Source: Ignavibacteriales bacterium
GTDB lineage: Bacteria; Bacteroidota; Ignavibacteria; Ignavibacteriales; Ignavibacteriaceae
DNA: 64,000 bases
Reading direction: 5' to 3'
Assembly: GCA_015709675.1 (NCBI GenBank)
Contig: CP054182.1
Span: 1,467,448 to 1,531,447 of the forward strand
Below are positions 1 to 64,000 of this stretch, piece by piece (position 1 is the stretch's first letter; every line of letters starts with the position of its first letter). The notes under the pieces are model-generated. The model was not told the origin of the DNA, searched no databases, and saw nothing but the letters and a program-made list of their open reading frames with translations. The position numbers and the translations under genes were made by a program.

Positions 1-373
1 ATCTTTGAGTTAACGCTGTCCATGCAATCTCAAATATATCTGTAGTTTTGCCTTGTTTGTCCACTATAATGCTTATTAAATTACAGTCTCTTTGCAGGGC
101 AATCCAATCTAGGCATTTCTTAAGAATATCTAATCTGATATTACGAGGAATTCTAATTAAGTCCCCGGGAGAATTAATCATTTCAGCGGCATGTATTTCT
201 TCACGCAATTTCAATCCAGTACTATTCCTTAACTGTCTCCTGAAAACAATCAATTCATCAAGTAGTGCTTGCCAGCGAAGTTCGTGGATTATAAGGCCAG
301 TTAATACAAAATAACGTGTTGGACTATTTGAGATGCCAGTATCGCCACTTTCATCGACGTACATCAGGTACAT
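1..373 (-). CDS. DUF3800 domain protein, 5' part only
   Basis: The reverse strand reads open from an ATG at 373 to the left window edge (124 codons), so the C-terminus is missing. The N-terminus contains YVDESGDTG (residues 5-13), the hallmark of DUF3800 proteins, followed by a hydrophobic strand FVLTGLII and HAAEM. The family has an RNase H-like fold by established knowledge, its biochemical role is mostly unknown, and it is often seen near mobile or defence genes. An AAGG stretch lies about 14 nt before the ATG; a second in-frame ATG is at codon 4. The gene and its upstream region are clearly more AT-rich than the rest of the window, consistent with acquisition by transfer. Family assignment is good; function is unknown. 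Confidence 0.8.
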   Translation of the reverse strand, partial: MYLMYVDESGDTGISNSPTRYFVLTGLIIHELRWQALLDELIVFRRQLRNSTGLKLREEIHAAEMINSPGDLIRIPRNIRLDILKKCLDWIALQRDCNLISIIVDKQGKTTDIFEIAWTALTQR

Positions 374-565
374 AACTTTATCTTAAACCTTTTTTAATTC
401 TTATTCTGTTTGTCTGTCTAATAACCTATGAGTAAAAAGTTCTAATCGTGAAAATGCAAATTAAATACTATATGTTTTTTAATAATATTAAGTCTTGAAT
501 ATATAAAAATCATTCAAATTAAAGATTTTGATAAGTTCGTTTAATTGAACAAAATTTCCCCCCCC
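374..565. other. AT-rich intergenic region
   Basis: About 190 nt without a convincing gene, strongly AT-rich. It should carry the promoter of the leftward DUF3800 gene. The right end has a run of nine C (558-566) that overlaps the stop codon of the next leftward gene, so on the coding strand the TAG stop is followed directly by G residues. No terminator hairpin was recognised. Confidence 0.6.
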
Positions 566-952
566 CTATGCCGCATTTGGATAAATAAATATCACCACTT
601 CAGAAGGGAGGATTGCCATCCCGGGAATCACCCGGATGACCACTCGCCCGGTGGCGGATTTTGAGCGGAGGCGGAGGATTCCTTTTTCGTTATCCTGTGA
701 GATGACTTCGATCAGTTCTGCACCCTCTTTTATTTCAAATTGTGCATTCAATGAACGGAACGGGGTCCGGCTGCCGAATGAGTTGAGGGGAATGACTTCT
801 ATGACCGCTTCAGACTGTCCGTCGGCAAAAAGACTCCGCCTGCTTACCGATATATCCGCTTCATATATATTAAGCAGGTAGCCAAAAAGAAAAAACAGCA
901 CAAGGGCTGCAACTACTATTCCTATAAACCACACTTCAGGCCTCCGCTTCAT
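566..952 (-). CDS. Small membrane-anchored Ig-like (BIG-type) protein
   Basis: This 128-residue protein has one N-terminal transmembrane segment (about residues 8-27) after a short positively charged start, then a roughly 95-residue beta-rich domain. The passage SLFADGQSEAVIEVIPLNS resembles the opening strands of bacterial Ig-like/invasin domains, which usually begin with a 'vADG' motif. It is probably anchored in the inner membrane with the domain outside the cytoplasm. The start codon overlaps the stop codon of the upstream ATP-grasp gene (ATGA), so the two are likely translated together. No catalytic motif is visible and the function is unknown. The Ig-like call is a fold-level guess from the motif and hydrophobic pattern. 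Confidence 0.65.
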   Translation of the reverse strand: MKRRPEVWFIGIVVAALVLFFLFGYLLNIYEADISVSRRSLFADGQSEAVIEVIPLNSFGSRTPFRSLNAQFEIKEGAELIEVISQDNEKGILRLRSKSATGRVVIRVIPGMAILPSEVVIFIYPNAA

Positions 953-1872
953 GATTGGTTCCGGTTAAGTTTCTTTTGTTTGATGATATAATCCCGCATC
1001 AGCCGGATGATGGTCTGGGCGGTGTTGTCCGGTATGCCGTCATAGTGTCCTGAACGGAACCGCATATCGCACTGGTCGTTGATGTAGTCAATGGCGAGGA
1101 ATTTCTGCTGGTCACTGAGTACGATTTCCGTTGAGAAAAAATCAAGCCCGGTCAGGTTTGCGATCTTTTTTGTTATGGTAAGCAGCGGGCGCAGTTTATA
1201 CAGGTCAAACTGATAGGGGAAAAGTTCTTCATACAGATGGGTCTGGTCATCCCACCAGGTTATAACCGGCTGGCTGAATGCCCAGAAACACCGGAACCAG
1301 GCACGGCGTCCGTCCAGGTAAAGAGGAGTAATTTTTTCCTGGATGAGGTATTTATCCTCACTCTGGTTCATCCGCTCTGTAAGAATATCGCTGAGTGACT
1401 CCGCCCCGGTCACCACCCCGATGCCTCCGCCGGTATTATTGCACGGTTTGATGATAAAGGGACGGCCAAGCAATGCAAGATCCTTGAGGGAGATATAAAG
1501 CTCCTCCTTCTCATCAAACGGCGGGATTATGATGGAATAGGGGACGTGAATGCCCGATGTGATAAACTCAAGGTGCATGGTAGCCTTGTCAATGGCGTGG
1601 GTAACGTTTTTGTACGGATTAAAAATACGGGTCCTGCGCCGGTGCAGCATATTGCCCAGCTCGGTAAAACGGTCATCCACATCCCATGCCCGGTCAAGAT
1701 AGAACCTGAAACCAAGCTCACGGTTTGCTACTGCTTCTTTGACCTCGCCTATATTATGCTCACTGATAATATAGGTGGTCAGACCTGCTGACTGAAGCAT
1801 GGCCTCGGCGGCGCGGAGAAAATCTCTGTCGTATTCCCACACGTAGGCCAGTCCAAGGTCAAATTTTTCCAT
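949..1872 (-). CDS. ATP-grasp domain protein (RimK/GshB-like)
   Basis: This 307-residue cytoplasmic protein has ATP-grasp features: RPFIIKPCNNTGGGIGV (about residues 138-154) gives the ATP-binding lysine and glycine loop, FFSTEIVL supplies an acidic residue, and AIDYINDQ (about 265) supplies the D/N metal ligands near the C-terminus. ATP-grasp enzymes of this size ligate a carboxylate to an amine or thiol through an acyl phosphate. The substrate cannot be inferred. The N-terminal 120 residues look like a pre-ATP-grasp domain. An AAGGA ribosome-binding site precedes the ATG. The downstream partner, overlapping by 4 nt, is a membrane-anchored Ig-like protein, which could be a target or an envelope anchor; this is speculation. 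Confidence 0.75.
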   Translation of the reverse strand: MEKFDLGLAYVWEYDRDFLRAAEAMLQSAGLTTYIISEHNIGEVKEAVANRELGFRFYLDRAWDVDDRFTELGNMLHRRRTRIFNPYKNVTHAIDKATMHLEFITSGIHVPYSIIIPPFDEKEELYISLKDLALLGRPFIIKPCNNTGGGIGVVTGAESLSDILTERMNQSEDKYLIQEKITPLYLDGRRAWFRCFWAFSQPVITWWDDQTHLYEELFPYQFDLYKLRPLLTITKKIANLTGLDFFSTEIVLSDQQKFLAIDYINDQCDMRFRSGHYDGIPDNTAQTIIRLMRDYIIKQKKLNRNQS

Positions 1873-1936
1873 ATTTTTTCCTTATTTTTACAAAAATATA
1901 TTTTGATCTGAACTCTACCAAGTTTTACCGGAATTA

Positions 1937-3745
1937 ATGAAAATCTTTCCAATTATTGTCCTGATTTCCGCCGGACTTTTCCTCGCTGGATGCTCCGGAG
2001 GGGGGACGATGGAACAACATACGTCCAAACCTGCTGATACCAAAAAGCGTGACCAGAAGAAAGCGCTCAGTTATTTCCTTAAGGGGGTTGCCCTTGAGCA
2101 GAGGGGGGATCTGGCTGCCGCAATCCTGGAATATCAGGAGGCGCTGGAAGCCGATGAGCAGGCGGGCATTTATTACTCAATAGCCAAAAACTATTACCTG
2201 CTCAGCAAGTTAAGTTTTGCCAAACAGAATGCCATGAAAGCGCTGGAGATTGACTCCGCGGTGGCGGACTATTACTTTCTGCTGAGTGATATATACAGCT
2301 CGTCACGGAAGCATGATTCTTCGGCCATAGTTCTGGAAAACTTGCTCCGGCGGGACTCCTTGCAGCTTAATGCTTATTATAAACTTGCCCGGCAGTATGA
2401 GCAGAGCCGCCCCAAAAAAGCAGCGGAAATTTATGAAGCGCTTTTAAGGAAGACCGGAAAAGAGTGGACGGTGCTGCTGCGGCTGGCCGAGCTCTATGAG
2501 AAAACCGGAGACGCGGAAAAAACCATCTCCTCAATGGAGGCATTGCTGAGCATTGACCGCGATAACACGCAGATTGTGAAGCTGCTGGCGGATTATTATA
2601 TACGGTTTAACCGGAGCGATGACGCTCTGAGGCTGGCTGAGGAATATCTGCTCAGCTATCCCGATGATATCGGGTTTCAGGAAATACGGGGGAGGGTATA
2701 TATAGCACAGAAGGATTACCGCTCCGCAATTGCGGCCTACGCGGAGATTATCGGTAATAACACGCTCCCTTTTGGCACGCGGATTACAATCGCGAATGAT
2801 TTTTATGTTGCTGCTTTGCGGGATTCCTCGCTTCTTGAACCGGTAAAAAAACTGTTTTATCAGCTTGACCGTGATACAACTGCCTGGGAGGTTAAGATGT
2901 ATCTGGGGGCAATTGCCATCGAACAGCGTGATGACAGTTCGGCCATTAAGTATTTTGGTCAGGTAACCAAACTTGATCCTTCCAATAAAGAGGCATGGAT
3001 TCGCCTTGGAGGTCTGCTCTTTGATAACAGAAAGTATAAGGAAGCAGCAGAACTGCTTCAGAGCGGCATAGCATCTTTTCCTGAAGATTTTACCATCAAT
3101 CTTATACTGGGGCTTTCTTACGCCCAAAGTGATAAGGACAGCACCGGGCTCCCTTATCTGGAAAAAGCGGTAAAACTGAACCCGATGGATGTGACTGCTT
3201 TGTCGGCTTACGGATATTCACTCAGCAAGCTGAAACGTAATGAAGAAGCGGCAGAGTTTATTAAAGCTGCACTGAATAATGATCCTGATAATCTGAATCT
3301 GCTTGGCACGCTCGGGCTTATTTATGATGCACTGGGGAATTTTACCGCATCAGACTCAGCATATGGCGCTGTGCTTAAAAAAGATCCGGATAACGCGCTG
3401 GTTAATAATAACTTTGCATATGCCCTTTCCAAGCGGAATGAACGGCTCTCCGAAGCACTTGAAATGGTGACCAAAGCTCTTGAAACTGAACCGGCCAACT
3501 CAGCGTATCTGGATACCAAAGGGTGGATATTATATAAAATGGGGGACTATAAAGCAGCAAAAGGATATATTGAAAAAGCCATTGAAATAGGAGGTGCGCG
3601 TCCGGTTATAATAGACCACCTCGGCGATGTACTTTACCGGCTGGGTGAAAAGGATGCCGCGGTTTCTGAGTGGAAAAAAGCATTTGAAATTGACCCCACA
3701 CTTCAGGGTTTAAGAGAAAAAATAGAAAGAGAATCACTTGATTAA
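1937..3745 (+). CDS. TPR-repeat lipoprotein
   Basis: This 602-residue protein begins with a lipoprotein signal peptide ending at FLAGC (Cys19), then consists almost entirely of tetratricopeptide repeats (about residues 45-595). Typical units contain A-x-x-x-Y/G-x-A-L and D-P-x-N-x-x-x-W/L. TPR lipoproteins scaffold protein complexes in the periplasm or on the outer membrane. The gene is divergent from the ATP-grasp gene and starts a rightward run; its 3' end overlaps the next lipoprotein gene by 8 nt. The two lipoproteins and the EnvC-like gene that follows suggest a cell-envelope assembly unit. The specific partner is unknown. Confidence 0.85.
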   Translation: MKIFPIIVLISAGLFLAGCSGGGTMEQHTSKPADTKKRDQKKALSYFLKGVALEQRGDLAAAILEYQEALEADEQAGIYYSIAKNYYLLSKLSFAKQNAMKALEIDSAVADYYFLLSDIYSSSRKHDSSAIVLENLLRRDSLQLNAYYKLARQYEQSRPKKAAEIYEALLRKTGKEWTVLLRLAELYEKTGDAEKTISSMEALLSIDRDNTQIVKLLADYYIRFNRSDDALRLAEEYLLSYPDDIGFQEIRGRVYIAQKDYRSAIAAYAEIIGNNTLPFGTRITIANDFYVAALRDSSLLEPVKKLFYQLDRDTTAWEVKMYLGAIAIEQRDDSSAIKYFGQVTKLDPSNKEAWIRLGGLLFDNRKYKEAAELLQSGIASFPEDFTINLILGLSYAQSDKDSTGLPYLEKAVKLNPMDVTALSAYGYSLSKLKRNEEAAEFIKAALNNDPDNLNLLGTLGLIYDALGNFTASDSAYGAVLKKDPDNALVNNNFAYALSKRNERLSEALEMVTKALETEPANSAYLDTKGWILYKMGDYKAAKGYIEKAIEIGGARPVIIDHLGDVLYRLGEKDAAVSEWKKAFEIDPTLQGLREKIERESLD

Positions 3746-4526
3746 GAAACATATATATACAGGAGCGCTGCTCCTGATGCTGCTTGGGCTTCAGCCGGGC
3801 TGCGTTCCCTCAAAACCTGTGGATGAGGTTGAAATCCTTGCTGCCGACCGTCTCGTGGTAAAACTGGAAGCAAACCGGAGAAAGATTAAATCATTCGAAG
3901 GAAACGGAACAATTTCGGTGGAGTCCCCTCAGTTCAGCAATAGTGCATCATTCCGTGTGATTGTCGCAAAGCCGGACTCTGTCTTCCTGGCGATAAATGG
4001 TCCTTTTGGCATTGAACTGGCCACAGCATTAATTACTAAAAAGAATTTTCAGTTTTATAACGCCATGGGTAACACGCTTTACCGCGGTGAGACAAATAAT
4101 GATATACTCAGAGAGATTTTTCGTGTCAATATCAGTTTTACTGATCTGATGGATGCGCTTGTCGGCTCGGTCAATCTTACAGAGCGGTTATACAAAACTC
4201 CTGATGATTACCACTATAATCAGAATCAGTATGAAATTTCCTATAATGATGCTGAAAGTGAAAGCCGGATTTCATATGTAGTAGATATGAGAGATCTTGG
4301 AATACGCGAATTTGTTATCAATAGCAGAGACGGCAATGAACTCCTGAAAGGGATTTACAGCAGTTTTAAACTTTTCGAGCAGGTTCCTGTTCCTGAAAAG
4401 ATCAGGGTGATAAATAAAAAAGACCGGCAGGAAATTACCATCGAATATGATGAGATGAAGGTTAACCAGCCCGGCGCGGGAATACAGTTCAGCTATCCGG
4501 AAGATGCTGATATAGTTGATCTGTGA
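3738..4526 (+). CDS. DUF4292 family lipoprotein
   Basis: This 262-residue protein has a lipobox ending at Cys22 (LGLQPGC), then a beta-rich body starting with a charged helix around 'ANRRKIKSFEGNGTISVE'. This matches the DUF4292 family, which is structurally related to the LolA/LolB lipoprotein-carrier fold by general knowledge. Such proteins sit in the FCB-group envelope and may handle lipids or lipoproteins. The start is a TTG inside the upstream gene, since no ATG or GTG precedes the signal peptide, giving an 8-nt overlap. The 3' end overlaps the next gene by 4 nt (GTGA). The family call is fairly confident; the function is unproven. Confidence 0.75.
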   Translation: MIKKHIYTGALLLMLLGLQPGCVPSKPVDEVEILAADRLVVKLEANRRKIKSFEGNGTISVESPQFSNSASFRVIVAKPDSVFLAINGPFGIELATALITKKNFQFYNAMGNTLYRGETNNDILREIFRVNISFTDLMDALVGSVNLTERLYKTPDDYHYNQNQYEISYNDAESESRISYVVDMRDLGIREFVINSRDGNELLKGIYSSFKLFEQVPVPEKIRVINKKDRQEITIEYDEMKVNQPGAGIQFSYPEDADIVDL

Positions 4527-5809
4527 TAAGAATGGTATTCTTCTTTCTCATTCTTCTGCTGGCGGGGGGAAGTACTTCTGCTCAGTCAGTTGATGCCAAA
4601 AAGCAGGAACTTGACTCTCTCCGGTCACTTATCAAAGTAACTGAGACGGAGCTCCGTCAGAAGCAGAAGCAGGAAAAAGAGACGCTCAGTACCATTGAAC
4701 TCTATACAAAGCAAGGTTATTTGCTGAATAAACTGGTTGCTGAGCTCGGCGGGGAAATAAAGAATAAAACCCAGGCGATTGAACTCCTTTCGCAGCAAAG
4801 TGTAAGAATAGCTGCCCGGATTGACTCCCTCAGAGACCGTTACCGCAGCTATGTGGTCACAGTTTATAAAGGTATTCCGGATAACAAGTGGGTGTATATA
4901 TTTTCATCCTCTTCCCTTACGGAGGCCGCATACCGTTACCATGTTCTTAGGCGGGTTACACGTTCAGGAAAACTGCTGCTCGCCGGGCTTGAGCAGGAGC
5001 AGAAAAATCTGAGTTCAATTTCCTCCCGTCTGGCTGATGAAGTGAAGCTGAAAGAGACTTTTCTCACTGACAGGAGCAATGAAGAGAAGGAGCTGAAAGA
5101 AAAAATAAAAGAACGGAAAACACTTCTCGCGAAGATAAAAAAGGATAATGCCGCCCTTAAGAAAGATCTTGAGACCAGGAAGCAGAATGAAAAACTGATT
5201 GCGCAGCTTATTGACAAACTGATCGCCGCGGAAGCAAAACGGAAAAGGGAGCGTGAAGAGGAACTTGCACGGAAAAAGAAGGAAGAAGAGTTAGCGGCTA
5301 AAAAGAATACTGAGAAAAAACCGGATACCAAACCAAAGGAAACCATTACCCAAAAGCCGGTTCCGGAAGAAAAACCTGACTATTACAATCTGCCGGGGAA
5401 CACGGAATTCACAAAACTCAAAGGGAAGATGATGTGGCCGGTGAAGCAGGGGACAATTATCAGAAAGTTTGGCGAGAACAGAAACGAAAAGCTGAAAACC
5501 GTTACGCTTAATTATGGTATTGATATACAAAGCAGAGCCGCTGCCGATGTGATGTCAGTGCATGACGGAGTGGTTTCCGTGATTGACTGGCTTCCGGGTT
5601 ACGGAAGCGTGGTTATCATCTCCCACTCGCAGGACTACCGCACGGTTTACGGGCATATGAATAATATAAGCGTAAAAGAAGGAGAGAAAGTAAAAAAGGG
5701 TACAGTTCTGGGCAACGTGGGAGAAAGCGCGGAGGGTTATATACTTCACTTTCAGGTGTGGAATGACCGCAGCAACCAGAATCCCGAGCTCTGGCTGGCA
5801 AAAAGGTAA
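4523..5809 (+). CDS. EnvC-like murein hydrolase activator with degenerate M23/LytM domain
   Basis: This 428-residue exported protein has a signal peptide (about 1-20), a long coiled coil (about 24-270, rich in K/E/Q/L) and a C-terminal LytM/M23 domain (about 310-425). In active M23 peptidases zinc is bound by HxxxD and the second His of HxH. Here the first motif reads NYGID (N330, D334), and the HxH position reads I407-L-H409. One zinc ligand and the catalytic His are therefore missing. The same degeneracy is known for EnvC, which activates amidases instead of cutting peptidoglycan. The start is GTG at 4523, overlapping the preceding stop; ATG at codon 4 is possible. It is probably periplasmic and acts in cell separation. 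Confidence 0.85.
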   Translation: MIRMVFFFLILLLAGGSTSAQSVDAKKQELDSLRSLIKVTETELRQKQKQEKETLSTIELYTKQGYLLNKLVAELGGEIKNKTQAIELLSQQSVRIAARIDSLRDRYRSYVVTVYKGIPDNKWVYIFSSSSLTEAAYRYHVLRRVTRSGKLLLAGLEQEQKNLSSISSRLADEVKLKETFLTDRSNEEKELKEKIKERKTLLAKIKKDNAALKKDLETRKQNEKLIAQLIDKLIAAEAKRKREREEELARKKKEEELAAKKNTEKKPDTKPKETITQKPVPEEKPDYYNLPGNTEFTKLKGKMMWPVKQGTIIRKFGENRNEKLKTVTLNYGIDIQSRAAADVMSVHDGVVSVIDWLPGYGSVVIISHSQDYRTVYGHMNNISVKEGEKVKKGTVLGNVGESAEGYILHFQVWNDRSNQNPELWLAKR

Positions 5810-5818
5810 TTTTTCTCC

Positions 5819-7045
5819 ATGGCCCGCATGAACAAAGCTTTTTCTGATTCATTTTATGTACTGCTTTCGAATATCATTGAGAAGATAGTATTCTTCCTCC
5901 TGTTCGCTGTTATGGCCCGGGGTTTTGAAAAAGAAGTATATGGTTTTGTGGTCTCTGCTTTTGCTCTGGGGAATATAGCCAGTTCATTCTTTGACTTCGG
6001 ATTTGTATTTTATTTTCAGCGTGAGGCGGCGGCCGGCAGCAGGGAGTTTTACAGCCGTCTTTACAGTGCAGTTGTGTTCCGTCTTCTTGCCTGGATGCCC
6101 TTTACCCTTATTGTAACAGGATACGGCTATTCATTAAACGGCAGCATGATATCACTTCTGCTGATAACCTCATCAGTTTTTCTCTTTGGAGTTAATAATG
6201 ATCTGAGCGCGGTGCTTTACGGACGGAAGGAATATAAAAAATCAGTAATCTTTCTTGCCAAAGCCAGGGCTCTCCTGCTGATATTTTTTACCGGAGCATA
6301 TCTCTTTTCTGCAGATCCTGATCTGCTTGTAAGCAGTTTTTTTGTTTCCGGTGCGGCACATTTTCTTCTCCTGGCATCGTATGTAAGAGCGATAAGAGAG
6401 ACGCCGGCTAAATTTTCTTTTGGTGACGCCAAAACAATAATACTTCTTGCACTGCCGATGAGTCTGGGCTTTATTGCAAACTGGGTGTATGATAAAATTG
6501 ACGTCCTGGTCATAGGAAAACTCCTTGATCTTGAAAGTGTGGCTGTATATGCCACGGCCTATTCGGTTTATAAGTTACCGCAGTCGCTCGGCAACAGTAT
6601 CGTAAACCCGCTCTACTCCGCTTTTTCGTCCGATTTTGCTCTTCATGGAAGGATTAACTTCAGGAAGTATAAATGGCAGATTTATCTTTTGCTGATTTTC
6701 TCGGCGGTGATGGCGGGAGCATTTTTCTTTCTGAGTGAACTGATTATAACCTTAATATACTCTGTTAAATATATTTCCGCGGGCGGGATACTGAGTATAC
6801 TGGCATTGGGAGTCCCTTTCTTGCTGCTGAACAATGTAACAGGAATAGCACTCAATGCTATGAGAAAGGATTTACATGTTACATCCGTGGTTATGCTTGC
6901 GGGGCTGCTTAATATCGGGTTGAATCTGTATTTTCTGCCTCAATGGGGTATTATGGCAGCGGTATATGCAACTATCTTTACTGAGGGGATGATTCTGCTA
7001 TTACAGGCAGTGATTATCTTTACCGTACTCAGGAAACATCCATGA
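5819..7045 (+). CDS. Polysaccharide flippase (Wzx/MATE-like, oligosaccharide flippase family)
   Basis: This 408-residue polytopic protein has about 12 predicted transmembrane segments and the N-terminal pattern of Wzx-type flippases (FSDSFYVLLSNIIEKIVFFL, then MARGFEKEVYGFVVSAFALG). Members move undecaprenyl-linked oligosaccharides across the inner membrane. The internal DVLVIGKLLDLESVAVYATA stretch is typical of the second half. It begins 9 nt after the EnvC-like gene and overlaps the next glycosyltransferase by 4 nt, making it the head of the glycan operon. The lipid-linked substrate is presumably assembled by the five downstream glycosyltransferases. Confidence 0.88.
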   Translation: MARMNKAFSDSFYVLLSNIIEKIVFFLLFAVMARGFEKEVYGFVVSAFALGNIASSFFDFGFVFYFQREAAAGSREFYSRLYSAVVFRLLAWMPFTLIVTGYGYSLNGSMISLLLITSSVFLFGVNNDLSAVLYGRKEYKKSVIFLAKARALLLIFFTGAYLFSADPDLLVSSFFVSGAAHFLLLASYVRAIRETPAKFSFGDAKTIILLALPMSLGFIANWVYDKIDVLVIGKLLDLESVAVYATAYSVYKLPQSLGNSIVNPLYSAFSSDFALHGRINFRKYKWQIYLLLIFSAVMAGAFFFLSELIITLIYSVKYISAGGILSILALGVPFLLLNNVTGIALNAMRKDLHVTSVVMLAGLLNIGLNLYFLPQWGIMAAVYATIFTEGMILLLQAVIIFTVLRKHP

Positions 7046-8121
7046 GAGTTGTCTTAACCGGAATATATAATGCATCTGATATCCGCACAGGACCTGAAGA
7101 GGTTGCTGTCTCCGTATTCCGCGAGATGCAGAAGATGGCAGAAACTTTCTTTTTAACAAAGTTTTCAATGCTCAAGCCCCATTCATTCTGGCAGAAATTG
7201 TTTGGACTTAAACAGGAGGGGAACCTTTATTACTGCGGATTTTTGCGGATGCCCTTTCTGGTGAAAAAGTTAAATCCGGATATCATTCATGGAATAAATT
7301 ACCATCCGTTTGTGGGGTTGTTTTTCCTATTGTTTTCCGGAAGTAAAACCAGATTATGTTATACCGTTCATGGTGTGGTTGCCTATGAAAACAGCCGTAA
7401 GAAATATTTGACGGCATATTTCAGATTTTCACGGAGAGTTACTGAATACCTTGTTTTCAGATATGCCAAAACGGTATATCTGCTTACAGAATATACCAAG
7501 AAGCAAATTCTGGACTACTATCGGAAATCGGAAGCAGAGTATATTTATACCATTAACGGAATAGATCCTGAAACCAGGAACGCGGGTACCCCGATGAGAT
7601 TCCAGGAAAAAAAAATGCGTATAGCTGCTGTGGCCGGACTAATGGACAGAATTTACGGAATTGAAATTTTGTTTGACGCCCTGATTGGGACAGGGATCGA
7701 ATTTGAACTGAAAATCTTCGGAGAGACCGAGCACCTGATCGTTCCAGCACCGTTAAGGGGTAAAGTAAAAATAATTGCAAAAGTATCTCATAAGGATTTT
7801 ATTGAAGAACTCAGATCAACAGATTTATATGTCTGCTTATCTTTGTTTGAAACGTTTTCGATTTCGACCGCGGAGGCAATGGCCTGCGGATGTGCTGTAC
7901 TGGTATCAGACAAGGCGGGTATAAGTAATTACATAACGCATAATGAAAATGGTTTGATTGCTTCTCCGGAGAATCCTTCTGAAATTAGAAAACTGATACT
8001 GCATTATTACGAAAACCAGGAAGAACTCATGAAGATAGGAGCAGCTGCAAGGTCTCTGTCTGAAATGTTCACCTGGGGTAAAGTGGTTCGGGATTATATA
8101 TCCGGATATAAAATGGTTTAA
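7042..8121 (+). CDS. Glycosyltransferase family 4
   Basis: This 359-residue GT-B enzyme belongs to the GT4 retaining glycosyltransferases. The C-terminal nucleotide-sugar site is visible as an E-x7-E-type motif in SLFETFSISTAEAMACGCAV (about residues 268-290), followed by VSDKAGISNYI. The N-terminal half contains NPDIIHGINYHP, a strand pattern usual for the acceptor domain. The gene overlaps the flippase by 4 nt, and the next GT4 begins 3 nt after its stop. It probably adds one sugar to a lipid-linked oligosaccharide at the cytoplasmic face. Donor and acceptor cannot be read from the sequence. Confidence 0.88.
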   Translation: MRVVLTGIYNASDIRTGPEEVAVSVFREMQKMAETFFLTKFSMLKPHSFWQKLFGLKQEGNLYYCGFLRMPFLVKKLNPDIIHGINYHPFVGLFFLLFSGSKTRLCYTVHGVVAYENSRKKYLTAYFRFSRRVTEYLVFRYAKTVYLLTEYTKKQILDYYRKSEAEYIYTINGIDPETRNAGTPMRFQEKKMRIAAVAGLMDRIYGIEILFDALIGTGIEFELKIFGETEHLIVPAPLRGKVKIIAKVSHKDFIEELRSTDLYVCLSLFETFSISTAEAMACGCAVLVSDKAGISNYITHNENGLIASPENPSEIRKLILHYYENQEELMKIGAAARSLSEMFTWGKVVRDYISGYKMV

Positions 8122-8124
8122 GAT

Positions 8125-9192
8125 ATGCCGGATAAAAAATTATTCATTCTGGTGAACAGGTTAAATATAACCTGCGGGGTATCATCACATCTCTTTTATT
8201 TCCTTCAGGCAATGGGTGATTTTGCCAAAGATAATATCATCCTAATCACGGGGGGCGGGAATGCTGTGATGAAATATGAAGTTCTTGTCCGGCAGGTAAT
8301 TGTATTGCCGGAACTACAGCATGAAACCAGAAGTGGTGCAGGGTTTTTAAAAGGAATTGTCAGACTACGAAAGTTCATCAAAACATATAAACCTGCAATT
8401 ATTCACTCGCATCATTTTTATTCGGCAAATATGGCTGCGTATGCATCAGTTGGATTGGGTATTTATCGTATTCAGACGGTGCACGCTCTGATACCTCCGG
8501 AAGGATGGCTGAAGCATTATAATGCGGATACTTATATCGCCGTAAACGAGCATATCCTTGGGGGAATGATGAATTCACAAATTAATCCTTCTTCAGTAGA
8601 GTTAATAAGATGCGGTTATCATTTTAAGAGGGTAACCCGCAGAACTTCTGCGGAGGGACTTAAAGTAATAACTGCCTCACGCCTTATCCGGGATAAAGGA
8701 ATTGATGTATTGATAGCTGCTGTGAGACTGCTTGGCAAAGACGCGGACCTGTTTTCGTTTACTGTTGCTGGTTCCGGCAGGGATGAAAAAGAATTCAGGA
8801 AACAGGCTGAGGGTTTGCCTGTTACGTTTATTGGTGAAGTATCAGATTTGCCCGGTAGACTGGAGGAGTATGATATTCTGGTAAATCCAACCCGTTCTAA
8901 GATGGAAGGCTTTCCCACAATAATCATTCAGGCAGCAGCGCAAATGCTGGCTGTTATTTCTACAAGATTTTTTGGTTACCAGAGCCGGCTGAATGACGAC
9001 AATTCTCTGCTTACAGATATTGATGATGCTGCCGGGGTAGCTTCAGCTCTCATGATACTGCACGAAGACAGGGAATATCTTCAGCAGAAACAGCATCGGA
9101 TCTTTGAAGAATTTCAAAAAGATTTTGAATTATCAGGTACTTTAGAACAGACGAAGAAGCTTTACATTAAATGCGGAGGCATTACATGGTAA
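8125..9192 (+). CDS. Glycosyltransferase family 4
   Basis: This 355-residue GT-B fold protein contains KPAIIHSHHFYSANMAAYA in the N-terminal domain and ASRLIRDKGIDVLIAAVRLL, the GT4 nucleotide-binding stretch. The C-terminal E-x7-E region reads KMEGFPTIIIQAAAQMLAVI, where the second acidic residue of the usual motif is replaced by Gln. This is the only odd point. The protein starts with a strand reading LVNRLNITCGVSSHLFYFLQ, also found in the third GT4 of the operon (10130), so the two may be old paralogues. The gene overlaps the start of the GT2 gene by 7 nt. Confidence 0.86.
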   Translation: MPDKKLFILVNRLNITCGVSSHLFYFLQAMGDFAKDNIILITGGGNAVMKYEVLVRQVIVLPELQHETRSGAGFLKGIVRLRKFIKTYKPAIIHSHHFYSANMAAYASVGLGIYRIQTVHALIPPEGWLKHYNADTYIAVNEHILGGMMNSQINPSSVELIRCGYHFKRVTRRTSAEGLKVITASRLIRDKGIDVLIAAVRLLGKDADLFSFTVAGSGRDEKEFRKQAEGLPVTFIGEVSDLPGRLEEYDILVNPTRSKMEGFPTIIIQAAAQMLAVISTRFFGYQSRLNDDNSLLTDIDDAAGVASALMILHEDREYLQQKQHRIFEEFQKDFELSGTLEQTKKLYIKCGGITW

Positions 9193-10133
9193 CTGTTCTG
9201 TTGCCAACATATAATGCTGAAAAGTATATCGCGCAGTGTATAAAAAGCATACTTAATCAAACGTACCGGGATTTTGAATTACTCATTATTGACTCTGCCT
9301 CGGATGATAATACCGTAAAGATTATAAAATCCTTTGAAGATCCCCGGATTAATCTGCATCAGATTGAGCGCTGCCCGCTTGGAAGGTCGCTAAACTACGG
9401 ACTTAAAAATGCAAAGTTCGACCTTATAGCAAGAATGGATGCAGATGACCTGATGGTACCAGAACGGCTTGAAGTACAGTTAGCCTATCTGAAAGTGCAT
9501 CCTGAAGTTGATGTGCTGTCGTGCAACTCAGCATATTTTTATAATAGTCGGATTCTCCATTTAATAAAATTGCCACTAAAAGATAAAGAAATTAAGGAAC
9601 TAATGCTACTCCACAATCCGATGTGTCACCCGGGAATTATTTTTAAGAGAGACTTTATTCGGCAACATGGTGGCTTTTCGACAGATTATCAGATTTGTCA
9701 GGACTATGAATTATGGATGCGATTGAAGAATTTTGCTAAATTCTCTAATGTGGAGAGAATTTTAGTTTTTTTAAGATTCAACAAATTGTCTCTTTCAAGA
9801 AAATCCAGGGAAATCACAAAATCTGAGGTCTATAAGTTGCATAATGATTATTCCTCACATAAGAACGTGGAAGAATTAAGCAATTCAATCAAGATTAATC
9901 TTCAAGGCTGGAGAGAATTGTTTTATGGTGACAGAATTCAAGCAAGAAAACACTTTGTCACCAACTTAAATTCAGCTAAAGTATGTATCGCTTTCCTTCT
10001 AACATTTCTCTCTCAGAGTAAGATTGATTTGCTGTTGGAGCGGAATTTATTTGCGCGCTTAAAGTATGTTATACATTATTTTGATCCCGAGATGGTAGGG
10101 ATCCGTCACACTTTAAAGCAGCTTCTGAAATGA
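9186..10133 (+). CDS. Glycosyltransferase family 2
   Basis: This GT-A fold inverting glycosyltransferase has about 315 residues. Beginning with MVTVLLPTYNAEKYI, it carries LLIIDSASDDNTVKI and the metal-binding DADD motif (residues 85-88, ARMDADDLM); FSTDYQICQDYELWMRL holds the ED/QD catalytic-base region. I prefer ATG 9186 over the in-frame ATG at 9171. A GGAGG sequence lies just upstream of 9186, and the family normally starts directly with the first beta strand. From about 9480 onward, base composition becomes more AT-rich than in the flanking genes. The gene overlaps the next gene by 4 nt. Donor sugar unknown. Confidence 0.88.
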   Translation: MVTVLLPTYNAEKYIAQCIKSILNQTYRDFELLIIDSASDDNTVKIIKSFEDPRINLHQIERCPLGRSLNYGLKNAKFDLIARMDADDLMVPERLEVQLAYLKVHPEVDVLSCNSAYFYNSRILHLIKLPLKDKEIKELMLLHNPMCHPGIIFKRDFIRQHGGFSTDYQICQDYELWMRLKNFAKFSNVERILVFLRFNKLSLSRKSREITKSEVYKLHNDYSSHKNVEELSNSIKINLQGWRELFYGDRIQARKHFVTNLNSAKVCIAFLLTFLSQSKIDLLLERNLFARLKYVIHYFDPEMVGIRHTLKQLLK

Positions 10134-11200
10134 CTTCAGGTAAAGTAACCAAGGTTTTGCATTTGCAGACATCCTTGAATTTAACTTGCGGAATTACGCG
10201 TTATCTCCAAAGTTTGCACAATAATCACGTGGATGAATTTCATATGACTGTTCTCTGTTATGATGGTGATGCAGTTGAGAATCTGCGTGAAAACGGAGTT
10301 GATGTTAAGTTATTCAATTCCTCTTTAACCTGGTACTATCTTTTATCGAATCTTCTTCAAATTATTAGAATTGTTAAAAATTCGAACATTTCTATTATCC
10401 ATAGTCATCATAGATGGCTTGATGTTCTTGGTTCAATTTCTGCGAAACTATGCGGTATTAGTTCTATTATGACCTGCCACAGTATAGTTTCAGGCAAGAA
10501 ATTTCTGAGTTATAGGTCGGATAGAATTATTGCCGTAAGCTCTGCGGTTTATACCAACCTTACAGAATACTTTGGAGTTAATTCTTCACGAATTATATTG
10601 CTTCGGAATGGTATTGATCCCTCAGTTTATAAAAAGGATAATCTTTCTTATACGGGAATAAAGAATAACGCTATAGGATTTGTTGGACGATTAACCAGAG
10701 ATAAAGGATTCGACATTTTTCTTTCTATCGGTGAAAGAATCTTAGAAATTAACTCCGAAATTAAATTAATTATTGCTGGTGATGGTGAACTCAAAGAAGC
10801 TATATCCAGTTTGTCAAGAAGGTATCCTTCGCAAGTTATTTACAAAGGGGTGGTTAAGAATATTGAGTCAGTATACAGTGAGATAAGTTTTTTGATCATG
10901 CCTTCTGAACTTGACTCATTTCCTTATGTAGTTTTGGAGGCTGGACTTTTCTCGCTGGTTGTGATCGCATCTTCGACAGGGGGGATACCTGAAATAATTG
11001 AAGATGGTATTGATGGCCGGTTAATAGGTACCCGAACTCCGGATGACTTCTTTAAGGAAGTGTTGTATGTGTTAAATAATCGTGCGGTTGCTGAAAGATG
11101 GTCTGTTAATCTATTTAAGAAAGTTTCGCAGAATTTTTCTTTCTCGTCCCATGCAAGAAAATTAGAATCTATTTATAAGAAGCTAAATGTTTTTAAATGA
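10130..11200 (+). CDS. Glycosyltransferase family 4
   Basis: This 356-residue GT-B enzyme has SIIHSHHRWLDVLGSISAKL in the acceptor domain, AIGFVGRLTRDKGFDIFLSI in the donor domain, and MPSELDSFPYVVLEAGLFS as the E-x7-E region, followed by ASSTGGIPEIIEDG. It starts in a 4-nt overlap with the GT2 gene and overlaps the WecG/TagA gene by 14 nt. This gene and the end of the previous one are distinctly AT-rich, which suggests that the variable core of the polysaccharide cluster was acquired separately from its ends. It resembles the GT4 at 8125 in its N-terminal LNLTCGI motif. Confidence 0.88.
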   Translation: MTSGKVTKVLHLQTSLNLTCGITRYLQSLHNNHVDEFHMTVLCYDGDAVENLRENGVDVKLFNSSLTWYYLLSNLLQIIRIVKNSNISIIHSHHRWLDVLGSISAKLCGISSIMTCHSIVSGKKFLSYRSDRIIAVSSAVYTNLTEYFGVNSSRIILLRNGIDPSVYKKDNLSYTGIKNNAIGFVGRLTRDKGFDIFLSIGERILEINSEIKLIIAGDGELKEAISSLSRRYPSQVIYKGVVKNIESVYSEISFLIMPSELDSFPYVVLEAGLFSLVVIASSTGGIPEIIEDGIDGRLIGTRTPDDFFKEVLYVLNNRAVAERWSVNLFKKVSQNFSFSSHARKLESIYKKLNVFK

Positions 11201-11909
11201 CGTTTTAGGATTTTCCGTATACGGGGTTGACAATAGAATATTGATGAAAACAATTTGTAATGCAATTGATACTTATGAGAAGACCTGTATTACATACGTA
11301 ACCGCTGCCAACTGCATCATCTACAAAAGAGATTTAAGCTACAGTGTTGCCCTCAGGAAATTTTCGATAATCCACCCAGATGGAATAGGCATTTATCTGG
11401 CGCAGAGGTTTTTGTATCCTGATGAGAGATGGAACCGAATGACCGGTTCGGATTTTTACCCGATTTTGGCTGAAAAAGCCATTGAAAAGCAATGGTCTCT
11501 ATTTATTTTTGGAGATAAAAAAGAGACATTAGAGAGTATTCCCAAAAGATATCCAAAATTAAAGATTGCCGGAATGCACTCCGGTTTCGGTTTTCCCGAT
11601 AATCTTTCGGAGGATATTTCCGCCTCAAAACCGGATTTGGTACTGGTCGGACTGGGGGTGCCAATGCAGGAAAAGTGGATCTCAGATAATTGGGAGAGAC
11701 TCCCCTCAGCTGTTTACTTAGCCGTAGGCGATGGACTCAAGGTACTTTCGGGTACGAAAAGAAGGGGAGGAAAATTTATCCAAAAAGCCGGTCTTGAATG
11801 GGTGGTTCGGCTTTTGTCAGAACCTTTCCGGCTCTGGAAGCGTTACCTGATATGGATGCCCGTTTTTATTATTTTGGTGGTATTGCAAAAATTTCAGAGG
11901 AAAAAGTGA
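11187..11909 (+). CDS. WecG/TagA/CpsF family glycosyltransferase
   Basis: This 240-residue protein has the WecG/TagA (GT26) signature. Visible motifs are TYVTAANCIIYKR, HPDGIGI with the conserved catalytic Asp65, RMTGSDFYP, and DLVLVGLGVPMQEKWISD. Family members transfer N-acetylmannosaminuronate or N-acetylmannosamine to a lipid-linked N-acetylglucosamine, normally an early step in building enterobacterial common antigen, wall teichoic acid linkage units or similar glycans. The C-terminal basic and hydrophobic stretch (about 205-240) is the membrane-association tail of the family. Its stop codon overlaps the GTG start of the giant C25 peptidase gene (GTGA), so the two are translationally coupled. 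Confidence 0.9.
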   Translation: MFLNDVLGFSVYGVDNRILMKTICNAIDTYEKTCITYVTAANCIIYKRDLSYSVALRKFSIIHPDGIGIYLAQRFLYPDERWNRMTGSDFYPILAEKAIEKQWSLFIFGDKKETLESIPKRYPKLKIAGMHSGFGFPDNLSEDISASKPDLVLVGLGVPMQEKWISDNWERLPSAVYLAVGDGLKVLSGTKRRGGKFIQKAGLEWVVRLLSEPFRLWKRYLIWMPVFIILVVLQKFQRKK

Positions 11910-14900
11910 ATAAATTCTATAACATACTTTTAGTTTTTCTAATTTGTCCGTTGATGTATGCAGCGGAGAATGATCCGGTTAAGATTTCTTTGCATGAAGG
12001 TGGTTTTGCGCTTACCTTTAGTAAAATGTCTTATGCAGTAACAGTTTCCGCAGAAGGGAAATATTCTATACGGGAATACACTGAGACAAACGATTATTCA
12101 AAACCGGGCAGTCCGTGCCTTCCCAAATTATCATACACTATAGCTTTGCCATCGGATAAAAAACCGCTTGTCAGTTTTTTGCCGGGAACTTCTTCTGAAT
12201 ATACAAATACCATCCCTGCTTTTTATCCAAATCTTAAAGCTTTGGGCGACACGGCATATACCTCAGAAAAAATTTTTATGCCGGAATCAGCTTCTTTTTC
12301 TATTGAACCCAGAGTAATTATTTCGAATGTATACCGTTTCCGCGATTATTATTGTGCAGATATAACAGTTTTTCCTGTTGAATACTTCCCTCACGAAAAC
12401 AGGATAGTTGAGCACCATGATTTTCAGATTAACATAGCAGTTGAGGGACTACTTAATCATCCGATACAGCGCATTGAATCTGTCTCCGGGTTCGATGAGT
12501 TTGCCTCTTCAGTAATAGCCAACAGTGAATTTGCCGGCGGATTCCGGATTACTTCGCCCCGGGTCTTGACTGATACAACCGGCAGCTGGATAAATTTTGG
12601 CGGCACATACCTTAAGTTTAAGGTTGGTAAGGATGGCGTCTATCGCATTACACCGGCCGATTTATCATCCCTTGGGGTAAGCACTTCAGGCATCAATCCA
12701 AATACTTTTCAGCTTTATACATCAGGGAGGGAGTATCCCGTATATGTAAAAGGAGAAGCGGATAATTCGTTTGATGCAGCTGATTATATAGAATTTACCG
12801 CGACACGAAATTATAACAAGGATTATCGTAAACCCAATACTCAGAATGATATGTATGTTGATTATCTGAACAAATATTCAGACTCAACAGTATTCTTCCT
12901 TACCTGGGGAGGGAGCAACGGCAAAAGAATAATCGAGAAATCAACCGAACCGGGATTATCTGATACGGTTTTGCACTATACGTATTTTGAGCATCGTGAA
13001 ACAAACTCATTTTTTCAGCAGCTTGGTGTAAATGTAGTTGATAATCAGAATCCTGAGTTTATGCCTTTTAAGTCTTTTGTGTGGGGATGGATATTTCCAG
13101 GTACGCTGCAGCAAACATTTACCACAGCCGATTTGATTCCCGGAAAACTTGCCTCGGTTTTTTTTAAGGCAGTATCTGTTGGATCTCCGGTGACTACCAA
13201 TTCTCATAATATAGCTGTTAAAATCAACGGTATTAGTATAGACACACAGGTGGTCAACAGGAACGATGTTGTGGTGGCAGGGGGATATTTTAACTCATCA
13301 TTGCTGAGCAGCGGAACGAATAATTTCGGTTTCACTAATTATGCCAACGGTCTGAACCCGAATTTTTTCTCTTATGACTGGACAGAATTCGAGTATCCGC
13401 GTGCGTTAAAAGCAATAAATGATTCACTTACTTTCAGAATCCGCGATACATTTGCTCTTCAGTCACGCCTGCTGAAAATTGAAAATGTTACTTCATCAGA
13501 TATTGTTCTTTACAGACACGGGACATCCCCAAAGAGATTTTCGGGATTTCAGTATACGGGGGGAGCAATCCTTATATCCGACACCGTATCATATTCAGAT
13601 GAATACTACCTTGTAAGGAGTGACAACACGCTGAAGCCAAAATTTGAGTATGTGAAGCAATTCAGAAATCTCAGGTCAGATTTGGTTAATTACCAGTATA
13701 TTGCAGTCACTCATCCGTCCCTGCTCTCATCCGCAACGGAATACACCTCATTTATCAGAGAGGAATACAATACGGAAGCCGGGTTATTCCTGACAACAGA
13801 TATTTTTGATGAATTCAGTTACGGTTATCCTGATCCAGAAGGTTTAAAGAGTTTTCTTAACCATCACGCGCGTAAGTCAGTTCCACAGGCACTTGATTAC
13901 GTAACCCTTATCGGTTCGGCAAGTTACGATTTCAACCGGTATGTATATAATATCAGAGGTATAGAAGTAAACGCAAATCTGGTTCCGTCTTATGGTGAAC
14001 CTGTCAGTGATACGTGGTACGCAATGCTGGATTCAGGGTCCTATATGCAGCATTTTTATATCGGAAGACTGCCCGCCAAATCAAATGATGATGTTGTTAA
14101 TTATCTGAACAAACACAGGAACTATATTAACCAGAGGTATGATCAGTGGAACAAACGGGCATTGTTCTTCTCATCCGGAGACGGGAATAACGAACCGGAA
14201 CTCCTTGAAATAAGGCGTTCTAATCAGTTTATCATAGATAATTATACAAATATCAATCCGTTCAATCTGGCGTATGATCATTTTTACAAGACAGTAACAC
14301 CCCCTACGGATTTCGGACCTTATCCTCCGTCCTATATCAGAAGTTCAATAGCCGAGGGCGGGTTATTTATTTCCTATCTCGGACATTCGGGAACCAGAAC
14401 ATGGGATAATTCAATTTCTGACCCGGACCATTTGCGGAATAAGTATAGCAAAAGCCCGCTTGTTACTGACTTTGGATGTTCCACAAATAAATTTGCTGAA
14501 CCTGATGTTGAGGCCTTTGGTGCGCTCTTTATTAATGAGGGGCAGTCAATTGGGTATATAGGCAATTCGTCCCTTGGTTTTTCATCAACAACGCTGAACG
14601 TGTCTAAATATTTTTACGAATCAATATTAAAAGACAGTATAACCAATCTGGGAAGAATGCACGCTGAGTCAAAACGGAAAATGTTTAACCGGCTTGGCTC
14701 CACAGGAGTATATAAGGTATTCGCGCTTACCAATCTTCTTTCAGGTGACCCGATTGTAAAGCTGGCTTTGCCGACAAAACCCAATCTGTTTCAGAGCAGC
14801 AGTCAGATGTATCAGATTACACAGTTTCCCGATGAGCAGGGTGATTCAGTTTCTTTTCTCCTTGTCTATAATAATCTGGGAACCGTTCCGGCAGATACTT

Positions 14901-17227
14901 TTTCGGTTCGTATCTCGTACTTTTATAACGATACACTTGCAGGGCAATTTTTGTATAAGAAGAGTGTTCCTGTACTCAATGATTCTATAACTTTTGCGGT
15001 TGTATCCAAAAACCGGCCAGGAGAGCACAGGATCGAATCTGTACTTGATATCTATGGCAGTGTGGATGAAATTTATGAAGATGATAATGTGCTTACGTTT
15101 AATTATTTTGTGGCATCCCGGTCAGTAAAACCGCTAAGTTCAGGTGAGTTTTTAGGATTCACGAGTCCCGCTGTCCGGACACTAAATACTACTTTTTCAT
15201 CAGGGGCTTCCTCAATGCTCTTGCAGTATGATACTGTTCCGGCTTTTACCTCTTCCAGTTTCTGTCAGTCACCATTGGATACTTTTTTCACATCATTCAA
15301 TCTTGCAGAACTTTTATCCGGAAAACGGTATTGGCACCGCAGCGGTATTGTGACAGATGATACCCTCTGGAGTTCGGCAGCATCATTTTATATCGGAGAT
15401 AAGAATGCAGATTTTCTCCTGGAAGACGCTTATAGTTATAGCCAGCAGTCTCTCTCGGGGCTGAATTTTAGCAGCGGACTCAGGCTTAATATTGATACGC
15501 TGAAGTATGAAATAATTTCAGGAGGTGGGAATTTCAGTAAATTCGGAAGTATTACTTTAAATGGAGTGAACCTGCTGAGCAATACTTTTGGATGGGGAAT
15601 GGGGTTTGCGGTAATTGATTCAATTACGCTAGCGGTTGATACTGCTAAAACTTTTAATTATGGATTTGATGTCAATGAAGCAAATGCAATGGCTCAGTTG
15701 ATTGAGAATCTCCCTAATGGAAAATATGTTGCATTATGTGTCATTGATGACGGAAGCAGTAATCTTGTTTCTCGTTTGAGAACTGCCATAAGAACGCTTG
15801 GTTCAGTAAAGATAAACAATCTGGCATTCCGCACACCTTTTGTTTTATTCGGACGCAAGGGAGCGGAACCGGGAACGGTTTTTGAGCGAATTGAATCTGC
15901 CAACTTTACGAATTTGCTGTCATTTGACACTACTTTCTACAAGGGGCAGGAAAGCGGATCAATTACAACACAGAAGATTTCATCAGGCAGAAAGTGGATT
16001 AATGTAGTCAACAATTCAAGTTTAGCCCCCGGTTCCTCACTCATGTTTACCGGATATGGGATTAAAGTTGACGGCACTAAGGATTCTCTGTTTAGTTTTA
16101 CGGGAGCGGTTACGGATTTTCCGTTGAGCGGTATTAATCCGGATGTATATCCGCAACTGCAGATAAGGGCTGACTTCACCGCCGCACCGGATGGTTCTTC
16201 TCCTGTTCTTGAGTATCTCGGTGTGAACTGGGATGATCTGCCCGAAGTTGGTTTGAATTATCAGACCGTCTCTCTGGCCAAAGATACACTGCGCATCGGA
16301 GAACCGGCACCAATCAATATAACTGTTGCCAATGCCGGCGGGGCTGTGAGTGATACTTTTTATGTGGCTGTTGTTATCCGCTTTCAGGATAATTCAACCG
16401 ATACGGTTTCTCATTTCCCGGTTTATGGTATCGGGGATGGAGAAAGAAAAAAGTTCGTTATCAATTATTCCGGTTCAATAGGTCCACAAAACAGAGTGCT
16501 TCAGGTAACGGTTGATTCAAAGAATTCTCTTAAAGAAGTTTATGAGGATAACAACGTCTTCAGTATCCCGTTTTATATAGAGCCGGATACCACTCAGCCG
16601 TATATAACAATCAGGCAGGACGGCAGGGATTTCTTCGAAGGGGAACTGCTCCCGGCAAATCCTGAGTTCGAAATCGGACTTTATGATGCGTCCCTGCTGC
16701 CGGTAACTGACCCGGCATCTATTAAGCTTTATCTTAATGATGAACCAGTCGCTTATGAAGCAGGGGTGCTCGAAGCGGTTTACAGTACTGCAAATCCGAA
16801 GATGAAACTCGTGTATACGCCATCCCTTTCCTCCGGAGCGTATTCGCTGAAGATTGAGGCAAAAGATGCTATCGGAAATCCGGTTGTTCAGGGCTCTGAG
16901 ACGAGATCTTTTGTCATTTCTGATGAACTGCGGATTGCCGATCTTTATGCATATCCAAATCCCTCATCCGGCGATTTGCATTTTACCTTTATGCTCGGAC
17001 GTATTCCCGAAGAAGCCGAAATTCAGGTATTTACTGTTGCCGGAAGACTGGTAAGAACGATAAAACTGACGGCAGTAGATTTAAAGTACGATTTTAACCG
17101 GATTTATTTTGACGGACGCGATCAGGATGGCGACCCGCTGGCAAGCGGCACGTATCTTTACACCATGAAAATAAAATCTGGCGGTAAGACGGAGCGCACA
17201 ACCAAAAAACTGGCCATCGTCAGATAG
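11906..17227 (+). CDS. C25 gingipain-like peptidase with T9SS sorting domain (PorU-like)
   Basis: I start this protein at GTG 11906 (about 1773 residues). AGAGG lies 5 nt upstream, a signal peptide follows at once (NILLVFLICPLMYAA), and the reading frame upstream lies inside the WecG gene. The N-terminal third resembles PorU-type proteins (FKVGKDGVYRITPADL). The peptidase C25 domain holds the catalytic pair His827 (YLGHSG) and Cys858 (DFGCSTN). CARDB-like adhesive domains follow (around LRIGEPAPINITVANAGG), then a FlgD-like/T9SS C-terminal domain (YAYPNPSSGDLHF to KKLAIVR). PorU is the sortase that removes T9SS signals and joins cargo to anionic LPS. Whether this is PorU itself or a secreted paralogue is open, because the T9SS-like C-terminus is unusual for PorU. 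Confidence 0.85.
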   Translation: MNKFYNILLVFLICPLMYAAENDPVKISLHEGGFALTFSKMSYAVTVSAEGKYSIREYTETNDYSKPGSPCLPKLSYTIALPSDKKPLVSFLPGTSSEYTNTIPAFYPNLKALGDTAYTSEKIFMPESASFSIEPRVIISNVYRFRDYYCADITVFPVEYFPHENRIVEHHDFQINIAVEGLLNHPIQRIESVSGFDEFASSVIANSEFAGGFRITSPRVLTDTTGSWINFGGTYLKFKVGKDGVYRITPADLSSLGVSTSGINPNTFQLYTSGREYPVYVKGEADNSFDAADYIEFTATRNYNKDYRKPNTQNDMYVDYLNKYSDSTVFFLTWGGSNGKRIIEKSTEPGLSDTVLHYTYFEHRETNSFFQQLGVNVVDNQNPEFMPFKSFVWGWIFPGTLQQTFTTADLIPGKLASVFFKAVSVGSPVTTNSHNIAVKINGISIDTQVVNRNDVVVAGGYFNSSLLSSGTNNFGFTNYANGLNPNFFSYDWTEFEYPRALKAINDSLTFRIRDTFALQSRLLKIENVTSSDIVLYRHGTSPKRFSGFQYTGGAILISDTVSYSDEYYLVRSDNTLKPKFEYVKQFRNLRSDLVNYQYIAVTHPSLLSSATEYTSFIREEYNTEAGLFLTTDIFDEFSYGYPDPEGLKSFLNHHARKSVPQALDYVTLIGSASYDFNRYVYNIRGIEVNANLVPSYGEPVSDTWYAMLDSGSYMQHFYIGRLPAKSNDDVVNYLNKHRNYINQRYDQWNKRALFFSSGDGNNEPELLEIRRSNQFIIDNYTNINPFNLAYDHFYKTVTPPTDFGPYPPSYIRSSIAEGGLFISYLGHSGTRTWDNSISDPDHLRNKYSKSPLVTDFGCSTNKFAEPDVEAFGALFINEGQSIGYIGNSSLGFSSTTLNVSKYFYESILKDSITNLGRMHAESKRKMFNRLGSTGVYKVFALTNLLSGDPIVKLALPTKPNLFQSSSQMYQITQFPDEQGDSVSFLLVYNNLGTVPADTFSVRISYFYNDTLAGQFLYKKSVPVLNDSITFAVVSKNRPGEHRIESVLDIYGSVDEIYEDDNVLTFNYFVASRSVKPLSSGEFLGFTSPAVRTLNTTFSSGASSMLLQYDTVPAFTSSSFCQSPLDTFFTSFNLAELLSGKRYWHRSGIVTDDTLWSSAASFYIGDKNADFLLEDAYSYSQQSLSGLNFSSGLRLNIDTLKYEIISGGGNFSKFGSITLNGVNLLSNTFGWGMGFAVIDSITLAVDTAKTFNYGFDVNEANAMAQLIENLPNGKYVALCVIDDGSSNLVSRLRTAIRTLGSVKINNLAFRTPFVLFGRKGAEPGTVFERIESANFTNLLSFDTTFYKGQESGSITTQKISSGRKWINVVNNSSLAPGSSLMFTGYGIKVDGTKDSLFSFTGAVTDFPLSGINPDVYPQLQIRADFTAAPDGSSPVLEYLGVNWDDLPEVGLNYQTVSLAKDTLRIGEPAPINITVANAGGAVSDTFYVAVVIRFQDNSTDTVSHFPVYGIGDGERKKFVINYSGSIGPQNRVLQVTVDSKNSLKEVYEDNNVFSIPFYIEPDTTQPYITIRQDGRDFFEGELLPANPEFEIGLYDASLLPVTDPASIKLYLNDEPVAYEAGVLEAVYSTANPKMKLVYTPSLSSGAYSLKIEAKDAIGNPVVQGSETRSFVISDELRIADLYAYPNPSSGDLHFTFMLGRIPEEAEIQVFTVAGRLVRTIKLTAVDLKYDFNRIYFDGRDQDGDPLASGTYLYTMKIKSGGKTERTTKKLAIVR

Positions 17228-17296
17228 CCGCTTCTATCACTATAAATGTTAAGTTTGCAGTAGCAAATTCTTTATTGTCTGTTTAAGGAGAATTAT

Positions 17297-18616
17297 ATGA
17301 AATCCAAAATAGTTATTCTGGCGCTGCTTTTCTCAGCCGGCGTCTTTGCTCAGAAAACCAGCAGCGGTAATTTTACCGGCGGCGTGGGACTTAATTTTAT
17401 AGACGGAAATGCATTTTACTCATTCCGTCTGGCACCGGATCTATCAATAGGAAAGTTCGGTGTCGGGCTTGATCTCCGGCTGGATCTTGATTCCACAGGA
17501 AGCATCAGGAAGGAAAACTTTAACGAAACCTCGGACTTTCTTTCAATCATCCGGTATATACGCTACGGACAGAAAAAAGATCCTGTTTACGTAAGCGCCG
17601 GAACGCTGGATAACTATTCACTGGGTCACGGTACTATTGTAAATCAGTACAATAACAGCCCTTCTCTTGATAAAAGAAGTCTGGGTCTTGCACTGGATCT
17701 TGATTTTGAAAAGTTCGGATTTGAATCCATGTACAGCGATTTCAGCCAGGGGGGCGTACTTGGTGTTCGCGGATACGTCCGCCCGCTTCAGTATACTACG
17801 CTGGCTAAGGTCCCGCTGATCGGAAAACTTGAAGTCGGTGCATCATTTGCGTCAGACTTTAATAAATATGCCGGCGTGCTTTCGGGATATGTTGACCCGG
17901 TTACCAATGAATTCGTTGCGTTAAATGACCAGAAAGCCACACAGATTTACGGTATAGATCTCGGGCTGCCTGTAGTAAGAACATCAATTTTTAATATTGA
18001 TCTTTATGCAGATTACGCAAAGATCATGGATTTTGGCGATGGCGCATCAACCGGCGCACTTTTTACGTTCAACGGACTTGGAATGCTTTCTGCTAATGTC
18101 CGTCTTGAAAGAAGGTGGATGAATGATAAGTACCTGCCGGCATACTTTAACTCACTTTATGAGATTGAACGCTTTAAGGTTGTAGGCGGTGGCGTGGTAA
18201 GCAAGATCAAACAGCTTTCTGCTGTAACCTCAACAGACCGTGGTATATATGGCTCGCTTGCCGTGGCTGCGGCAAATCTTCTTTCTGTCTCAGGCAGTTA
18301 CCAGAGAACTGATTTTGATCCGAAAAGCGGACAACTTCATATACGCGCAGAAGTAACCAATGAGCAGCTTCCTTTTACCGTCCGTGCCGGATATGACAAG
18401 GTAAACATTGAAAATGAAGGCGCGCTCTTTACACTTGATGACCGTTCATATATGTATAGCGAAGTAGGTTACAAACCATATCCGTATCTGCTGGTCTCAA
18501 TGGTATATCACTGGACTTTTGAGCCGGTGCGTGACGGAAGCGATAACATCCTTTCTTATAAGAGCCAGAAAAGAATTGAGCCCCGGGTTTCATTTTTGAT
18601 GCCTCTGAATTTCTAA
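17297..18616 (+). CDS. Outer-membrane beta-barrel protein
   Basis: This 439-residue protein has a classical signal peptide ending at AGVFAQ and a body of alternating amphipathic strands with many Gly, Tyr and Phe residues, ending in a final strand with C-terminal Phe (SFLMPLNF), as is common for outer-membrane barrels. AAGGAG precedes the ATG at good spacing. It sits 69 nt after the C25 peptidase gene and 2 nt before the response regulator gene. I do not recognise the exact family. A role as a porin or as an outer-membrane partner of the C25 protein is possible but unproven. Confidence 0.7.
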   Translation: MKSKIVILALLFSAGVFAQKTSSGNFTGGVGLNFIDGNAFYSFRLAPDLSIGKFGVGLDLRLDLDSTGSIRKENFNETSDFLSIIRYIRYGQKKDPVYVSAGTLDNYSLGHGTIVNQYNNSPSLDKRSLGLALDLDFEKFGFESMYSDFSQGGVLGVRGYVRPLQYTTLAKVPLIGKLEVGASFASDFNKYAGVLSGYVDPVTNEFVALNDQKATQIYGIDLGLPVVRTSIFNIDLYADYAKIMDFGDGASTGALFTFNGLGMLSANVRLERRWMNDKYLPAYFNSLYEIERFKVVGGGVVSKIKQLSAVTSTDRGIYGSLAVAAANLLSVSGSYQRTDFDPKSGQLHIRAEVTNEQLPFTVRAGYDKVNIENEGALFTLDDRSYMYSEVGYKPYPYLLVSMVYHWTFEPVRDGSDNILSYKSQKRIEPRVSFLMPLNF

Positions 18617-18618
18617 AT

Positions 18619-19308
18619 ATGAAACGGATTCTGGTTGTTGATGACGAGCCGCATATGCGGCTCGGTCTTAAAGACAATCTTGAACTTGACGGATATACTG
18701 TCGAAACAGCCTCAGACGGCGAAGAAGGGCTGGCTAAGTCGCTGGAGGGGGATTATCATCTCATTCTGCTTGATGTGATGATGCCAAAAATGTCAGGGCT
18801 TGATGTCTGCAAAAAGCTTCGTGCTGCTTCGGTTCAGACTCCGGTAATTTTCCTGACTGCCCGCGGTGAAGAGATTGACAAGGTGCTGGGACTCGAGATC
18901 GGCGCTGATGACTATATTACCAAGCCATTCGGACTCCGCGAACTTCTTGCCAGGGTAAAAGCGGCGCTAAGGCGAAGCAGCGGCACGGCTAGTGATGAAG
19001 AAGAAATCTGTCAGATCGGCCACCTGCGCATTGATTTTTCCGCCTACCGCGCATCAGATAAAAAAGGAAAAGAGGTGTCTCTTTCTCATAAGGAGTTCGA
19101 GATATTGAAGTTTTTATGGGAGCAGCGCAATAAAACTGTTTCGCGTGATGATCTGTTAAATAAGGTGTGGGGATATGAAGAAACCCCGTCAACCCGCACG
19201 GTGGATAATTTTATCGTCAGGCTGCGGCAGAAAACGGAAAAAGACCCCAATCATCCGCAGATTATCCTGACGGTGCATGGTATAGGATATAAACTCATTG
19301 CAAAGTAA
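18619..19308 (+). CDS. OmpR/PhoB family response regulator
   Basis: This 229-residue protein has an N-terminal receiver domain with acidic pocket DDE (8-10), phospho-acceptor Asp52 (LLDVMMPKMSG), the switch Thr in FLTARG and conserved Lys in ITKPFG. A C-terminal winged-helix domain follows (SLSHKEFEILKFLWEQRNKTVSRDDLLNKVWG, quoted only to place it: about residues 153-184). It controls transcription upon phosphorylation. No histidine kinase is encoded nearby, so it is an orphan regulator in this window. The gene starts only 2 nt after the outer-membrane protein gene, so the two are probably co-transcribed. Its targets cannot be inferred. Confidence 0.92.
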   Translation: MKRILVVDDEPHMRLGLKDNLELDGYTVETASDGEEGLAKSLEGDYHLILLDVMMPKMSGLDVCKKLRAASVQTPVIFLTARGEEIDKVLGLEIGADDYITKPFGLRELLARVKAALRRSSGTASDEEEICQIGHLRIDFSAYRASDKKGKEVSLSHKEFEILKFLWEQRNKTVSRDDLLNKVWGYEETPSTRTVDNFIVRLRQKTEKDPNHPQIILTVHGIGYKLIAK

Positions 19309-19331
19309 CCGGACGCGGAGCAGTATATATT

Positions 19332-20102
19332 ATGAATTATAAGAAGGAGTTTGAACCGTTTTTCCGTCTGCTCGCTGAGGAAAGCGGTGCCATCATCAGG
19401 AAATATTTCAGGACAGGGGTACAGACAGAAACAAAACTGGATGATTCTCCGGTAACCATTGCAGACCGTTCAGCCGAAGAAAAAATCCGTGAACTGATTA
19501 TGAAAGAATTTCCGGAACATGGAATTCTCGGGGAGGAGTTCGGAATTCATAATGACGGGGCTGAGTGGCAGTGGATTCTGGATCCTATTGACGGCACTAA
19601 AAGTTTTATCTGCGGTACCGTTACATTCGGAACCCTGATTGCTTTAACCCGCAGCGGAAAACCTGTGCTGGGGCTTATCAATCAGCCCGTGCTTAATGAG
19701 TTTCTGATCGGCGACAATAACTCGGCTGAGTTAAACGGGATTCCCGTAAAAGTCAGGAACACCGGGAATCTGAATCAGGCAGTTCTGCTGACGACCGACC
19801 ACCTGAATATTGCAAAGTACAGAGACATTACCGCCTTCGAAAATCTGATGAAAAGCGTTAAAATCTACCGGAACTGGGGAGATTGCTACGGCTACTATCT
19901 GCTGGCAACCGGATACGCTGATATTATGATTGACCCCATTATGCATCTGTGGGATACGATGGCCGTGATTCCGGTGGTAAGAGGTGCTGGCGGAGTGATA
20001 ACCGATTATTATGGAGGAGATGCTGAAACCGGGGATAGTGTTCTGGCTTCTTCGCCGGCGCTTCATCCTGAAGTTCTGTCATACCTTCGTGCCGGTATAT
20101 AA
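19332..20102 (+). CDS. hisN: Inositol-monophosphatase family, probably histidinol-phosphatase
   Basis: This 256-residue protein has the metal-dependent phosphatase motifs of the IMPase superfamily: GEEF (67-70), DPIDGTKSF (84-92) and WDTMAVIP near the C-terminus. The long N-terminal motif and SFICG following DPIDGT resemble the HisN-type histidinol-phosphatases of actinobacteria and FCB bacteria, which perform the penultimate histidine-synthesis step. Plain inositol-phosphatase or CysQ-like activity cannot be excluded. It lies 23 nt after the response regulator gene, and no his genes are adjacent. A weak hairpin (arms 20140-20146 and 20163-20169) follows the stop. Confidence 0.8.
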   Translation: MNYKKEFEPFFRLLAEESGAIIRKYFRTGVQTETKLDDSPVTIADRSAEEKIRELIMKEFPEHGILGEEFGIHNDGAEWQWILDPIDGTKSFICGTVTFGTLIALTRSGKPVLGLINQPVLNEFLIGDNNSAELNGIPVKVRNTGNLNQAVLLTTDHLNIAKYRDITAFENLMKSVKIYRNWGDCYGYYLLATGYADIMIDPIMHLWDTMAVIPVVRGAGGVITDYYGGDAETGDSVLASSPALHPEVLSYLRAGI

Positions 20103-21838
<1,736 letters not shown>

Positions 21839-21858
21839 CCATCTGTTGGTTTAAAGAA

Positions 21859-21890
21859 GAGGATGCAGAGATGCATCCTCTTTTTTTTTA
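21859..21890 (+). terminator. Intrinsic terminator after gdhA
   Basis: A perfect 9-bp stem (GAGGATGCA at 21859-21867, TGCATCCTC at 21872-21880) closes a GAGA tetraloop, followed by nine T residues. It is a textbook Rho-independent terminator for the gdhA transcript. Confidence 0.93.
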
Positions 21891-21933
21891 TATTCGATAA
21901 TGGATTTTTTGCTGATTAACAGGATACGGATGC

Positions 21934-24918
21934 ATGGATAAATTTGACAGCCACCAGCTTGAAGATATATACCAGAACAGGATAAAGAGGTTTCAGAAAC
22001 TAATGCGCTTTAAAGTGCGCGAAATTCTTCTGATTTCTTCTCTTTATGACAGCTATCTTTTTGAGGAGGACGGCCGGCTGTACGAACTGATCCGCGAAGA
22101 GTATCAGGTGCTTAACCTTTCTCAGGCGCCGGAAATCACCCATGTGACCACAGGGGCTGAAGCGCTTGAGGTTGTCGGGGCTGAAAAGGAATTTGACCTG
22201 ATTATTATAACCCTCCACATTGAAGATATGCACCCTGTGCGGTTTGCCGAGACCATGAAAAAATCGGGCTCAGATACTCCGATTGTGCTGCTCGCTTACG
22301 ATAACAAAGAGCGCAAGGAACTTACCAGCAATTATGACACCTCAGTATTCGAAAACATTTTTATCTGGAACGGTGACTACCGCCTGCTCATAGCAATCAT
22401 TAAAAGTGTTGAGGATAAGCGCAACGTAGAGAATGACGCAAAAAATGTGGGGGTGCAGGTTATTATTCTTGTTGAAGATAACATCAAGTTTTACAGTGTG
22501 TACCTCCCGCAGATTTATCAGGAAATTTTCAGACAGTCCCAGCGGCTTATTCAGGAGGGGATCAATCTCACTCATAAGTATCTGCGTATGAGAGCTCGCC
22601 CCAAGATTCTGCTCTGCACTACCTATGAAGAGGCGTGGGGGTATTACGAAAAATACAGTGAATATATACTCGGCATTATTACCGACAATAATTTTAAGAA
22701 AGGGGGAGTGCGCGACCCTCAGGCAGGAATTAAATTCGCGCGGGCTGTTAAGGAACGCCACCCGGATATATCCATTCTGGTGCAGTCCAGTACCAATGAC
22801 TATGAGCAGACAGCGTATCAGATTGGAGCTGCGTTTCTCTTAAAAGGTTCTCAGCGGCTGCTTCATGACTTAAGCGACTTTATGCTGAATAATTTCGGAT
22901 TCGGTGACTTCGTCTTCAGAACTAATGACGGCAAGGAGGTGGGACGTGCCTCCAATTTGCAGCAGATGGAGGATGTACTCCGGACCGTGCCGGATGAAGC
23001 GGTTAAATATCACGCTGACAGAAATCACTTTTCGAACTGGCTTAAAGCGCGCACTGAGTTCTGGCTCGCAAGCCAGCTCCGTCCGAAAAAACTTTCCGAT
23101 TTTGCTTCGGTTAATGATCTCCGTCTGAAACTGATAGAGACGATGGAGATATACCGTGAGCTGCGTCAGCGAGGCGTTATTACCGATTTCAGCAGAGATT
23201 CTTTTAACCCGAAAAACAGTTTTGCGAGAATCGGTTCCGGTTCACTTGGGGGTAAAGCCCGCGGACTCGGGTTCATTAATAATCTTATTAATAATCACCA
23301 TATACGAAACAAGTTTGAAGGCGTTGAGCTGATTGTTCCATCGGCGGTTGTGGTTGCCACCGGTGTATTTGATTCATTTCTTGAAATGAATAATCTTGAG
23401 CAGTTTGGTCTGAATGAGCCTGATGATAAGGTGATACTTGACCGCTTTTTGAATGCACCCCACTTTCCTCAGGAGACTGTTGAGAAATTGCGGGAATTTC
23501 TTTCGATGATGAAGATGCCGCTGGCAGTACGTTCATCAAGTCTGCTTGAAGATTCACAGTTTCAGCCCTTTGCGGGAGTATATGAAACCTGCATGATACC
23601 GAACAACAATCCCGATCCGGATATACGGCTTGATGAACTGCTTAAAGCAATAAAATTCGTATATGCATCCACCTTCTTTAAGTCATCTAAGGATTATATG
23701 AAAGCCACTTCATACCGACTTGAGGAGGAGAAGATGGCTGTAGTGGTGCAGCGACTTGTCGGGGCTAAATTTGAAAACCGTTTTTATCCTCATTTTGCCG
23801 GAGTAGCAAAATCATATAATTTTTATCCGGTAGGTCCGCAGAAGGCATCGGACGGCATTGCATACGCTGCGCTGGGGTTAGGAAAATGGGTTGTTGAAGG
23901 GGGCAATACCATCAGGTTTTGTCCTAAATATCCAAAGCATCTGCTGCAGTTTACTTCGCCAAAAGAGACTATGAAAAACTCACAGCAGGCGTTTTTTGCT
24001 CTTGATCTCAACTCGATCGCGCGGCTTAGTCCGCAGACTGAAGCTGAAGTATATGTTACAAGCCATGATCTTGAACAGGCGGAGCTTGACGGAACACTTG
24101 CGCATGTAGGATCAACCTACTCACCGGAAAATGAAGCGGTATATGACGGTCTTTCACGCGGTGGTGTAAGAGTGGTTACCTTTGCTCCGATTTTAAAGCA
24201 TAAGCTTTTTCCCCTTTCAGAGATACTCAATCTTCTTCTTTCCATGGGTGCATGGGGAATGGGTGCGCAGGTTGAAATAGAATTTGCGGTTAATCTGGAA
24301 CCTGATGGAAATCAGCCGGCCGAGTTTGCCATGCTGCAGATGCGCCCGCTTGTTATCAACAGCGAAGCTGAAGAGCTGAAAATTGGTCATGTGAAGAAAA
24401 GTGAAATGATTGCCTACAGTGAGCAGGTGCTTGGGAACGGACTGATAACCGGTATTCATGATGTGGTGCTGGTGGATCTTGAAACTTTTGACCGGGGGAA
24501 AAGCCGTGATGTGGCGATGGAAGTAAGTAAATTCAATTCAAAACTGCTTGCTGAAAAGAAACCGTATATACTTATCGGAGTAGGGCGCTGGGGCAGCAAG
24601 GATGAATGGCTTGGGATTCCTGTTACCTGGGATCAGATTTCCGGGGCGGCGGTTATTGTTGAATCTGATTTTAAGGATTTTACCGTCACGCCCTCGCAGG
24701 GATCACATTTCTTCCAGAATATAACCTCTTTCAGAGTCGGTTATTTTACCGTCCACCCAGATCAGAAAAGCGGATTTATAGACTGGAACTGGCTGCGTTC
24801 AAAAGTACCTGATGAAACAATGGTATATACCAGGCACATCCGGTTCACAAACCCGATTGAAGTAAAAATAAACGGACATAAAGGAAAAGGAGTAATCCTT
24901 AAACCGGAAGAAGCTTAG
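21934..24918 (+). CDS. Double-REC / PEP-synthase-type ATP-grasp fusion
   Basis: This 994-residue protein is a fusion. Residues about 25-150 form a receiver-like domain whose phospho-acceptor position is not Asp (FDLIIITLHIEDM). Residues about 170-330 form a second receiver-like domain with an acidic start (ILVEDN) and a retained Asp (IITDNNF). The rest is the ATP-binding domain of PEP synthase/PPDK (GSLGGKARGLGF, VRSSSLLEDSQFQPFAG, FAMLQMRPLV). The phosphohistidine swivel domain and the PEP/pyruvate barrel are absent, so it cannot be a complete PEP synthase. It may phosphorylate or adenylate another substrate, or pass phosphate to a separate protein. Its stop codon overlaps the converging next gene by 4 nt. 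Confidence 0.85.
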   Translation: MDKFDSHQLEDIYQNRIKRFQKLMRFKVREILLISSLYDSYLFEEDGRLYELIREEYQVLNLSQAPEITHVTTGAEALEVVGAEKEFDLIIITLHIEDMHPVRFAETMKKSGSDTPIVLLAYDNKERKELTSNYDTSVFENIFIWNGDYRLLIAIIKSVEDKRNVENDAKNVGVQVIILVEDNIKFYSVYLPQIYQEIFRQSQRLIQEGINLTHKYLRMRARPKILLCTTYEEAWGYYEKYSEYILGIITDNNFKKGGVRDPQAGIKFARAVKERHPDISILVQSSTNDYEQTAYQIGAAFLLKGSQRLLHDLSDFMLNNFGFGDFVFRTNDGKEVGRASNLQQMEDVLRTVPDEAVKYHADRNHFSNWLKARTEFWLASQLRPKKLSDFASVNDLRLKLIETMEIYRELRQRGVITDFSRDSFNPKNSFARIGSGSLGGKARGLGFINNLINNHHIRNKFEGVELIVPSAVVVATGVFDSFLEMNNLEQFGLNEPDDKVILDRFLNAPHFPQETVEKLREFLSMMKMPLAVRSSSLLEDSQFQPFAGVYETCMIPNNNPDPDIRLDELLKAIKFVYASTFFKSSKDYMKATSYRLEEEKMAVVVQRLVGAKFENRFYPHFAGVAKSYNFYPVGPQKASDGIAYAALGLGKWVVEGGNTIRFCPKYPKHLLQFTSPKETMKNSQQAFFALDLNSIARLSPQTEAEVYVTSHDLEQAELDGTLAHVGSTYSPENEAVYDGLSRGGVRVVTFAPILKHKLFPLSEILNLLLSMGAWGMGAQVEIEFAVNLEPDGNQPAEFAMLQMRPLVINSEAEELKIGHVKKSEMIAYSEQVLGNGLITGIHDVVLVDLETFDRGKSRDVAMEVSKFNSKLLAEKKPYILIGVGRWGSKDEWLGIPVTWDQISGAAVIVESDFKDFTVTPSQGSHFFQNITSFRVGYFTVHPDQKSGFIDWNWLRSKVPDETMVYTRHIRFTNPIEVKINGHKGKGVILKPEEA

Positions 24919-25469
24919 TCCGCGAGAGGAATAAAAAATCCGATTACTGCTGCCTGATAACCGGGAAAGGTATTCTGCAGCGTGAATGCGGAAGACAGGC
25001 CGGCTGTAATGCGGAAACTGCCGCGGCTGAGTCCGGCCTGTTTAAGATCAATACCGGCAACAGCTCCGAAGCTGAGTCCCGCTGACCAGGAACCAATATC
25101 CGGCGAGCTTTTGTCAAGCAGATACGCAATGCCGCCGGAGCCCTGTATATATAATGACCGGGTGATAAACTGCCTGATCTGAAGTTCCGCGAGTATTCCG
25201 GAAACCGATCCGTAATATTTTCCGGTGCGGTCTTCCGGAATAAGAATGCCGGTATTTCTGATGCTGATATAGGATGCTGAAATAAGATAACCGGGTGAGC
25301 CCCTGAACCCCGCTTCAACAGAGGGCATAAGCAGAAAGCCGGTCTGACCGGTACTCAGTCCGGAAAAATTTCCAAGCCCTGCTGATGCTCCCGCGGATGA
25401 TAGGTATATCTGGCAAGGTAAAGAAAAATTCAACAGCAGAAAAACTGCAAGAATTCCGGAAATCAGCAT
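24915..25469 (-). CDS. Putative outer-membrane/beta-barrel protein
   Basis: This 184-residue protein has a signal peptide (about residues 1-20, ending near LPCQIYL) and then alternating beta strands rich in Gly, Ser and aromatic residues (SASYISIRNTG, SLYIQGSGGIAYLL, AVIGFFIPL). This suggests a small 8-strand barrel. It is transcribed leftward; its stop overlaps the stop of the REC/PPDK fusion by 4 nt. The start is 33 nt from the divergent phosphodiesterase gene. No family was recognised. Confidence 0.6.
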   Translation of the reverse strand: MLISGILAVFLLLNFSLPCQIYLSSAGASAGLGNFSGLSTGQTGFLLMPSVEAGFRGSPGYLISASYISIRNTGILIPEDRTGKYYGSVSGILAELQIRQFITRSLYIQGSGGIAYLLDKSSPDIGSWSAGLSFGAVAGIDLKQAGLSRGSFRITAGLSSAFTLQNTFPGYQAAVIGFFIPLAD

Positions 25470-25502
25470 AACAGTATTTTATTAAAACATCTGTAAGAAA
25501 AC

Positions 25503-26714
25503 ATGAACAAATATATTATAATTTTTCTATTCCTTCTCTCGTCTTTGTTTGGGCAGGAAAGCGGAAAACCCTATGTGCTCCTTATTTCCTTTGACGGTTT
25601 CAGGTGGGATTACCCGCAGAGAGGTATTACTCCGGCCCTGGATAAAATGGCCGCTGAAGGTGTATCGGCTCTATCATTAAGACCGATTTTCCCGTCAAAG
25701 ACTTTTCCGAACCATTACACAATTGTTACCGGCATGACCGCTGAAAAACATGGATTGCTTGCAAACTCCTTTGAGAATCCTTTTACCGGTGAACGATACC
25801 GGCTGGGTGATACCAATGCAGTACGTTCCGGTAAATGGTATTGGGGCGAGGCAATATGGGAGACGCTTGAAAAAAATAATATTGCAACGGCGAGCTATTT
25901 CTGGCCGGGTTCTGAAGTCCGCGAAGAAGGGAGACATCCATCCCGTTTTATGAAGTATGAGCATGAGAAACCATATATAGACCGGATCAATGGTGTGTTT
26001 GAATGGTTTAATCTGCCTTATGAAAAACGTCCAAAATTTGTAACCCTGTACTTTGACCGCTCTGATACGAAGGGACATGAATACGGACCTAACTCTCCCG
26101 AGGTGAATCTGGCGATCAGGGAACTTGATTCACTGCTGGGAATAGTTCTTGCTAAAAGGGATGTTTCACCGCTGAGGGACAGTCTCAATATCATCGTTGT
26201 CTCAGATCACGGCATGGCGGAAACCGCACCGGAGCGGGTATATAATGTTGAATCACTGCTGCCGGAGATCAAATGCAAGTTTCTGGATTCCGGTCCGGTT
26301 ATGCTTATTGCCGCTGAGCAGAAGGATATTCCCGCGATAATGGAGATATTATCCGCTCCCGGATTGCCGTTCAGAGCATATAAGAAAGAGGACATTCCTG
26401 AATATCTTGGAATAAAGAATCATCCGTATCTGCGTGATATCCTCATTGTGGCTGATATGGGATGGTCGCTGGTTTCAGAGGCAACTAAGAACTATAGTTA
26501 TGTTACCCGGAAGGGAGGCAATCATGGTTATGATCATCAGCATACTGATATGCATGGCATCTTTTTTGCTCAGGGGCCTGTCTTTAAAAAGGAACTGAAG
26601 ACCGGCACTCTCTCGAATCTGGATGTTTATCCTCTGCTCTGCCGCATCTATGGAGTGGAGCCCTCACCCAAAACTGAAGGTAATCTGAAAAATATTGAGT
26701 ATATACTGAAATGA
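25503..26714 (+). CDS. Exported ectonucleotide pyrophosphatase/phosphodiesterase family protein
   Basis: This 403-residue protein has a signal peptide (about 1-18, SSLFGQ) and belongs to the alkaline-phosphatase superfamily, NPP branch. Visible motifs are SFDGFRWDY with metal ligand Asp31, the nucleophile Thr67 in PSKTFPNHY, DTKGHEYGP, VSDHGMAE, and HGYDHQHTDMHGIF near the C-terminus. NPP enzymes cleave phosphodiester or pyrophosphate bonds in nucleotides or lipids. The protein should act in the periplasm or outside. Its last codons overlap the next gene by 4 nt (ATGA), so the two are co-translated. Substrate is not predictable from sequence alone. Confidence 0.9.
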   Translation: MNKYIIIFLFLLSSLFGQESGKPYVLLISFDGFRWDYPQRGITPALDKMAAEGVSALSLRPIFPSKTFPNHYTIVTGMTAEKHGLLANSFENPFTGERYRLGDTNAVRSGKWYWGEAIWETLEKNNIATASYFWPGSEVREEGRHPSRFMKYEHEKPYIDRINGVFEWFNLPYEKRPKFVTLYFDRSDTKGHEYGPNSPEVNLAIRELDSLLGIVLAKRDVSPLRDSLNIIVVSDHGMAETAPERVYNVESLLPEIKCKFLDSGPVMLIAAEQKDIPAIMEILSAPGLPFRAYKKEDIPEYLGIKNHPYLRDILIVADMGWSLVSEATKNYSYVTRKGGNHGYDHQHTDMHGIFFAQGPVFKKELKTGTLSNLDVYPLLCRIYGVEPSPKTEGNLKNIEYILK

Positions 26715-27772
26715 AAAAACTTAATGCCGGATCCGGCGGAGCCCGGTTACGTCACAGCGCGGTATTCATCCTGCTGCTCATTTGTATTGTAATATCACCA
26801 GCATCAGCCCAGAATGTGCAGCGGTTTGCTGATATTGGAAATCTGGTACTGGAATCAGGAGACACGGTTTATAACTGCAGAATTGGTTACCGCACGGCCG
26901 GAGCGCTTAATGCGGATTCTTCAAATGTGATTGTGTATCTCACCTGGTTCGGGGGGATGAGTGAAAATCTGTACTCACTGATGGGGAGCGGCAGGATTCT
27001 TGACACCACGGGACGGTTTGTTATCATGATTGACGCGCTGGGCAACGGAGTTTCGACATCAGCTTCTCATCCTAATGAGAAAAATGCAAAGGCATTTGCA
27101 GCACTCAGCATAAGCGATATGGCTGCTTCTCAATATATTCTTCTTGCAGAGCATCTTGGCTTTAGAAAAATTCATGCTGTTATGGGGGGCTCAATGGGCA
27201 GCATGCAGGCGCTCCAGTGGATGGTGCAGTATCCGGGATATGCTGAAAAGTGTATTGCTTACGTGCCAACTCCCAAACCATCGGTGTATGATCAGCTTTA
27301 CTGGAATCTGATGCTGAATGTGATGCAGTCGGGTATTGATTACGGTGTCCCTTCAAAGGTATATATGAAATCAGTGAATCTGTTTAATCATCTGACCGGC
27401 AGGACTCCGGATTATTTTGTTGAGCATACAACACAGGAGCAGTTTGATACAATTCTGGCAAGGTCTTACCGTGAGCCCTCCGCGGTGTTTACGCCGCAGA
27501 ATCAGATTTCCCAGCTAAAAGCAATGCTGCGGCATGATATATACAGATACACGGGAGGGAAACCAATCACGGATTTTATCGGCGGCAACACCCTGCTGAT
27601 TGTTTCGGAACAGGATCACATTCTGCATCCCTCAACATCCGTGAAACTGGCTGAGGAGACGGGGTGCCGTCTGCATTTATTTGACAGTGACTGCGGGCAT
27701 CTTGCAGTAAATTGTCTGATGGAGGAAACAAGAATGCTGATAGAAGATTTTCTTGGTCAGAATCGTAAATGA
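26711..27772 (+). CDS. Exported alpha/beta hydrolase, homoserine acetyltransferase-like
   Basis: This 353-residue protein begins with a basic stretch and a hydrophobic signal segment (AVFILLLICIVISPASAQ), then an alpha/beta-hydrolase fold of the MetX type. The nucleophile elbow is GGSMGSMQALQW, the acid is in VSEQDHILHP and the catalytic His is in SDCGHLAVN. True MetX acetylates homoserine in the cytoplasm; this relative is exported, so it is more likely a hydrolase or esterase. It is co-translated with the phosphodiesterase. No other methionine genes are nearby. Confidence 0.82.
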   Translation: MKKLNAGSGGARLRHSAVFILLLICIVISPASAQNVQRFADIGNLVLESGDTVYNCRIGYRTAGALNADSSNVIVYLTWFGGMSENLYSLMGSGRILDTTGRFVIMIDALGNGVSTSASHPNEKNAKAFAALSISDMAASQYILLAEHLGFRKIHAVMGGSMGSMQALQWMVQYPGYAEKCIAYVPTPKPSVYDQLYWNLMLNVMQSGIDYGVPSKVYMKSVNLFNHLTGRTPDYFVEHTTQEQFDTILARSYREPSAVFTPQNQISQLKAMLRHDIYRYTGGKPITDFIGGNTLLIVSEQDHILHPSTSVKLAEETGCRLHLFDSDCGHLAVNCLMEETRMLIEDFLGQNRK

Positions 27773-27790
27773 GAATAGACACAAAATAAA

Positions 27791-27824
27791 AAAGGGCTGC
27801 CCAATGAGGGGCAGCCCTTTTCAT
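27791..27824. terminator. Bidirectional terminator between convergent genes
   Basis: A perfect 12-bp stem (AAAGGGCTGCCC at 27791-27802, GGGCAGCCCTTT at 27809-27820) with a 6-nt loop has an A-rich left flank and T-rich right flank. It can therefore stop transcription from both the hydrolase gene (+) and htpX (-). Confidence 0.93.
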
Positions 27825-27839
27825 TTTAAATGCTGCTGA

Positions 27840-28679
27840 TTATCTGACCAGTTGCCTGAGGCGCTTGATTCTTTCTTCCATCGGGGGATGGGTAGAAAAG
27901 AGTTTTGCAATCCCGCCGCCCATTAGGGGACTGACAATAAACATGTGAGCTGATGCCGGTTTTGCATCATGCATTGGCTGAATCTCGTTTGCGCGTGAAA
28001 GTTTATCAAGCGCGGAGGCAAGTGCCAGCGGATCACGGCAGATAGCTGCACCGTCAGCATCTGCTGCATACTCTCTTGAACGGGAAATTGCCAATTGTAA
28101 AAGCGTGGCCGCAATAGGAGCAAGAATAATCATAAAGAGACCTCCGATGCCTCCGCCATCTTCCCGGTCATCACCGCGTGAAAACATTGCTGCCCATCCT
28201 GCCATCTGAGCCAGGAAGGTAATCGCAGAAACAAATGCGGCAACAATGCTGCCGGTCAGAATGTCACGGTTTCTGATATGCGCAAGTTCGTGCGCAATCA
28301 CGCCGGCTAATTCCCTCTGATCAAGAACCCGGAGGATTCCTGTTGTCACAGCAACAGCTGCATTTTCCGGATTTCTTCCGGTCGCAAAAGCGTTTGGGGT
28401 TGCGCTATCCATAACATACACTTTTGGCATGGGGAGTCTTGCATTCTGCGCCAGTTCCTCAATCATCCGGTAAAGCTGCGGTACTTCCTGCGCGCCTACC
28501 TGACGTGCACCGTACATTTTTAGTACGATTTTATCTGAAAACCAGTAGGAACCGAAATTCATGACCATAGCCATGATAAAGGCGAAAATCATTCCGGTCT
28601 GGCCGCCAAGCATCCCGCCCACCACAATGAACATCACCATCAGGGCGGTCATTAAAAAAACTGTTTTAAGGGTATTCAT
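27840..28679 (-). CDS. htpX: Zinc metalloprotease HtpX
   Basis: This 279-residue M48 membrane protease has two N-terminal transmembrane helices (about 5-25 and 28-47), the zinc motif HELAH (residues 130-134), two more hydrophobic segments (about 145-165 and 185-205) and the third metal ligand in REYAADADG. HtpX degrades misfolded inner-membrane proteins together with FtsH. Length matches the family (about 280-290). It is leftward, separated from the SMR gene by 56 nt, and ends at the shared bidirectional terminator. Confidence 0.95.
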   Translation of the reverse strand: MNTLKTVFLMTALMVMFIVVGGMLGGQTGMIFAFIMAMVMNFGSYWFSDKIVLKMYGARQVGAQEVPQLYRMIEELAQNARLPMPKVYVMDSATPNAFATGRNPENAAVAVTTGILRVLDQRELAGVIAHELAHIRNRDILTGSIVAAFVSAITFLAQMAGWAAMFSRGDDREDGGGIGGLFMIILAPIAATLLQLAISRSREYAADADGAAICRDPLALASALDKLSRANEIQPMHDAKPASAHMFIVSPLMGGGIAKLFSTHPPMEERIKRLRQLVR

Positions 28680-28735
28680 ATGATTCTTTTCTCAATTTAT
28701 CCGTGTTAATAAGACGATAACAAATTAATAAGGTT

Positions 28736-29065
28736 TCAGGGTTCCTGACCGCTGCTTACTACCTTCAGTCCGATAATTCCGACACAGATCAGCCCCAGGA
28801 AAAACAGCCGGGGAAGGTCTTTGGGATCATTAAACAGGATGATTCCCAGAACTGCCGTCCCGACAGCTCCGATGCCGGTCCAGATGCCATAGGCAGTCCC
28901 GACCGGAAGGAATTTCATTGCATACGAAAGGAGCGCAAAACTGATAATCATGCTCACAATGGTGAACACAGCCGGCCCGGGTTTGGAGAAAGAGTCGGAA
29001 TATTTCATCCCGAGAGCCCAGGCAATTTCAAAGAGTCCGGCAATAAAAAGGATAATCCAGTGCAT
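28736..29065 (-). CDS. SMR family exporter, Gdx/SugE type
   Basis: This 109-residue protein has four transmembrane helices and the small multidrug resistance fold. FEIAWALGMKYS carries the conserved Glu in helix 1, and FLPVGTAYGIWTGIGAVGT matches the Gdx (formerly SugE) subfamily rather than EmrE. Gdx proteins export guanidinium in exchange for protons as antiparallel dimers; some export quaternary ammonium compounds. Gdx genes are often under guanidine riboswitches, but I did not find such a motif in the 248 nt upstream. It precedes htpX on the same strand. Confidence 0.9.
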   Translation of the reverse strand: MHWIILFIAGLFEIAWALGMKYSDSFSKPGPAVFTIVSMIISFALLSYAMKFLPVGTAYGIWTGIGAVGTAVLGIILFNDPKDLPRLFFLGLICVGIIGLKVVSSGQEP

Positions 29066-29313
29066 AGTTTGTCAGTCAGAAAGAAATTAGGTTAAACCCG
29101 ATATTCGGGGGAAATTATCAGACAAATTTACAAAATTGATAAAGACTGCCGCACCCCAAATGCAGGTATCCGCTGAACGAAAGAGTGAACGCATGGAGGC
29201 TGTTGACTCAGGTCATGGATATGATTTTCAATGCAGAGAAAATCTCGGAAATGGAGCGGCGGGCACATATATTTGATAATTAAATTTTTACAAATGATTG
29301 CAGAGCCGCAAAA
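29066..29313. other. Intergenic region between divergent gdx-type and DegT genes
   Basis: About 250 nt with no convincing gene. It must hold promoters for both divergent genes. A tiny hairpin (CCCGA-TAT-TCGGG, about 29098-29110) is the only structure I notice. No guanidine riboswitch motif (paired ACGR loops) was seen. Confidence 0.4.
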
Positions 29314-30528
29314 ATGAAAGTACCACTCCTCGACCTTAAAGCACAGTATCAGACTATTAAAAAAGAAATTGACGAAACCCTCATCCGCGTGGCAGAGTCC
29401 CAATATTTTATTATGGGGCCGGAACTGGAAAAAATGGAAAAAGCCATGGCTGATTATCTTGAGTGCAAATATGCCATCGGTGTTTCATCGGGCACGGATG
29501 CTCTGCTTCTTGCCCTGATGGCGCTGGATATACAGCCCGGCGACGAGGTGATACTGCCGACCTATTCATTTTTTGCAACGGCAGGAGTTGTGGCCCGACT
29601 GAATGCAGTACCGGTTTTTGCCGATAGTGATTCTGTTACCTTTAATATTGATCCGGCAGATATTGAAAAGAAAATCACTCCAAAAACAAAAGCAATCATT
29701 CCGGTGCACCTTTATGGCCAAAGCGCGGACATGGATGCTATTATGGCAATAGCAAAAAAGCATAACCTGTTTGTAATTGAAGACGGCGCTCAGGCAATTG
29801 GTGTGCAATATAAGGATGGCAGGAAGGTTGGAAACTTTGGAGATATCGGCTGCTTCTCATTCTTCCCTTCAAAAAATCTGGGCTGCTTTGGGGACGGCGG
29901 ACTTGTAACTACCAACAATGAAGACCTTGCAAAGAAACTCACCATCAAACGAGTGCATGGCGGGCAGCCGAAGTATTATCACAAGGTGATCGGCGGAAAC
30001 TTCCGGCTTGATGCCCTGCAGGCTGCAGTTCTGAGCGTGAAACTCCCTCATCTTGACGGCTGGAGCGCGAAGCGGCGGGAAAATGCAGCACTCTATACAA
30101 AACTTTTTACCGGTGCAGGACTTGCTGTGCGTGAGGGAGTAACGGTATTTGATGATAAAAACAAAGTACTTCTGCCCGCGGCTGTATATAAATCGGACTC
30201 GGTAAAAAATTATCATATTTACAATCAGTATATTATCAGGGTTGAAAAGCGGAATGCATTGCGTGATTTCCTGACGCAAAAAGGTGTGGGAGTTGAGATA
30301 TATTATCCGGTACCATTCCACCGTCAGGAGTGTTTTGCCTACCTGAATTATGATGTGAATGCTTATCAGGTCGCTGACTGCTGCGCGAATGATTCACTTG
30401 CTTTGCCAATTTATCCGGAACTTAGCACTGAGCAGATTACCTATGTGGTGGATATGATAGCTGAATTTATGCGTACCTCAGATCATCTGCCGCTTGAATG
30501 TAAACACTGTGATTGCATGAAGAAATAA
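29314..30528 (+). CDS. DegT/DnrJ/EryC1/StrS aminotransferase
   Basis: This 404-residue PLP-dependent enzyme has family motifs. MKVPLLDLKAQY is at the N-terminus, GVSSGTDALLLAL binds the PLP phosphate, VHLYGQSADMD and VIEDGAQAIG hold the ring-binding Asp, and FSFFPSKNLG holds the PLP Lys187. The enzymes aminate nucleotide-linked keto-sugars for LPS O-antigens, capsules or glycoproteins. No sugar genes adjoin it, though a polysaccharide operon lies 17 kb away. The C-terminal tail has a cysteine/histidine cluster (KHCDCMKK), which is unusual. The stop codon is followed at once by heptameric repeats. Confidence 0.92.
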   Translation: MKVPLLDLKAQYQTIKKEIDETLIRVAESQYFIMGPELEKMEKAMADYLECKYAIGVSSGTDALLLALMALDIQPGDEVILPTYSFFATAGVVARLNAVPVFADSDSVTFNIDPADIEKKITPKTKAIIPVHLYGQSADMDAIMAIAKKHNLFVIEDGAQAIGVQYKDGRKVGNFGDIGCFSFFPSKNLGCFGDGGLVTTNNEDLAKKLTIKRVHGGQPKYYHKVIGGNFRLDALQAAVLSVKLPHLDGWSAKRRENAALYTKLFTGAGLAVREGVTVFDDKNKVLLPAAVYKSDSVKNYHIYNQYIIRVEKRNALRDFLTQKGVGVEIYYPVPFHRQECFAYLNYDVNAYQVADCCANDSLALPIYPELSTEQITYVVDMIAEFMRTSDHLPLECKHCDCMKK

Positions 30529-30534
30529 ATTTCA

Positions 30535-30569
30535 ATGTACAATGTACAATTTACAATGTATAATGAGGA
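30535..30569 (+). repeat. Heptamer array, 5 units (ATGTACA type)
   Basis: Five consecutive 7-nt units: ATGTACA, ATGTACA, ATTTACA, ATGTATA, ATGAGGA. The array begins 7 nt after the stop codon of the DegT aminotransferase gene. Confidence 0.8.
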
Positions 30570-30710
30570 ACAGGTCTGATTTCCTTGTGTTTCGTAAAGA
30601 GAGTATATTCTTCGCCAATTGGACGCGGATTTTACGGATGCTTCGCAGCACGGATTTAAGCGGATCGGAAATAAATTTTCGTACAGACAGAAGACAATCT
30701 GTCTTTTGCA

Positions 30711-30738
30711 ATGAATAATGAACAATGAAAGAATGAAG
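30711..30738 (+). repeat. Heptamer array, about 4 units (ATGAANA type)
   Basis: Units ATGAATA, ATGAACA and ATGAAAG, with a further decayed unit, lie between the two 25-nt hairpin repeats of the same intergenic region. Confidence 0.6.
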
Positions 30739-30907
30739 AATACCTCTGAATTCTTTTTTCCGTACAGACAGATGACAATCTGTCTCTCAGCCGAGGGGTA
30801 TATACTCCGCTGATGGGACGCGGATTTTACGGATGCCTCGCAGCACGGATTAAAGCGGATCAAAGAAATCCTGTTGATCATGTTCCTCCTTTAATCGTGT
30901 TCTGAAT

Positions 30908-30935
30908 TGTACATTGTTCATTGTAAATTGTACAT
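30908..30935 (-). repeat. Heptamer array, 4 units (ATGTACA type), reverse strand
   Basis: Read on the minus strand: ATGTACA, ATTTACA, ATGAACA, ATGTACA. It begins 3 nt after the stop codon of the TRAP binding-protein gene and matches the array at 34749-34776 at nearly every position. Confidence 0.8.
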
Positions 30936-30938
30936 TGA

Positions 30939-32027
30939 TCACAGGTAGTTCCTTTCTCCCACGCTGTACCACTCCGCGAACTTTTGCTGATACTGTATAT
31001 ATGATTGATACACCTTTTTGCTGAAAGGATCAGACGAGGTAATCTCTGCGATAACCTCAGCGGTTTTTTCTTTAAGAAAAGAAAGCACTTCTCCGGGAAA
31101 GGGGAGGATATTCACTTTTTCTTCATCACGGAGCTTTACGTAGTGCTCCTGGTTCCGGATAAATGCTTCAGAGATGCTGTCTGACAGCAATGACTGGGAG
31201 GCATATCTGATTATCGCCTGATATTCTGCGGGGAGCTGTTCATAGGCCTGTTTGTTCACGATCAGTTCTATTACTCCTGTGGGTTCCTGCCAGCCGGGGT
31301 AGTAATAGTATTTGGCGATTTTGTGAAAGCCCATCAGGTAGTCATGGTATGGGCCCACCCATTCAAGTGCATCAATAACACCGCGTTCAAGATTGGTATA
31401 AAGCTCGGCTCCGGGAGAAAGCACTGTGGTTGCACCGGCTTTTGTGATGATACGTCCGCCAAGTCCGGGGATGCGCATTTTTAATCCTTTTAAATCTTGC
31501 ACCGATTCAATTTTCCGGTTAAACCAGCCCCCTGTCTGTCCGCCGGTATTGGCAATCAGGAAGGGGATCAGATTAAATGAGCCATAGACTTCCCGCATCA
31601 ACTCAAGACCTCCGCCATACATGAGCCAGGAGTTCGCCTGTGTGGTATTCATTCCGAACGGAACCGCGGAGAAAAAGGAAACTGAAGGTATTTTACCTGC
31701 CCAATAGTAGGGGGCACTGTGGCCCAGTTCGGCAATTCCCTGGCTGACCGCATCAAATGACTCAAAAGCCGGGACAAGCTCCCCCGCGCCATAAACATGA
31801 ATCGTAAAGCGGCCGCCCGAAAGCTCGCTTACTGCCCTGGCGAATTTTTCAGCCGATTCCCCAAGCAGAGGGAACTTTGGAGGCCAGGCGGTCACCATTT
31901 TCCACTCAATCTTTTCCCCGGTGTGGACTGCCGCGGAATGCCCCTTACGGTCTCCGCAGCCATATATCAGCGTACCGGCTCCTGCCACAGTAGCAGTTTT
32001 AAGGAAATTTCTTCTATTCTTGCTCAT
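30939..32027 (-). CDS. TRAP transporter substrate-binding protein (DctP family), Tat-exported lipoprotein
   Basis: This 362-residue protein has a twin-arginine motif (NRRNFLK, residues 4-10) followed by a hydrophobic stretch and a lipobox ending in Cys (LIYGC), then a TRAP-type solute receptor body (KMVTAWPPKFPLLGESAEKF; MRIPGLGGRIITKAGA). KMRIPG-like sequence is the usual signature with the carboxylate-binding Arg. TRAP receptors deliver organic acids to a DctQM permease. None is encoded here, so this is an orphan receptor. It would be folded in the cytoplasm and lipid-anchored. AAGGAGG precedes the ATG. Its stop is followed directly by a heptamer array. Confidence 0.9.
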   Translation of the reverse strand: MSKNRRNFLKTATVAGAGTLIYGCGDRKGHSAAVHTGEKIEWKMVTAWPPKFPLLGESAEKFARAVSELSGGRFTIHVYGAGELVPAFESFDAVSQGIAELGHSAPYYWAGKIPSVSFFSAVPFGMNTTQANSWLMYGGGLELMREVYGSFNLIPFLIANTGGQTGGWFNRKIESVQDLKGLKMRIPGLGGRIITKAGATTVLSPGAELYTNLERGVIDALEWVGPYHDYLMGFHKIAKYYYYPGWQEPTGVIELIVNKQAYEQLPAEYQAIIRYASQSLLSDSISEAFIRNQEHYVKLRDEEKVNILPFPGEVLSFLKEKTAEVIAEITSSDPFSKKVYQSYIQYQQKFAEWYSVGERNYL

Positions 32028-32165
32028 GCCTCCTCCTTAAGATTTTTGAGGTGATTCAGGTCTCATTAAGAAATGATGAATATTTTTCTTTTTACGGCTA
32101 ATTGCCGAAATTAAACATTATATTTTTATAAATTACATCAAATTTGAATAATCTCCTGTAAGGAT

Positions 32166-32972
32166 ATGCCGGAAAAAAGCAGCACAACTCTGAAAAAACT
32201 CCTGCCTGAACGAGGTGCTGTTGAGGAGTTCTTTATATCCATAGGAGGATTGTTTGAATTCACCATAAAATTTTTCAAGTCTGTCTTTTTACCGCCGTAC
32301 GAGTTCGCTGAAGTTAAAAAGCATATGGATGAGCTTGGGGTTAAAACGCTCCCTATTGTAAGCATTACCGGTCTGATTATCGGTTTGGTGCTGGCATTGC
32401 AGAGCAATCCGGTTCTGGCGCGGTTCGGGGCGGAATCATTCCTCCCTGCAATGGTTACTCTTTCGGTAGTGCGTGAACTTGGCCCTGTGATGACGGCTCT
32501 GCTTTTTGCCGGCAGAGTAAGCAGCGGAATAGGCGCTGAACTTGGTTCGATGCGTGTAACAGAACAGATTGACGCGATGGAAGTTACCGCTATCAATCCA
32601 TTCAAATTCCTGGTGGTAACCCGGGTGGTTGCCTGCACGCTCATTCTGCCGATGCTTTCGGTGTATGTGATTATCCTCGCGGTTTTTGGCGCATATATAG
32701 CAGTCGTAATTGTTCAGGATACCACCTTCCCGTTGTATATCAACGCGGTGATTGATTCGGTGCGTTTTTCGGATATTATCCCCAGCATAGGCAAAACCTT
32801 TGTTTTCGGATTTATTGTGGGTATTGTCGGCTCCTTTAAGGGATACAACGCAACACGAGGCACTGAAGGTGTGGGCAAAGCATCAACCACCGCCGTGGTG
32901 ATGTCATCACTGCTCATCGTGATTTTTGATATGGTTTTAGTAAGGATTACCCTCTGGTTATGGCCGATGTAA
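32166..32972 (+). CDS. mlaE: MlaE-family ABC transporter permease
   Basis: This 268-residue membrane protein has five predicted helices after an amphipathic N-terminal interfacial helix. The family motif is in GIGAELGSMRVTEQIDAMEV (about residues 119-138), and VIGLVLALQSNPVLARFGAE is the first helical region. It is the permease of a phospholipid transporter that maintains outer-membrane lipid asymmetry. It overlaps the ATPase gene by 13 nt and forms an operon with mlaF and mlaD. No MlaB or MlaC gene follows. Confidence 0.93.
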   Translation: MPEKSSTTLKKLLPERGAVEEFFISIGGLFEFTIKFFKSVFLPPYEFAEVKKHMDELGVKTLPIVSITGLIIGLVLALQSNPVLARFGAESFLPAMVTLSVVRELGPVMTALLFAGRVSSGIGAELGSMRVTEQIDAMEVTAINPFKFLVVTRVVACTLILPMLSVYVIILAVFGAYIAVVIVQDTTFPLYINAVIDSVRFSDIIPSIGKTFVFGFIVGIVGSFKGYNATRGTEGVGKASTTAVVMSSLLIVIFDMVLVRITLWLWPM

Positions 32973-33718
32973 TTGTTGATATACGTGATGTATATAAGAG
33001 TTTCGGCCCGGCTGATATTCTTAAAGGTGTTTCCCTTACGGTCACCGAGGGTGAGAATCTGGTAATATTCGGCAAAAGCGGCACAGGAAAAAGCGTATTG
33101 CTGAAATGCCTTGTCGGGCTTCTGACGCCGGACGCAGGTGATATACTGGTCTGGGAGAAGCATGTGACACAGCTCCCGGCAAAAGAACTGAATGCACTCC
33201 GGCTGCACATGGGATTTTTATTTCAGAGCGCGGCATTGTATGACTCCATGACCGTGAGGGAAAATCTGGAGTTTCCCCTCAGAAAAAATTATAAATTTAC
33301 CGATGGTGAAATCACCGCAAAGGTTGAGCGTGCGCTTGATATGGTCTCTCTGAGTGACGCGATTGATAAAATGCCTTCTGAACTTTCCGGCGGAATGAGA
33401 AAACGGATCGGTCTTGCAAGGTCCATCATCACGGAACCAAAACTGATGATGTATGATGAACCGACCACCGGCCTTGACCCGATTACCACAAAGGAGATCA
33501 GCAAACTTATCCGTGATCTTCAGACGGAGCTGAAAATGACTTCAATTGTGGTAACGCATGATATCATCTGCGCGACCATTATTGCGGACCGGACGATTGT
33601 ATTAAAAGACGGCGTAATCTTTTTTGAAGGTAATATGACGGAACTGGTGAACAGCCGTGATCCGTTTCTGGTTAATTTTTTTAGTCCTGATTTGATCGAG
33701 GAAGAAACAGGTATATAA
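32960..33718 (+). CDS. mlaF: MlaF-family ABC transporter ATPase
   Basis: This 252-residue ABC ATPase has Walker A GKSGTGKSV (about residues 36-44), signature LSGGMRKRIGLARSI, Walker B LMMYDEPTTGLDP and the H-loop in VVTHD. The LSGGM signature and the DEPTTGLDPIT run are typical of MlaF. It powers the MlaE permease at the cytoplasmic side. The start lies inside the end of mlaE, and the mlaD ATG comes 1 nt after the stop, so the three subunits are translated from one message. Confidence 0.94.
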   Translation: MADVIVDIRDVYKSFGPADILKGVSLTVTEGENLVIFGKSGTGKSVLLKCLVGLLTPDAGDILVWEKHVTQLPAKELNALRLHMGFLFQSAALYDSMTVRENLEFPLRKNYKFTDGEITAKVERALDMVSLSDAIDKMPSELSGGMRKRIGLARSIITEPKLMMYDEPTTGLDPITTKEISKLIRDLQTELKMTSIVVTHDIICATIIADRTIVLKDGVIFFEGNMTELVNSRDPFLVNFFSPDLIEEETGI

Positions 33719-33719
33719 T

Positions 33720-34742
33720 ATGGCCCAGGGTGCAAATAAACTCCGTTTAGGTGTATTCGTTGTTATCGGATCAGCCCTCACGATTTTAATCGTATTTCTG
33801 GTCGGAAGCAAGGAATCCCTTTTTTCCGAAACTTATACGGTCTCAGCATATTTTTCCAACATAGGCGGGCTTCGTAATGGTGCTCCGGTGCGTCTGAGCG
33901 GTATATCAGTCGGCTCTGTTTCCGAAGTTAAGTTTACCGGCGAATCGTCAGGCCGGGTTGAAGTAAAGATGAAAATTTCGGAAGATGCAATGAAATATCT
34001 GAGTACTTCAACCCGCGCTACAATAGAGTCTGAAGGTCTGGTCGGCAATCAGGTCATTGTTCTGCAGATTACCTCTGACAATGCAGCTAAGGTGGAAAAC
34101 GGAGGAGTGATTATCGGGGTTGATCCGGTCGGATACGGGGCGATTATAGATGAAACACGAAGCACGCTTGAAAACACCAAAGAACTGACCCGCTCTTTCG
34201 CGGAAATTGTCGAAAAAGTTAATCAGGGAGAGGGAACCGTAGGAAAACTGCTTAATGATGATCAGCTTTACCGCAGTACCGTGGCGCTGATGACCACAGC
34301 GGAGAGAAGTCTTAACTCCATCTCAAATAAACTTGACTCAACCACAGTGGTTGTTACCTCCATGATTACCGGTATTGAATCGGTAATCAGAAACGTTGAT
34401 AATATTGTGGTGAAGGTGGATGATATCGTTCAGGAAGTGAATGACGGAAAGGGACTGCTCGGAAATTTACTTAAGGACTCAAGCCGTGTGGCAAACCAGC
34501 TTGATGCGGTACTTTCAAATGTTATCTCCATCACCGAAGACACCCGCCTCGGAACCGCGCGCTTTGCTGAAAACATGGAAGCACTTAAAAGGAACTGGCT
34601 CTTTAAGAGTTATTTTGAACAGCGCGGATTTTATGACAAGCCGGGTTATGAAAAAGAACTTGATGAGCTGCTGAAGCAGATCAATAACAGGATAAAAGTA
34701 CTGGATGAAAAGATTGAAGTGCTGAAAAAAATGGAGAAATAA
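33720..34742 (+). CDS. mlaD: MlaD-family MCE domain protein
   Basis: This 340-residue protein has one N-terminal transmembrane segment (about 11-30) and an MCE domain beginning YTVSAYFSNIGGLRNGAPV (about 38-56) with RLSGISVGSV. A long helical region (about 140-340) follows, with repeated V/I-x3-V heptads (SNKLDSTTVVVTS; VDDIVQEVNDGKG). MCE proteins form hexameric rings that carry lipids across the periplasm; the long C-terminal helices may form a tunnel or needle as in other MCE proteins. It ends the mlaEFD operon. A heptamer array begins 6 nt after its stop. Confidence 0.92.
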   Translation: MAQGANKLRLGVFVVIGSALTILIVFLVGSKESLFSETYTVSAYFSNIGGLRNGAPVRLSGISVGSVSEVKFTGESSGRVEVKMKISEDAMKYLSTSTRATIESEGLVGNQVIVLQITSDNAAKVENGGVIIGVDPVGYGAIIDETRSTLENTKELTRSFAEIVEKVNQGEGTVGKLLNDDQLYRSTVALMTTAERSLNSISNKLDSTTVVVTSMITGIESVIRNVDNIVVKVDDIVQEVNDGKGLLGNLLKDSSRVANQLDAVLSNVISITEDTRLGTARFAENMEALKRNWLFKSYFEQRGFYDKPGYEKELDELLKQINNRIKVLDEKIEVLKKMEK

Positions 34743-34748
34743 TTTTCA

Positions 34749-34776
34749 ATGTACAGTTTACAATGAACAATGTACA
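34749..34776 (+). repeat. Heptamer array, 4 units (ATGTACA type)
   Basis: Units ATGTACA, GTTTACA, ATGAACA, ATGTACA, beginning 6 nt after the mlaD stop. The block is nearly identical to the minus-strand array at 30908-30935. Confidence 0.8.
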
Positions 34777-34880
34777 ATTGAGTTCTGAAAACTCTGCGTG
34801 ACTTTGCTTAAGCTTCTTTTACTTTGCGTTTAATCTTTCGTTAACTTTGAAAAATTCTTGCGGAATTCGCAATCTGTCAC

Positions 34881-34929
34881 CAATTCATACTTCATAATTC
34901 ATCCTTCATAATTCATCCTTCATAATTCA
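34881..34929 (-). repeat. Heptamer array, 7 units (TGAAnnn type)
   Basis: Read on the minus strand: TGAATTA, TGAAGGA, TGAATTA, TGAAGGA, TGAATTA, TGAAGTA, TGAATTG. The first TGA is itself the stop codon of the C39-like gene, so the repeat array supplies that stop. Confidence 0.85.
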
Positions 34930-35763
34930 GTATATCGGGTCCATCCCGTAGCGGCCGCAGGCATACATCATCAGCAGGGAGGTAATATCTATCAGGACTT
35001 TAGCCTCATCCTTTTCGTATATACGCAGGTCGTAGACATCAGCAACAAATTCCATATTATCTAAGATTTTCCTTAGTTCGCTGTGCTTCGGGTCACCGTG
35101 CCAGTGAGCAACTCTTTTAATGAGCAGTTTTTCATAGCGGCGGAGGAACTCGGTAAAAGAATAGGAAAATTTTGAATTGCCTGAGAGGGGGCGGCAGATA
35201 TCAATCAGGTCATTAAAATAGATATCCCACTTTTCAGCAACTTCCTTGTTTTTTTCGTGCATGACTTTGCGCGCCACCTCCAGAGAGAACTTTCCTTTTG
35301 TGGCGGTGCGGAATTTCGGGATGATGGCGTAACCGTCATAACTGATATGATGAGTTTCTTCATCGGTATATTTCCATCGTTTAAGAAGGGCTGCGGGGGA
35401 ATATATCTTTATTACTTTCGGCAGTTTACTGTCCACCACCACATAGCGCCCAGACTGATGATTAATAACGGTAAACCAGTGCTCCCAGTTATCAACCGAA
35501 AGGATGCAGGGGTGCGACTGCTTAAGATGGGCATTAAGGGAGCGGAGGGCAATTTTGGGATCACGTCTGCGGAAGTATTTCATCTCACAGTCACTTGCCT
35601 TAGCTGCCTTGGCCAGACCTATCTCGTCGGTGCCGTTCCACCAGTTGCTGCCGGCGATACGCCCCAGTTCTTTTTCACTCCGGAACTGACCGAGGGTCAC
35701 CAGAGCATATTTCAGGGCAAACGGGCCGCACTCATAGCTTGACGGCTGGGGATAAAAGCTCAT
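34927..35763 (-). CDS. C39-like papain-fold protein
   Basis: This 278-residue protein opens with SSYECGPFALKYAL: Cys12 followed by G-P-F/A-L is the catalytic Cys of C39-type peptidases. His95 (NWEHWFTVI) and Asp111 (VVVDS) complete a triad-like set. C39 domains normally cut double-glycine leader peptides in ABC transporters, but stand-alone C39-like proteins exist with unknown roles. The remaining 150 residues (about 130-278) are helical and unfamiliar, with DPKHSELRKIL and a conserved-looking YACGRYGMDPIY tail. No signal peptide is seen. It is divergent from the ATP-grasp ligase gene 90 nt away. Its stop codon is the first TGA of a heptamer array. Confidence 0.75.
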   Translation of the reverse strand: MSFYPQPSSYECGPFALKYALVTLGQFRSEKELGRIAGSNWWNGTDEIGLAKAAKASDCEMKYFRRRDPKIALRSLNAHLKQSHPCILSVDNWEHWFTVINHQSGRYVVVDSKLPKVIKIYSPAALLKRWKYTDEETHHISYDGYAIIPKFRTATKGKFSLEVARKVMHEKNKEVAEKWDIYFNDLIDICRPLSGNSKFSYSFTEFLRRYEKLLIKRVAHWHGDPKHSELRKILDNMEFVADVYDLRIYEKDEAKVLIDITSLLMMYACGRYGMDPIY

Positions 35764-35854
35764 GCTGAACGGTTTTAATTGGCTGTTTTACTTTGTAAAT
35801 TTATTTTCAGGAATCGAAAAAATAAACAATCAGCCAATAAATCAAACAGAATAA

Positions 35855-36925
35855 ATGGCAAGGAAGAAAAATAAAATTAAGGTGGGGGTTATTTATAATG
35901 AATCAGCGCCCGAAATGTACGGTTCGCAAACCAAAGCGGATAACGGCGAGCTGAAGTTTATCCCCTATTTTGAGATTGAACATCAAAGTCCGATTGATGA
36001 ATTTGAAGATATAGCCGGACATCTCCGGAAACAGGGCTTTGATGCATACGCTTTTAATATCCACGACAGTCTGGATAAACTTCTTGATCATCTGACTCAG
36101 GAAAAGCCGGATGTGGTCTTTAACTTTATTGAGGTTTTTGGTGTCAGTTCGCGCTATGAAATGAATATTGCGGGGATATATGAAATGCTGGGTATTCACT
36201 ACACAGGAGCACCCGTCCTGACTCTTGCAAACTGCCAGGATAAAATTCTGACAAAAAAACTGCTTCGTGCCTCAGGAATTCAGGTTCCCGATTTTGAAAT
36301 GGTGAGCGAACCATTGCTGCATCTCCCGAAGCATCTTAAATTTCCCGTGATTATTAAGCCTGCTTATGAGGATGCATCCGTGGGGATTGAGCATGACGCT
36401 GTAGTGAGAGATGAAAAACGGATGCGCGATCGCATTGACTATATTCTTGAACACTTTAAACAGCCTGCTATTCTTGATCAATATATTGACGGCAGGGAGA
36501 TGAATGTTTCGGTCGTGGGGGATGAAAACCTGGAAGCCCTGCCGATAAGTGAAATTGATTTTTCAGAAATGCCGGGTCATCTGGACCGAATTGTGAGCTA
36601 TCAGGCCAAATGGGATCCTCATCATGAGGCGTATCACCGTACCATCCCGATATGTCCGGCTCCTCTGACGGCCAATATGACAAAAAAGATTCAGAAGATT
36701 GCGGTTAATGCATTCCGGACCATGAACTGCAGGGATTATGCCCGGATTGATTGCAGATTGAACAAAAACGGGGATGTATTCGTCTTAGAGGTAAATCCAA
36801 ATCCCGACCTGACAGAAGGGGCGGGGTTTATGCGCTCGGCTGAGGCCGCTGGTTATAAGTATGGTAAAATGCTCGCAAGGATTGTTGATTCAGCAGTACA
36901 AAGAAAACTAAGGAGTAAGATATGA
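35855..36925 (+). CDS. ATP-grasp ligase, D-alanine-D-alanine ligase-like
   Basis: This 356-residue protein resembles the Ddl family of ATP-grasp ligases. The N-terminal region reads KIKVGVIYNES and PDVVFNFIEVFG; KFPVIIKPAYEDASVGIEH is the ATP-binding part; GDVFVLEVNPNPDL holds the Glu/Asn magnesium ligands. It is longer than typical Ddl, and its N-terminus differs from the canonical GG-x-SxExxVS start, so the true substrates may not be D-Ala. It is divergently arranged with a C39-like protein and overlaps the zinc-ribbon gene by 4 nt. ATP-grasp plus papain-like pairs occur in peptide-modification systems by established knowledge. Confidence 0.85.
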   Translation: MARKKNKIKVGVIYNESAPEMYGSQTKADNGELKFIPYFEIEHQSPIDEFEDIAGHLRKQGFDAYAFNIHDSLDKLLDHLTQEKPDVVFNFIEVFGVSSRYEMNIAGIYEMLGIHYTGAPVLTLANCQDKILTKKLLRASGIQVPDFEMVSEPLLHLPKHLKFPVIIKPAYEDASVGIEHDAVVRDEKRMRDRIDYILEHFKQPAILDQYIDGREMNVSVVGDENLEALPISEIDFSEMPGHLDRIVSYQAKWDPHHEAYHRTIPICPAPLTANMTKKIQKIAVNAFRTMNCRDYARIDCRLNKNGDVFVLEVNPNPDLTEGAGFMRSAEAAGYKYGKMLARIVDSAVQRKLRSKI

Positions 36926-37242
36926 AATGTCCCGTTTGCAGTGTTGATCTGGTGATTTCAGATCGTGTAGGAATCGAAATTGACTATTGCCCTAAATGCC
37001 GCGGTGTGTGGCTTGACCGCGGAGAGCTCGATAAAATTATTGAGCGCAGCGCCGCCTACGAAGCGGCGGCTGTTTCATCGCCTCCTCCTCCCCGCGATGA
37101 CAGGAGGGATTATGACCGGAAAAAGGATGAATACTACAAGAAAGATGATGATTACCGGAAAGATGGCTACTATAAGAAGGATGATTATTATTACAAGAAG
37201 AAAAAAGGGGGATTCCTCGGAGAGATTTTTGACTTTGACTAA
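36922..37242 (+). CDS. Zinc-ribbon (zf-TFIIB) protein with Tyr/Lys/Asp tail
   Basis: This 106-residue protein has an N-terminal zf-TFIIB-like zinc ribbon: Cys3, Cys6, Cys23 and Cys26, with CPKCRGVWLDRGELDKII typical of the family. Residues about 58-98 form a low-complexity tail built of Y-K-K-D-D-like units (DDRRDYDRKKDEYYKKDD and similar). It ends with GGFLGEIFDFD, a motif common to these proteins. AGGAG lies before the ATG, which overlaps the ligase stop (ATGA). Zinc-ribbon proteins of this type have no proven function; the tail may bind nucleic acid or protein. A strong terminator follows. Confidence 0.85.
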   Translation: MKCPVCSVDLVISDRVGIEIDYCPKCRGVWLDRGELDKIIERSAAYEAAAVSSPPPPRDDRRDYDRKKDEYYKKDDDYRKDGYYKKDDYYYKKKKGGFLGEIFDFD

Positions 37243-37264
37243 GAGTCAGGGATTCACGAATAAT

Positions 37265-37297
37265 AAAAAGGCGGTCTTGTGACCGCCTTTTTTTATT
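37265..37297. terminator. Terminator between convergent genes
   Basis: A 12-bp stem (AAAAAGGCGGTC at 37265-37276, GACCGCCTTTTT at 37281-37292) with a TTGT loop and flanking A and T runs. It can work in both directions, for the zinc-ribbon gene (+) and the DUF6580-like gene (-). Confidence 0.93.
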
Positions 37298-37312
37298 TAA
37301 TGATAAGAAAGC

Positions 37313-37843
37313 TTATGCCTGCTGAGGAACTGCCTTCAGGACTGTCCTGGTAACCAGTTCATAGCTACCGAAAAGCACAGCGGTGAAAAGCAAATCTCCG
37401 GCCAGGGTATTGCCGAAGAAAGGAACTGCCATAACATAGCAGGTGCCGAGTCCTTCAAGGGTTTTCGGATACATGGTTCCGGTTACCCATACTGAAAAAT
37501 TGGTGATGATGAAAAACAGGACTGAACCGGTTACTGATGCAGCCGCGGTTGTCATAATTCCCGGCTTTCTGCTGACGAGCATTCCGAGTGCGACAATCAG
37601 AACAAAAGAGAAATACACCGCAAAAAGATCAGCGTGAAGGCCGATTATCAGGTCGGTTATGAAGAGCGCGGAAAGGGGTACCAGAAAAGCCAGATTACGG
37701 TTTTTCAGATATGCACCGCTGAAAAGCGCAACGCCGCCGATTGCGGCAAAGTTTACGGGAAGCTCTGCAAGCCGCGAAAGGACCGCAACCAGAATGAGAG
37801 AGACTGCCAGCCAGGTTTTCATATTATTCAATATTTTAATCAT
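37313..37843 (-). CDS. DUF6580-like integral membrane protein, candidate vitamin-uptake component
   Basis: This protein has about 176 residues and five to six transmembrane helices. I choose the ATG at 37843 because AGGAG sits 8 nt upstream; a longer form would start at 37876. The pattern AAIGGVALFSGAYLKNR followed by a TM core and VPFFGNTLAGDLLFTAVLFG resembles DUF6580, which looks like the S-component of ECF vitamin transporters in size and topology. The only Cys lies in LGTCYVMAV. It follows the BtuB-like receptor gene on the same strand, 111 nt downstream, behind a cobalamin riboswitch, so a role in B12 transport is a plausible inference. Confidence 0.7.
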   Translation of the reverse strand: MIKILNNMKTWLAVSLILVAVLSRLAELPVNFAAIGGVALFSGAYLKNRNLAFLVPLSALFITDLIIGLHADLFAVYFSFVLIVALGMLVSRKPGIMTTAAASVTGSVLFFIITNFSVWVTGTMYPKTLEGLGTCYVMAVPFFGNTLAGDLLFTAVLFGSYELVTRTVLKAVPQQA

Positions 37844-37954
37844 TACATTAACTCCTGTAAGAACACCATTTTTCAATGGTCAAATTTACTATATTTTTTG
37901 GCAATCCGGACTGAAAAAATTTTGGATTTTTCTTCCGGTTTGCCCGTGAATTAA

Positions 37955-39877
37955 CTAAAAATCGAGCCGGAATCCGCCGTAGAATGACCTTTCAGGATGT
38001 CCGTAACCCAATACTTCCTGATAGACAGCATTCAGCAGATTTTCAGCTCTTGCAAAAAGGGTGATATGATTGTATACTTCATAGGAAACAGCCGCATTAA
38101 GAAGTGTATAGGCTCTCAGCTCCCTGCGTGCGGCAGGCCAGGTGCTGAAATCTTTATCCTCACGGCTGCCGGTAAAGACGGTCTGCAGATTGACCAGCAC
38201 TCTTTCGTTTGCCTGCCAGGTTGCGTTAATACCCAGTTTATGCTCCGGCCTTCTGAGAAGCGGCTTATTTTCATCATCTGAACCGGGGCTTTTGTCTGCT
38301 GTCTTCATCCAGGTGTAGTTTGCCTTGATGCTCAGACCCGGGGTTATATCTCCTCTGAAATAGAGTTCTGCACCGTAAGCCTCTGCTGAATTCACATTCA
38401 CTGCCCGGAAGGAGGCATCAAACCCGAAAAGCTCTTTATAATCAGTACGGAAATAAGTCAGCCCGATGTGTGATGAAGGGGAGCTGAGATAATGCTCAAG
38501 ACCGGCTTCCCACCCGCTGCTTTTTTCCGGTTTCAGATCTGCATTGCCGTAAGCCGGATCATACAGATAAAACAGTGACGGTGCTTTGTAAGCATTGCCG
38601 TAGGTGAATTTCAGTTTGGTACTGATAGCTTCAATCAGATACCCCTGAGCTATGCGGAAAGTAACCGCATTGCCGAATCTCTCCTGATTATCCAGCCGGA
38701 TGCCGTAGCTTCCGCTCAGATTTTTATACAGCTCCGCCTGAGCCTGCAGAAAACCTGAAGCTGTCAGAACAGATTTCTTCGGAAAGGTGCTGCTGTATAT
38801 ACCAAAGGGGCCGTTATAAAAATAGTCGGATATTGCTTCCTCTTTTTCCGTCTCCGCACCGGCGGTCAGACGAATCGCATCGGTCAGAGTGAAATCTCCC
38901 AGCACTTCAGTGCGGAATTTGTTTCCGTCATAGCTGCTGTAAGAGCTTGCCGGGTTATAAAGGGTGCTGTCAAATTTATATTTTCTGAAATTCCGTATAT
39001 ATGAAGCGGAGGCAGTGACGCGGCTTCCTTCATTCAGTTCGTACAGAAGACCGGTCTTTAATCCCATTTCCTCAAGATTAAAGAGATAGCTGGGGTCATC
39101 ACCAAACTTGCCGCCGGTCTGGTCAAGATCAGTATCAGCGTCAGTATATTTGCCGGTAAAGCTGAGTTTTAAAGCCGGCGTGACATGATAATTTAGCGTT
39201 GAGAGTAAATTGAAATTCTTTGTGCCGTCTTTTTCCGAGTTACCGTCAGACTCAGCGGCGGATGAAAATCCTTCTGTTATATAGCGTGAAGTCTGCAGTG
39301 AATACGTGAGATTGTTATACGCTCCGTTAAGTCCGGCTGAGGCGCGGTAAGAGGAGTATGAACCTCCTTCGGCAGCGGCATAGTAACTGTTCCCGTCTTT
39401 GTTTCCGCTTTTGCTGAAAAGATTTATGATGCCGCCGAATGCTTCAGAACCATACAGGGTGCTCTGCGGGCCGCGGACGATTTCAATCCGTTCGATGTTA
39501 TCAAGCATGATATTGGCAAGATCAACGGTATTGGTCGGGTCGTTCACCATGTTCAGTTCGATGCCGTCAAGAGTAATAAGGGTCTGAGAGGCCGCGGCTC
39601 CGCGTGTGTATATATAAGAAAGCTGGCCGGGTCCCCCGTAGCGGGCAAGTGTCAGGCCAAACTCATCCTTAATCACATCATAGAGAGTGAACGCTGATTT
39701 AGCCCGGATTTCGGTCTGCTCAACAGATGAAATGGTAGATGATACCTGAAGCGGTGAAATAGCCGTTTTGGTGGCCGAGATATAGACCGGAGGCAGCGCG
39801 TAGGAACGGACGGAATCCTGCTGTGCTGCAAGAAACGGCAGAAAAAAAAGCAGTGAGAGAAAAGTTTTAAATAACAT
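37955..39877 (-). CDS. btuB: TonB-dependent receptor, BtuB-like (cobalamin)
   Basis: This 640-residue outer-membrane protein has a signal peptide (ending FLAAQQ), a TonB-box-like region (PPVYISATK), a plug domain (about 45-160) with IERIEIVRGPQSTLYGSEAFGG, and a 22-strand barrel ending in aromatic YGGFRLDF. An upstream cobalamin riboswitch identifies its ligand as vitamin B12 or a corrinoid. BtuB imports corrinoids with energy from TonB-ExbBD, which are not encoded here. Expression appears controlled at translation as well, by an RBS-enclosing hairpin directly before the ATG. Confidence 0.92.
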   Translation of the reverse strand: MLFKTFLSLLFFLPFLAAQQDSVRSYALPPVYISATKTAISPLQVSSTISSVEQTEIRAKSAFTLYDVIKDEFGLTLARYGGPGQLSYIYTRGAAASQTLITLDGIELNMVNDPTNTVDLANIMLDNIERIEIVRGPQSTLYGSEAFGGIINLFSKSGNKDGNSYYAAAEGGSYSSYRASAGLNGAYNNLTYSLQTSRYITEGFSSAAESDGNSEKDGTKNFNLLSTLNYHVTPALKLSFTGKYTDADTDLDQTGGKFGDDPSYLFNLEEMGLKTGLLYELNEGSRVTASASYIRNFRKYKFDSTLYNPASSYSSYDGNKFRTEVLGDFTLTDAIRLTAGAETEKEEAISDYFYNGPFGIYSSTFPKKSVLTASGFLQAQAELYKNLSGSYGIRLDNQERFGNAVTFRIAQGYLIEAISTKLKFTYGNAYKAPSLFYLYDPAYGNADLKPEKSSGWEAGLEHYLSSPSSHIGLTYFRTDYKELFGFDASFRAVNVNSAEAYGAELYFRGDITPGLSIKANYTWMKTADKSPGSDDENKPLLRRPEHKLGINATWQANERVLVNLQTVFTGSREDKDFSTWPAARRELRAYTLLNAAVSYEVYNHITLFARAENLLNAVYQEVLGYGHPERSFYGGFRLDF

Positions 39878-39878
39878 T

Positions 39879-39920
39879 GAAGTTACTCCTTATATATAGT
39901 GATAAAGTAAGTGTAACTTC
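39879..39920 (-). promoter_or_regulatory. RBS-enclosing hairpin before btuB-like gene
   Basis: On the minus strand, GAAGTTAC (39913-39920) pairs perfectly with GTAACTTC (39879-39886), 8 bp, ending 1 nt before the ATG. The AAGGAG Shine-Dalgarno (39886-39891) lies in the loop at the stem base. It is probably the expression platform of the cobalamin riboswitch acting on translation. Confidence 0.65.
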
Positions 39921-39984
39921 GTGGGGAAGACGGTTGAAGATAGATTTGATGATCAGCCGCATTACCTCACCCGCGAAGGTAAAC

Positions 39985-40182
39985 GAGTTCATTCACGGCA
40001 GGTCTCCTGGCTTAAGATTCGTCTTTGGGGCGGTCTTCCCGGTGAAAAACTCATCAGTGACCTGATTGCCCGACTTACCTGTTTTGTCTGACAAAACAGG
40101 AACATCTAACACAGTTGCGCGACAGCACCGGAATTGAACCGGTTTCCCTATTCTCGGAGGTTGTTGTTTCCTCCGCACCGCG
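39985..40182 (-). ncRNA. Cobalamin (B12) riboswitch
   Basis: On the minus strand the classical motifs appear in order: GGGAAACCGGT...ATTCCGGTGCTGTCGCGCAACTGT in the aptamer core (described by key parts), then the B12 box AAGCCAGGAGACCTGCCGTG near 39994-40013. Hairpins with CGGAGG/CCTCCG mark the 5' side. It lies about 110 nt upstream of the btuB-like receptor, with an RBS-enclosing hairpin between. Cobalamin binding should lower receptor expression. Confidence 0.95.
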
Positions 40183-40351
40183 AAATTTAAAAGAACGTTG
40201 CTTAAAAGTTAGGTCAGAGAGAGGAAACTTTCAAGAGGTATTTTGTCACTTCATCAGCGGGACTCTTTTTTTCGCAGAATTCCCGGATTATGATGGAATT
40301 CTTCTCATTAATCAGAGTAAATTTTTCATTTACGATTATTCGCGGAAAAAT

Positions 40352-41269
40352 TTATTCTTTTGTGGTGGATGTTTCCTTCTCCAATTCTTCTTCCGGTTCA
40401 ATATGAACCAGGACATCGGTAATACCAGGAACAGATTGCAGTATCCGGTCTTTCACTTTATGACCGATTTCGTGGCTTTTTCTTACGCTCAGGTCGCCTG
40501 AGACGATGACATGCAGATCAACAAAATGGTCAAAACCCATTTTTCTGATAAAGCATTTATCGAGCCCAAGCACCCCTTCCACACCTAGTGCCGCATCCTT
40601 CACATCTTTCATCAGATATGGAGGCGGGGCGGCATCCATCACCTCATTAATTGCTGGCTTGAAGAGATGGTAAGCGTTATATATAATAAATGCCGAAGCA
40701 AAAAGTGCTGCCCAGTCGTCTGCCTCTTCCCACCCCTCGCCTCCTGCAAGTGCGATAACGATTCCAACAAATGCTGCCATGGAGGTGATAGCGTCACTCC
40801 GGTGATGCCAGGCATCAGTTTTTACTGCTGTACTTTTTACCTCTTCACCAACACTGAAAACATACCGGTATAACAGCTCCTTGGTAACAACCACAAGCAG
40901 CAGCACAATGAGGGTGTAGGGTTCCGGTGCATGATGTGGTGTGATAATTTCCCTTACACTCTGAACAGCGATCATGATAGCTGCTCCGAAAAGGGCTGCT
41001 GAAACCAAAACAGCCGCAAGGGGCTCTGCTTTTCCATGACCATAGGGGTGGTTCTCATCCCTTGGTTTAACGGCTATTTTCAGTCCGGCGAAAACCACCA
41101 TAGAACTCAGCACATCGGAGGCGGATTCAATGCCGTCGGCTATCAGGGCGTATGAATTGCCGAAAAAACCGGTGGTTATTTTAACAACTGCAAGAAGAGC
41201 ATTAACCGCTATACCGGCAGCGGCTGATCTCATCCCTTTGCCAGCTTTTTTATCAAGGTTATTACTCAA
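40352..41269 (-). CDS. Cation diffusion facilitator (CDF) transporter
   Basis: This 305-residue protein has six transmembrane helices and a C-terminal cytoplasmic domain (about 220-295). Metal-binding motifs are DGIESASDVLSS (helix 2) and HHRSDAIT (helix 5); PYGHGKAEPL is the conserved loop. CDF proteins export Zn, Fe, Mn or Co in exchange for protons. The DxxxD and HxxxD pairs of the HDDD/DDDD site can be seen, but metal choice cannot be decided. It is leftward and sits upstream of, but separate from, the riboswitch transcript. Confidence 0.9.
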   Translation of the reverse strand: MSNNLDKKAGKGMRSAAAGIAVNALLAVVKITTGFFGNSYALIADGIESASDVLSSMVVFAGLKIAVKPRDENHPYGHGKAEPLAAVLVSAALFGAAIMIAVQSVREIITPHHAPEPYTLIVLLLVVVTKELLYRYVFSVGEEVKSTAVKTDAWHHRSDAITSMAAFVGIVIALAGGEGWEEADDWAALFASAFIIYNAYHLFKPAINEVMDAAPPPYLMKDVKDAALGVEGVLGLDKCFIRKMGFDHFVDLHVIVSGDLSVRKSHEIGHKVKDRILQSVPGITDVLVHIEPEEELEKETSTTKE

Positions 41270-41510
41270 GAGCTCACCGGAATCGGGATTCAGGGGCAGG
41301 ATTCTGACCGCACAACGGTAATAATGAAAAATTTTTCATGCACAAAATTAGGAAGAAATCAGGTCTGCTCACCGCGCGGTAAAGTTGATTTTTCAGAGAT
41401 TTACTCTTACCCGGGGATTAGATAGCAATCCTCAGGAAATGAATTTCACCCCTGCTGACAGGGCATTAATTCGTAATTTTGCCAGATATTTATTAAAAAT
41501 TCAGGATACC

Positions 41511-41882
41511 ATGAAAACAAAAAGTGTTGCACAGACAAGAAAATACCGCCTGGAAATGAATGACCGGATTCTGAACGCCGGACACAAGGAATTTAACCGC
41601 TTTTTTGCGCTCGACAGCCGTGCCTATGAAGAAGGCGCCATACCTGTTAAAATGAAAGAACTGATGGGGCTGGTCGGCTCAATGGTGCTGCGGTGCAATG
41701 ACTGCATTTTTTATCATATTGACCGCTCTATTCAGGAGGGGGCTTCAAAGGAAGAACTGCAGGAAGCTTTCAATATCGCGCTGATTGTTGGCGGGTCTAT
41801 TGTTATCCCGCATCTCCGTTATGCGTTCGGGGTGATGGATGAAATTTTTGCTGATATTGAACAGGAAAAAGAGAAAGCATGA
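41511..41882 (+). CDS. Carboxymuconolactone decarboxylase/AhpD-like protein
   Basis: Starting at ATG 41511 (AGGA 6 nt upstream), the protein has 123 residues. The longer frame begins at a TTG with poor signals. The AhpD-like active-site motif is Cys62-x2-Cys65 with His69 (RCNDCIFYHID), as in alkylhydroperoxidase/CMD proteins that use a reactive dithiol. Length (about 120) and all-helical pattern fit. The 3' end overlaps the amidohydrolase gene by 4 nt (ATGA), so the two are co-translated. Likely roles are peroxide detoxification or a small thiol-dependent reaction. Confidence 0.85.
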   Translation: MKTKSVAQTRKYRLEMNDRILNAGHKEFNRFFALDSRAYEEGAIPVKMKELMGLVGSMVLRCNDCIFYHIDRSIQEGASKEELQEAFNIALIVGGSIVIPHLRYAFGVMDEIFADIEQEKEKA

Positions 41883-43216
41883 CCGAGGTTCTTCATCCGG
41901 GGGTAATTGTTACCTGCAACAGCAGTTTTGATATTCTGACCGGACACGCTGTGGTTGTTGAAGGAACATATATAAAAGAAATCATTCCTTCCGGAAGGGC
42001 AGAAGCTGTATATGCTGAAGCGCGGCATATATATAAGCCGGATATGGTAATGACTCCCGGATTCATCCAGACGCATATCCATCTCTGCCAGACGCTGTTC
42101 CGCGGGCTTGCCGATGATCTTGAACTGCTTGACTGGCTTCAGCTCAGGATTTTTCCCTATGAAAATGCGCATTCGGCATCATCGCTCCGTGCATCGGTCC
42201 GGCTTGGTATTGATGAACTGCTGCGCGGCGGCACCACAACATTGCTTGATATGGGAACGCTCCGCCACACTGAAGTGATATTTGATGAGCTTGCTGCTTC
42301 CGGTATCCGCGCGTTTGCGGGGAAGTGCATGATTGATGAGAATGACCTGTTCCCCGGCTTTAAGGGAAATACCGGAGATGAACTGCGTGAATCATACGAC
42401 CTTGCTAAAGCATTTCATAATACATCCGGCGGTCGGGTTAACTATGGCTTTGCTCCCCGTTTTGTACTCTCCTGCAGCGACCGGCTGCTCAGGGAAACAG
42501 CAGAGATGGTTAAGGATATCCCCGGTGCATTGATACATACCCACTCGTCAGAAAACAAAAAAGAAGTGGAAGAGGTGCGGAAGAAAACGGGAAAAGAAAA
42601 TATAGACTATTTCAATTCCATCGGAATGCTTGAGCAGAAAACGGTTCTTGCCCACTGCATCCATGTTCATGATGGAGAAGTGAAAACCATGGCAGAAAAG
42701 GGGACATCGGTTGCGCACTGTCCGTCATCCAACCTGAAACTTGCTTCGGGTATTGCAAATATTCCTCATCTGTTAAAAAGCGGAGTAAATGTATCTCTTG
42801 GCGCAGACGGAGCTCCGTGCAATAACCGGCTTTCAGTATTCCGCGAAATGAACATGGCGGCACTGATTCAGAAACCGATACACGGCCCCACCTCCATGAA
42901 CGCAAAAGAGGTCATGAAACTTGCAACAATTAACGGGGCAAAAGCACTCGGCATTGAACATCTGACCGGAAGCATTGAGCCGGGCAAAAAAGCGGATCTG
43001 GTACTCCTGAATCTGAATAAAAACGGCTTTGCGGCAAAGGATGATCCGGAACTGGTGTGTTCCAAGATTGTTTATTCAGCCGGTCAGGAGGATGTGGATA
43101 CGGTCATTGCCGACGGGAGGATTCTGGTTGAAGGGGGAGTCTCCAGAGTGTATGATGCCGGGGAAGTGTTCAGCCATGGCAAACGGGAACTGAAAGCACT
43201 GCTGGGGAGGTTGTAA
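41879..43216 (+). CDS. Amidohydrolase family protein (MtaD/TrzA-like deaminase)
   Basis: This 445-residue protein belongs to the metal-dependent amidohydrolases. HIHL with His66 and His68 is the first metal motif, VLAHCIHV and HTHSSENKKEVEEV supply His and Glu residues, and LGADGAPCNNRLSVFREM holds the catalytic Asp. This arrangement and length match the 5'-methylthioadenosine/S-adenosylhomocysteine deaminase and chlorohydrolase branch. Substrates could be adenosine derivatives or related aminopurines. It is co-translated with an AhpD-like protein, an unusual pairing. Confidence 0.88.
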   Translation: MTEVLHPGVIVTCNSSFDILTGHAVVVEGTYIKEIIPSGRAEAVYAEARHIYKPDMVMTPGFIQTHIHLCQTLFRGLADDLELLDWLQLRIFPYENAHSASSLRASVRLGIDELLRGGTTTLLDMGTLRHTEVIFDELAASGIRAFAGKCMIDENDLFPGFKGNTGDELRESYDLAKAFHNTSGGRVNYGFAPRFVLSCSDRLLRETAEMVKDIPGALIHTHSSENKKEVEEVRKKTGKENIDYFNSIGMLEQKTVLAHCIHVHDGEVKTMAEKGTSVAHCPSSNLKLASGIANIPHLLKSGVNVSLGADGAPCNNRLSVFREMNMAALIQKPIHGPTSMNAKEVMKLATINGAKALGIEHLTGSIEPGKKADLVLLNLNKNGFAAKDDPELVCSKIVYSAGQEDVDTVIADGRILVEGGVSRVYDAGEVFSHGKRELKALLGRL

Positions 43217-43276
43217 TTTTAGTCAGTCAGACTTTGCCCGGGCAGGGTATCCCGGCAGGAACCAAAAGCAATAACC

Positions 43277-43870
43277 ATGAAAATAGTCATAGCAACCAAT
43301 AATAAAAAGAAACTGGCGGAAATTCAGGCAATCATGCAGGATGAGCGGATTGAACTGATCTCTCTTGACCGTTTTCCCGGTATTAAGGATATCCCCGAGA
43401 CCGGAACAACATTCCGCGAGAATGCAGTTATTAAGGCGAAGGCAGTATATAGTAAAACCGGATTCCCGGCGATTGCGGATGACTCAGGCATCGCGCTTGA
43501 CCAGCTTGACGGGAGACCCGGTGTGTATTCAGCCCGCTACGCCGGAAAGGATGCTGATGACCGGAAGAATAACGCAAAACTTCAGGAGGAGCTTTCTGCG
43601 TTCCCGGAACCCCATACAGGACGGTATATATGCGCCGCGGTTTTTTATGACGGTGCCAGACTGATTGCCTCTGAGGGAAAACTGGAAGGCCGGATCTTAA
43701 CCGCACCACGCGGTAATAACGGATTCGGTTATGACCCATATTTTCTTCCGGACGGCTATACAATTACCACAGCGGAAATGGATCCGGCTGAAAAAAACAG
43801 GATAAGCCACCGTTACCATGCATTTCAGAGTTTAAAGGAAAAAATCGTTAATGAAATTCTTACGAAGTAA
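43277..43870 (+). CDS. rdgB: XTP/dITP diphosphatase (RdgB/HAM1)
   Basis: This 197-residue enzyme has the Ham1 signature: IATNNKKKLAEIQ at the start, ADDSGIALDQLDGRPGVYSA with the catalytic Asp and substrate-binding residues, and FGYDPYFLP. It hydrolyses non-canonical purine triphosphates such as XTP and dITP and so prevents their incorporation into nucleic acids. The 3' end overlaps the start of a lipoprotein gene by 20 nt, suggesting a shared transcript. Confidence 0.95.
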   Translation: MKIVIATNNKKKLAEIQAIMQDERIELISLDRFPGIKDIPETGTTFRENAVIKAKAVYSKTGFPAIADDSGIALDQLDGRPGVYSARYAGKDADDRKNNAKLQEELSAFPEPHTGRYICAAVFYDGARLIASEGKLEGRILTAPRGNNGFGYDPYFLPDGYTITTAEMDPAEKNRISHRYHAFQSLKEKIVNEILTK

Positions 43871-44633
43871 ATTTTTATATATAGCACTGCTTTCAGCGGT
43901 AATCGCGTCCGGCTGTAAGGAAGAAACTGTCGCCCCGCCCCTGGCCGCTGAAACATATGATTATCCTCTTCAATCAGGCAGTAAATTTTATTACCGGATT
44001 GATACACTGTCAGCAGACGGGTCGGCGGGACAAACCGGTACCCGCATTATCACAACTGGCGGCAGTTCAGTTTTTTATAATACCCCGTATGTGAACAGAA
44101 GGGATTCTGTGAATCTTGACGGTCTGCTTACGGTGTCTGACCTGTATCTGCGTAAAACCGGTGCGGGTGTATATATTTATGTTGATACATCGGCGCTTGC
44201 ATCATTCATCCCCGATTCACTCCGTCCGCTGATTGATATTGATAATGAGATAACATTTATATCATATCCGCTGGACAGGCCCCGGTTCTGGCCGGCATAT
44301 AAAGTCCTGGTTGACCTGGTAGTGCAGACAATCTCCTTTGTGGATTTTAACGGAAGCTATCTTTTTGCAGAACCACTCGCGCTCAATCTGAACGGACGTG
44401 ATACCACCATCACGGCAAAAAAGATACAGTATGATCTGACGTTAAGCGTCCCTGATACTGAAGGGGAAATAACGAAAACCAGTTACCGTGCATTCGGCTG
44501 GTTCGCGAACGGGCTTGGCATGGTTCGTATGCAGGGGAGCAATACAATATTATCACTCTTCTCCGGCGGCACTGTCACCGGCCTGAGCACCGATGGAGAG
44601 TCACGGGAAACCATGACGGGGTATAGGTTTTAG
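43851..44633 (+). CDS. Hypothetical lipoprotein
   Basis: This 260-residue protein has a lipoprotein signal peptide with Cys22 (VIASGC) and a beta-rich body with repeated aromatic and Asp residues (SGSKFYYRIDTLSADG; VNRRDSVNLDGLL). No family was recognised. It starts inside rdgB by 20 nt. Its gene end is followed by a repeat-rich intergenic region. Confidence 0.7.
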   Translation: MKFLRSKFLYIALLSAVIASGCKEETVAPPLAAETYDYPLQSGSKFYYRIDTLSADGSAGQTGTRIITTGGSSVFYNTPYVNRRDSVNLDGLLTVSDLYLRKTGAGVYIYVDTSALASFIPDSLRPLIDIDNEITFISYPLDRPRFWPAYKVLVDLVVQTISFVDFNGSYLFAEPLALNLNGRDTTITAKKIQYDLTLSVPDTEGEITKTSYRAFGWFANGLGMVRMQGSNTILSLFSGGTVTGLSTDGESRETMTGYRF

Positions 44634-45090
44634 TGAGGATATGAGAGGTGAGCCGCGTTATGGTGACCTATCAATGGCAATGCGGCGAAAACAGATTATT
44701 GGATCGAGCCGTGGTTTGGTATGATTAGTGAACATATTCACTCGTGTTTTATAAATTCACTTTGTGCTTCGTGAACAGTACTCACCCCCAACCCCCTCTC
44801 TCTCCGACAAATGAGGATTTTGTGTTTGTTAAAATTCATTGAAATATAAAGCCGCTGCATTAAGTTGTATTCTGTACGGAGAAAGAGGGGGCTCCGGGAA
44901 ATATGATTTTTTGGTTATATCGATTATACGGTTTACATAAACCGCGTTAGCGGTGACCTGTTAGTAGAAAGCATAATCAGTTTCCTCCCTGAACCCGCAG
45001 AGCGGGTGACCCATGAATTGAAAAGATAAAGCAAACATCATTAATAAGAAAAAGAAAAATTCATGCAAGCCGCGAAAAAATTCCCTGATA
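44634..45090. repeat. Repeat-rich intergenic region
   Basis: 457 nt without a gene. The motif CCGCGTTAGCGGTGACCT appears in related forms at 44651-44671 (partly decayed), 44942-44960 and 44994-45010 (CCCGCAGAGCGGGTGACC); the latter two form 4-5 bp hairpins. In addition, CCCCCTCTCTCTCCG (44792-44806) and CGGAGAAAGAGGGGG (44877-44891) are inverted copies with one mismatch, separated by 70 nt. Together they look like degenerate mobile repeats or a MITE-like relic. Confidence 0.65.
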
Positions 45091-45534
45091 TTACTTAGAC
45101 CCAACCTTTCTTTTTAATTTATTCAACAAGGATTCTTCATTGGGTGTGAAATCACCAGCCATTTGTTTTTGCAGCTTTCCAATCCTCCGGTAAAGCCAGA
45201 GTATCCAGAGCATAAACCAGATAAGAATTATCGGAAACAGCAGATAGAAAAGGAAGATATTTACTTCAAAATAGTCCATCCCAAGCAACAGCACGAACCA
45301 GACCAGCAGTCCAACCCGGATGTAAAAACTCTTATAAACATATGTATTCACCTTCCGGTTAAGCATGGCATAACCGGGAACTTTGAGGAGCAGTTCGGGA
45401 GATGCCTTGTCTGAGTACTGAAGAACAATATCGCCATTTTTCTCCGTAACACTCTTCAGGTTGAGCGTACCGTGAATGCCAATGATGATGCAGATGGTAA
45501 AAAGGATAAGCACGATAATAAGACTAGTCTTCAC
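45091..45534 (-). CDS. Hypothetical membrane protein
   Basis: Starting at GTG 45534 (GGAG 8 nt upstream) the protein has 147 residues; a longer form beginning with a TTG at 45561 is less likely. It has an N-terminal transmembrane helix (about 3-22) and two further helices in the middle (about 68-110), with a basic coil at the C-terminus (LNKLKRKVGSK). No family was recognised. The gene follows menG on the same strand, 177 nt downstream, with a 24-bp palindrome between. Confidence 0.6.
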   Translation of the reverse strand: MKTSLIIVLILFTICIIIGIHGTLNLKSVTEKNGDIVLQYSDKASPELLLKVPGYAMLNRKVNTYVYKSFYIRVGLLVWFVLLLGMDYFEVNIFLFYLLFPIILIWFMLWILWLYRRIGKLQKQMAGDFTPNEESLLNKLKRKVGSK

Positions 45535-45639
45535 TGATAATTCTCCACATTTGCAATTCAATCTCTTAAAGATAACCTGTCAGTGTTACATAGAAATGAA
45601 ATTTCAGTTAATGAAAGTTGTTAGCGGCAGGAAAGTTAT

Positions 45640-45663
45640 AGATACACGCCGCGGCGTGTATCT
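45640..45663. promoter_or_regulatory. 24-bp perfect palindrome between menG and hypothetical membrane gene
   Basis: AGATACACGCCG is followed directly by its exact reverse complement. There is no T run on either side, so it is more likely a protein-binding site (operator) for a dimer, or a mobile-repeat relic, than a terminator. Confidence 0.5.
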
Positions 45664-45710
45664 GCGAGAATGGATTAAAGCTGGTTATTTTCAGATGAAA
45701 GTAATATTCG

Positions 45711-46412
45711 CTATCTCACCCCAATCACCACTTGTACCAGACCAAAGGTAAGATTATGACGGACAGCGGTCTTAAATCCGGCTTCTTTAAGCAGTTTTAC
45801 CAGATCTACATTCTTGTCAAAATCTTCTACAGATTCAGGTAGATAGGTGTATGCGGATTTATCCTTGGACACCATTCTGCCGATAAGCGGAAGTATGTAC
45901 TTGAAATAGGCATTATATAAAATCCGTATCAGTGGATTTGTAGGCATCCGGAACTCAAGGATGGTTACCTTGCCTTCCTGTTTAATTACTCTTGCGAATT
46001 CTTTGAATGCCATCGGTATATCATAAAAATTGCGCACACCGAATGCAACTGTAATATTGGTAAAATATGCATCCGTAAAGGGGAGATGTTCGGCAGCGAG
46101 CTGAACATTTTTTCCGATGATCCAGTCGCTTTTTTTATTGAAGTGGCGGAGCATATTCCCGGAGAAATCGGCGCCGTATATATGTTTAACTCCCTGCTTG
46201 CGTGCTTCGATGGCAAAGTCACCGGTGCCGCAGGCGACATCGAGCAGGATGGCATCTTTCCCCATAGCGGTGAGTTTAAGCGCTTTTCTTCGCCAGTAGA
46301 AATCCACTCCGGCAGAAAGCAGGTGATTGAGAAAATCATAGCTTCCGGCTATGGAGTCGAATATGCGCTTTACTTCAGTTTTTTTGTCCGAATGAGCGGG
46401 TATAGTCTGCAT
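45711..46412 (-). CDS. menG: Demethylmenaquinone methyltransferase (UbiE/MenG)
   Basis: This 233-residue SAM-dependent methyltransferase has VKRIFDSIAGSYDFLNHLLS at the start and LLDVACGTGDFAIEA as the SAM-binding loop, with ITVAFGVRNF and NVDLVKLLKEAGF later, as in UbiE/MenG. It makes menaquinone from demethylmenaquinone for respiration. The start overlaps the end of the PAP2 gene by 38 nt. Operon order is rsmA, PAP2, menG, membrane protein, all leftward. Confidence 0.93.
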   Translation of the reverse strand: MQTIPAHSDKKTEVKRIFDSIAGSYDFLNHLLSAGVDFYWRRKALKLTAMGKDAILLDVACGTGDFAIEARKQGVKHIYGADFSGNMLRHFNKKSDWIIGKNVQLAAEHLPFTDAYFTNITVAFGVRNFYDIPMAFKEFARVIKQEGKVTILEFRMPTNPLIRILYNAYFKYILPLIGRMVSKDKSAYTYLPESVEDFDKNVDLVKLLKEAGFKTAVRHNLTFGLVQVVIGVR

Positions 46413-47334
46413 TGGTATAAGAATTCCAGTATTTGAAAATATAATGACCGGTTATCAGGGAAAAGACCATAAAGCCAAGTCCGGCGATCACATCAATAAC
46501 ATAGTGATACCTCAGATAAACCGTTGAAAAGATGAGCAGGGTTCCGCAGACCAGCAGGAAATTTCTGCTTTTGGCGCGGTACACTACTGATAGATACATG
46601 ACGATTGCTGTCATCATAGTATGCCCTGATGGAAACACATCCCGCTGAACCACTTCAGCCGGATTCAGTGTGCCGGCAGGGACTGATTCGCCGGTGTTGA
46701 TGATTTCCCGTAAAAAGTTCGTAAGAAACAGCCCCGGCAGTTCGCTGTTGGTTGTCTCAAACACATGAAGCGTAAACCGTGGTCCTATTGCCGGGACGAG
46801 AAAATATCCAATATACGAAATAAAGAATCCGTACACGGTAGCAAAGATTACATACTGCCCTTCGGTATATCTCTCGCGCCGGATCAGTTCCGCTGCAAGA
46901 ATCATCGGCAGGAAGTAAAATGTTGCATACACAATCTGCAGAAACTCAGTCAGCAGGGGAGTTGCAATTGCATAAAGAGCATGGGTCGGGTCGGTGCCAA
47001 ACATCCAGCGGTCGATCTGAATCAGGATATCATCATAGTCAATGCCTCTAATCGGCTTGATCATCAGATAGAGTTCCTTAAAGGTCAGCAGGATCATCGG
47101 CGCGGGATACCAGTACCGGATATGTCTGATTATCAGGGAGTTATTTGCCGAATGTATATGCGCAAGCCATATAACAGCAGCGATCACGGCAAAGTTAACA
47201 AGGATGAGGATCAGCCACTCATCTACTCTGCTGTGATAAATAAGGTTTAATGCTGAAAGAAAAAGATAAAACCAGACGACTGATATATCCGTCGGGGTAA
47301 GCGGCCTGAATAATTCTTTAATCTTTTCGCTCAT
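46375..47334 (-). CDS. PAP2-family membrane phosphatase
   Basis: This 319-residue integral membrane protein has about six transmembrane helices. The PAP2-type site is seen in FPSGHTMMTAIVMYL and YLRYHYVIDVIAGL (about residues 237-282), which contain the catalytic His residues and a terminal Asp; the first K-x6-RP motif is not obvious, as in the PAP2-like inositolphosphotransferase subgroup. It could dephosphorylate lipid or prenyl phosphates such as undecaprenyl pyrophosphate. It sits 2 nt after the rsmA stop and overlaps menG by 38 nt. Confidence 0.82.
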   Translation of the reverse strand: MSEKIKELFRPLTPTDISVVWFYLFLSALNLIYHSRVDEWLILILVNFAVIAAVIWLAHIHSANNSLIIRHIRYWYPAPMILLTFKELYLMIKPIRGIDYDDILIQIDRWMFGTDPTHALYAIATPLLTEFLQIVYATFYFLPMILAAELIRRERYTEGQYVIFATVYGFFISYIGYFLVPAIGPRFTLHVFETTNSELPGLFLTNFLREIINTGESVPAGTLNPAEVVQRDVFPSGHTMMTAIVMYLSVVYRAKSRNFLLVCGTLLIFSTVYLRYHYVIDVIAGLGFMVFSLITGHYIFKYWNSYTNADYTRSFGQKN

Positions 47335-47336
47335 AG

Positions 47337-48134
47337 TTATAATTGTTTTTTCATTCTGAAAAAATGATAGAGATTTAAAAAGTCCTGTATGGTTAATTGT
47401 TCCGGCCTGTCAGACATTTTTACCGGTGCATCTGAAAAATCACTGAGTTCAAATTCTGTTCCTTTGAAAGAATTATGAAGCTGTTTTCTTCTTTTTGAAA
47501 ACGCTGCTTTTACCATCCGGCGGTAGAAATCAAAATCTATATCACTGTTCCTTCCGTCAAAGGTAAGCTGAATAATGGCAGAGGTTACTTCCGGTTTCGG
47601 ATAAAAGCAATCACGCGAAACTTCAAAGCAGAACGCTGCATCGCAGAACGTCTGTGTTATAATCCCGAAAATACCGGAGTTCCGGGTGCCGGGCTTTGCG
47701 GTGATTCTCTGCGCCACCTCAAGCTGCACCATGAGAGTTGCCTGCAGAATAATATCCTTCTCCTCAAGCAGCCTGAAGACGATAGGAGAAGTAATGTTGT
47801 AGGGAATATTTCCCGCAACTCTCAGCTTTTGACTTCCTGACTGCTCAAAGAGTTCTCTCAGATTAATTTTCACGAAATCACCCTCAATCAGATGCAAATC
47901 AGGGTAGGCAGTTCTGAGTTCCTCGATAACTCTCCGGTCAAGTTCAACGGCAATATACTTCTTTACTGAACCATAGAGGGCAGAGGTTAGTGCCCCTGTT
48001 CCCGGACCAATTTCAAGCAACAGGTCATCCGGCGCGGGACTGATGGTCTCGGCAATTCTTTTGAGCACACCGGTATCGCGGAGGTAATTTTGCCCCAGTT
48101 TTTTTAGTGGGACAACTTTTATATTTTTAGCTAT
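47337..48134 (-). CDS. rsmA: 16S rRNA dimethyladenosine transferase RsmA, apparent AUA start
   Basis: The enzyme dimethylates A1518 and A1519 in 16S rRNA. LLLEIGPGTGALTSAL is the SAM motif and NIPYNITSPIVFRLL is the catalytic NxPY. The conserved N-terminal helix, KKLGQNYLRDTGVLKRIAE, lies upstream of the GTG at 48068, the nearest usual start in the open frame. Upstream of that helix the frame is still open but has no ATG, GTG or TTG; an AAGGAG sits 7 nt before an ATA at 48134-48132. I therefore place the start there (265 residues, the normal length). Alternatives are a sequencing error in an ATG, or a shortened protein. Confidence 0.88.
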   Translation of the reverse strand: MAKNIKVVPLKKLGQNYLRDTGVLKRIAETISPAPDDLLLEIGPGTGALTSALYGSVKKYIAVELDRRVIEELRTAYPDLHLIEGDFVKINLRELFEQSGSQKLRVAGNIPYNITSPIVFRLLEEKDIILQATLMVQLEVAQRITAKPGTRNSGIFGIITQTFCDAAFCFEVSRDCFYPKPEVTSAIIQLTFDGRNSDIDFDFYRRMVKAAFSKRRKQLHNSFKGTEFELSDFSDAPVKMSDRPEQLTIQDFLNLYHFFRMKKQL

Positions 48135-48172
48135 TATATTTCTCCTTTTAGAAACCTGATACCGGAGGTACC

Positions 48173-49147
48173 GTGAGCGACTATATTGTTACAATTGATA
48201 TGGGAGGCACCAAAATTCTTGGTGCTTTAGTAAACTCCAAAGAAGGAATCGCCGCCACAACCAAAAAAAGCACAAAAGTTACCAAGGGCAAACCGGGTTA
48301 TCCTCTCGCTCTTCATGAGACCGTGCAGAAGCTGATAGCTGAAAACGGCATAAAGGAATCTCAGATCAAGGCGATATGCCTTGGGGTTCCTGGCTTTGTT
48401 GATCCTCCGTCAGGAGTTATCGGAATGGCGCCGAATCTCGGACTAAAGAATTACCATATCAAAAAAGAACTACAAAAATACACAAAACTTCCCGTAATCA
48501 TCGAAAATGACGTCAATCTGGCGGCTCTGGGGGTGCTCCATTTTGACAAAGCAAAAGGGAAGAAAAATGTGCTGGTGGTTTATGTGGGTACAGGAATAGG
48601 CGGCGGACTGATCTTTAACGGCTCGGTTTATCGCGGAGCCCATAATTTTGCCGGGGAGATTGGTCATATTACGTATGATGTCACAGGACCGGTCTGCGGC
48701 TGCGGCAAAAAGGGATGTTTTGAAGCATTCGCGAGCCGCACTGCCATGGTACGCGATATTGTAAACGATATCAAAAAGAACAAAAAACGAAGCCTGCTCA
48801 GCAAACAGGTAAAAGACGGAATTCAGATCAAAAGCAAAATCCTCTCTCAGGCGCTTGAGGCAGAGGATAAAGTGGCGGTGAAACATGTTTCCAATGCATG
48901 CTATATTATAGGCAAAGTTCTTGCCGATCTGAACAATCTTCTGAATCTTGAAATGATCGTTCTTGGCGGCGGAGCCATAGAAGCAGGACACAAATTTATG
49001 ATGCCTCTGATCCGTGAATCGTTTAAGCAATACTCGCTGCCATTTCTCGGGAGCCATGTTAAAGTGGTAAACTCTGCGCTGGGTGATGACGCGGCATTGC
49101 TTGGAGGCATTCCGCTTGCTCATGAGTTTCTGGGGATAAAGGTTTAA
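48173..49147 (+). CDS. ROK-family sugar kinase (glucokinase-like)
   Basis: This 324-residue kinase has the ATP-binding DMGGTK (residues 9-14), the phosphate-2 motif with YVGTGIGGGLIF, and the zinc-binding CGCGKKGCFEAFAS (CxCGxxGCxE type). It phosphorylates glucose or a related sugar with ATP in the cytoplasm. GGAGG precedes the GTG start. It is divergent from rsmA by 38 nt. The ROK repressor HTH domain is absent, so it is an enzyme rather than a regulator. Confidence 0.93.
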   Translation: MSDYIVTIDMGGTKILGALVNSKEGIAATTKKSTKVTKGKPGYPLALHETVQKLIAENGIKESQIKAICLGVPGFVDPPSGVIGMAPNLGLKNYHIKKELQKYTKLPVIIENDVNLAALGVLHFDKAKGKKNVLVVYVGTGIGGGLIFNGSVYRGAHNFAGEIGHITYDVTGPVCGCGKKGCFEAFASRTAMVRDIVNDIKKNKKRSLLSKQVKDGIQIKSKILSQALEAEDKVAVKHVSNACYIIGKVLADLNNLLNLEMIVLGGGAIEAGHKFMMPLIRESFKQYSLPFLGSHVKVVNSALGDDAALLGGIPLAHEFLGIKV

Positions 49148-49562
49148 CCGTTGCCGGCCGGCTCCTGATTAAGGGCGCAAGGGGTGCAGAAATCAAGGCA
49201 GTATTGCCGCAGGTTTGTTTTTCTTTGACATTAGGCGGAAAATAGCGTAAGTTTCCTCCGTAATCCGTTCAAAACATTTTTTGTAAGGGTTCAGCAGGTG
49301 TCAGCAGAGAATTTGCGGGGAAGAACATGAGTGTTCTCCTCCGGTTGATGGCAGTAATCCTGCCCAATGTGCATGTTCTGATAATATGCCTCACCAGAGA
49401 GGGGGATGAATGTCTGTGCCTCCCTGATACTCATATATACTGCTCTTTTTGTCTCTTTAGCCCCTCTCCTTTACTGTTCCTGATATCTTTTCATTTTCTT
49501 CTCTCCCCGAAATTGCTGTCAGATCACATCACATTGCCCACCATTTTAAAGGAACCAGCGTC
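49148..49562. other. Intergenic region without convincing gene
   Basis: 415 nt with a 79-codon open frame (49327-49566) that has no ribosome-binding site and no recognisable protein features; I treat it as chance. A 10-nt palindrome (GCCGGCCGGC, about 49154-49163) is the only repeat I notice. It should hold the promoter of the T9SS cargo gene. Confidence 0.4.
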
Positions 49563-51206
49563 ATGAACAAACTGCTGTTTTTTTGTATCCTTATTGTTTT
49601 ACTCCCCGCGTATATACACAGCCAGACCGAACCGGTTGATACCGACAGTGACGGCAAAAAAGAAGTATCCACATTAAGCCACCTTCTCTGGATAAGCACT
49701 AATTCAAGCGGGTGGAGTTATTCCTATGAACAGACGGCGAATATAGATGCATCTGTAACATCAGGCTGGAATGGGGGAGAAGGATTTTTACCGATTGGAA
49801 ACAGTTATCCATATTTCACCGGCATATATGACGGTCAGGGATTCACTATATCGAATCTTACCATTAACAGAAGCAGCAGCTATAACATAGGAATGTTCGG
49901 GATAGTCAGCGGAGGTACTATCAAAAATCTTGGATTGGAAAGTATTTACTCTTATGGAAAGGGAACAACCGGAGCGCTCGTTGGATATGGCAGTGATATG
50001 ACGGTGCAGAATTGTTTCTCAACAGGTCTGGTCAGATGTGAATATGATAAGGCCGGAGGTTTGATCGGGGAAAACTACTATGGAAGTTGTTCGGTCACAA
50101 ATTCATACAGCAGTGCAACCGTTCAGGGTGCGTATGCCGGAAGTAACAGTTCATATGCCGGAGGGTTTATAGGGAACAATAATAGCGGCAGCATCAGTCA
50201 GTGTTATTCCACAGGACCCGTTTCCGGCAAAGTATATACAGGCGGATTTGCAGGAGCCAACCTTGCTGGATCTATAACAAATTGTTATAGCCGCGGCAGT
50301 GTGAATGGTCTTGATGCATCCGGATTCGTTGATGCAAACAGGACGACGCTTTCCAATTGCTATAGCACCGGGGCTGTTTCCGGCACAACACCTGCCGGTT
50401 TTGTGAGAGACAATACAAGCACGGTATCCAATTGTTTTTGGGACAAAACCACATCAGGACAGACTTCCAGTGCTGCCGGAACCGGACTGCTGACCGCAGA
50501 TATGAAAACGCAGTCAACATTTTTGAATGCGGACTGGAGCCCGGAAATCTGGAACATGGATTCAAGAAACGACGGTTACCCCTATCTTGACTGGGAGAAT
50601 CCGGGCGGATCACCGCTCCCTGTTGAGCTGGTTTCTTTTTCAGCCCGGGCAAACGGAGATGATATCATACTTTCCTGGATGACCGCAACAGAGGTTGATA
50701 ATTATGGCTTTGAGATAGAAAGAATCTTTTCAGAATCCGGTGAGTTTGATAATCCGACAGAAATCTGGGAATCCGCCGGATTTGTCGGCGGAAACGGGAA
50801 CTGCAATTCACCACGCAGTTATTCATTTGCAGATAAAAATATGAAAACCGGATTCTATCAGTACCGTCTGAAGCAAATTGACACTGACGGCAGTTATGAA
50901 TATTCCTCTGCAGTTTTGGTCAGGTTTAATAATATACCGGTGAGGTATTCACTTGATCAGAATTATCCCAATCCCTTTAACCCCGAAACAGTCATAGGAT
51001 TTGCGCTGCCTGAACGATCGTTCATTTCGCTGGAGATATTCTCTGTGAGCGGAGAAAAAATTGCAGTAATTGCTTCAGGTGAATATGACGCAGGAAGACA
51101 TAAGATAAAAGCAGATGCATCAGGCCTGCCAAGCGGAATATATATGTATGTTCTCAGATACGGGGGGAATACATTGCTTAGCCGTAAAATGGCGGTAGTA
51201 AGATAG
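49563..51206 (+). CDS. GLUG-repeat T9SS-secreted surface protein
   Basis: This 547-residue protein has a signal peptide (ending VLLPAYIHSQ), then a series of GLUG-type repeats (about residues 75-300) with motifs like GGFIGNNNSGSISQCYSTG and TGALVGYGSDMTVQNCFSTG that recur every 30-40 residues. A spacer (LPVELVSFSARANGDDIILS, typical of FCB surface proteins) and a T9SS C-terminal domain follow (NYPNPFNPETVIGFALP to LLSRKMAVVR). It should be exported across the outer membrane. Function is probably adhesive. A strong terminator follows. Confidence 0.88.
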   Translation: MNKLLFFCILIVLLPAYIHSQTEPVDTDSDGKKEVSTLSHLLWISTNSSGWSYSYEQTANIDASVTSGWNGGEGFLPIGNSYPYFTGIYDGQGFTISNLTINRSSSYNIGMFGIVSGGTIKNLGLESIYSYGKGTTGALVGYGSDMTVQNCFSTGLVRCEYDKAGGLIGENYYGSCSVTNSYSSATVQGAYAGSNSSYAGGFIGNNNSGSISQCYSTGPVSGKVYTGGFAGANLAGSITNCYSRGSVNGLDASGFVDANRTTLSNCYSTGAVSGTTPAGFVRDNTSTVSNCFWDKTTSGQTSSAAGTGLLTADMKTQSTFLNADWSPEIWNMDSRNDGYPYLDWENPGGSPLPVELVSFSARANGDDIILSWMTATEVDNYGFEIERIFSESGEFDNPTEIWESAGFVGGNGNCNSPRSYSFADKNMKTGFYQYRLKQIDTDGSYEYSSAVLVRFNNIPVRYSLDQNYPNPFNPETVIGFALPERSFISLEIFSVSGEKIAVIASGEYDAGRHKIKADASGLPSGIYMYVLRYGGNTLLSRKMAVVR

Positions 51207-51225
51207 AAATTCGAATTATCATCTG

Positions 51226-51258
51226 AAAGCCGGGCTGCTCTGGCCCGGCTTTTTTTAT
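51226..51258. terminator. Bidirectional terminator after GLUG protein
   Basis: A 10-bp stem (AAAGCCGGGC at 51226-51235, GCCCGGCTTT at 51243-51252) with a 7-nt loop and a T run. It lies between convergent genes and can serve both. Confidence 0.92.
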
Positions 51259-51261
51259 GTA

Positions 51262-53235
51262 TTAGCCTGCAGCAAGAGAGGAGCCGCGCTCCTCAAACTC
51301 CCTGTCAATTTCGTCCAGTTTAATGCTGACGGTTTCCCAGTCACCATATACTTTTGCCAGTTTCTCTTTTATTTCTTTATACTCAGCATTAGCGGCTTTC
51401 AGTTCATCCGGTCTCTGATAAAGTGTGGGGTCAGCAAGCCGGTCTTCAATTGATTTCTGTTTTCCTTCAAGCAGAGCGATTTCAGATTCGGATTTCTCAA
51501 GTTTCTTTCTCAGGTCTTTGGTCCGGTTATACTTTTCCTGCCGGAGTTCTGCTTCAAGGCGCTTGATGTCTTTGCGGGTTGTGTCCGCTGCTGATTTTTT
51601 TGCCTGTGCGGCAGTCTGCTGCACTGCTGCAGATTCCTGATTGCGTTTCAACAGATAATAATCAATTCCATCCTCATACTGGCGGAAGAGTCCCCGTTCA
51701 ATGCGCACTACTTTATTGACAATAGGACGAAGAAAATCCACATCATGAGAAACCAGAACCAGCGAGCCTTCAAAATCAGAAAGTGCTTTCTGCAAAATCT
51801 TCTTTGAGGATATATCAAGATGGTTAGTCGGCTCATCAAGAATAATAAAATTAAACTTCGCTGAGAGTATTTTCGCCAGGCAGACTCTGCTTTTTTCTCC
51901 TCCTGAAAGCACTCCCACTTTTTTAAACACATCATCACCCGTAAACAGAAATGAGCCAAGCAGACCGCGAAGATAGGGAACAGTTGTATTCTCTGAAACC
52001 TGCGCAATGGTTTCAAGGATATCAATATCGGGATCGAGACTTGCTGTAACATCCTGAGCGTAGTACGCGGTCATTACGTTGTGTCCGGTTATTACCTGCC
52101 CGTGTGATATATCAGTTACTCCGGCCAGAATTTTAGCCAACGTGGTTTTACCTGCGCCGTTTGGCCCGACAAAAGCAATTTTATCCCCTTTCATGATCTC
52201 GAAATCAAGATCCCTGAATATCTGTTTTTCTCCGTAGTATTTATGCACCTTGCTGAGCGTCATAACAGTCCTTCCTGATGGCGGAGCCGGAGGAAAGCGG
52301 AGATTAATTTCTGATGTATATTCGGGAAGTTCGATCAGCTCAACTTTTTCGAGCTGTTTAACGCGGCTCTGCACCTGGCGTGCTTTGGATGCCTTGTATC
52401 TGAACCGTTCAATAAAGCGTTCAGTCTCTTTTATCTTTTTCTGCTGGGTTTCGTAGAGCGCTTCGGTCTGGCGGTCGCGCTCTTCCTTAAATTTCAGATA
52501 GTCATCATATTTGCCGTTAAATATGTTGAACTTGCCAAGATATATCTCAAGAGTTTTATCGGTTACATTATCAATAAAGGTTTTATCGTGTGAAACAATA
52601 AGGAGTGAACCCTTGTAGCCCTGTAAAAACGAGGTCAGCCACTCAAGCGAATCAATATCAAGATGGTTGGTAGGCTCATCAAGCATGATCAGATCGCTTT
52701 CGGCTATGAGAATCTTTGCAAGCGCCAGACGCATCTGCCAGCCGCCTGAAAACTCATCCGTCATGCGGACCAGGTCTTCTTCCTCAAATCCAAGTCCCCG
52801 GAGGACTTTACTTACCCGTGCTTCAAGGGAGTAGGAGTCATATTCCTGCAGTTTCTGGTGAACATCACCGAGAGCATAAATCAGTTCATCACGCTGAGCT
52901 TCATCAGTAACGGTTTCAAGCAGGCGGGTAATTTCCGTTTCCTTTTCCCTCTGCGCAAGAATGCCGGGGAATGCTGATGATGCTTCTTCAAGAACGGTCT
53001 TGCCGCTGTGTGTTACATTTTCCTGAGGAAGATAGCCGATGCTCAGCCTGCGCTGCTTGTATATATTTCCCTTTTCCGGCTGAAGACTTCCGTTCAGCAT
53101 CCTCAGCAGAGAGGTTTTGCCGGTGCCGTTCGCGCCGACCAGAGAGAGTTTATCTCCGGAATTGATTTTAAGATTTACATCGCGAAAAAGATACCTGCCT
53201 CCAAACTGCAGGGAAACATCAATCAGATCAACCAT
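51262..53235 (-). CDS. ABC-F family ATPase
   Basis: This 657-residue protein has two ABC domains: Walker A GANGTGKTSLL and GPNGAGKTTLA, signatures FSGGWQMRLALAKIL and LSGGEKSRVCLAKIL, and both Walker B stretches LDEPTNHLDI. A P-site tRNA-interaction linker lies between (about 240-310) and a C-terminal coiled coil (about 560-640). ABC-F proteins act on ribosomes rather than membranes. Features are closest to the Uup/YdiF group, which rescue or tune translation; antibiotic-resistance roles are possible. Its ATG follows the stop of the upstream propeller gene without a gap. Confidence 0.92.
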   Translation of the reverse strand: MVDLIDVSLQFGGRYLFRDVNLKINSGDKLSLVGANGTGKTSLLRMLNGSLQPEKGNIYKQRRLSIGYLPQENVTHSGKTVLEEASSAFPGILAQREKETEITRLLETVTDEAQRDELIYALGDVHQKLQEYDSYSLEARVSKVLRGLGFEEEDLVRMTDEFSGGWQMRLALAKILIAESDLIMLDEPTNHLDIDSLEWLTSFLQGYKGSLLIVSHDKTFIDNVTDKTLEIYLGKFNIFNGKYDDYLKFKEERDRQTEALYETQQKKIKETERFIERFRYKASKARQVQSRVKQLEKVELIELPEYTSEINLRFPPAPPSGRTVMTLSKVHKYYGEKQIFRDLDFEIMKGDKIAFVGPNGAGKTTLAKILAGVTDISHGQVITGHNVMTAYYAQDVTASLDPDIDILETIAQVSENTTVPYLRGLLGSFLFTGDDVFKKVGVLSGGEKSRVCLAKILSAKFNFIILDEPTNHLDISSKKILQKALSDFEGSLVLVSHDVDFLRPIVNKVVRIERGLFRQYEDGIDYYLLKRNQESAAVQQTAAQAKKSAADTTRKDIKRLEAELRQEKYNRTKDLRKKLEKSESEIALLEGKQKSIEDRLADPTLYQRPDELKAANAEYKEIKEKLAKVYGDWETVSIKLDEIDREFEERGSSLAAG

Positions 53236-55506
53236 TTATTTTCGGACGACTGCTGCTTTTACTGAACCCACCGTGTTGCCCTCCTGATCCGATGCGGTGA
53301 TGATATATACACCGGAGTTTACGAGTGCGCCGCTCTTATCCCTGCCGTCCCACTGGGCTATTCTGCCCCCAGGGGAGGAGAATTCACGGATGACATTGCC
53401 GCTGATATCTATTATTTTAATTTCAGCATCCTGCACCAGTCCGTCAATGGTAAGTGTTTTGCCCGGTGTTCCCAGCAGAAACGGGCTCGGATATACCGTC
53501 AGACCGCTCAGATCACGCTCCGGTTTTGCTGCCAGGGTTGCAACGGAGGTGAGCCCGGCATCAGTGCCTATATATGCGGTTCCGGTCCGTTCATCAAATG
53601 CAATGCTTTGAACAGCATCTGAAAGCAGCGGACTGTTACGGCTGTCAAACGCGGCAATGAGTGTTGATCCGTCAGGGGAGAAAACCAGAACGCCCTGGTT
53701 GTTTGTGCCGATCCATTTTCTGTTGATCGGGTCAACCGCAATGGCGGTAACCGTATACTGTCTCAGAGAGAAGAGTGATGTTACACGTACTGTGGAATTA
53801 GTGTTAAGTACCGTTGATGGATTTGCAATCACAAAGGTTCCGAGATTAGTTCCGAGCCATATTTCACCGCGGCGGTCTATTGCCATTGCGTTAATGGTTT
53901 TACCCTGCAGTTCAGAAGCGGATGAAGCATAGCCGTATTTATCATCGGATTTTACTCCGAACGTTTTGTTCTCGTTAAAGAAAAAGAGCCCGCTTTTCTG
54001 TGCATCCGCGGATATATACCACTTGGTATCGTTCCGGTCAATGACCATGCTCATATACTGTGAAATAGAAGAGTCGGCAGGGTTTGCGTACTGATGCCAG
54101 GTACTGTCAGGAGTAAGAGCAGAAAGAATTTTCCGGTCAGCCGCATCATGGTTTAAAACCCAGAGATTTCCCCGTGAGTCCTGCTTTACAGCGGGAATTA
54201 CGATAAAGTCTACATCGTTTGCGATGCCTCTGATTGGGGTAGTCTGTGCATTAAACAAGGTCCGTGTTCCGTCCGGTTTTATCCTGAGAAAACCTTTGCC
54301 CCAGTTGCCTGCGTAGAGAGTGTTGTCTGAACCGGTGGTGACGGAGAAATAGGAATTACTGCCAATTGAAGGATCGGCGGAAAGATCGAGGATGCTCCAA
54401 CTGAATCCGTCAAACCGGTATAAACCTTTGCCGGTAATATCGCGTCCGGTTGCAGCCCAAAGAGTACCGTTGTTGTCAACCGCAAGATCCAGAAACTGAT
54501 TTGAGCCGGGTCCCGGCGGATATATTCCTGTAACCGTCCGGGTGGCGGTAATAAGTATAACACCTCTGTCGCTGGTGAGCACTATATCACCTGAAACCGA
54601 TAAGGTTAACGAACTGAGTGTGCCAGGGGATGGTGAATAGATTTCAGTACTTGTACTGCCGTTATAGAGCCAGAGGGAGTTTGCCGCTATATAAAAGAGG
54701 GAATCGCCCCTGACTGCAAAATCAGTAACCGGAGTGGTGTTCAGAGAAGGGATAAGGGAGCTCCACGCGGCACCGTTTCTTACGGAGAATCCGCGGGATG
54801 TTGAGACGATAAGCCTGCCCTGATAAGAACCGGCTTTATAAACATTATTGGACTGCAGCCCGTCCGCGGTTGTATATACACTCCAGGAAGATGGCGCGGC
54901 CAGATTGGTGCTGCCGGGCTTTTGTCCGATCAGACCAAAATCTGAACCGGCGTAGATAAGACTATCCCGGTAGGAACTGTATATCCTGCTATTCGCGTTC
55001 AGTGAGGCGAACTTGAAGAAGGTATCAAAAAACACGTAATTCCGGGCATCAATAAGTGAAAGGCCGAATTCCGTGCTTACGAAAACCGTATCACCTCTTA
55101 CGGTAATCGAGTTAATCCGTTTGTTGGGAAAATTAGAATTGGCAATATCGGAAATCCGCTTGGTGGTTTTTGTGGCGGGATTGTATATCTCCAGGATTCC
55201 TGTGAGTGAGCCCATCCAGACTTTTCCATCTGCATCTATTGCCAGGGAATTCAGATTTGAACCGCTCAGTCCGTCTGCCTTATCAAGGGTAAAAAACGAG
55301 GTAGTAACCGTATTGTAATAAAAAAGGCCTCCTGAGGTGGCCGCCCAGATCAGATCACCCGATACCCCCGCACTACGGACCACTTTTTTATCGGAATAGT
55401 TTTTCCAGTTATAAAACTCCTGCCCCGTCAGAGGTGCCGCGGTCAGAATGGTAAATGTAAGACAAATTTTTGCAATGAGCAGTGAGATTCCTGCTTTTTC
55501 TTTCAT
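53236..55506 (-). CDS. Two-component-propeller-like T9SS surface protein
   Basis: This 756-residue exported protein has a signal peptide (about 1-27, AAPLTGQ) and a series of propeller blades with motifs like VWMGSLTGILEIYNP, LWAATGRDITGKG and IWLGTNLGTFVI, similar to the 'reg_prop' repeats of hybrid two-component sensors but without kinase domains. It ends with a FlgD-like T9SS C-terminal domain (YPSPFLLGTPGKTL to VKAAVVRK). It is likely surface-bound or secreted. It directly precedes the ABC-F gene. Confidence 0.85.
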   Translation of the reverse strand: MKEKAGISLLIAKICLTFTILTAAPLTGQEFYNWKNYSDKKVVRSAGVSGDLIWAATSGGLFYYNTVTTSFFTLDKADGLSGSNLNSLAIDADGKVWMGSLTGILEIYNPATKTTKRISDIANSNFPNKRINSITVRGDTVFVSTEFGLSLIDARNYVFFDTFFKFASLNANSRIYSSYRDSLIYAGSDFGLIGQKPGSTNLAAPSSWSVYTTADGLQSNNVYKAGSYQGRLIVSTSRGFSVRNGAAWSSLIPSLNTTPVTDFAVRGDSLFYIAANSLWLYNGSTSTEIYSPSPGTLSSLTLSVSGDIVLTSDRGVILITATRTVTGIYPPGPGSNQFLDLAVDNNGTLWAATGRDITGKGLYRFDGFSWSILDLSADPSIGSNSYFSVTTGSDNTLYAGNWGKGFLRIKPDGTRTLFNAQTTPIRGIANDVDFIVIPAVKQDSRGNLWVLNHDAADRKILSALTPDSTWHQYANPADSSISQYMSMVIDRNDTKWYISADAQKSGLFFFNENKTFGVKSDDKYGYASSASELQGKTINAMAIDRRGEIWLGTNLGTFVIANPSTVLNTNSTVRVTSLFSLRQYTVTAIAVDPINRKWIGTNNQGVLVFSPDGSTLIAAFDSRNSPLLSDAVQSIAFDERTGTAYIGTDAGLTSVATLAAKPERDLSGLTVYPSPFLLGTPGKTLTIDGLVQDAEIKIIDISGNVIREFSSPGGRIAQWDGRDKSGALVNSGVYIITASDQEGNTVGSVKAAVVRK

Positions 55507-55586
55507 GAGCCGGTTTTTTTTATTATTTATCCTGCTAAATTATTAAAGTTATGTGTAATCTCTACCCATTGTAAGGGCAAAATTCA

Positions 55587-57212
55587 TTGCATAAGATTCC
55601 TGTAAAGCATCTTATATTTCTGGCAGCGCTGGTACTCCTGAACTGGGGGGCTGGACTGAAAACGGGGTTTCTGAATGATGACTTTCAGATTATCGGGAGG
55701 AGCATTCCGGAGAGTATTGGTGAGATATTCTCCCCCCTTGTAACCGGTCACGTTTGGGGTGTTTACTGGAGGCCTCTGATCAGAATACTCTATAATATAG
55801 TACTATTCTTTTTCGGGCATAATCCGTTCGCTTTTCATGCGGCCGGATTGGTTCTGTTTCTTGGCGTCCTCCTGGTTGTCTATCTGACGGCTTTCCGGCT
55901 GAGTAAATCTCCTGCGGCGGCTCTGATTACTTCCTCGTTATTTGCGGTTCTTCCGTCAAGGGAGCTGCCCGCGCTGTGGATTGCGGATCAGGTAGAACTG
56001 CTTGTTTTCTTTTTTACCGGATTAGTTTATCTGACATCGGACAGCTATGCAAAGACCGGGAACAGGAAATATCTGATATTGTCTTCATTGATGATGACCG
56101 GAGCGCTGTTATCAAAAGAGCTTGCGTTCTCTGTCTTGCTTCTCCCCGCGCTGATGTGGCTGGGATCAGGAGCAGAAAAATCTTCGGTCAGCCGCTACCT
56201 TGCTCTCACCGGGGTATTTGCAGTTCTGACCGGTGCCCTGCTGAGTTACCGTGCGTTTGTCATTGGAAGCAACCTTTTTGCGGCGGAGCATCTTTCCAAC
56301 ACCGGTGTGCTTCATTTGCTCCGTAATTTTATCTTATATATCCCGACGGTCTTTGCCGGTCCTGATCAGTTTTCATTTATCATGGAGTGGGGCTATGCCG
56401 GGTATGTGCCTGCGGTGCTGATGATGATGTTTCTGGCCGGTATCATGTATTACGGAATCAGGAAAACGGGAAGCGATCAGCGGGCAAGACTTATATATCT
56501 GACCGGAGCAGGGTGGTTTATCCTGTTCCTGATCCCGGTGCTGCCGGTATATATGCGGTGGTATGTATTCACAGCATCATTCGGTGTGATACTTATTCTT
56601 TCGTGGATACTGACCAGAATCTACGAAGGACTGAAACAGCCGGGGAAGGTGCTGCCCCCCGCGGTTATCATTCTGCTGGTTCTTGCCTCGCATAATATTT
56701 TTATCTCACACAAATGGAATGAAGCGGCAGAACTGATGGAGCAGATCGGAGTAAACATCTCGGCCAACAGCCGGTTTGTAAAAGAGAAACCTTTGGTTCT
56801 GTGGGGTGTGCCTGATAAGTTAAACAGAATTCCCGTAATGAAACTGGGGCAGAAAGAGGTATTTGAATATTACAGCGGCGCGGGCTCTGCGGAAATTTAT
56901 TCTCCGCTCAGAGCTGAACTGACCGGAAGCAGCCCTGAGATTCAGCTTCTTTCTGCTGATTCCTCAGGCTTTAGTCTTATTCTTTACGGAGGCAGGTTCC
57001 TGCAGGAAGGAGCCGGGTCTAAACTTCTTCCCGGCAATGAGGACTTCATCTTTAATTATAACGGGTATTCCGTGAAGGTTGAAACGAAGATAACCAACGC
57101 GTATCCCGTTTCAATTGCATATATCAGCGGAGATATCAGTCAGTCAGAAAAACTGCATCTCTGGTTTAACGGTAAAGAGTTTAATAAATTAAGAATGATT
57201 AATGAAGAATGA
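55587..57212 (+). CDS. Polytopic membrane protein, glycosyltransferase (GT39/PMT)-like
   Basis: This 541-residue protein has about 10-12 transmembrane helices, and its first loop carries FLNDDFQIIGRSIPES, an acidic pair as in the GT-C glycosyltransferases that use polyprenyl-phosphate sugars. ALWIADQVELLVFFFTGLVY and the long loops fit the same class. A C-terminal soluble domain (about 395-541) follows. The start is a TTG at 55587 with AAGGG upstream. The last five residues (MINEE) and the stop codon are encoded by a heptamer array, so the natural C-terminus may have been altered by repeat insertion. Confidence 0.7.
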   Translation: MHKIPVKHLIFLAALVLLNWGAGLKTGFLNDDFQIIGRSIPESIGEIFSPLVTGHVWGVYWRPLIRILYNIVLFFFGHNPFAFHAAGLVLFLGVLLVVYLTAFRLSKSPAAALITSSLFAVLPSRELPALWIADQVELLVFFFTGLVYLTSDSYAKTGNRKYLILSSLMMTGALLSKELAFSVLLLPALMWLGSGAEKSSVSRYLALTGVFAVLTGALLSYRAFVIGSNLFAAEHLSNTGVLHLLRNFILYIPTVFAGPDQFSFIMEWGYAGYVPAVLMMMFLAGIMYYGIRKTGSDQRARLIYLTGAGWFILFLIPVLPVYMRWYVFTASFGVILILSWILTRIYEGLKQPGKVLPPAVIILLVLASHNIFISHKWNEAAELMEQIGVNISANSRFVKEKPLVLWGVPDKLNRIPVMKLGQKEVFEYYSGAGSAEIYSPLRAELTGSSPEIQLLSADSSGFSLILYGGRFLQEGAGSKLLPGNEDFIFNYNGYSVKVETKITNAYPVSIAYISGDISQSEKLHLWFNGKEFNKLRMINEE

Positions 57213-57236
57213 AAAATGAAGAATGAAAAATGGAGA
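57195..57236 (+). repeat. Heptamer array, 6 units (ATGAANA type)
   Basis: ATGATTA, ATGAAGA, ATGAAAA, ATGAAGA, ATGAAAA, ATGGAGA. The stop codon TGA (57210-57212) of the GT-C-like gene and its last codons lie inside this array. Confidence 0.8.
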
Positions 57237-57260
57237 ACCGGGTATATAATTCAGGAGGAT

Positions 57261-57295
57261 GAGGTGAATAGTGATTGTGTTTCACTTTTCACCTC
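57261..57295. terminator. Imperfect hairpin between convergent genes
   Basis: Arms GAGGTGAATAGTGA (57261-57274) and TCACTTTTCACCTC (57282-57295) pair at 13 of 14 positions around a 7-nt loop. It lies between the GT-C-like gene (+) and ribH (-) and is built of heptamer-like units. It may act as a two-way transcript end, but no T run follows. Confidence 0.45.
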
Positions 57296-57303
57296 TCACT
57301 TCT
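57282..57303 (-). repeat. Short heptamer-like run behind ribH
   Basis: On the minus strand GTGAGAG, GTGAAAA and GTGAAAC follow about 10 nt after the ribH stop. It overlaps the right arm of the hairpin at 57261-57295. Only three units are visible, so this is the weakest member of the repeat family. Confidence 0.4.
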
Positions 57304-57312
57304 TAACTGTTT

Positions 57313-57774
57313 TTACAGTTGTTTAAACAGGTTTGCCATTTCAATTGCGGAGAGAGCTGCATCCCATCCTTTGTTGCCGGATTTGGTACCCGCGCGTTCA
57401 ATTGCCTGCTCGATGGTATCGGTAGTCAGCACGCCGAATATAACAGGGAGCTTATGATTCATCGAAACAGCAGCCACTCCTTTTGATACTTCTGCCGCAA
57501 CATAATCAAAGTGTGGTGTTGCTCCGCGGATTACCGCACCGAGGCAGATCACAGCATCATATTTTTTCGATGCGGCTAATTTTTCAGCCACAAGGGGAAT
57601 TTCATAAGAACCGGGCACCCATACTTTAGTAATATCCTCATCATCGCAGCCATGTCTTATAAGGCAGTCATACGCGCCTGATGAGAGGCGTGACGTGATG
57701 AATTCATTAAAACGGCTTGCTACAATGGCAATCCTGAGTCCTTCTGCTGATAATTTACCTTCTATGAGATTCAT
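57313..57774 (-). CDS. ribH: 6,7-dimethyl-8-ribityllumazine synthase
   Basis: This 153-residue enzyme has the lumazine synthase motifs [19 protein letters not shown] and [14 protein letters not shown] with catalytic His88. It condenses 5-amino-6-ribitylaminouracil with 3,4-dihydroxybutanone phosphate in riboflavin synthesis, usually as a 60-subunit capsid or a decamer/pentamer. No other rib genes are adjacent and no FMN riboswitch is seen upstream. The PHP gene lies 23 nt upstream on the same strand. Confidence 0.96.
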
Positions 57775-57797
57775 ATATACTTCTTTCTGCTGTCTGG

Positions 57798-58628
57798 TTA
57801 TGCAACAATATTAGTTAACCGGCTTTTCATGGCGCGCACTTCATCGTACCGCATATAAAACCGTCCGAAATTTTCATCATCCTTCTTTTTTCCGCCGTGG
57901 AAATCGGAACCGCCGGAACGGAGAAGAAAATAGTTGTTCGTTAATTCATGTAAAAATTTAATCTGCGAGTTATTCAGCGAGGGATGCATCACCTCAACGC
58001 CGTCACAGCCGGCGTCAATCAGCCCCTTAAGCACCTCTTCCGGCATATTACCGGGATGAGCTATAAAGGAAAGTCCGGAAGCAGCGGCTATTAGTCTGAA
58101 AGCGCTTTCGGGGGATATATACACCTTTTTCTCATAAGCGGGTGAATTATTCCCGAGATACTGATAGAATGCTTCTCCGAACGTTTTTACATATTCCTTT
58201 CTTATCATCAGATCGGCAATATGCGGCCTTCCGATGGGGAGTCCCGGGTAGAGGTCAGCTATTTCATTAATGCTGAGGTCAAAGCCCATTCCGTTTAGTT
58301 TTTTTATAATCCTCTCGGCACGGTAGTACCGCTCCTTGGTAAAAAAATCCAGTGCTGCCTGAAACTCAGCGTTTTCCGGGTCAATAAAATAAGCGAGGAT
58401 ATGAACTTCTTTCCCCTGATACTCGGAACTGAGCTCAACACCCGGAATAAGTTCAATGTTCATTTTTTTCGCGAAAGGGAGGGCTGCCTTGTAACCCTCA
58501 AGTGTATCATGGTCGGTAATACTGATTGCCTGAAAACCGGCGCGGGCGGCTTTTTCTATAATCTCTTGCGGGGAGTAAAAACCGTCTGATGCTGTGGTAT
58601 GTAAGTGAAAATCAACCCTGCCGGACAT
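57798..58628 (-). CDS. PHP-domain phosphoesterase (RNase AM/YciV-like)
   Basis: This 276-residue protein has the PHP metal-binding motifs: HLHTTASDG (His8, His10, Asp15), [29 protein letters not shown] and SDFHGG near the C-terminus. The family includes histidinol-phosphatase-like enzymes and the 5'-3' exonuclease/phosphoesterase YciV (RNase AM), to which length and motif order fit best. It follows the Crp-family regulator by 2 nt, so they are one transcription unit. Confidence 0.9.
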
Positions 58629-58630
58629 TC

Positions 58631-59314
58631 TTACTGGAACATTTCTTTGAACTTCTCATAGTCACTGATAATCAGTTTGCTCCCTTCAAGTTTGATGAGT
58701 CCGCGTTTGGCAAAAGAGTGCAGTGAGCGTGAAATGGTTTCGCGCGAAGTGCCTGCCATATTTGCCAGGTCATGCTGATAGGGGAGTTTTTCTATTTCAA
58801 CAACGCCCTTATGGATTTTACCTATGTCATCAGCAAGCTGAATAATTACCGTGGCAACTTTTCCTTCCGCGTCTTTAAGCGAGAGGGATTTTATCTTCAT
58901 ATCCGCGGAGCGGAGCCGTTTGGTAAGTTCCTGAAGCAGGGAAATGCAGACTTCCGGATGTGCATAGAGAAGGTCTAAAAAATCCTTGCGCTGAATGATA
59001 AAAATCTCTGACCGTTCAAGAGCGGTCACGTTGGCAGAACGGTTGAGTCCGTCCAGAATGGCCATTTCCCCGAAGAAATCGGTTTCTGACATGATGGAAA
59101 GGATAACCTCCCTTCCGTCCTCACTGACCCGGAAGACTTTTACCTTGCCCGAAATGATAACAAAAAGAGCAGTCCCGGACTCATTCTCCATGAGAATAGC
59201 TTCATCTTTTTCGAAGGTACGGGTTTTGCCCAGTTTGGAAATCATTTCCAGGGCTTCATCCGCCAGTTCAGCGAAGATGGGAACGTACTGTAAAAAGTTT
59301 TCATTCTGATTCAT
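58631..59314 (-). CDS. Crp/Fnr family transcriptional regulator
   Basis: This 227-residue protein has an N-terminal cyclic-nucleotide-binding domain (about 10-125) with FGEMAILDGLNRSANVTALE, a dimer helix (about 125-145), and a C-terminal winged helix with TSRETISRSLHSFAKRGLI. In the recognition helix, R-E and the later R match E. coli CRP (SRETVGR), predicting recognition of TGTGA half-sites. There is only one Cys (HPEVCIS), so no FNR-type iron-sulfur cluster. A CRP-like palindrome lies in its own upstream region, consistent with autoregulation. Confidence 0.93.
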   Translation of the reverse strand: MNQNENFLQYVPIFAELADEALEMISKLGKTRTFEKDEAILMENESGTALFVIISGKVKVFRVSEDGREVILSIMSETDFFGEMAILDGLNRSANVTALERSEIFIIQRKDFLDLLYAHPEVCISLLQELTKRLRSADMKIKSLSLKDAEGKVATVIIQLADDIGKIHKGVVEIEKLPYQHDLANMAGTSRETISRSLHSFAKRGLIKLEGSKLIISDYEKFKEMFQ

Positions 59315-59349
59315 CGGAAATCCGGATTTTTATGAATCCTCAATATACG

Positions 59350-59365
59350 TGTGACGGCTGTCAAA
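59350..59365. promoter_or_regulatory. CRP-like binding site upstream of Crp-family gene
   Basis: TGTGA-N6-TCAAA on the plus strand differs from the consensus TGTGA-N6-TCACA at one base. It lies 36 nt before the start codon of the leftward regulator gene, whose recognition helix has the residues that read TGTGA. The site may repress or activate its own gene. Confidence 0.5.
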
Positions 59366-59385
59366 GTCAAAAAAATAAGTATCCT

Positions 59386-59488
59386 GCCCGGCGGAAGGCC
59401 TGAGTTTTACGCGGGGTGTATGCAGACACCGTGCGGTCAATCAGCCAATGCCCGGCTCCGTGACGTAAAACCAGGCTGACAGCCGGGC
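59386..59488. ncRNA. Candidate structured RNA, about 103 nt
   Basis: Nested complementarity is visible. Outer stem: GCCCGGC (59386-59392) with GCCGGGC (59482-59488). After an internal loop, a long stem: GGCCTG-A-GTTTTACG (59397-59411) with CGTAAAACCAGGCT (59464-59477), 14 bp with one bulged A. Inside are GGTGT/ACACC (59415-59419, 59426-59430) and AGCC/GGCT. It lies midway between the divergent Crp-family gene and the propeller gene, 69-71 nt from each start, so the transcribed strand is unclear. A second GCCCGGCT (59450-59457) could compete for the outer stem. Confidence 0.5.
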
Positions 59489-59556
59489 CATTTTCCAGGT
59501 CTTTTTGAATAAAGCAGGTATTTCTTATATTGATTTTCAAAAAAATCAGAGGGACT

Positions 59557-61662
59557 ATGAAACTTGTTCCGGTGCTGGTTTTGGCGCTGCTGTTCCATGC
59601 CGCGTTTTATGCGCAGCAGGCCTGGGAGTGGGTAAATCCGGCCCCAAACGGTAAATCGGTTAACGATGCTATATATACCGATTCGGTTATGTTTGCCGCT
59701 GGCAGTCAGGGTCTTTTTATGCTCAGTTCAGACAGGGGGGTTACCTGGGCTCTCCGCGATCTGAATCATACCTTCAATTTTAACTCATTGTACTTTTTTG
59801 ACCGGATGAACGGATGGCTTGCCGGTGACGGAGGAGTTCTGTTCAAAACCACGGACGGCGGGGTTTCATTCATCGCTGTGCCTTCCGGTGTGACGGACAA
59901 TATATACTGCCTGCGTTTCCGCGATATGCAAAACGGCGCAGCAACGGGGACTGACGGTCTGCTGCTGCTGACCTCAGACGGTGGTTTAACCTGGAATGTT
60001 TCCAGAATAAACGGCAGTCCGTCCCTGAGAACCATTACTTACCTGCCGGATGGAACACTCATTGCCGCGGGTGAGAACGGCACTATAGTAAAATCTACTG
60101 ACTTGGGGCTGCAGTGGCAAACGGTACACACCTCAGCCGGTTCGCTTATTACCGGTATCCGTTCTAATGGAAACTTTATATATGCCTCCGGATTTCCGGG
60201 AAGGGTGTACCGCTCGGCAGATAAAGGAGAAACCTGGACAACGTATCAGACCCCGGCATCCGTTCTGCTGAAATATATACTTCCGGCATCTGAGGATGTG
60301 CTTTACAGCGGAGGAGTGAATGGTCTGGTGGTGGTATCTAAAAACGGCGGTCAGAGCTGGGAAGAAAAAAACATAAGCAGCCGCAGCTCTGTGCAGTCCG
60401 CGGTTCTTCTTGAAAATAATGAAGTATTCTTCTTCGGAGAAAACGGATTGATATTTTCTTCAGCCGATACCTGCGCGACTTTTACATTACGTTCATCTAC
60501 CATAACAGAGAATCTGCATTCTGTCAGGTTCACCAGCCGTGATACCGGCTGGATTGTGGGTGCCCGCGGTTTGATCATGCGCACAACGGATGGGGGAGAT
60601 ACATGGGTCAGGCAGAACTCAGGTACCACACAAAGTATCAATGAAATATACTCTCTGGATGGAATAAGAGCGTGGGTAGTGGGTAATTACGGAACGTATA
60701 AATATACAATGAACGGCGGAGAAACCTGGATTACCGGTCACCTTGAAACGTATACTTCGAATGACCTTTACGCAATTGATATTGAAAAGTTCTTCAGCAG
60801 AGTCGGCGGACAGGGGGGAATGGTTTTTGAATCACTTAATAACTTTGGATATAATCCATGGTATAGTATATCATTACGCACGGTTGAAACTCTGCGTACC
60901 TTTGGTTACTCCTGGCGGCTTTCAATTTTTCTGGCAGGTGACGGCGGAAAACTTTACAGGGTGTACCGTTCGAATAAATCAACCAGTTTTGAAAATATAT
61001 CACTCCCGGAAGTGTTTGATTTGCGCGCAATGAACTTTACTGATCCGAAATATGGCTGGATTGTCGGTAAATATGGAGTTGTGTTCAGGACGATAGACGG
61101 AGGGCACTTTTCACAAATTGCGCTGCTGAATATCCCCTTTCTTAATTCGGTGCAGTTTATTGACCGCAATCTTGGATATACGGCCGGCAGTAACGGCAAG
61201 GTATTCAAAACGTATGACGGGGGACTGACCTGGAAGGAACTGCCAACCAATATCAACAACACATTCACGCGGGTCTATTTTAGTGATGCTCAAAACGGAT
61301 GGGTGCTGGGCTCCTATGGTGCTATTCTTAAAACAAAGACCGGAGGTGAAACCCCTGTACAAAATGAAGAAGTATATACCGCGCAGCCGCCGGAGATTTT
61401 CACGCTCAATGTTAGCTTCCCCAACCCCTTTAATTCTCAAACGATGATTACGTTTACTATGCAAAAGCGGGGATTTACGGAACTTATTATATTTGATCAG
61501 CTCGGCAGGAAAATAGCAGAGCTTCTTGATGAAGAACTGGAACCGGGCAGCCATTCAATCCTGTTTGATGCAGAAAAGTATGGTCTTGCTTCAGGAATAT
61601 ATTTCTATTCACTTACCTCTTCAGGAAAAACGGCAGTGCGAAAAATGATATACCTGAAATAA
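59557..61662 (+). CDS. YCF48/BNR-type propeller protein with T9SS sorting domain
   Basis: From ATG 59557 (AGAGGG upstream) the protein has 701 residues: a signal peptide (ending AAFYAQ), a YCF48-like beta propeller with repeated S/T-x-D-x-G-x-x-W motifs (SSDRGVTW, TTDGGDTW, TYDGGLTW), and a C-terminal T9SS domain (FPNPFNSQTMITF to VRKMIYLK). A TTG in frame at 59530 is less likely. It is a paralogue of the partial gene at 62708. The stop codon is followed immediately by 12 heptamer units. Confidence 0.88.
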   Translation: MKLVPVLVLALLFHAAFYAQQAWEWVNPAPNGKSVNDAIYTDSVMFAAGSQGLFMLSSDRGVTWALRDLNHTFNFNSLYFFDRMNGWLAGDGGVLFKTTDGGVSFIAVPSGVTDNIYCLRFRDMQNGAATGTDGLLLLTSDGGLTWNVSRINGSPSLRTITYLPDGTLIAAGENGTIVKSTDLGLQWQTVHTSAGSLITGIRSNGNFIYASGFPGRVYRSADKGETWTTYQTPASVLLKYILPASEDVLYSGGVNGLVVVSKNGGQSWEEKNISSRSSVQSAVLLENNEVFFFGENGLIFSSADTCATFTLRSSTITENLHSVRFTSRDTGWIVGARGLIMRTTDGGDTWVRQNSGTTQSINEIYSLDGIRAWVVGNYGTYKYTMNGGETWITGHLETYTSNDLYAIDIEKFFSRVGGQGGMVFESLNNFGYNPWYSISLRTVETLRTFGYSWRLSIFLAGDGGKLYRVYRSNKSTSFENISLPEVFDLRAMNFTDPKYGWIVGKYGVVFRTIDGGHFSQIALLNIPFLNSVQFIDRNLGYTAGSNGKVFKTYDGGLTWKELPTNINNTFTRVYFSDAQNGWVLGSYGAILKTKTGGETPVQNEEVYTAQPPEIFTLNVSFPNPFNSQTMITFTMQKRGFTELIIFDQLGRKIAELLDEELEPGSHSILFDAEKYGLASGIYFYSLTSSGKTAVRKMIYLK

Positions 61663-61746
61663 GAATTATGAATTATGAAGTATGAAGTATGAATTGTGAA
61701 TTGTGAATTGTGAATGGTGAATGGTGAATGGTGAATTGTGAATTTT
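61663..61746 (+). repeat. Heptamer array, 12 units (GAAnnnT type)
   Basis: Twelve exact-length 7-nt units directly after the stop codon: GAATTAT (x2), GAAGTAT (x2), GAATTGT (x3), GAATGGT (x3), GAATTGT, GAATTTT. The pairing of identical neighbours suggests local unit duplication. Confidence 0.92.
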
Positions 61747-62053
61747 GATATAGTTTAAAGTAGATTGTGTAAATGAGTATCCCCCCCTCCCGGCCTTTTA
61801 AGGACCAGCCGTCAGATGCAATTAACTGACCAGCACCAGGATGAGACAAAGTAATTCCGGAATTACTGTGACTGCTTTGGGGATGAGCAGACTCAATTTT
61901 AAGTTACACAGAAAGCGTTGGGAAACCACCTTTTCCGGTACTGCGTAACCTGTGTTCTGAACTGCCTTATAGACCGCTATTTTCATCCGGTATCTTCCGC
62001 ATAAAATAAGAAGGGCGCATTCATTTTAGGGCAAATTTGATTATTTTCCGGTT
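61747..62053 (+). promoter_or_regulatory. Leader/intergenic region with palindrome and hairpin
   Basis: No gene is seen. A perfect 18-bp palindrome AGTAATTCCGGAATTACT (61850-61867) may be an operator. A two-part hairpin follows: GTTACACAG (61903-61911) with CTGCGTAAC (61941-61949), one mismatch, enclosing GGAAA/TTTCC; ACACAG could alternatively pair with CTGTGT (61950-61955). These may be the leader of the beta-barrel gene. Confidence 0.45.
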
Positions 62054-62701
62054 ATGATTCATAATAGTTCAAACCAAACCGGCAGCCACCCCGGCATTGT
62101 TTCAGGTAATTTTTTTCTCTGGCCAACATTCGTGAGAATTTTTCGATTTTTATTGTTTTTCGCACTTTTTTCCATACTGCAAGGGAGTGCTCTAGCCCAG
62201 TTCCGCGGATCCATGCAGCTGGCGGCAGCGATTCCGGCAGGGTATTTTGAGGATGTTGCCGAAGTAGGCGGCGGCTCAACCCTTAACCTGGTTTATTACC
62301 CCCTGAATGTTGATCTTGAGTTTTCTCTGACCACAGGTTATTACACCCTTGGTTTTAAGGATAACCTGCCCGGATATACGTTCAGATATACGGGTATTCC
62401 GGTTCTTGCCGGCGTTAAATTTAACTTTTCCTCTTTTGATTTTATCCCTTATGCCGGGCTTGAAGCAGGGGTTTATTTTGACCGCTACTTAGTGACCATT
62501 GATTACGGCCTGCTGGGCAAATTCACTACAGAGACTACTGATATCAACCCGGGAATTTCCCCCTATGCAGGTTTCAGGATGAATCTTTCCCCTTCGCTTG
62601 ATCTGGATGTGAATGCACGTTATAACAGAATTAACACGAAATACTATGCACGGGCATATATAGTCATACAGACCGGTCTTGCGTACAGGTTCGGAGAATA
62701 A
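62054..62701 (+). CDS. Outer-membrane beta-barrel protein
   Basis: This 215-residue protein has an N-terminal extension and a hydrophobic signal segment (about 28-48, ending SALAQ), then about eight amphipathic beta strands (LEFSLTTGYYTLGF; GVKFNFSSFDFIPYAGLEAG; YVIQTGLAYRFGE) typical of small OmpA/OmpX-like barrels. It sits between two propeller paralogues and ends 6 nt before the second. A role as outer-membrane partner of those proteins is possible. Confidence 0.78.
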   Translation: MIHNSSNQTGSHPGIVSGNFFLWPTFVRIFRFLLFFALFSILQGSALAQFRGSMQLAAAIPAGYFEDVAEVGGGSTLNLVYYPLNVDLEFSLTTGYYTLGFKDNLPGYTFRYTGIPVLAGVKFNFSSFDFIPYAGLEAGVYFDRYLVTIDYGLLGKFTTETTDINPGISPYAGFRMNLSPSLDLDVNARYNRINTKYYARAYIVIQTGLAYRFGE

Positions 62702-62707
62702 GAAAAC

Positions 62708-64000
62708 ATGAAAATGATGAGATTATCAGCTGTTCAGTTGTTAGTAATTCTGCTGCAGTGCGGCATAACGGCACAGCCGGCCTGGGAGTGGGTGAATCCC
62801 GCACCAAACGGAAAATCCGTGAACGATGCCGTATATACGGATAGCGTAATGCTTGCGGCAGGAACCGAGGGTCTTTTTATGCTGAGCTCAGACCGGGGCG
62901 CAACCTGGCTGCTTCGTGATATTGAGAATATATATAACCTTAACTCCCTTCATTTTTTTGACCGCGGCAACGGCTGGGTTGCCGGAGACGGCGGGGCGCT
63001 CTTCAAAACCACAGATGGCGGACAATCCTTCAGTGCGGTTTTATCAGGCACGCAGGATGATATTTATTGCATCAGATTCAGAGATACGCAGAATGGCGCG
63101 GCAGTCGGTGCCGATGGCCTGCTTCTTCTTACCAATGACGGGGGAGCAAACTGGTCACTCAGCCGTGTGACCGGCAGCCCTTCGTTAAGAAGTCTGACTT
63201 TTCTTTCGAACGGAGATCTGCTTGCCGCGGGGGAAAACGGCCTGATACTGAAATCAACCAACCTGGGGCAGCAATGGAAAACCGTGAACAGCAGTCCCGG
63301 CTCTGTAATTTCAGATATACGCACCTCCGGCAGCAGTATATATGCAGCCGGATTTCAGGGAAAGGTGTACCGCTCTGATGACGCCGGTGAAACATGGCAG
63401 AATCTGCAGACTCCATCAGCCACAATGCTAAAATATATAAGGCCGGTTTCAGCTTCCGTTATATATGCAGGAGGGCTTAACGGTCTTGTGATGGTTTCCA
63501 GGGATGCCGGGCTGAACTGGACTGAGACTTCTGTAAACAGCCGCAGTGCGGTTCAGTCTGCTGTGGCGCTTGAAAATGAAGAGGTTTTCTTTTTTGGCGA
63601 ACGCGGTCTTGTTTTTTCAACTACGGATACAGCAGCTACGTTTACCATGCGATCATCAACTATTACAGAAAATCTGAACTCCGTAAAATTCACCAGTCCT
63701 GATACCGGCTGGATTGTTGGTGACCGCGGGCTTATCCTCAGAACTACTGACGGCGGTCTAAACTGGAGCAGGCAGGATGCAGGCACCGTGCAGAATATCA
63801 ATGAGATTTTTTCATTAGACGGCATTAATGCATGGATTATCGGAAATTACGGTCTCTATAAATACACAAAGGATGGCGGAGCTACCTGGACAACCGGGCA
63901 TCTTTCCACGCTTACCACCAATAATCTGTATGCAATTCATATAGAAAAGTTTTTCAGCAGAATCGGCGGTCAGGGGGGAGTAATGTTTGAGTCACTGAAC
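62708..64000 (+). CDS. YCF48/BNR-type propeller protein, 3' truncated by window
   Basis: The frame is open from ATG 62708 to the window end (431 codons), so the C-terminus is missing. A signal peptide (ending CGITAQ) precedes AWEWVNPAPNGKSVND, which is identical to the start of the mature paralogue at 59557. The propeller motifs SSDRGATW, TTDGGQSF and TTDGGLNW follow. Alignment by eye is gap-free with roughly two thirds identical residues. A T9SS domain is expected beyond the window. Confidence 0.9.
   Translation, partial: MKMMRLSAVQLLVILLQCGITAQPAWEWVNPAPNGKSVNDAVYTDSVMLAAGTEGLFMLSSDRGATWLLRDIENIYNLNSLHFFDRGNGWVAGDGGALFKTTDGGQSFSAVLSGTQDDIYCIRFRDTQNGAAVGADGLLLLTNDGGANWSLSRVTGSPSLRSLTFLSNGDLLAAGENGLILKSTNLGQQWKTVNSSPGSVISDIRTSGSSIYAAGFQGKVYRSDDAGETWQNLQTPSATMLKYIRPVSASVIYAGGLNGLVMVSRDAGLNWTETSVNSRSAVQSAVALENEEVFFFGERGLVFSTTDTAATFTMRSSTITENLNSVKFTSPDTGWIVGDRGLILRTTDGGLNWSRQDAGTVQNINEIFSLDGINAWIIGNYGLYKYTKDGGATWTTGHLSTLTTNNLYAIHIEKFFSRIGGQGGVMFESLN

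Follow-up and report, generated by a model that had tools for sequence, protein, structure and literature searches.

The window, a stretch of 64,000 nucleotides from an Ignavibacteriales genome, contained a locus that suggests the presence in Ignavibacteria of a second, dedicated system for anchoring proteins to sugar, with the attachment reaction itself proposed from the locus. Its central component was a C25 protein, termed class A, encoded at the end of a cluster of glycan genes. In a C25 tree this protein fell within a PorU2-like branch, distinct from PorU and likewise from the remaining C25 peptidases and a third paralogue, termed class B. The first-pass annotation had linked a PorU-like C25 enzyme to a glycan locus, and this link was kept far beyond the present genome; the conserved feature is the neighbourhood, rather than translational coupling.

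Organisation of the locus

The genes of the locus, and one further gene of the window, were as follows:

1937-3745, +, TPR lipoprotein-like gene opening the upstream block (ORF; TPR Pfam families)
3738-4526, +, LolB1-like outer-membrane lipoprotein insertase (NF053559, 80.9 bits, cut-off 50; DUF4292)
4523-5809, +, EnvC-like M23 peptidase/murein hydrolase activator (PF01551; EnvC NF008644, 75.3 bits, below cut-off)
5819-7045, +, Wzx-like polysaccharide flippase (PF01943 and PF13440 above cut-off)
7042-8121, +, GT4 glycosyltransferase (PF00534)
8125-9192, +, GT4 glycosyltransferase (PF13692)
9171-10133, +, GT2 glycosyltransferase (PF00535)
10130-11200, +, GT4 glycosyltransferase (PF13692)
11187-11909, +, WecG/TagA (GT26) glycosyltransferase (PF03808, 152 bits; TIGR00696, 117 bits, cut-off 69)
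11906-17227, +, class A PorU2-like C25 protein, 1773 aa (PF01364, 184 bits; NF052324, 346.8 bits, cut-off 450; tree)
17297-18616, +, OMP439, conserved, with signal peptide and beta-barrel-like by eye
18619-19308, +, OmpR-type response regulator, 2-bp gap after OMP439 (PF00072, PF00486)
53236-55506, -, canonical PorZ of the ordinary attachment complex, outside this operon (NF052228, 388.8 bits, cut-off 260)

The glycan cluster was ordered Wzx-GT4-GT4-GT2-GT4-WecG with the C25 gene at its end, and wecG was indeed the last of six glycan genes; of their five junctions, taken from the ORF calls, one was a 3-bp gap and the others were overlaps of 4, 22, 4 and 14 bp. PF03808 matched the wecG product and nothing else in the genome. 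The ORFs of the operon included no recognisable Wzy polymerase, and no linking-sugar genes of the Wbp/Vim type were recognised in it.

The C25 gene was in frame from a GTG at 11906-11908, while the wecG stop codon (TGA) occupied 11907-11909, producing the overlap of start and stop that had been described previously (GTGA, 11906-11909, + strand). The junction sequence, AGAGGAAAAAGTGAATAAA, combined this overlap with an SD-like GAGG, and the N-terminal residues of the class A protein appeared signal-peptide-like by eye. The longest ORF offered an alternative start at ATG 11798, within wecG; this start was considered less likely because of the GTGA overlap, the SD-like GAGG and the signal-peptide-like N-terminus that follows from the GTG.

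Placement of the class A protein

A reading of this PorU-like C25 protein as the PorU of the organism was not supported. The genome encoded SprA, PorU, PorV and PorZ, and the canonical porU-porV pair was situated 1.14 Mb from the class A gene; its PorU scored 972 bits against NF033707 (cut-off 420), where the class A protein reached 291.3 bits, below the cut-off. The best NCBIfam match of class A was NF052324 (PorU2), at 346.8 bits against a cut-off of 450. NF052324 had no match above cut-off in any of 116 related genomes, and in a phylum sample of 296 genomes, all 27 that had such a match fell outside the taxonomic class of the window. The name PorU2 did not occur in the literature that was searched.

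A quick C25 tree with a midpoint root, containing 131 of 135 domains (four long ones, two of class A and two of class B, were dropped), placed 15 PorU rows in a group of their own (SH-aLRT 99) and class A elsewhere, within an 82-row group that also held the PorU2-like rows of the phylum, including proteins above the cut-off (SH-aLRT 99). Class B was set apart from class A, as were 14 other C25 peptidases of these genomes; gingipains themselves were not among the rows. Placement of the C25 domain in a tree had been put forward as a check; class A did not group with the 14 other peptidases, and it lay outside the PorU clade. A separate canonical porU, which the first-pass annotation had named as evidence against its own reading, was present, while the clustering with secreted proteases and the lack of conserved synteny that it had named alongside were not observed. 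With a separate porU-porV and a distinct clade in the tree, the identification of class A as the organism's PorU was dropped.

The two genes also differed in their surroundings. PorV adjoined PorU in 15 of 15 canonical PorU regions, and no PorV label was found next to the class A gene in 40 fetched regions. Among 16 selected genomes (1 to 60 contigs, one of them 80% complete), PorU and PorZ were kept in all, while class A was missing from three.

Conservation of the neighbourhood

Conservation of synteny in relatives had been put forward as a check, and it was confirmed: WecG lay within 6 kb of 69 of 82 class A genes from the 116 related genomes, where class A was defined as a match of at least 309 bits, and partial matches (e.g., G043, G063 and G003) and G084 were scored as absent. 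In the 69 linked copies, WecG was upstream of class A on the same strand in 51 cases, upstream and divergent in 17, and downstream in one. Joint translation, as claimed for the window, was thus one arrangement only, although the genes overlap here. Since short overlaps are ordinary inside operons, the GTGA overlap alone says little, and with WecG on the opposite strand in those 17 copies it was dropped as evidence by itself. Among the 40 fetched class A regions, the gene directly upstream was a same-strand WecG in 22 (with a gap of 15 bp or less in 17), an opposite-strand WecG in eight and another gene in ten. These regions (11-20 kb each) were non-random picks, as were the 20 class B regions, the 40 phylum regions (drawn from the 296-genome sample) and the 16 genomes.

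Glycan-gene labels above 30 bits were assigned in 38 of 40 class A regions versus none of 15 canonical PorU regions, using single-sequence comparison for the former and single sequences plus profiles for the latter; the labels derived from genes of this genome, and diverged families may be missed. Among regions fetched around above-cut-off PorU2 matches, a glycan label was near the gene in two of 21; these more distant PorU2 genes mostly occurred without glycan neighbours.

Class A and WecG were also co-inherited. Both were present in 74 of the 116 genomes, class A only in four, WecG only in seven and neither in 31 (Fisher p = 3e-17, uncorrected for kinship; shared ancestry among many of the relatives makes these counts non-independent). 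At genus level, both were present in 40 of 54, nine had neither and five were discordant; within the 12 genera of variable presence, the two genes agreed in 48 of 55 genomes. In the 16 few-contig genomes, WecG was absent from exactly the three without class A. Of the 13 class A genes without WecG inside 6 kb, four belonged to genus g8, where class A was apart from WecG in three genomes (G008, G033 and G047) and at a contig end in the other (G054); in the only g8 region that was scanned (L072), Pfam gave just a flippase beside class A. Four more (G014, G015, G024 and G041) started less than 3.4 kb from the first base of their contig, on the upstream side, and contig ends were left unchecked for the remaining five (G010, G038, G065, G066 and G069).

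Of the 40 class A regions, 23 contained an EnvC-like homologue, and OMP439 followed class A in 24. OMP439 was weakly related to NF047543 ImpL63 (72.9 bits, cut-off 1000); its role as a PorV-like shuttle was rejected, given a profile comparison probability of 2.3% and its occurrence in G018, which lacks class A. A cargo-like protein of 219-320 aa was encoded directly downstream of class A in nine of 40 regions, its T9SS tail being tested in three of the nine and judged by eye in the others; a dedicated small cargo at every locus was ruled out by this count. A profile built from eight of these proteins ranked their own eight loci highest (310-323 bits, next 242), as may be expected of its source sequences, and the ninth (L049, genome G037) was unremarkable in that ranking. 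In two regions (L065 and L067), the genes after class A encoded an oxidoreductase and a protein resembling sugar acetyltransferases; three of the four downstream proteins scanned there had family matches, all below cut-off.

Domain structure of the class A protein

The following features were delimited within the class A gene:

13697-14764, +, C25 peptidase domain, aa 598-953, with D702, H827 and C858 (Pfam)
14384-14386, +, His827 codon, GHSG motif
14477-14479, +, Cys858 codon, DFGCST motif
15401-16237, +, jelly-roll beta-sandwich in two segments, about aa 1166-1195 and aa 1348-1444, on either side of ILEI (AlphaFold2 model, pLDDT 91.3)
15488-15949, +, ILEI/FAM3 domain, about aa 1195-1348 (PF15711 at aa 1231-1320, 63.5 bits)
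16280-16564, +, CARDB domain, aa 1459-1553 (PF07705)
16952-17197, +, FlgD-type/T9SS type A C-terminal sorting domain, aa 1683-1764 (TIGR04183, 26.7 bits, cut-off 23; PF13860)

D702, H827 and C858 were retained in 20 of 20 aligned members, and a second alignment contained the same residues in 39/39 class A, 20/20 class B and 15/15 PorU rows; H827 and C858 aligned with the catalytic His and Cys of PorU. A catalytically dead C25 domain was rejected in view of these intact residues. When aa 200-1061 were modelled, the top structural match was P. gingivalis PorU (6za2, E = 9e-37), with gingipains at 3e-18 at best. Both a T9SS C-terminal domain (by TIGR04183) and a signal peptide (by eye) were present, as in a T9SS substrate or component.

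Pfam ILEI was found in 20 of 20 class A proteins and a custom profile recovered it in 40 of 41, the exception being L069, whose gene is broken (1155 aa); the same profile found none in 22 class B, 15 PorU and 14 other C25 proteins. The ILEI model matched the POMGNT1 stem (5ggf) with Z = 19.4 and an rmsd of 2.4 over 143 residues, while the jelly-roll produced structural matches at Z of about 10-11 (e.g., CBM61 2xom, 10.6). In the available part of PMC9802357, the GlcNAc contacts of the POMGNT1 stem are R129, D179 and R207. Their equivalents in the window protein were W1230, D1281 and R1309; across 20 class A rows, D occurred at the second position in 14 and R at the third in 18, and the first was variable. 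ILEI as a substitute for a missing PorZ was rejected, PorZ being found in 16 of 16 genomes whether class A was present or not. A phylum-wide link between ILEI and glycan neighbours was likewise set aside (18/28 ILEI-positive versus 3/16 ILEI-negative PorU2-like genes, p = 0.005, uncorrected for kinship, with several ILEI scores weak at 14-30 bits).

Proposed function and alternatives

The explanation that we favour, at about an even chance, is that class A is a second, PorU2-like sortase dedicated to the oligosaccharide of its own locus. Wzx, three GT4 enzymes, one GT2 and WecG would assemble a short oligosaccharide on undecaprenyl and flip it across the membrane. Judging by its domains, the class A protein would be exported to the cell surface by means of the signal peptide and T9SS tail that it carries. 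There, by analogy with PorU, the His/Cys site may remove the C-terminal domain of certain T9SS cargo proteins and transfer the C-terminus so formed to an amine of the locus glycan. The ILEI/jelly-roll module could hold this glycan in cis, a task that PorZ would have in trans for PorU; canonical PorU-PorV-PorZ would run in parallel.

Class A might instead be a surface endopeptidase that trims or matures surface proteins carrying or exporting the locus glycan, with ILEI as a lectin and hydrolysis in place of transfer. We consider this unlikely, if the strongest of the competing accounts: C25 is a protease family, the structural relatives of class A include the hydrolytic gingipains, and no dedicated cargo is known, the cargo-like downstream gene being confined to a minority of regions. 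Against it, the class A model was nearest to PorU, its C25 domain was separate from the 14 other C25 peptidases, and a T9SS tail was found on the protein in a host that has T9SS; these points leave hydrolysis and transfer unseparated.

A slightly less probable account is envelope housekeeping, in which the LolB-like, EnvC-like, glycan, C25 and barrel-like genes are neighbours through one co-regulated outer-membrane biogenesis operon and have no common reaction. The LolB- and EnvC-like genes upstream in many regions agree with this, as do the frequency of OMP439 after class A and its occurrence where class A is lacking. Against it, WecG tends to track the presence of class A even when on the opposite strand, where co-translation is impossible. 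That class A is the organism's PorU after all, its glycan being a general cargo anchor equivalent to A-LPS, has the PorU-like fold and the intact catalytic residues in its favour, but is very improbable beside a separate canonical PorU-PorV locus and the absence of class A from genomes that keep PorU and PorZ.

The dedicated-sortase explanation may be extended, tentatively and with less than even probability, to as many as three parallel C-terminal anchoring systems, each with a PorU-type enzyme and its own glycan: canonical PorU-PorV(-PorZ) with a general anchor; class A, with an ILEI lectin module in cis and the oligosaccharide of the WecG/Wzx genes; and class B, with a propeller-like module in cis and an amino-sugar glycan of the DegT/PglC type (a GlmS-like gene adjoining). 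For the middle region of class B, the matches were weak (best E = 3e-4) and comprised designed proteins of propeller type together with one cell surface protein, structures that we take to be propellers; its identification as a PorZ-like propeller was dropped because of this weakness. If the extended reading is true, the sorting of proteins would be set by which sortase-glycan pair takes them.

Comparison with known systems

According to the available part of PMC7468200, the linking sugars of T9SS cargo in P. gingivalis and T. forsythia are seryl- or glycyl-uronic acids. For Prevotella intermedia, the available part of PMC11969387 describes an N-alanyl deoxyhexose, its authors stating that several pathways may exist. 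T9SS anchoring sugars therefore vary by species. To our knowledge, no linking glycan has been identified in most T9SS bacteria; a PorU-type enzyme that is kept beside one glycan locus and itself contains a lectin-like fold points to candidate genes in environmental bacteria.

Class A has in common with PorU of Porphyromonas gingivalis (which acts with PorV, PorQ and PorZ) the C25 His/Cys domain, the PorU-like domains ahead of it and a T9SS tail, with a glycan as putative partner. It differs in forming a separate clade, in being 447 aa longer than the PorU of this genome, with the extra ILEI and jelly-roll, and in being encoded with glycan genes rather than porV, in a genome that also has a canonical PorU. 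NF052324, the 'putative type IX secretion system sortase PorU2', is the best NCBIfam match, and class A clusters with its above-cut-off members, although class A itself scores below that cut-off. The ILEI fold is shared with POMGNT1 stem, FAM3 and TMEM2 domains (Z up to 19.4, 18.7 and 16.0, respectively), but that of class A is bacterial and nested in the jelly-roll of a C25 protein, and its sugar binding is predicted.

The exosortase/PEP-CTERM system is reportedly a C-terminal sorting system associated with exopolysaccharide loci. Exosortase is a membrane enzyme unrelated to C25, whereas class A belongs to the C25 family and has a T9SS tail; the pairing of sorting and polysaccharide genes is alike, and the class A-glycan pairing may be a C25 analogue of the exosortase-exopolysaccharide pairing.

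Operon structure and gene start

The C25 gene begins with GTG at 11906, within a GTGA that is common to this start and to the stop of wecG; the overlap claimed in the first-pass annotation stands. An SD-like GAGG precedes the GTG start, and a signal peptide was seen by eye after it. The features concerned were as follows:

5' of wecG-C25, same strand, small gaps or overlaps: TPR, LolB1-like, EnvC-like, Wzx, GT4, GT4, GT2 and GT4 genes
11187-11909: wecG
11906-17227: C25 gene (1773 aa)
17297-18616, 69 bp 3' of the C25 gene: conserved 439-aa protein, then a response regulator
53236-55506, minus strand: PorZ, canonical, inside the window
L005:6664-12393 (a fetched region; genome 2984663-2990392), minus strand: class B, a PorU-like C25 paralogue (1909 aa)

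The 439-aa protein is barrel-like and shows a weak relationship to NF047543, the model for ImpL63; its mean column identity was 62% (18 rows) vs 49% for the C25 protein and its relatives, here class A (20 rows). Apart from the glycan operon, a DegT-type sugar aminotransferase (29314-30528) gave WecE/PseC-like scores, all below cut-off.

Identity of the C25 enzyme

The host genome is a single contig of 4.21 Mb, and its closest relative in the genome-contig scan was an Ignavibacteriaceae MAG (C25 protein identity 75%). It contained SprA, a canonical PorU (972 bits) with PorV following it, and PorZ; most of the usual attachment machinery is thus in place. A gene for an ABC-F family ATPase comes directly after PorZ, in the same orientation. 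A FnIII-plus-T9SS-tail profile gave at least 90 matches at E 1e-30 or better among the 150 of 252 candidates that were scored, which may point to an extensive T9SS cargo repertoire.

Three C25 matches were found in this genome: PorU (1326 aa), the class A protein and class B. By NCBIfam, the class A protein scored higher for PorU2 (346.8 bits, cut-off 450) than for PorU (291.3 bits, cut-off 420), both below cut-off. In a tree of 131 C25 domains, of a quick kind, class A and the PorU2-like proteins of the phylum formed one group (SH-aLRT 99), PorU (99) and class B (100) formed separate groups, and 14 other C25 peptidases were placed apart. D702, H827 and C858 were kept in every row of class A (39), class B (20) and PorU (15). 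The best structural match of the aa 200-1061 model (pLDDT 90.7) was P. gingivalis PorU 6za2 (E 9e-37), with gingipains at 3e-18 at best. Class A was rejected as the organism's PorU, given the separate canonical gene and the different tree group. The earlier reading was thus right in spirit, in that a PorU-type enzyme is linked to a glycan locus, but not in naming that enzyme PorU.

Neighbourhood of class A and WecG

Synteny in other Ignavibacteria, which the first-pass annotation had proposed to check, was conserved. Across 116 related genomes there were 82 class A matches (78 genomes) and 101 WecG matches (81 genomes), and WecG lay within 6 kb of class A in 69 of the 82 cases: in 51 it was upstream in the same orientation, in 17 upstream but on the other strand, and in one downstream. 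The remaining 13 comprised four in genus g8, four starting less than 3.4 kb from the contig start, and five others. Of the genomes, 74 carried both genes, 4 class A without WecG, 7 WecG without class A and 31 neither (Fisher p = 3e-17, kinship ignored); by genus, the corresponding counts were 40, 2, 3 and 9. Presence agreed in 48/55 genomes of the 12 genera where it varied, and in a set of 16 genomes chosen for a low contig number, class A and WecG were each missing from the same three genomes only.

WecG and glycan labels (matches to glycan genes of the host genome) occurred in 38/40 fetched class A regions, and 26/40 contained members of a protein cluster that includes UDP-galactopyranose mutase (386 bits, one member tested). 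No glycan labels were found in the g8 region L072, where a Polysacc_synt flippase lay near class A (Pfam 29.2 bits, cut-off 28.2) and three other scanned neighbours had no Pfam family above cut-off. Canonical PorU regions had the PorU-PorV order in 15/15 and glycan labels in 0/15.

A small protein (219-320 aa) was encoded directly downstream of class A in nine regions (L045:13023-13679, L053:3578-4240, L070:3596-4255 and six more), with a 4-bp overlap in three. By eye, it has a signal peptide and a FnIII-like part; its T9SS tail was tested in three of the nine. It is possibly a dedicated cargo.

The class B regions had glycan labels (19/20), a PglC-like transferase (17/20) and a DegT aminotransferase (13/20); in L005, class B lies near GT4, GT2, DegT, PglC-like and PIG-L deacetylase genes. 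Within two genes downstream, 19/20 had an ORF of 610-613 aa; the two examples scanned have SIS and glutamine-amidotransferase domains, a make-up like that of GlmS.

Beyond the order, 44 PorU2-like proteins in 40 regions were sampled. Those of the same class were mostly found with WecG or other GT genes (e.g., L267, L270, L271, L273-L276, L280), while genes of families above the PorU2 cut-off mostly had neither, a few having a weakly PorV-like gene upstream. Regions L267 and L270, from two genomes of one genus (g61) in the same class, each showed a tandem class A-like pair behind WecG.

The ILEI module

Pfam placed ILEI, CARDB and FlgD_ig C-terminal to C25 in the window protein, and ILEI in 20/20 class A proteins. 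A purpose-built ILEI profile was positive for 40/41 class A proteins, the sole miss (L069) being a disrupted gene that ends at 1155 aa, and for 28/44 other PorU2-like proteins; it detected none of 22 class B, 15 PorU or 14 other C25 proteins. The model of aa 1062-1460 (pLDDT 91.3) showed a FnIII-like domain followed by a jelly-roll with the ILEI domain inserted. Many folds matched the jelly-roll at Z of about 10-11, CBM61 among them, so this match is not specific.

Interpretation

The main finding is a conserved, largely co-inherited pairing of WecG with class A, which carries a built-in ILEI module. No description of a PorU-type enzyme paired with a glycan locus was found in open-licence titles and abstract openings, using PorU with glycosyltransferase, gene cluster or C25, with paralog, sortase or glycan, and with A-LPS or PorZ (the latter two being the best of longer match lists); earlier mention elsewhere is possible. 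The name 'PorU2' did not occur in the open-licence papers searched, and the one paper among them that mentions Ignavibacteria, type IX secretion and PorU together says, in its single passage on the matter, no more than that Ignavibacteriota may have a T9SS.

In P. gingivalis, PorU cleaves off the CTD and attaches cargo to a linking sugar; PorZ is an A-LPS-binding protein whose interaction with PorU depends on A-LPS (PMC8545088). The linker is reported to be a pentasaccharide, with assembly on und-PP by WbaP, GtfC, GtfF and VimF proposed (PMC13086638). With four GTs, WecG and Wzx, the window operon is equipped for an oligosaccharide of comparable size; no polymerase was recognised in it, and an initiating transferase is not there. 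It is on this basis that class A is read as a sortase for its own operon's oligosaccharide, which it might recognise with a lectin-like module in cis; the chances of this reading are about even. The main rivals seem less likely: that class A is a hydrolytic surface protease and, slightly less likely still, that the genes are merely co-regulated as envelope genes.

By structure comparison of the model, ILEI resembled the POMGNT1 stem (Z up to 19.4, rmsd 2.4, 143 residues), FAM3A/B/C (Z 18.4-18.7) and TMEM2 (Z 16.0). According to PMC9802357, the POMGNT1 stem binds beta-linked GlcNAc via R129, D179 and R207, and FAM3C and FAM3A bind GlcNAc in vitro. With the PDB chain numbering worked out here, these three residues align to W1230, D1281 and R1309, so that the window protein retains the second and third contacts of the three; across 20 rows, D was found in 14 and R in 18.
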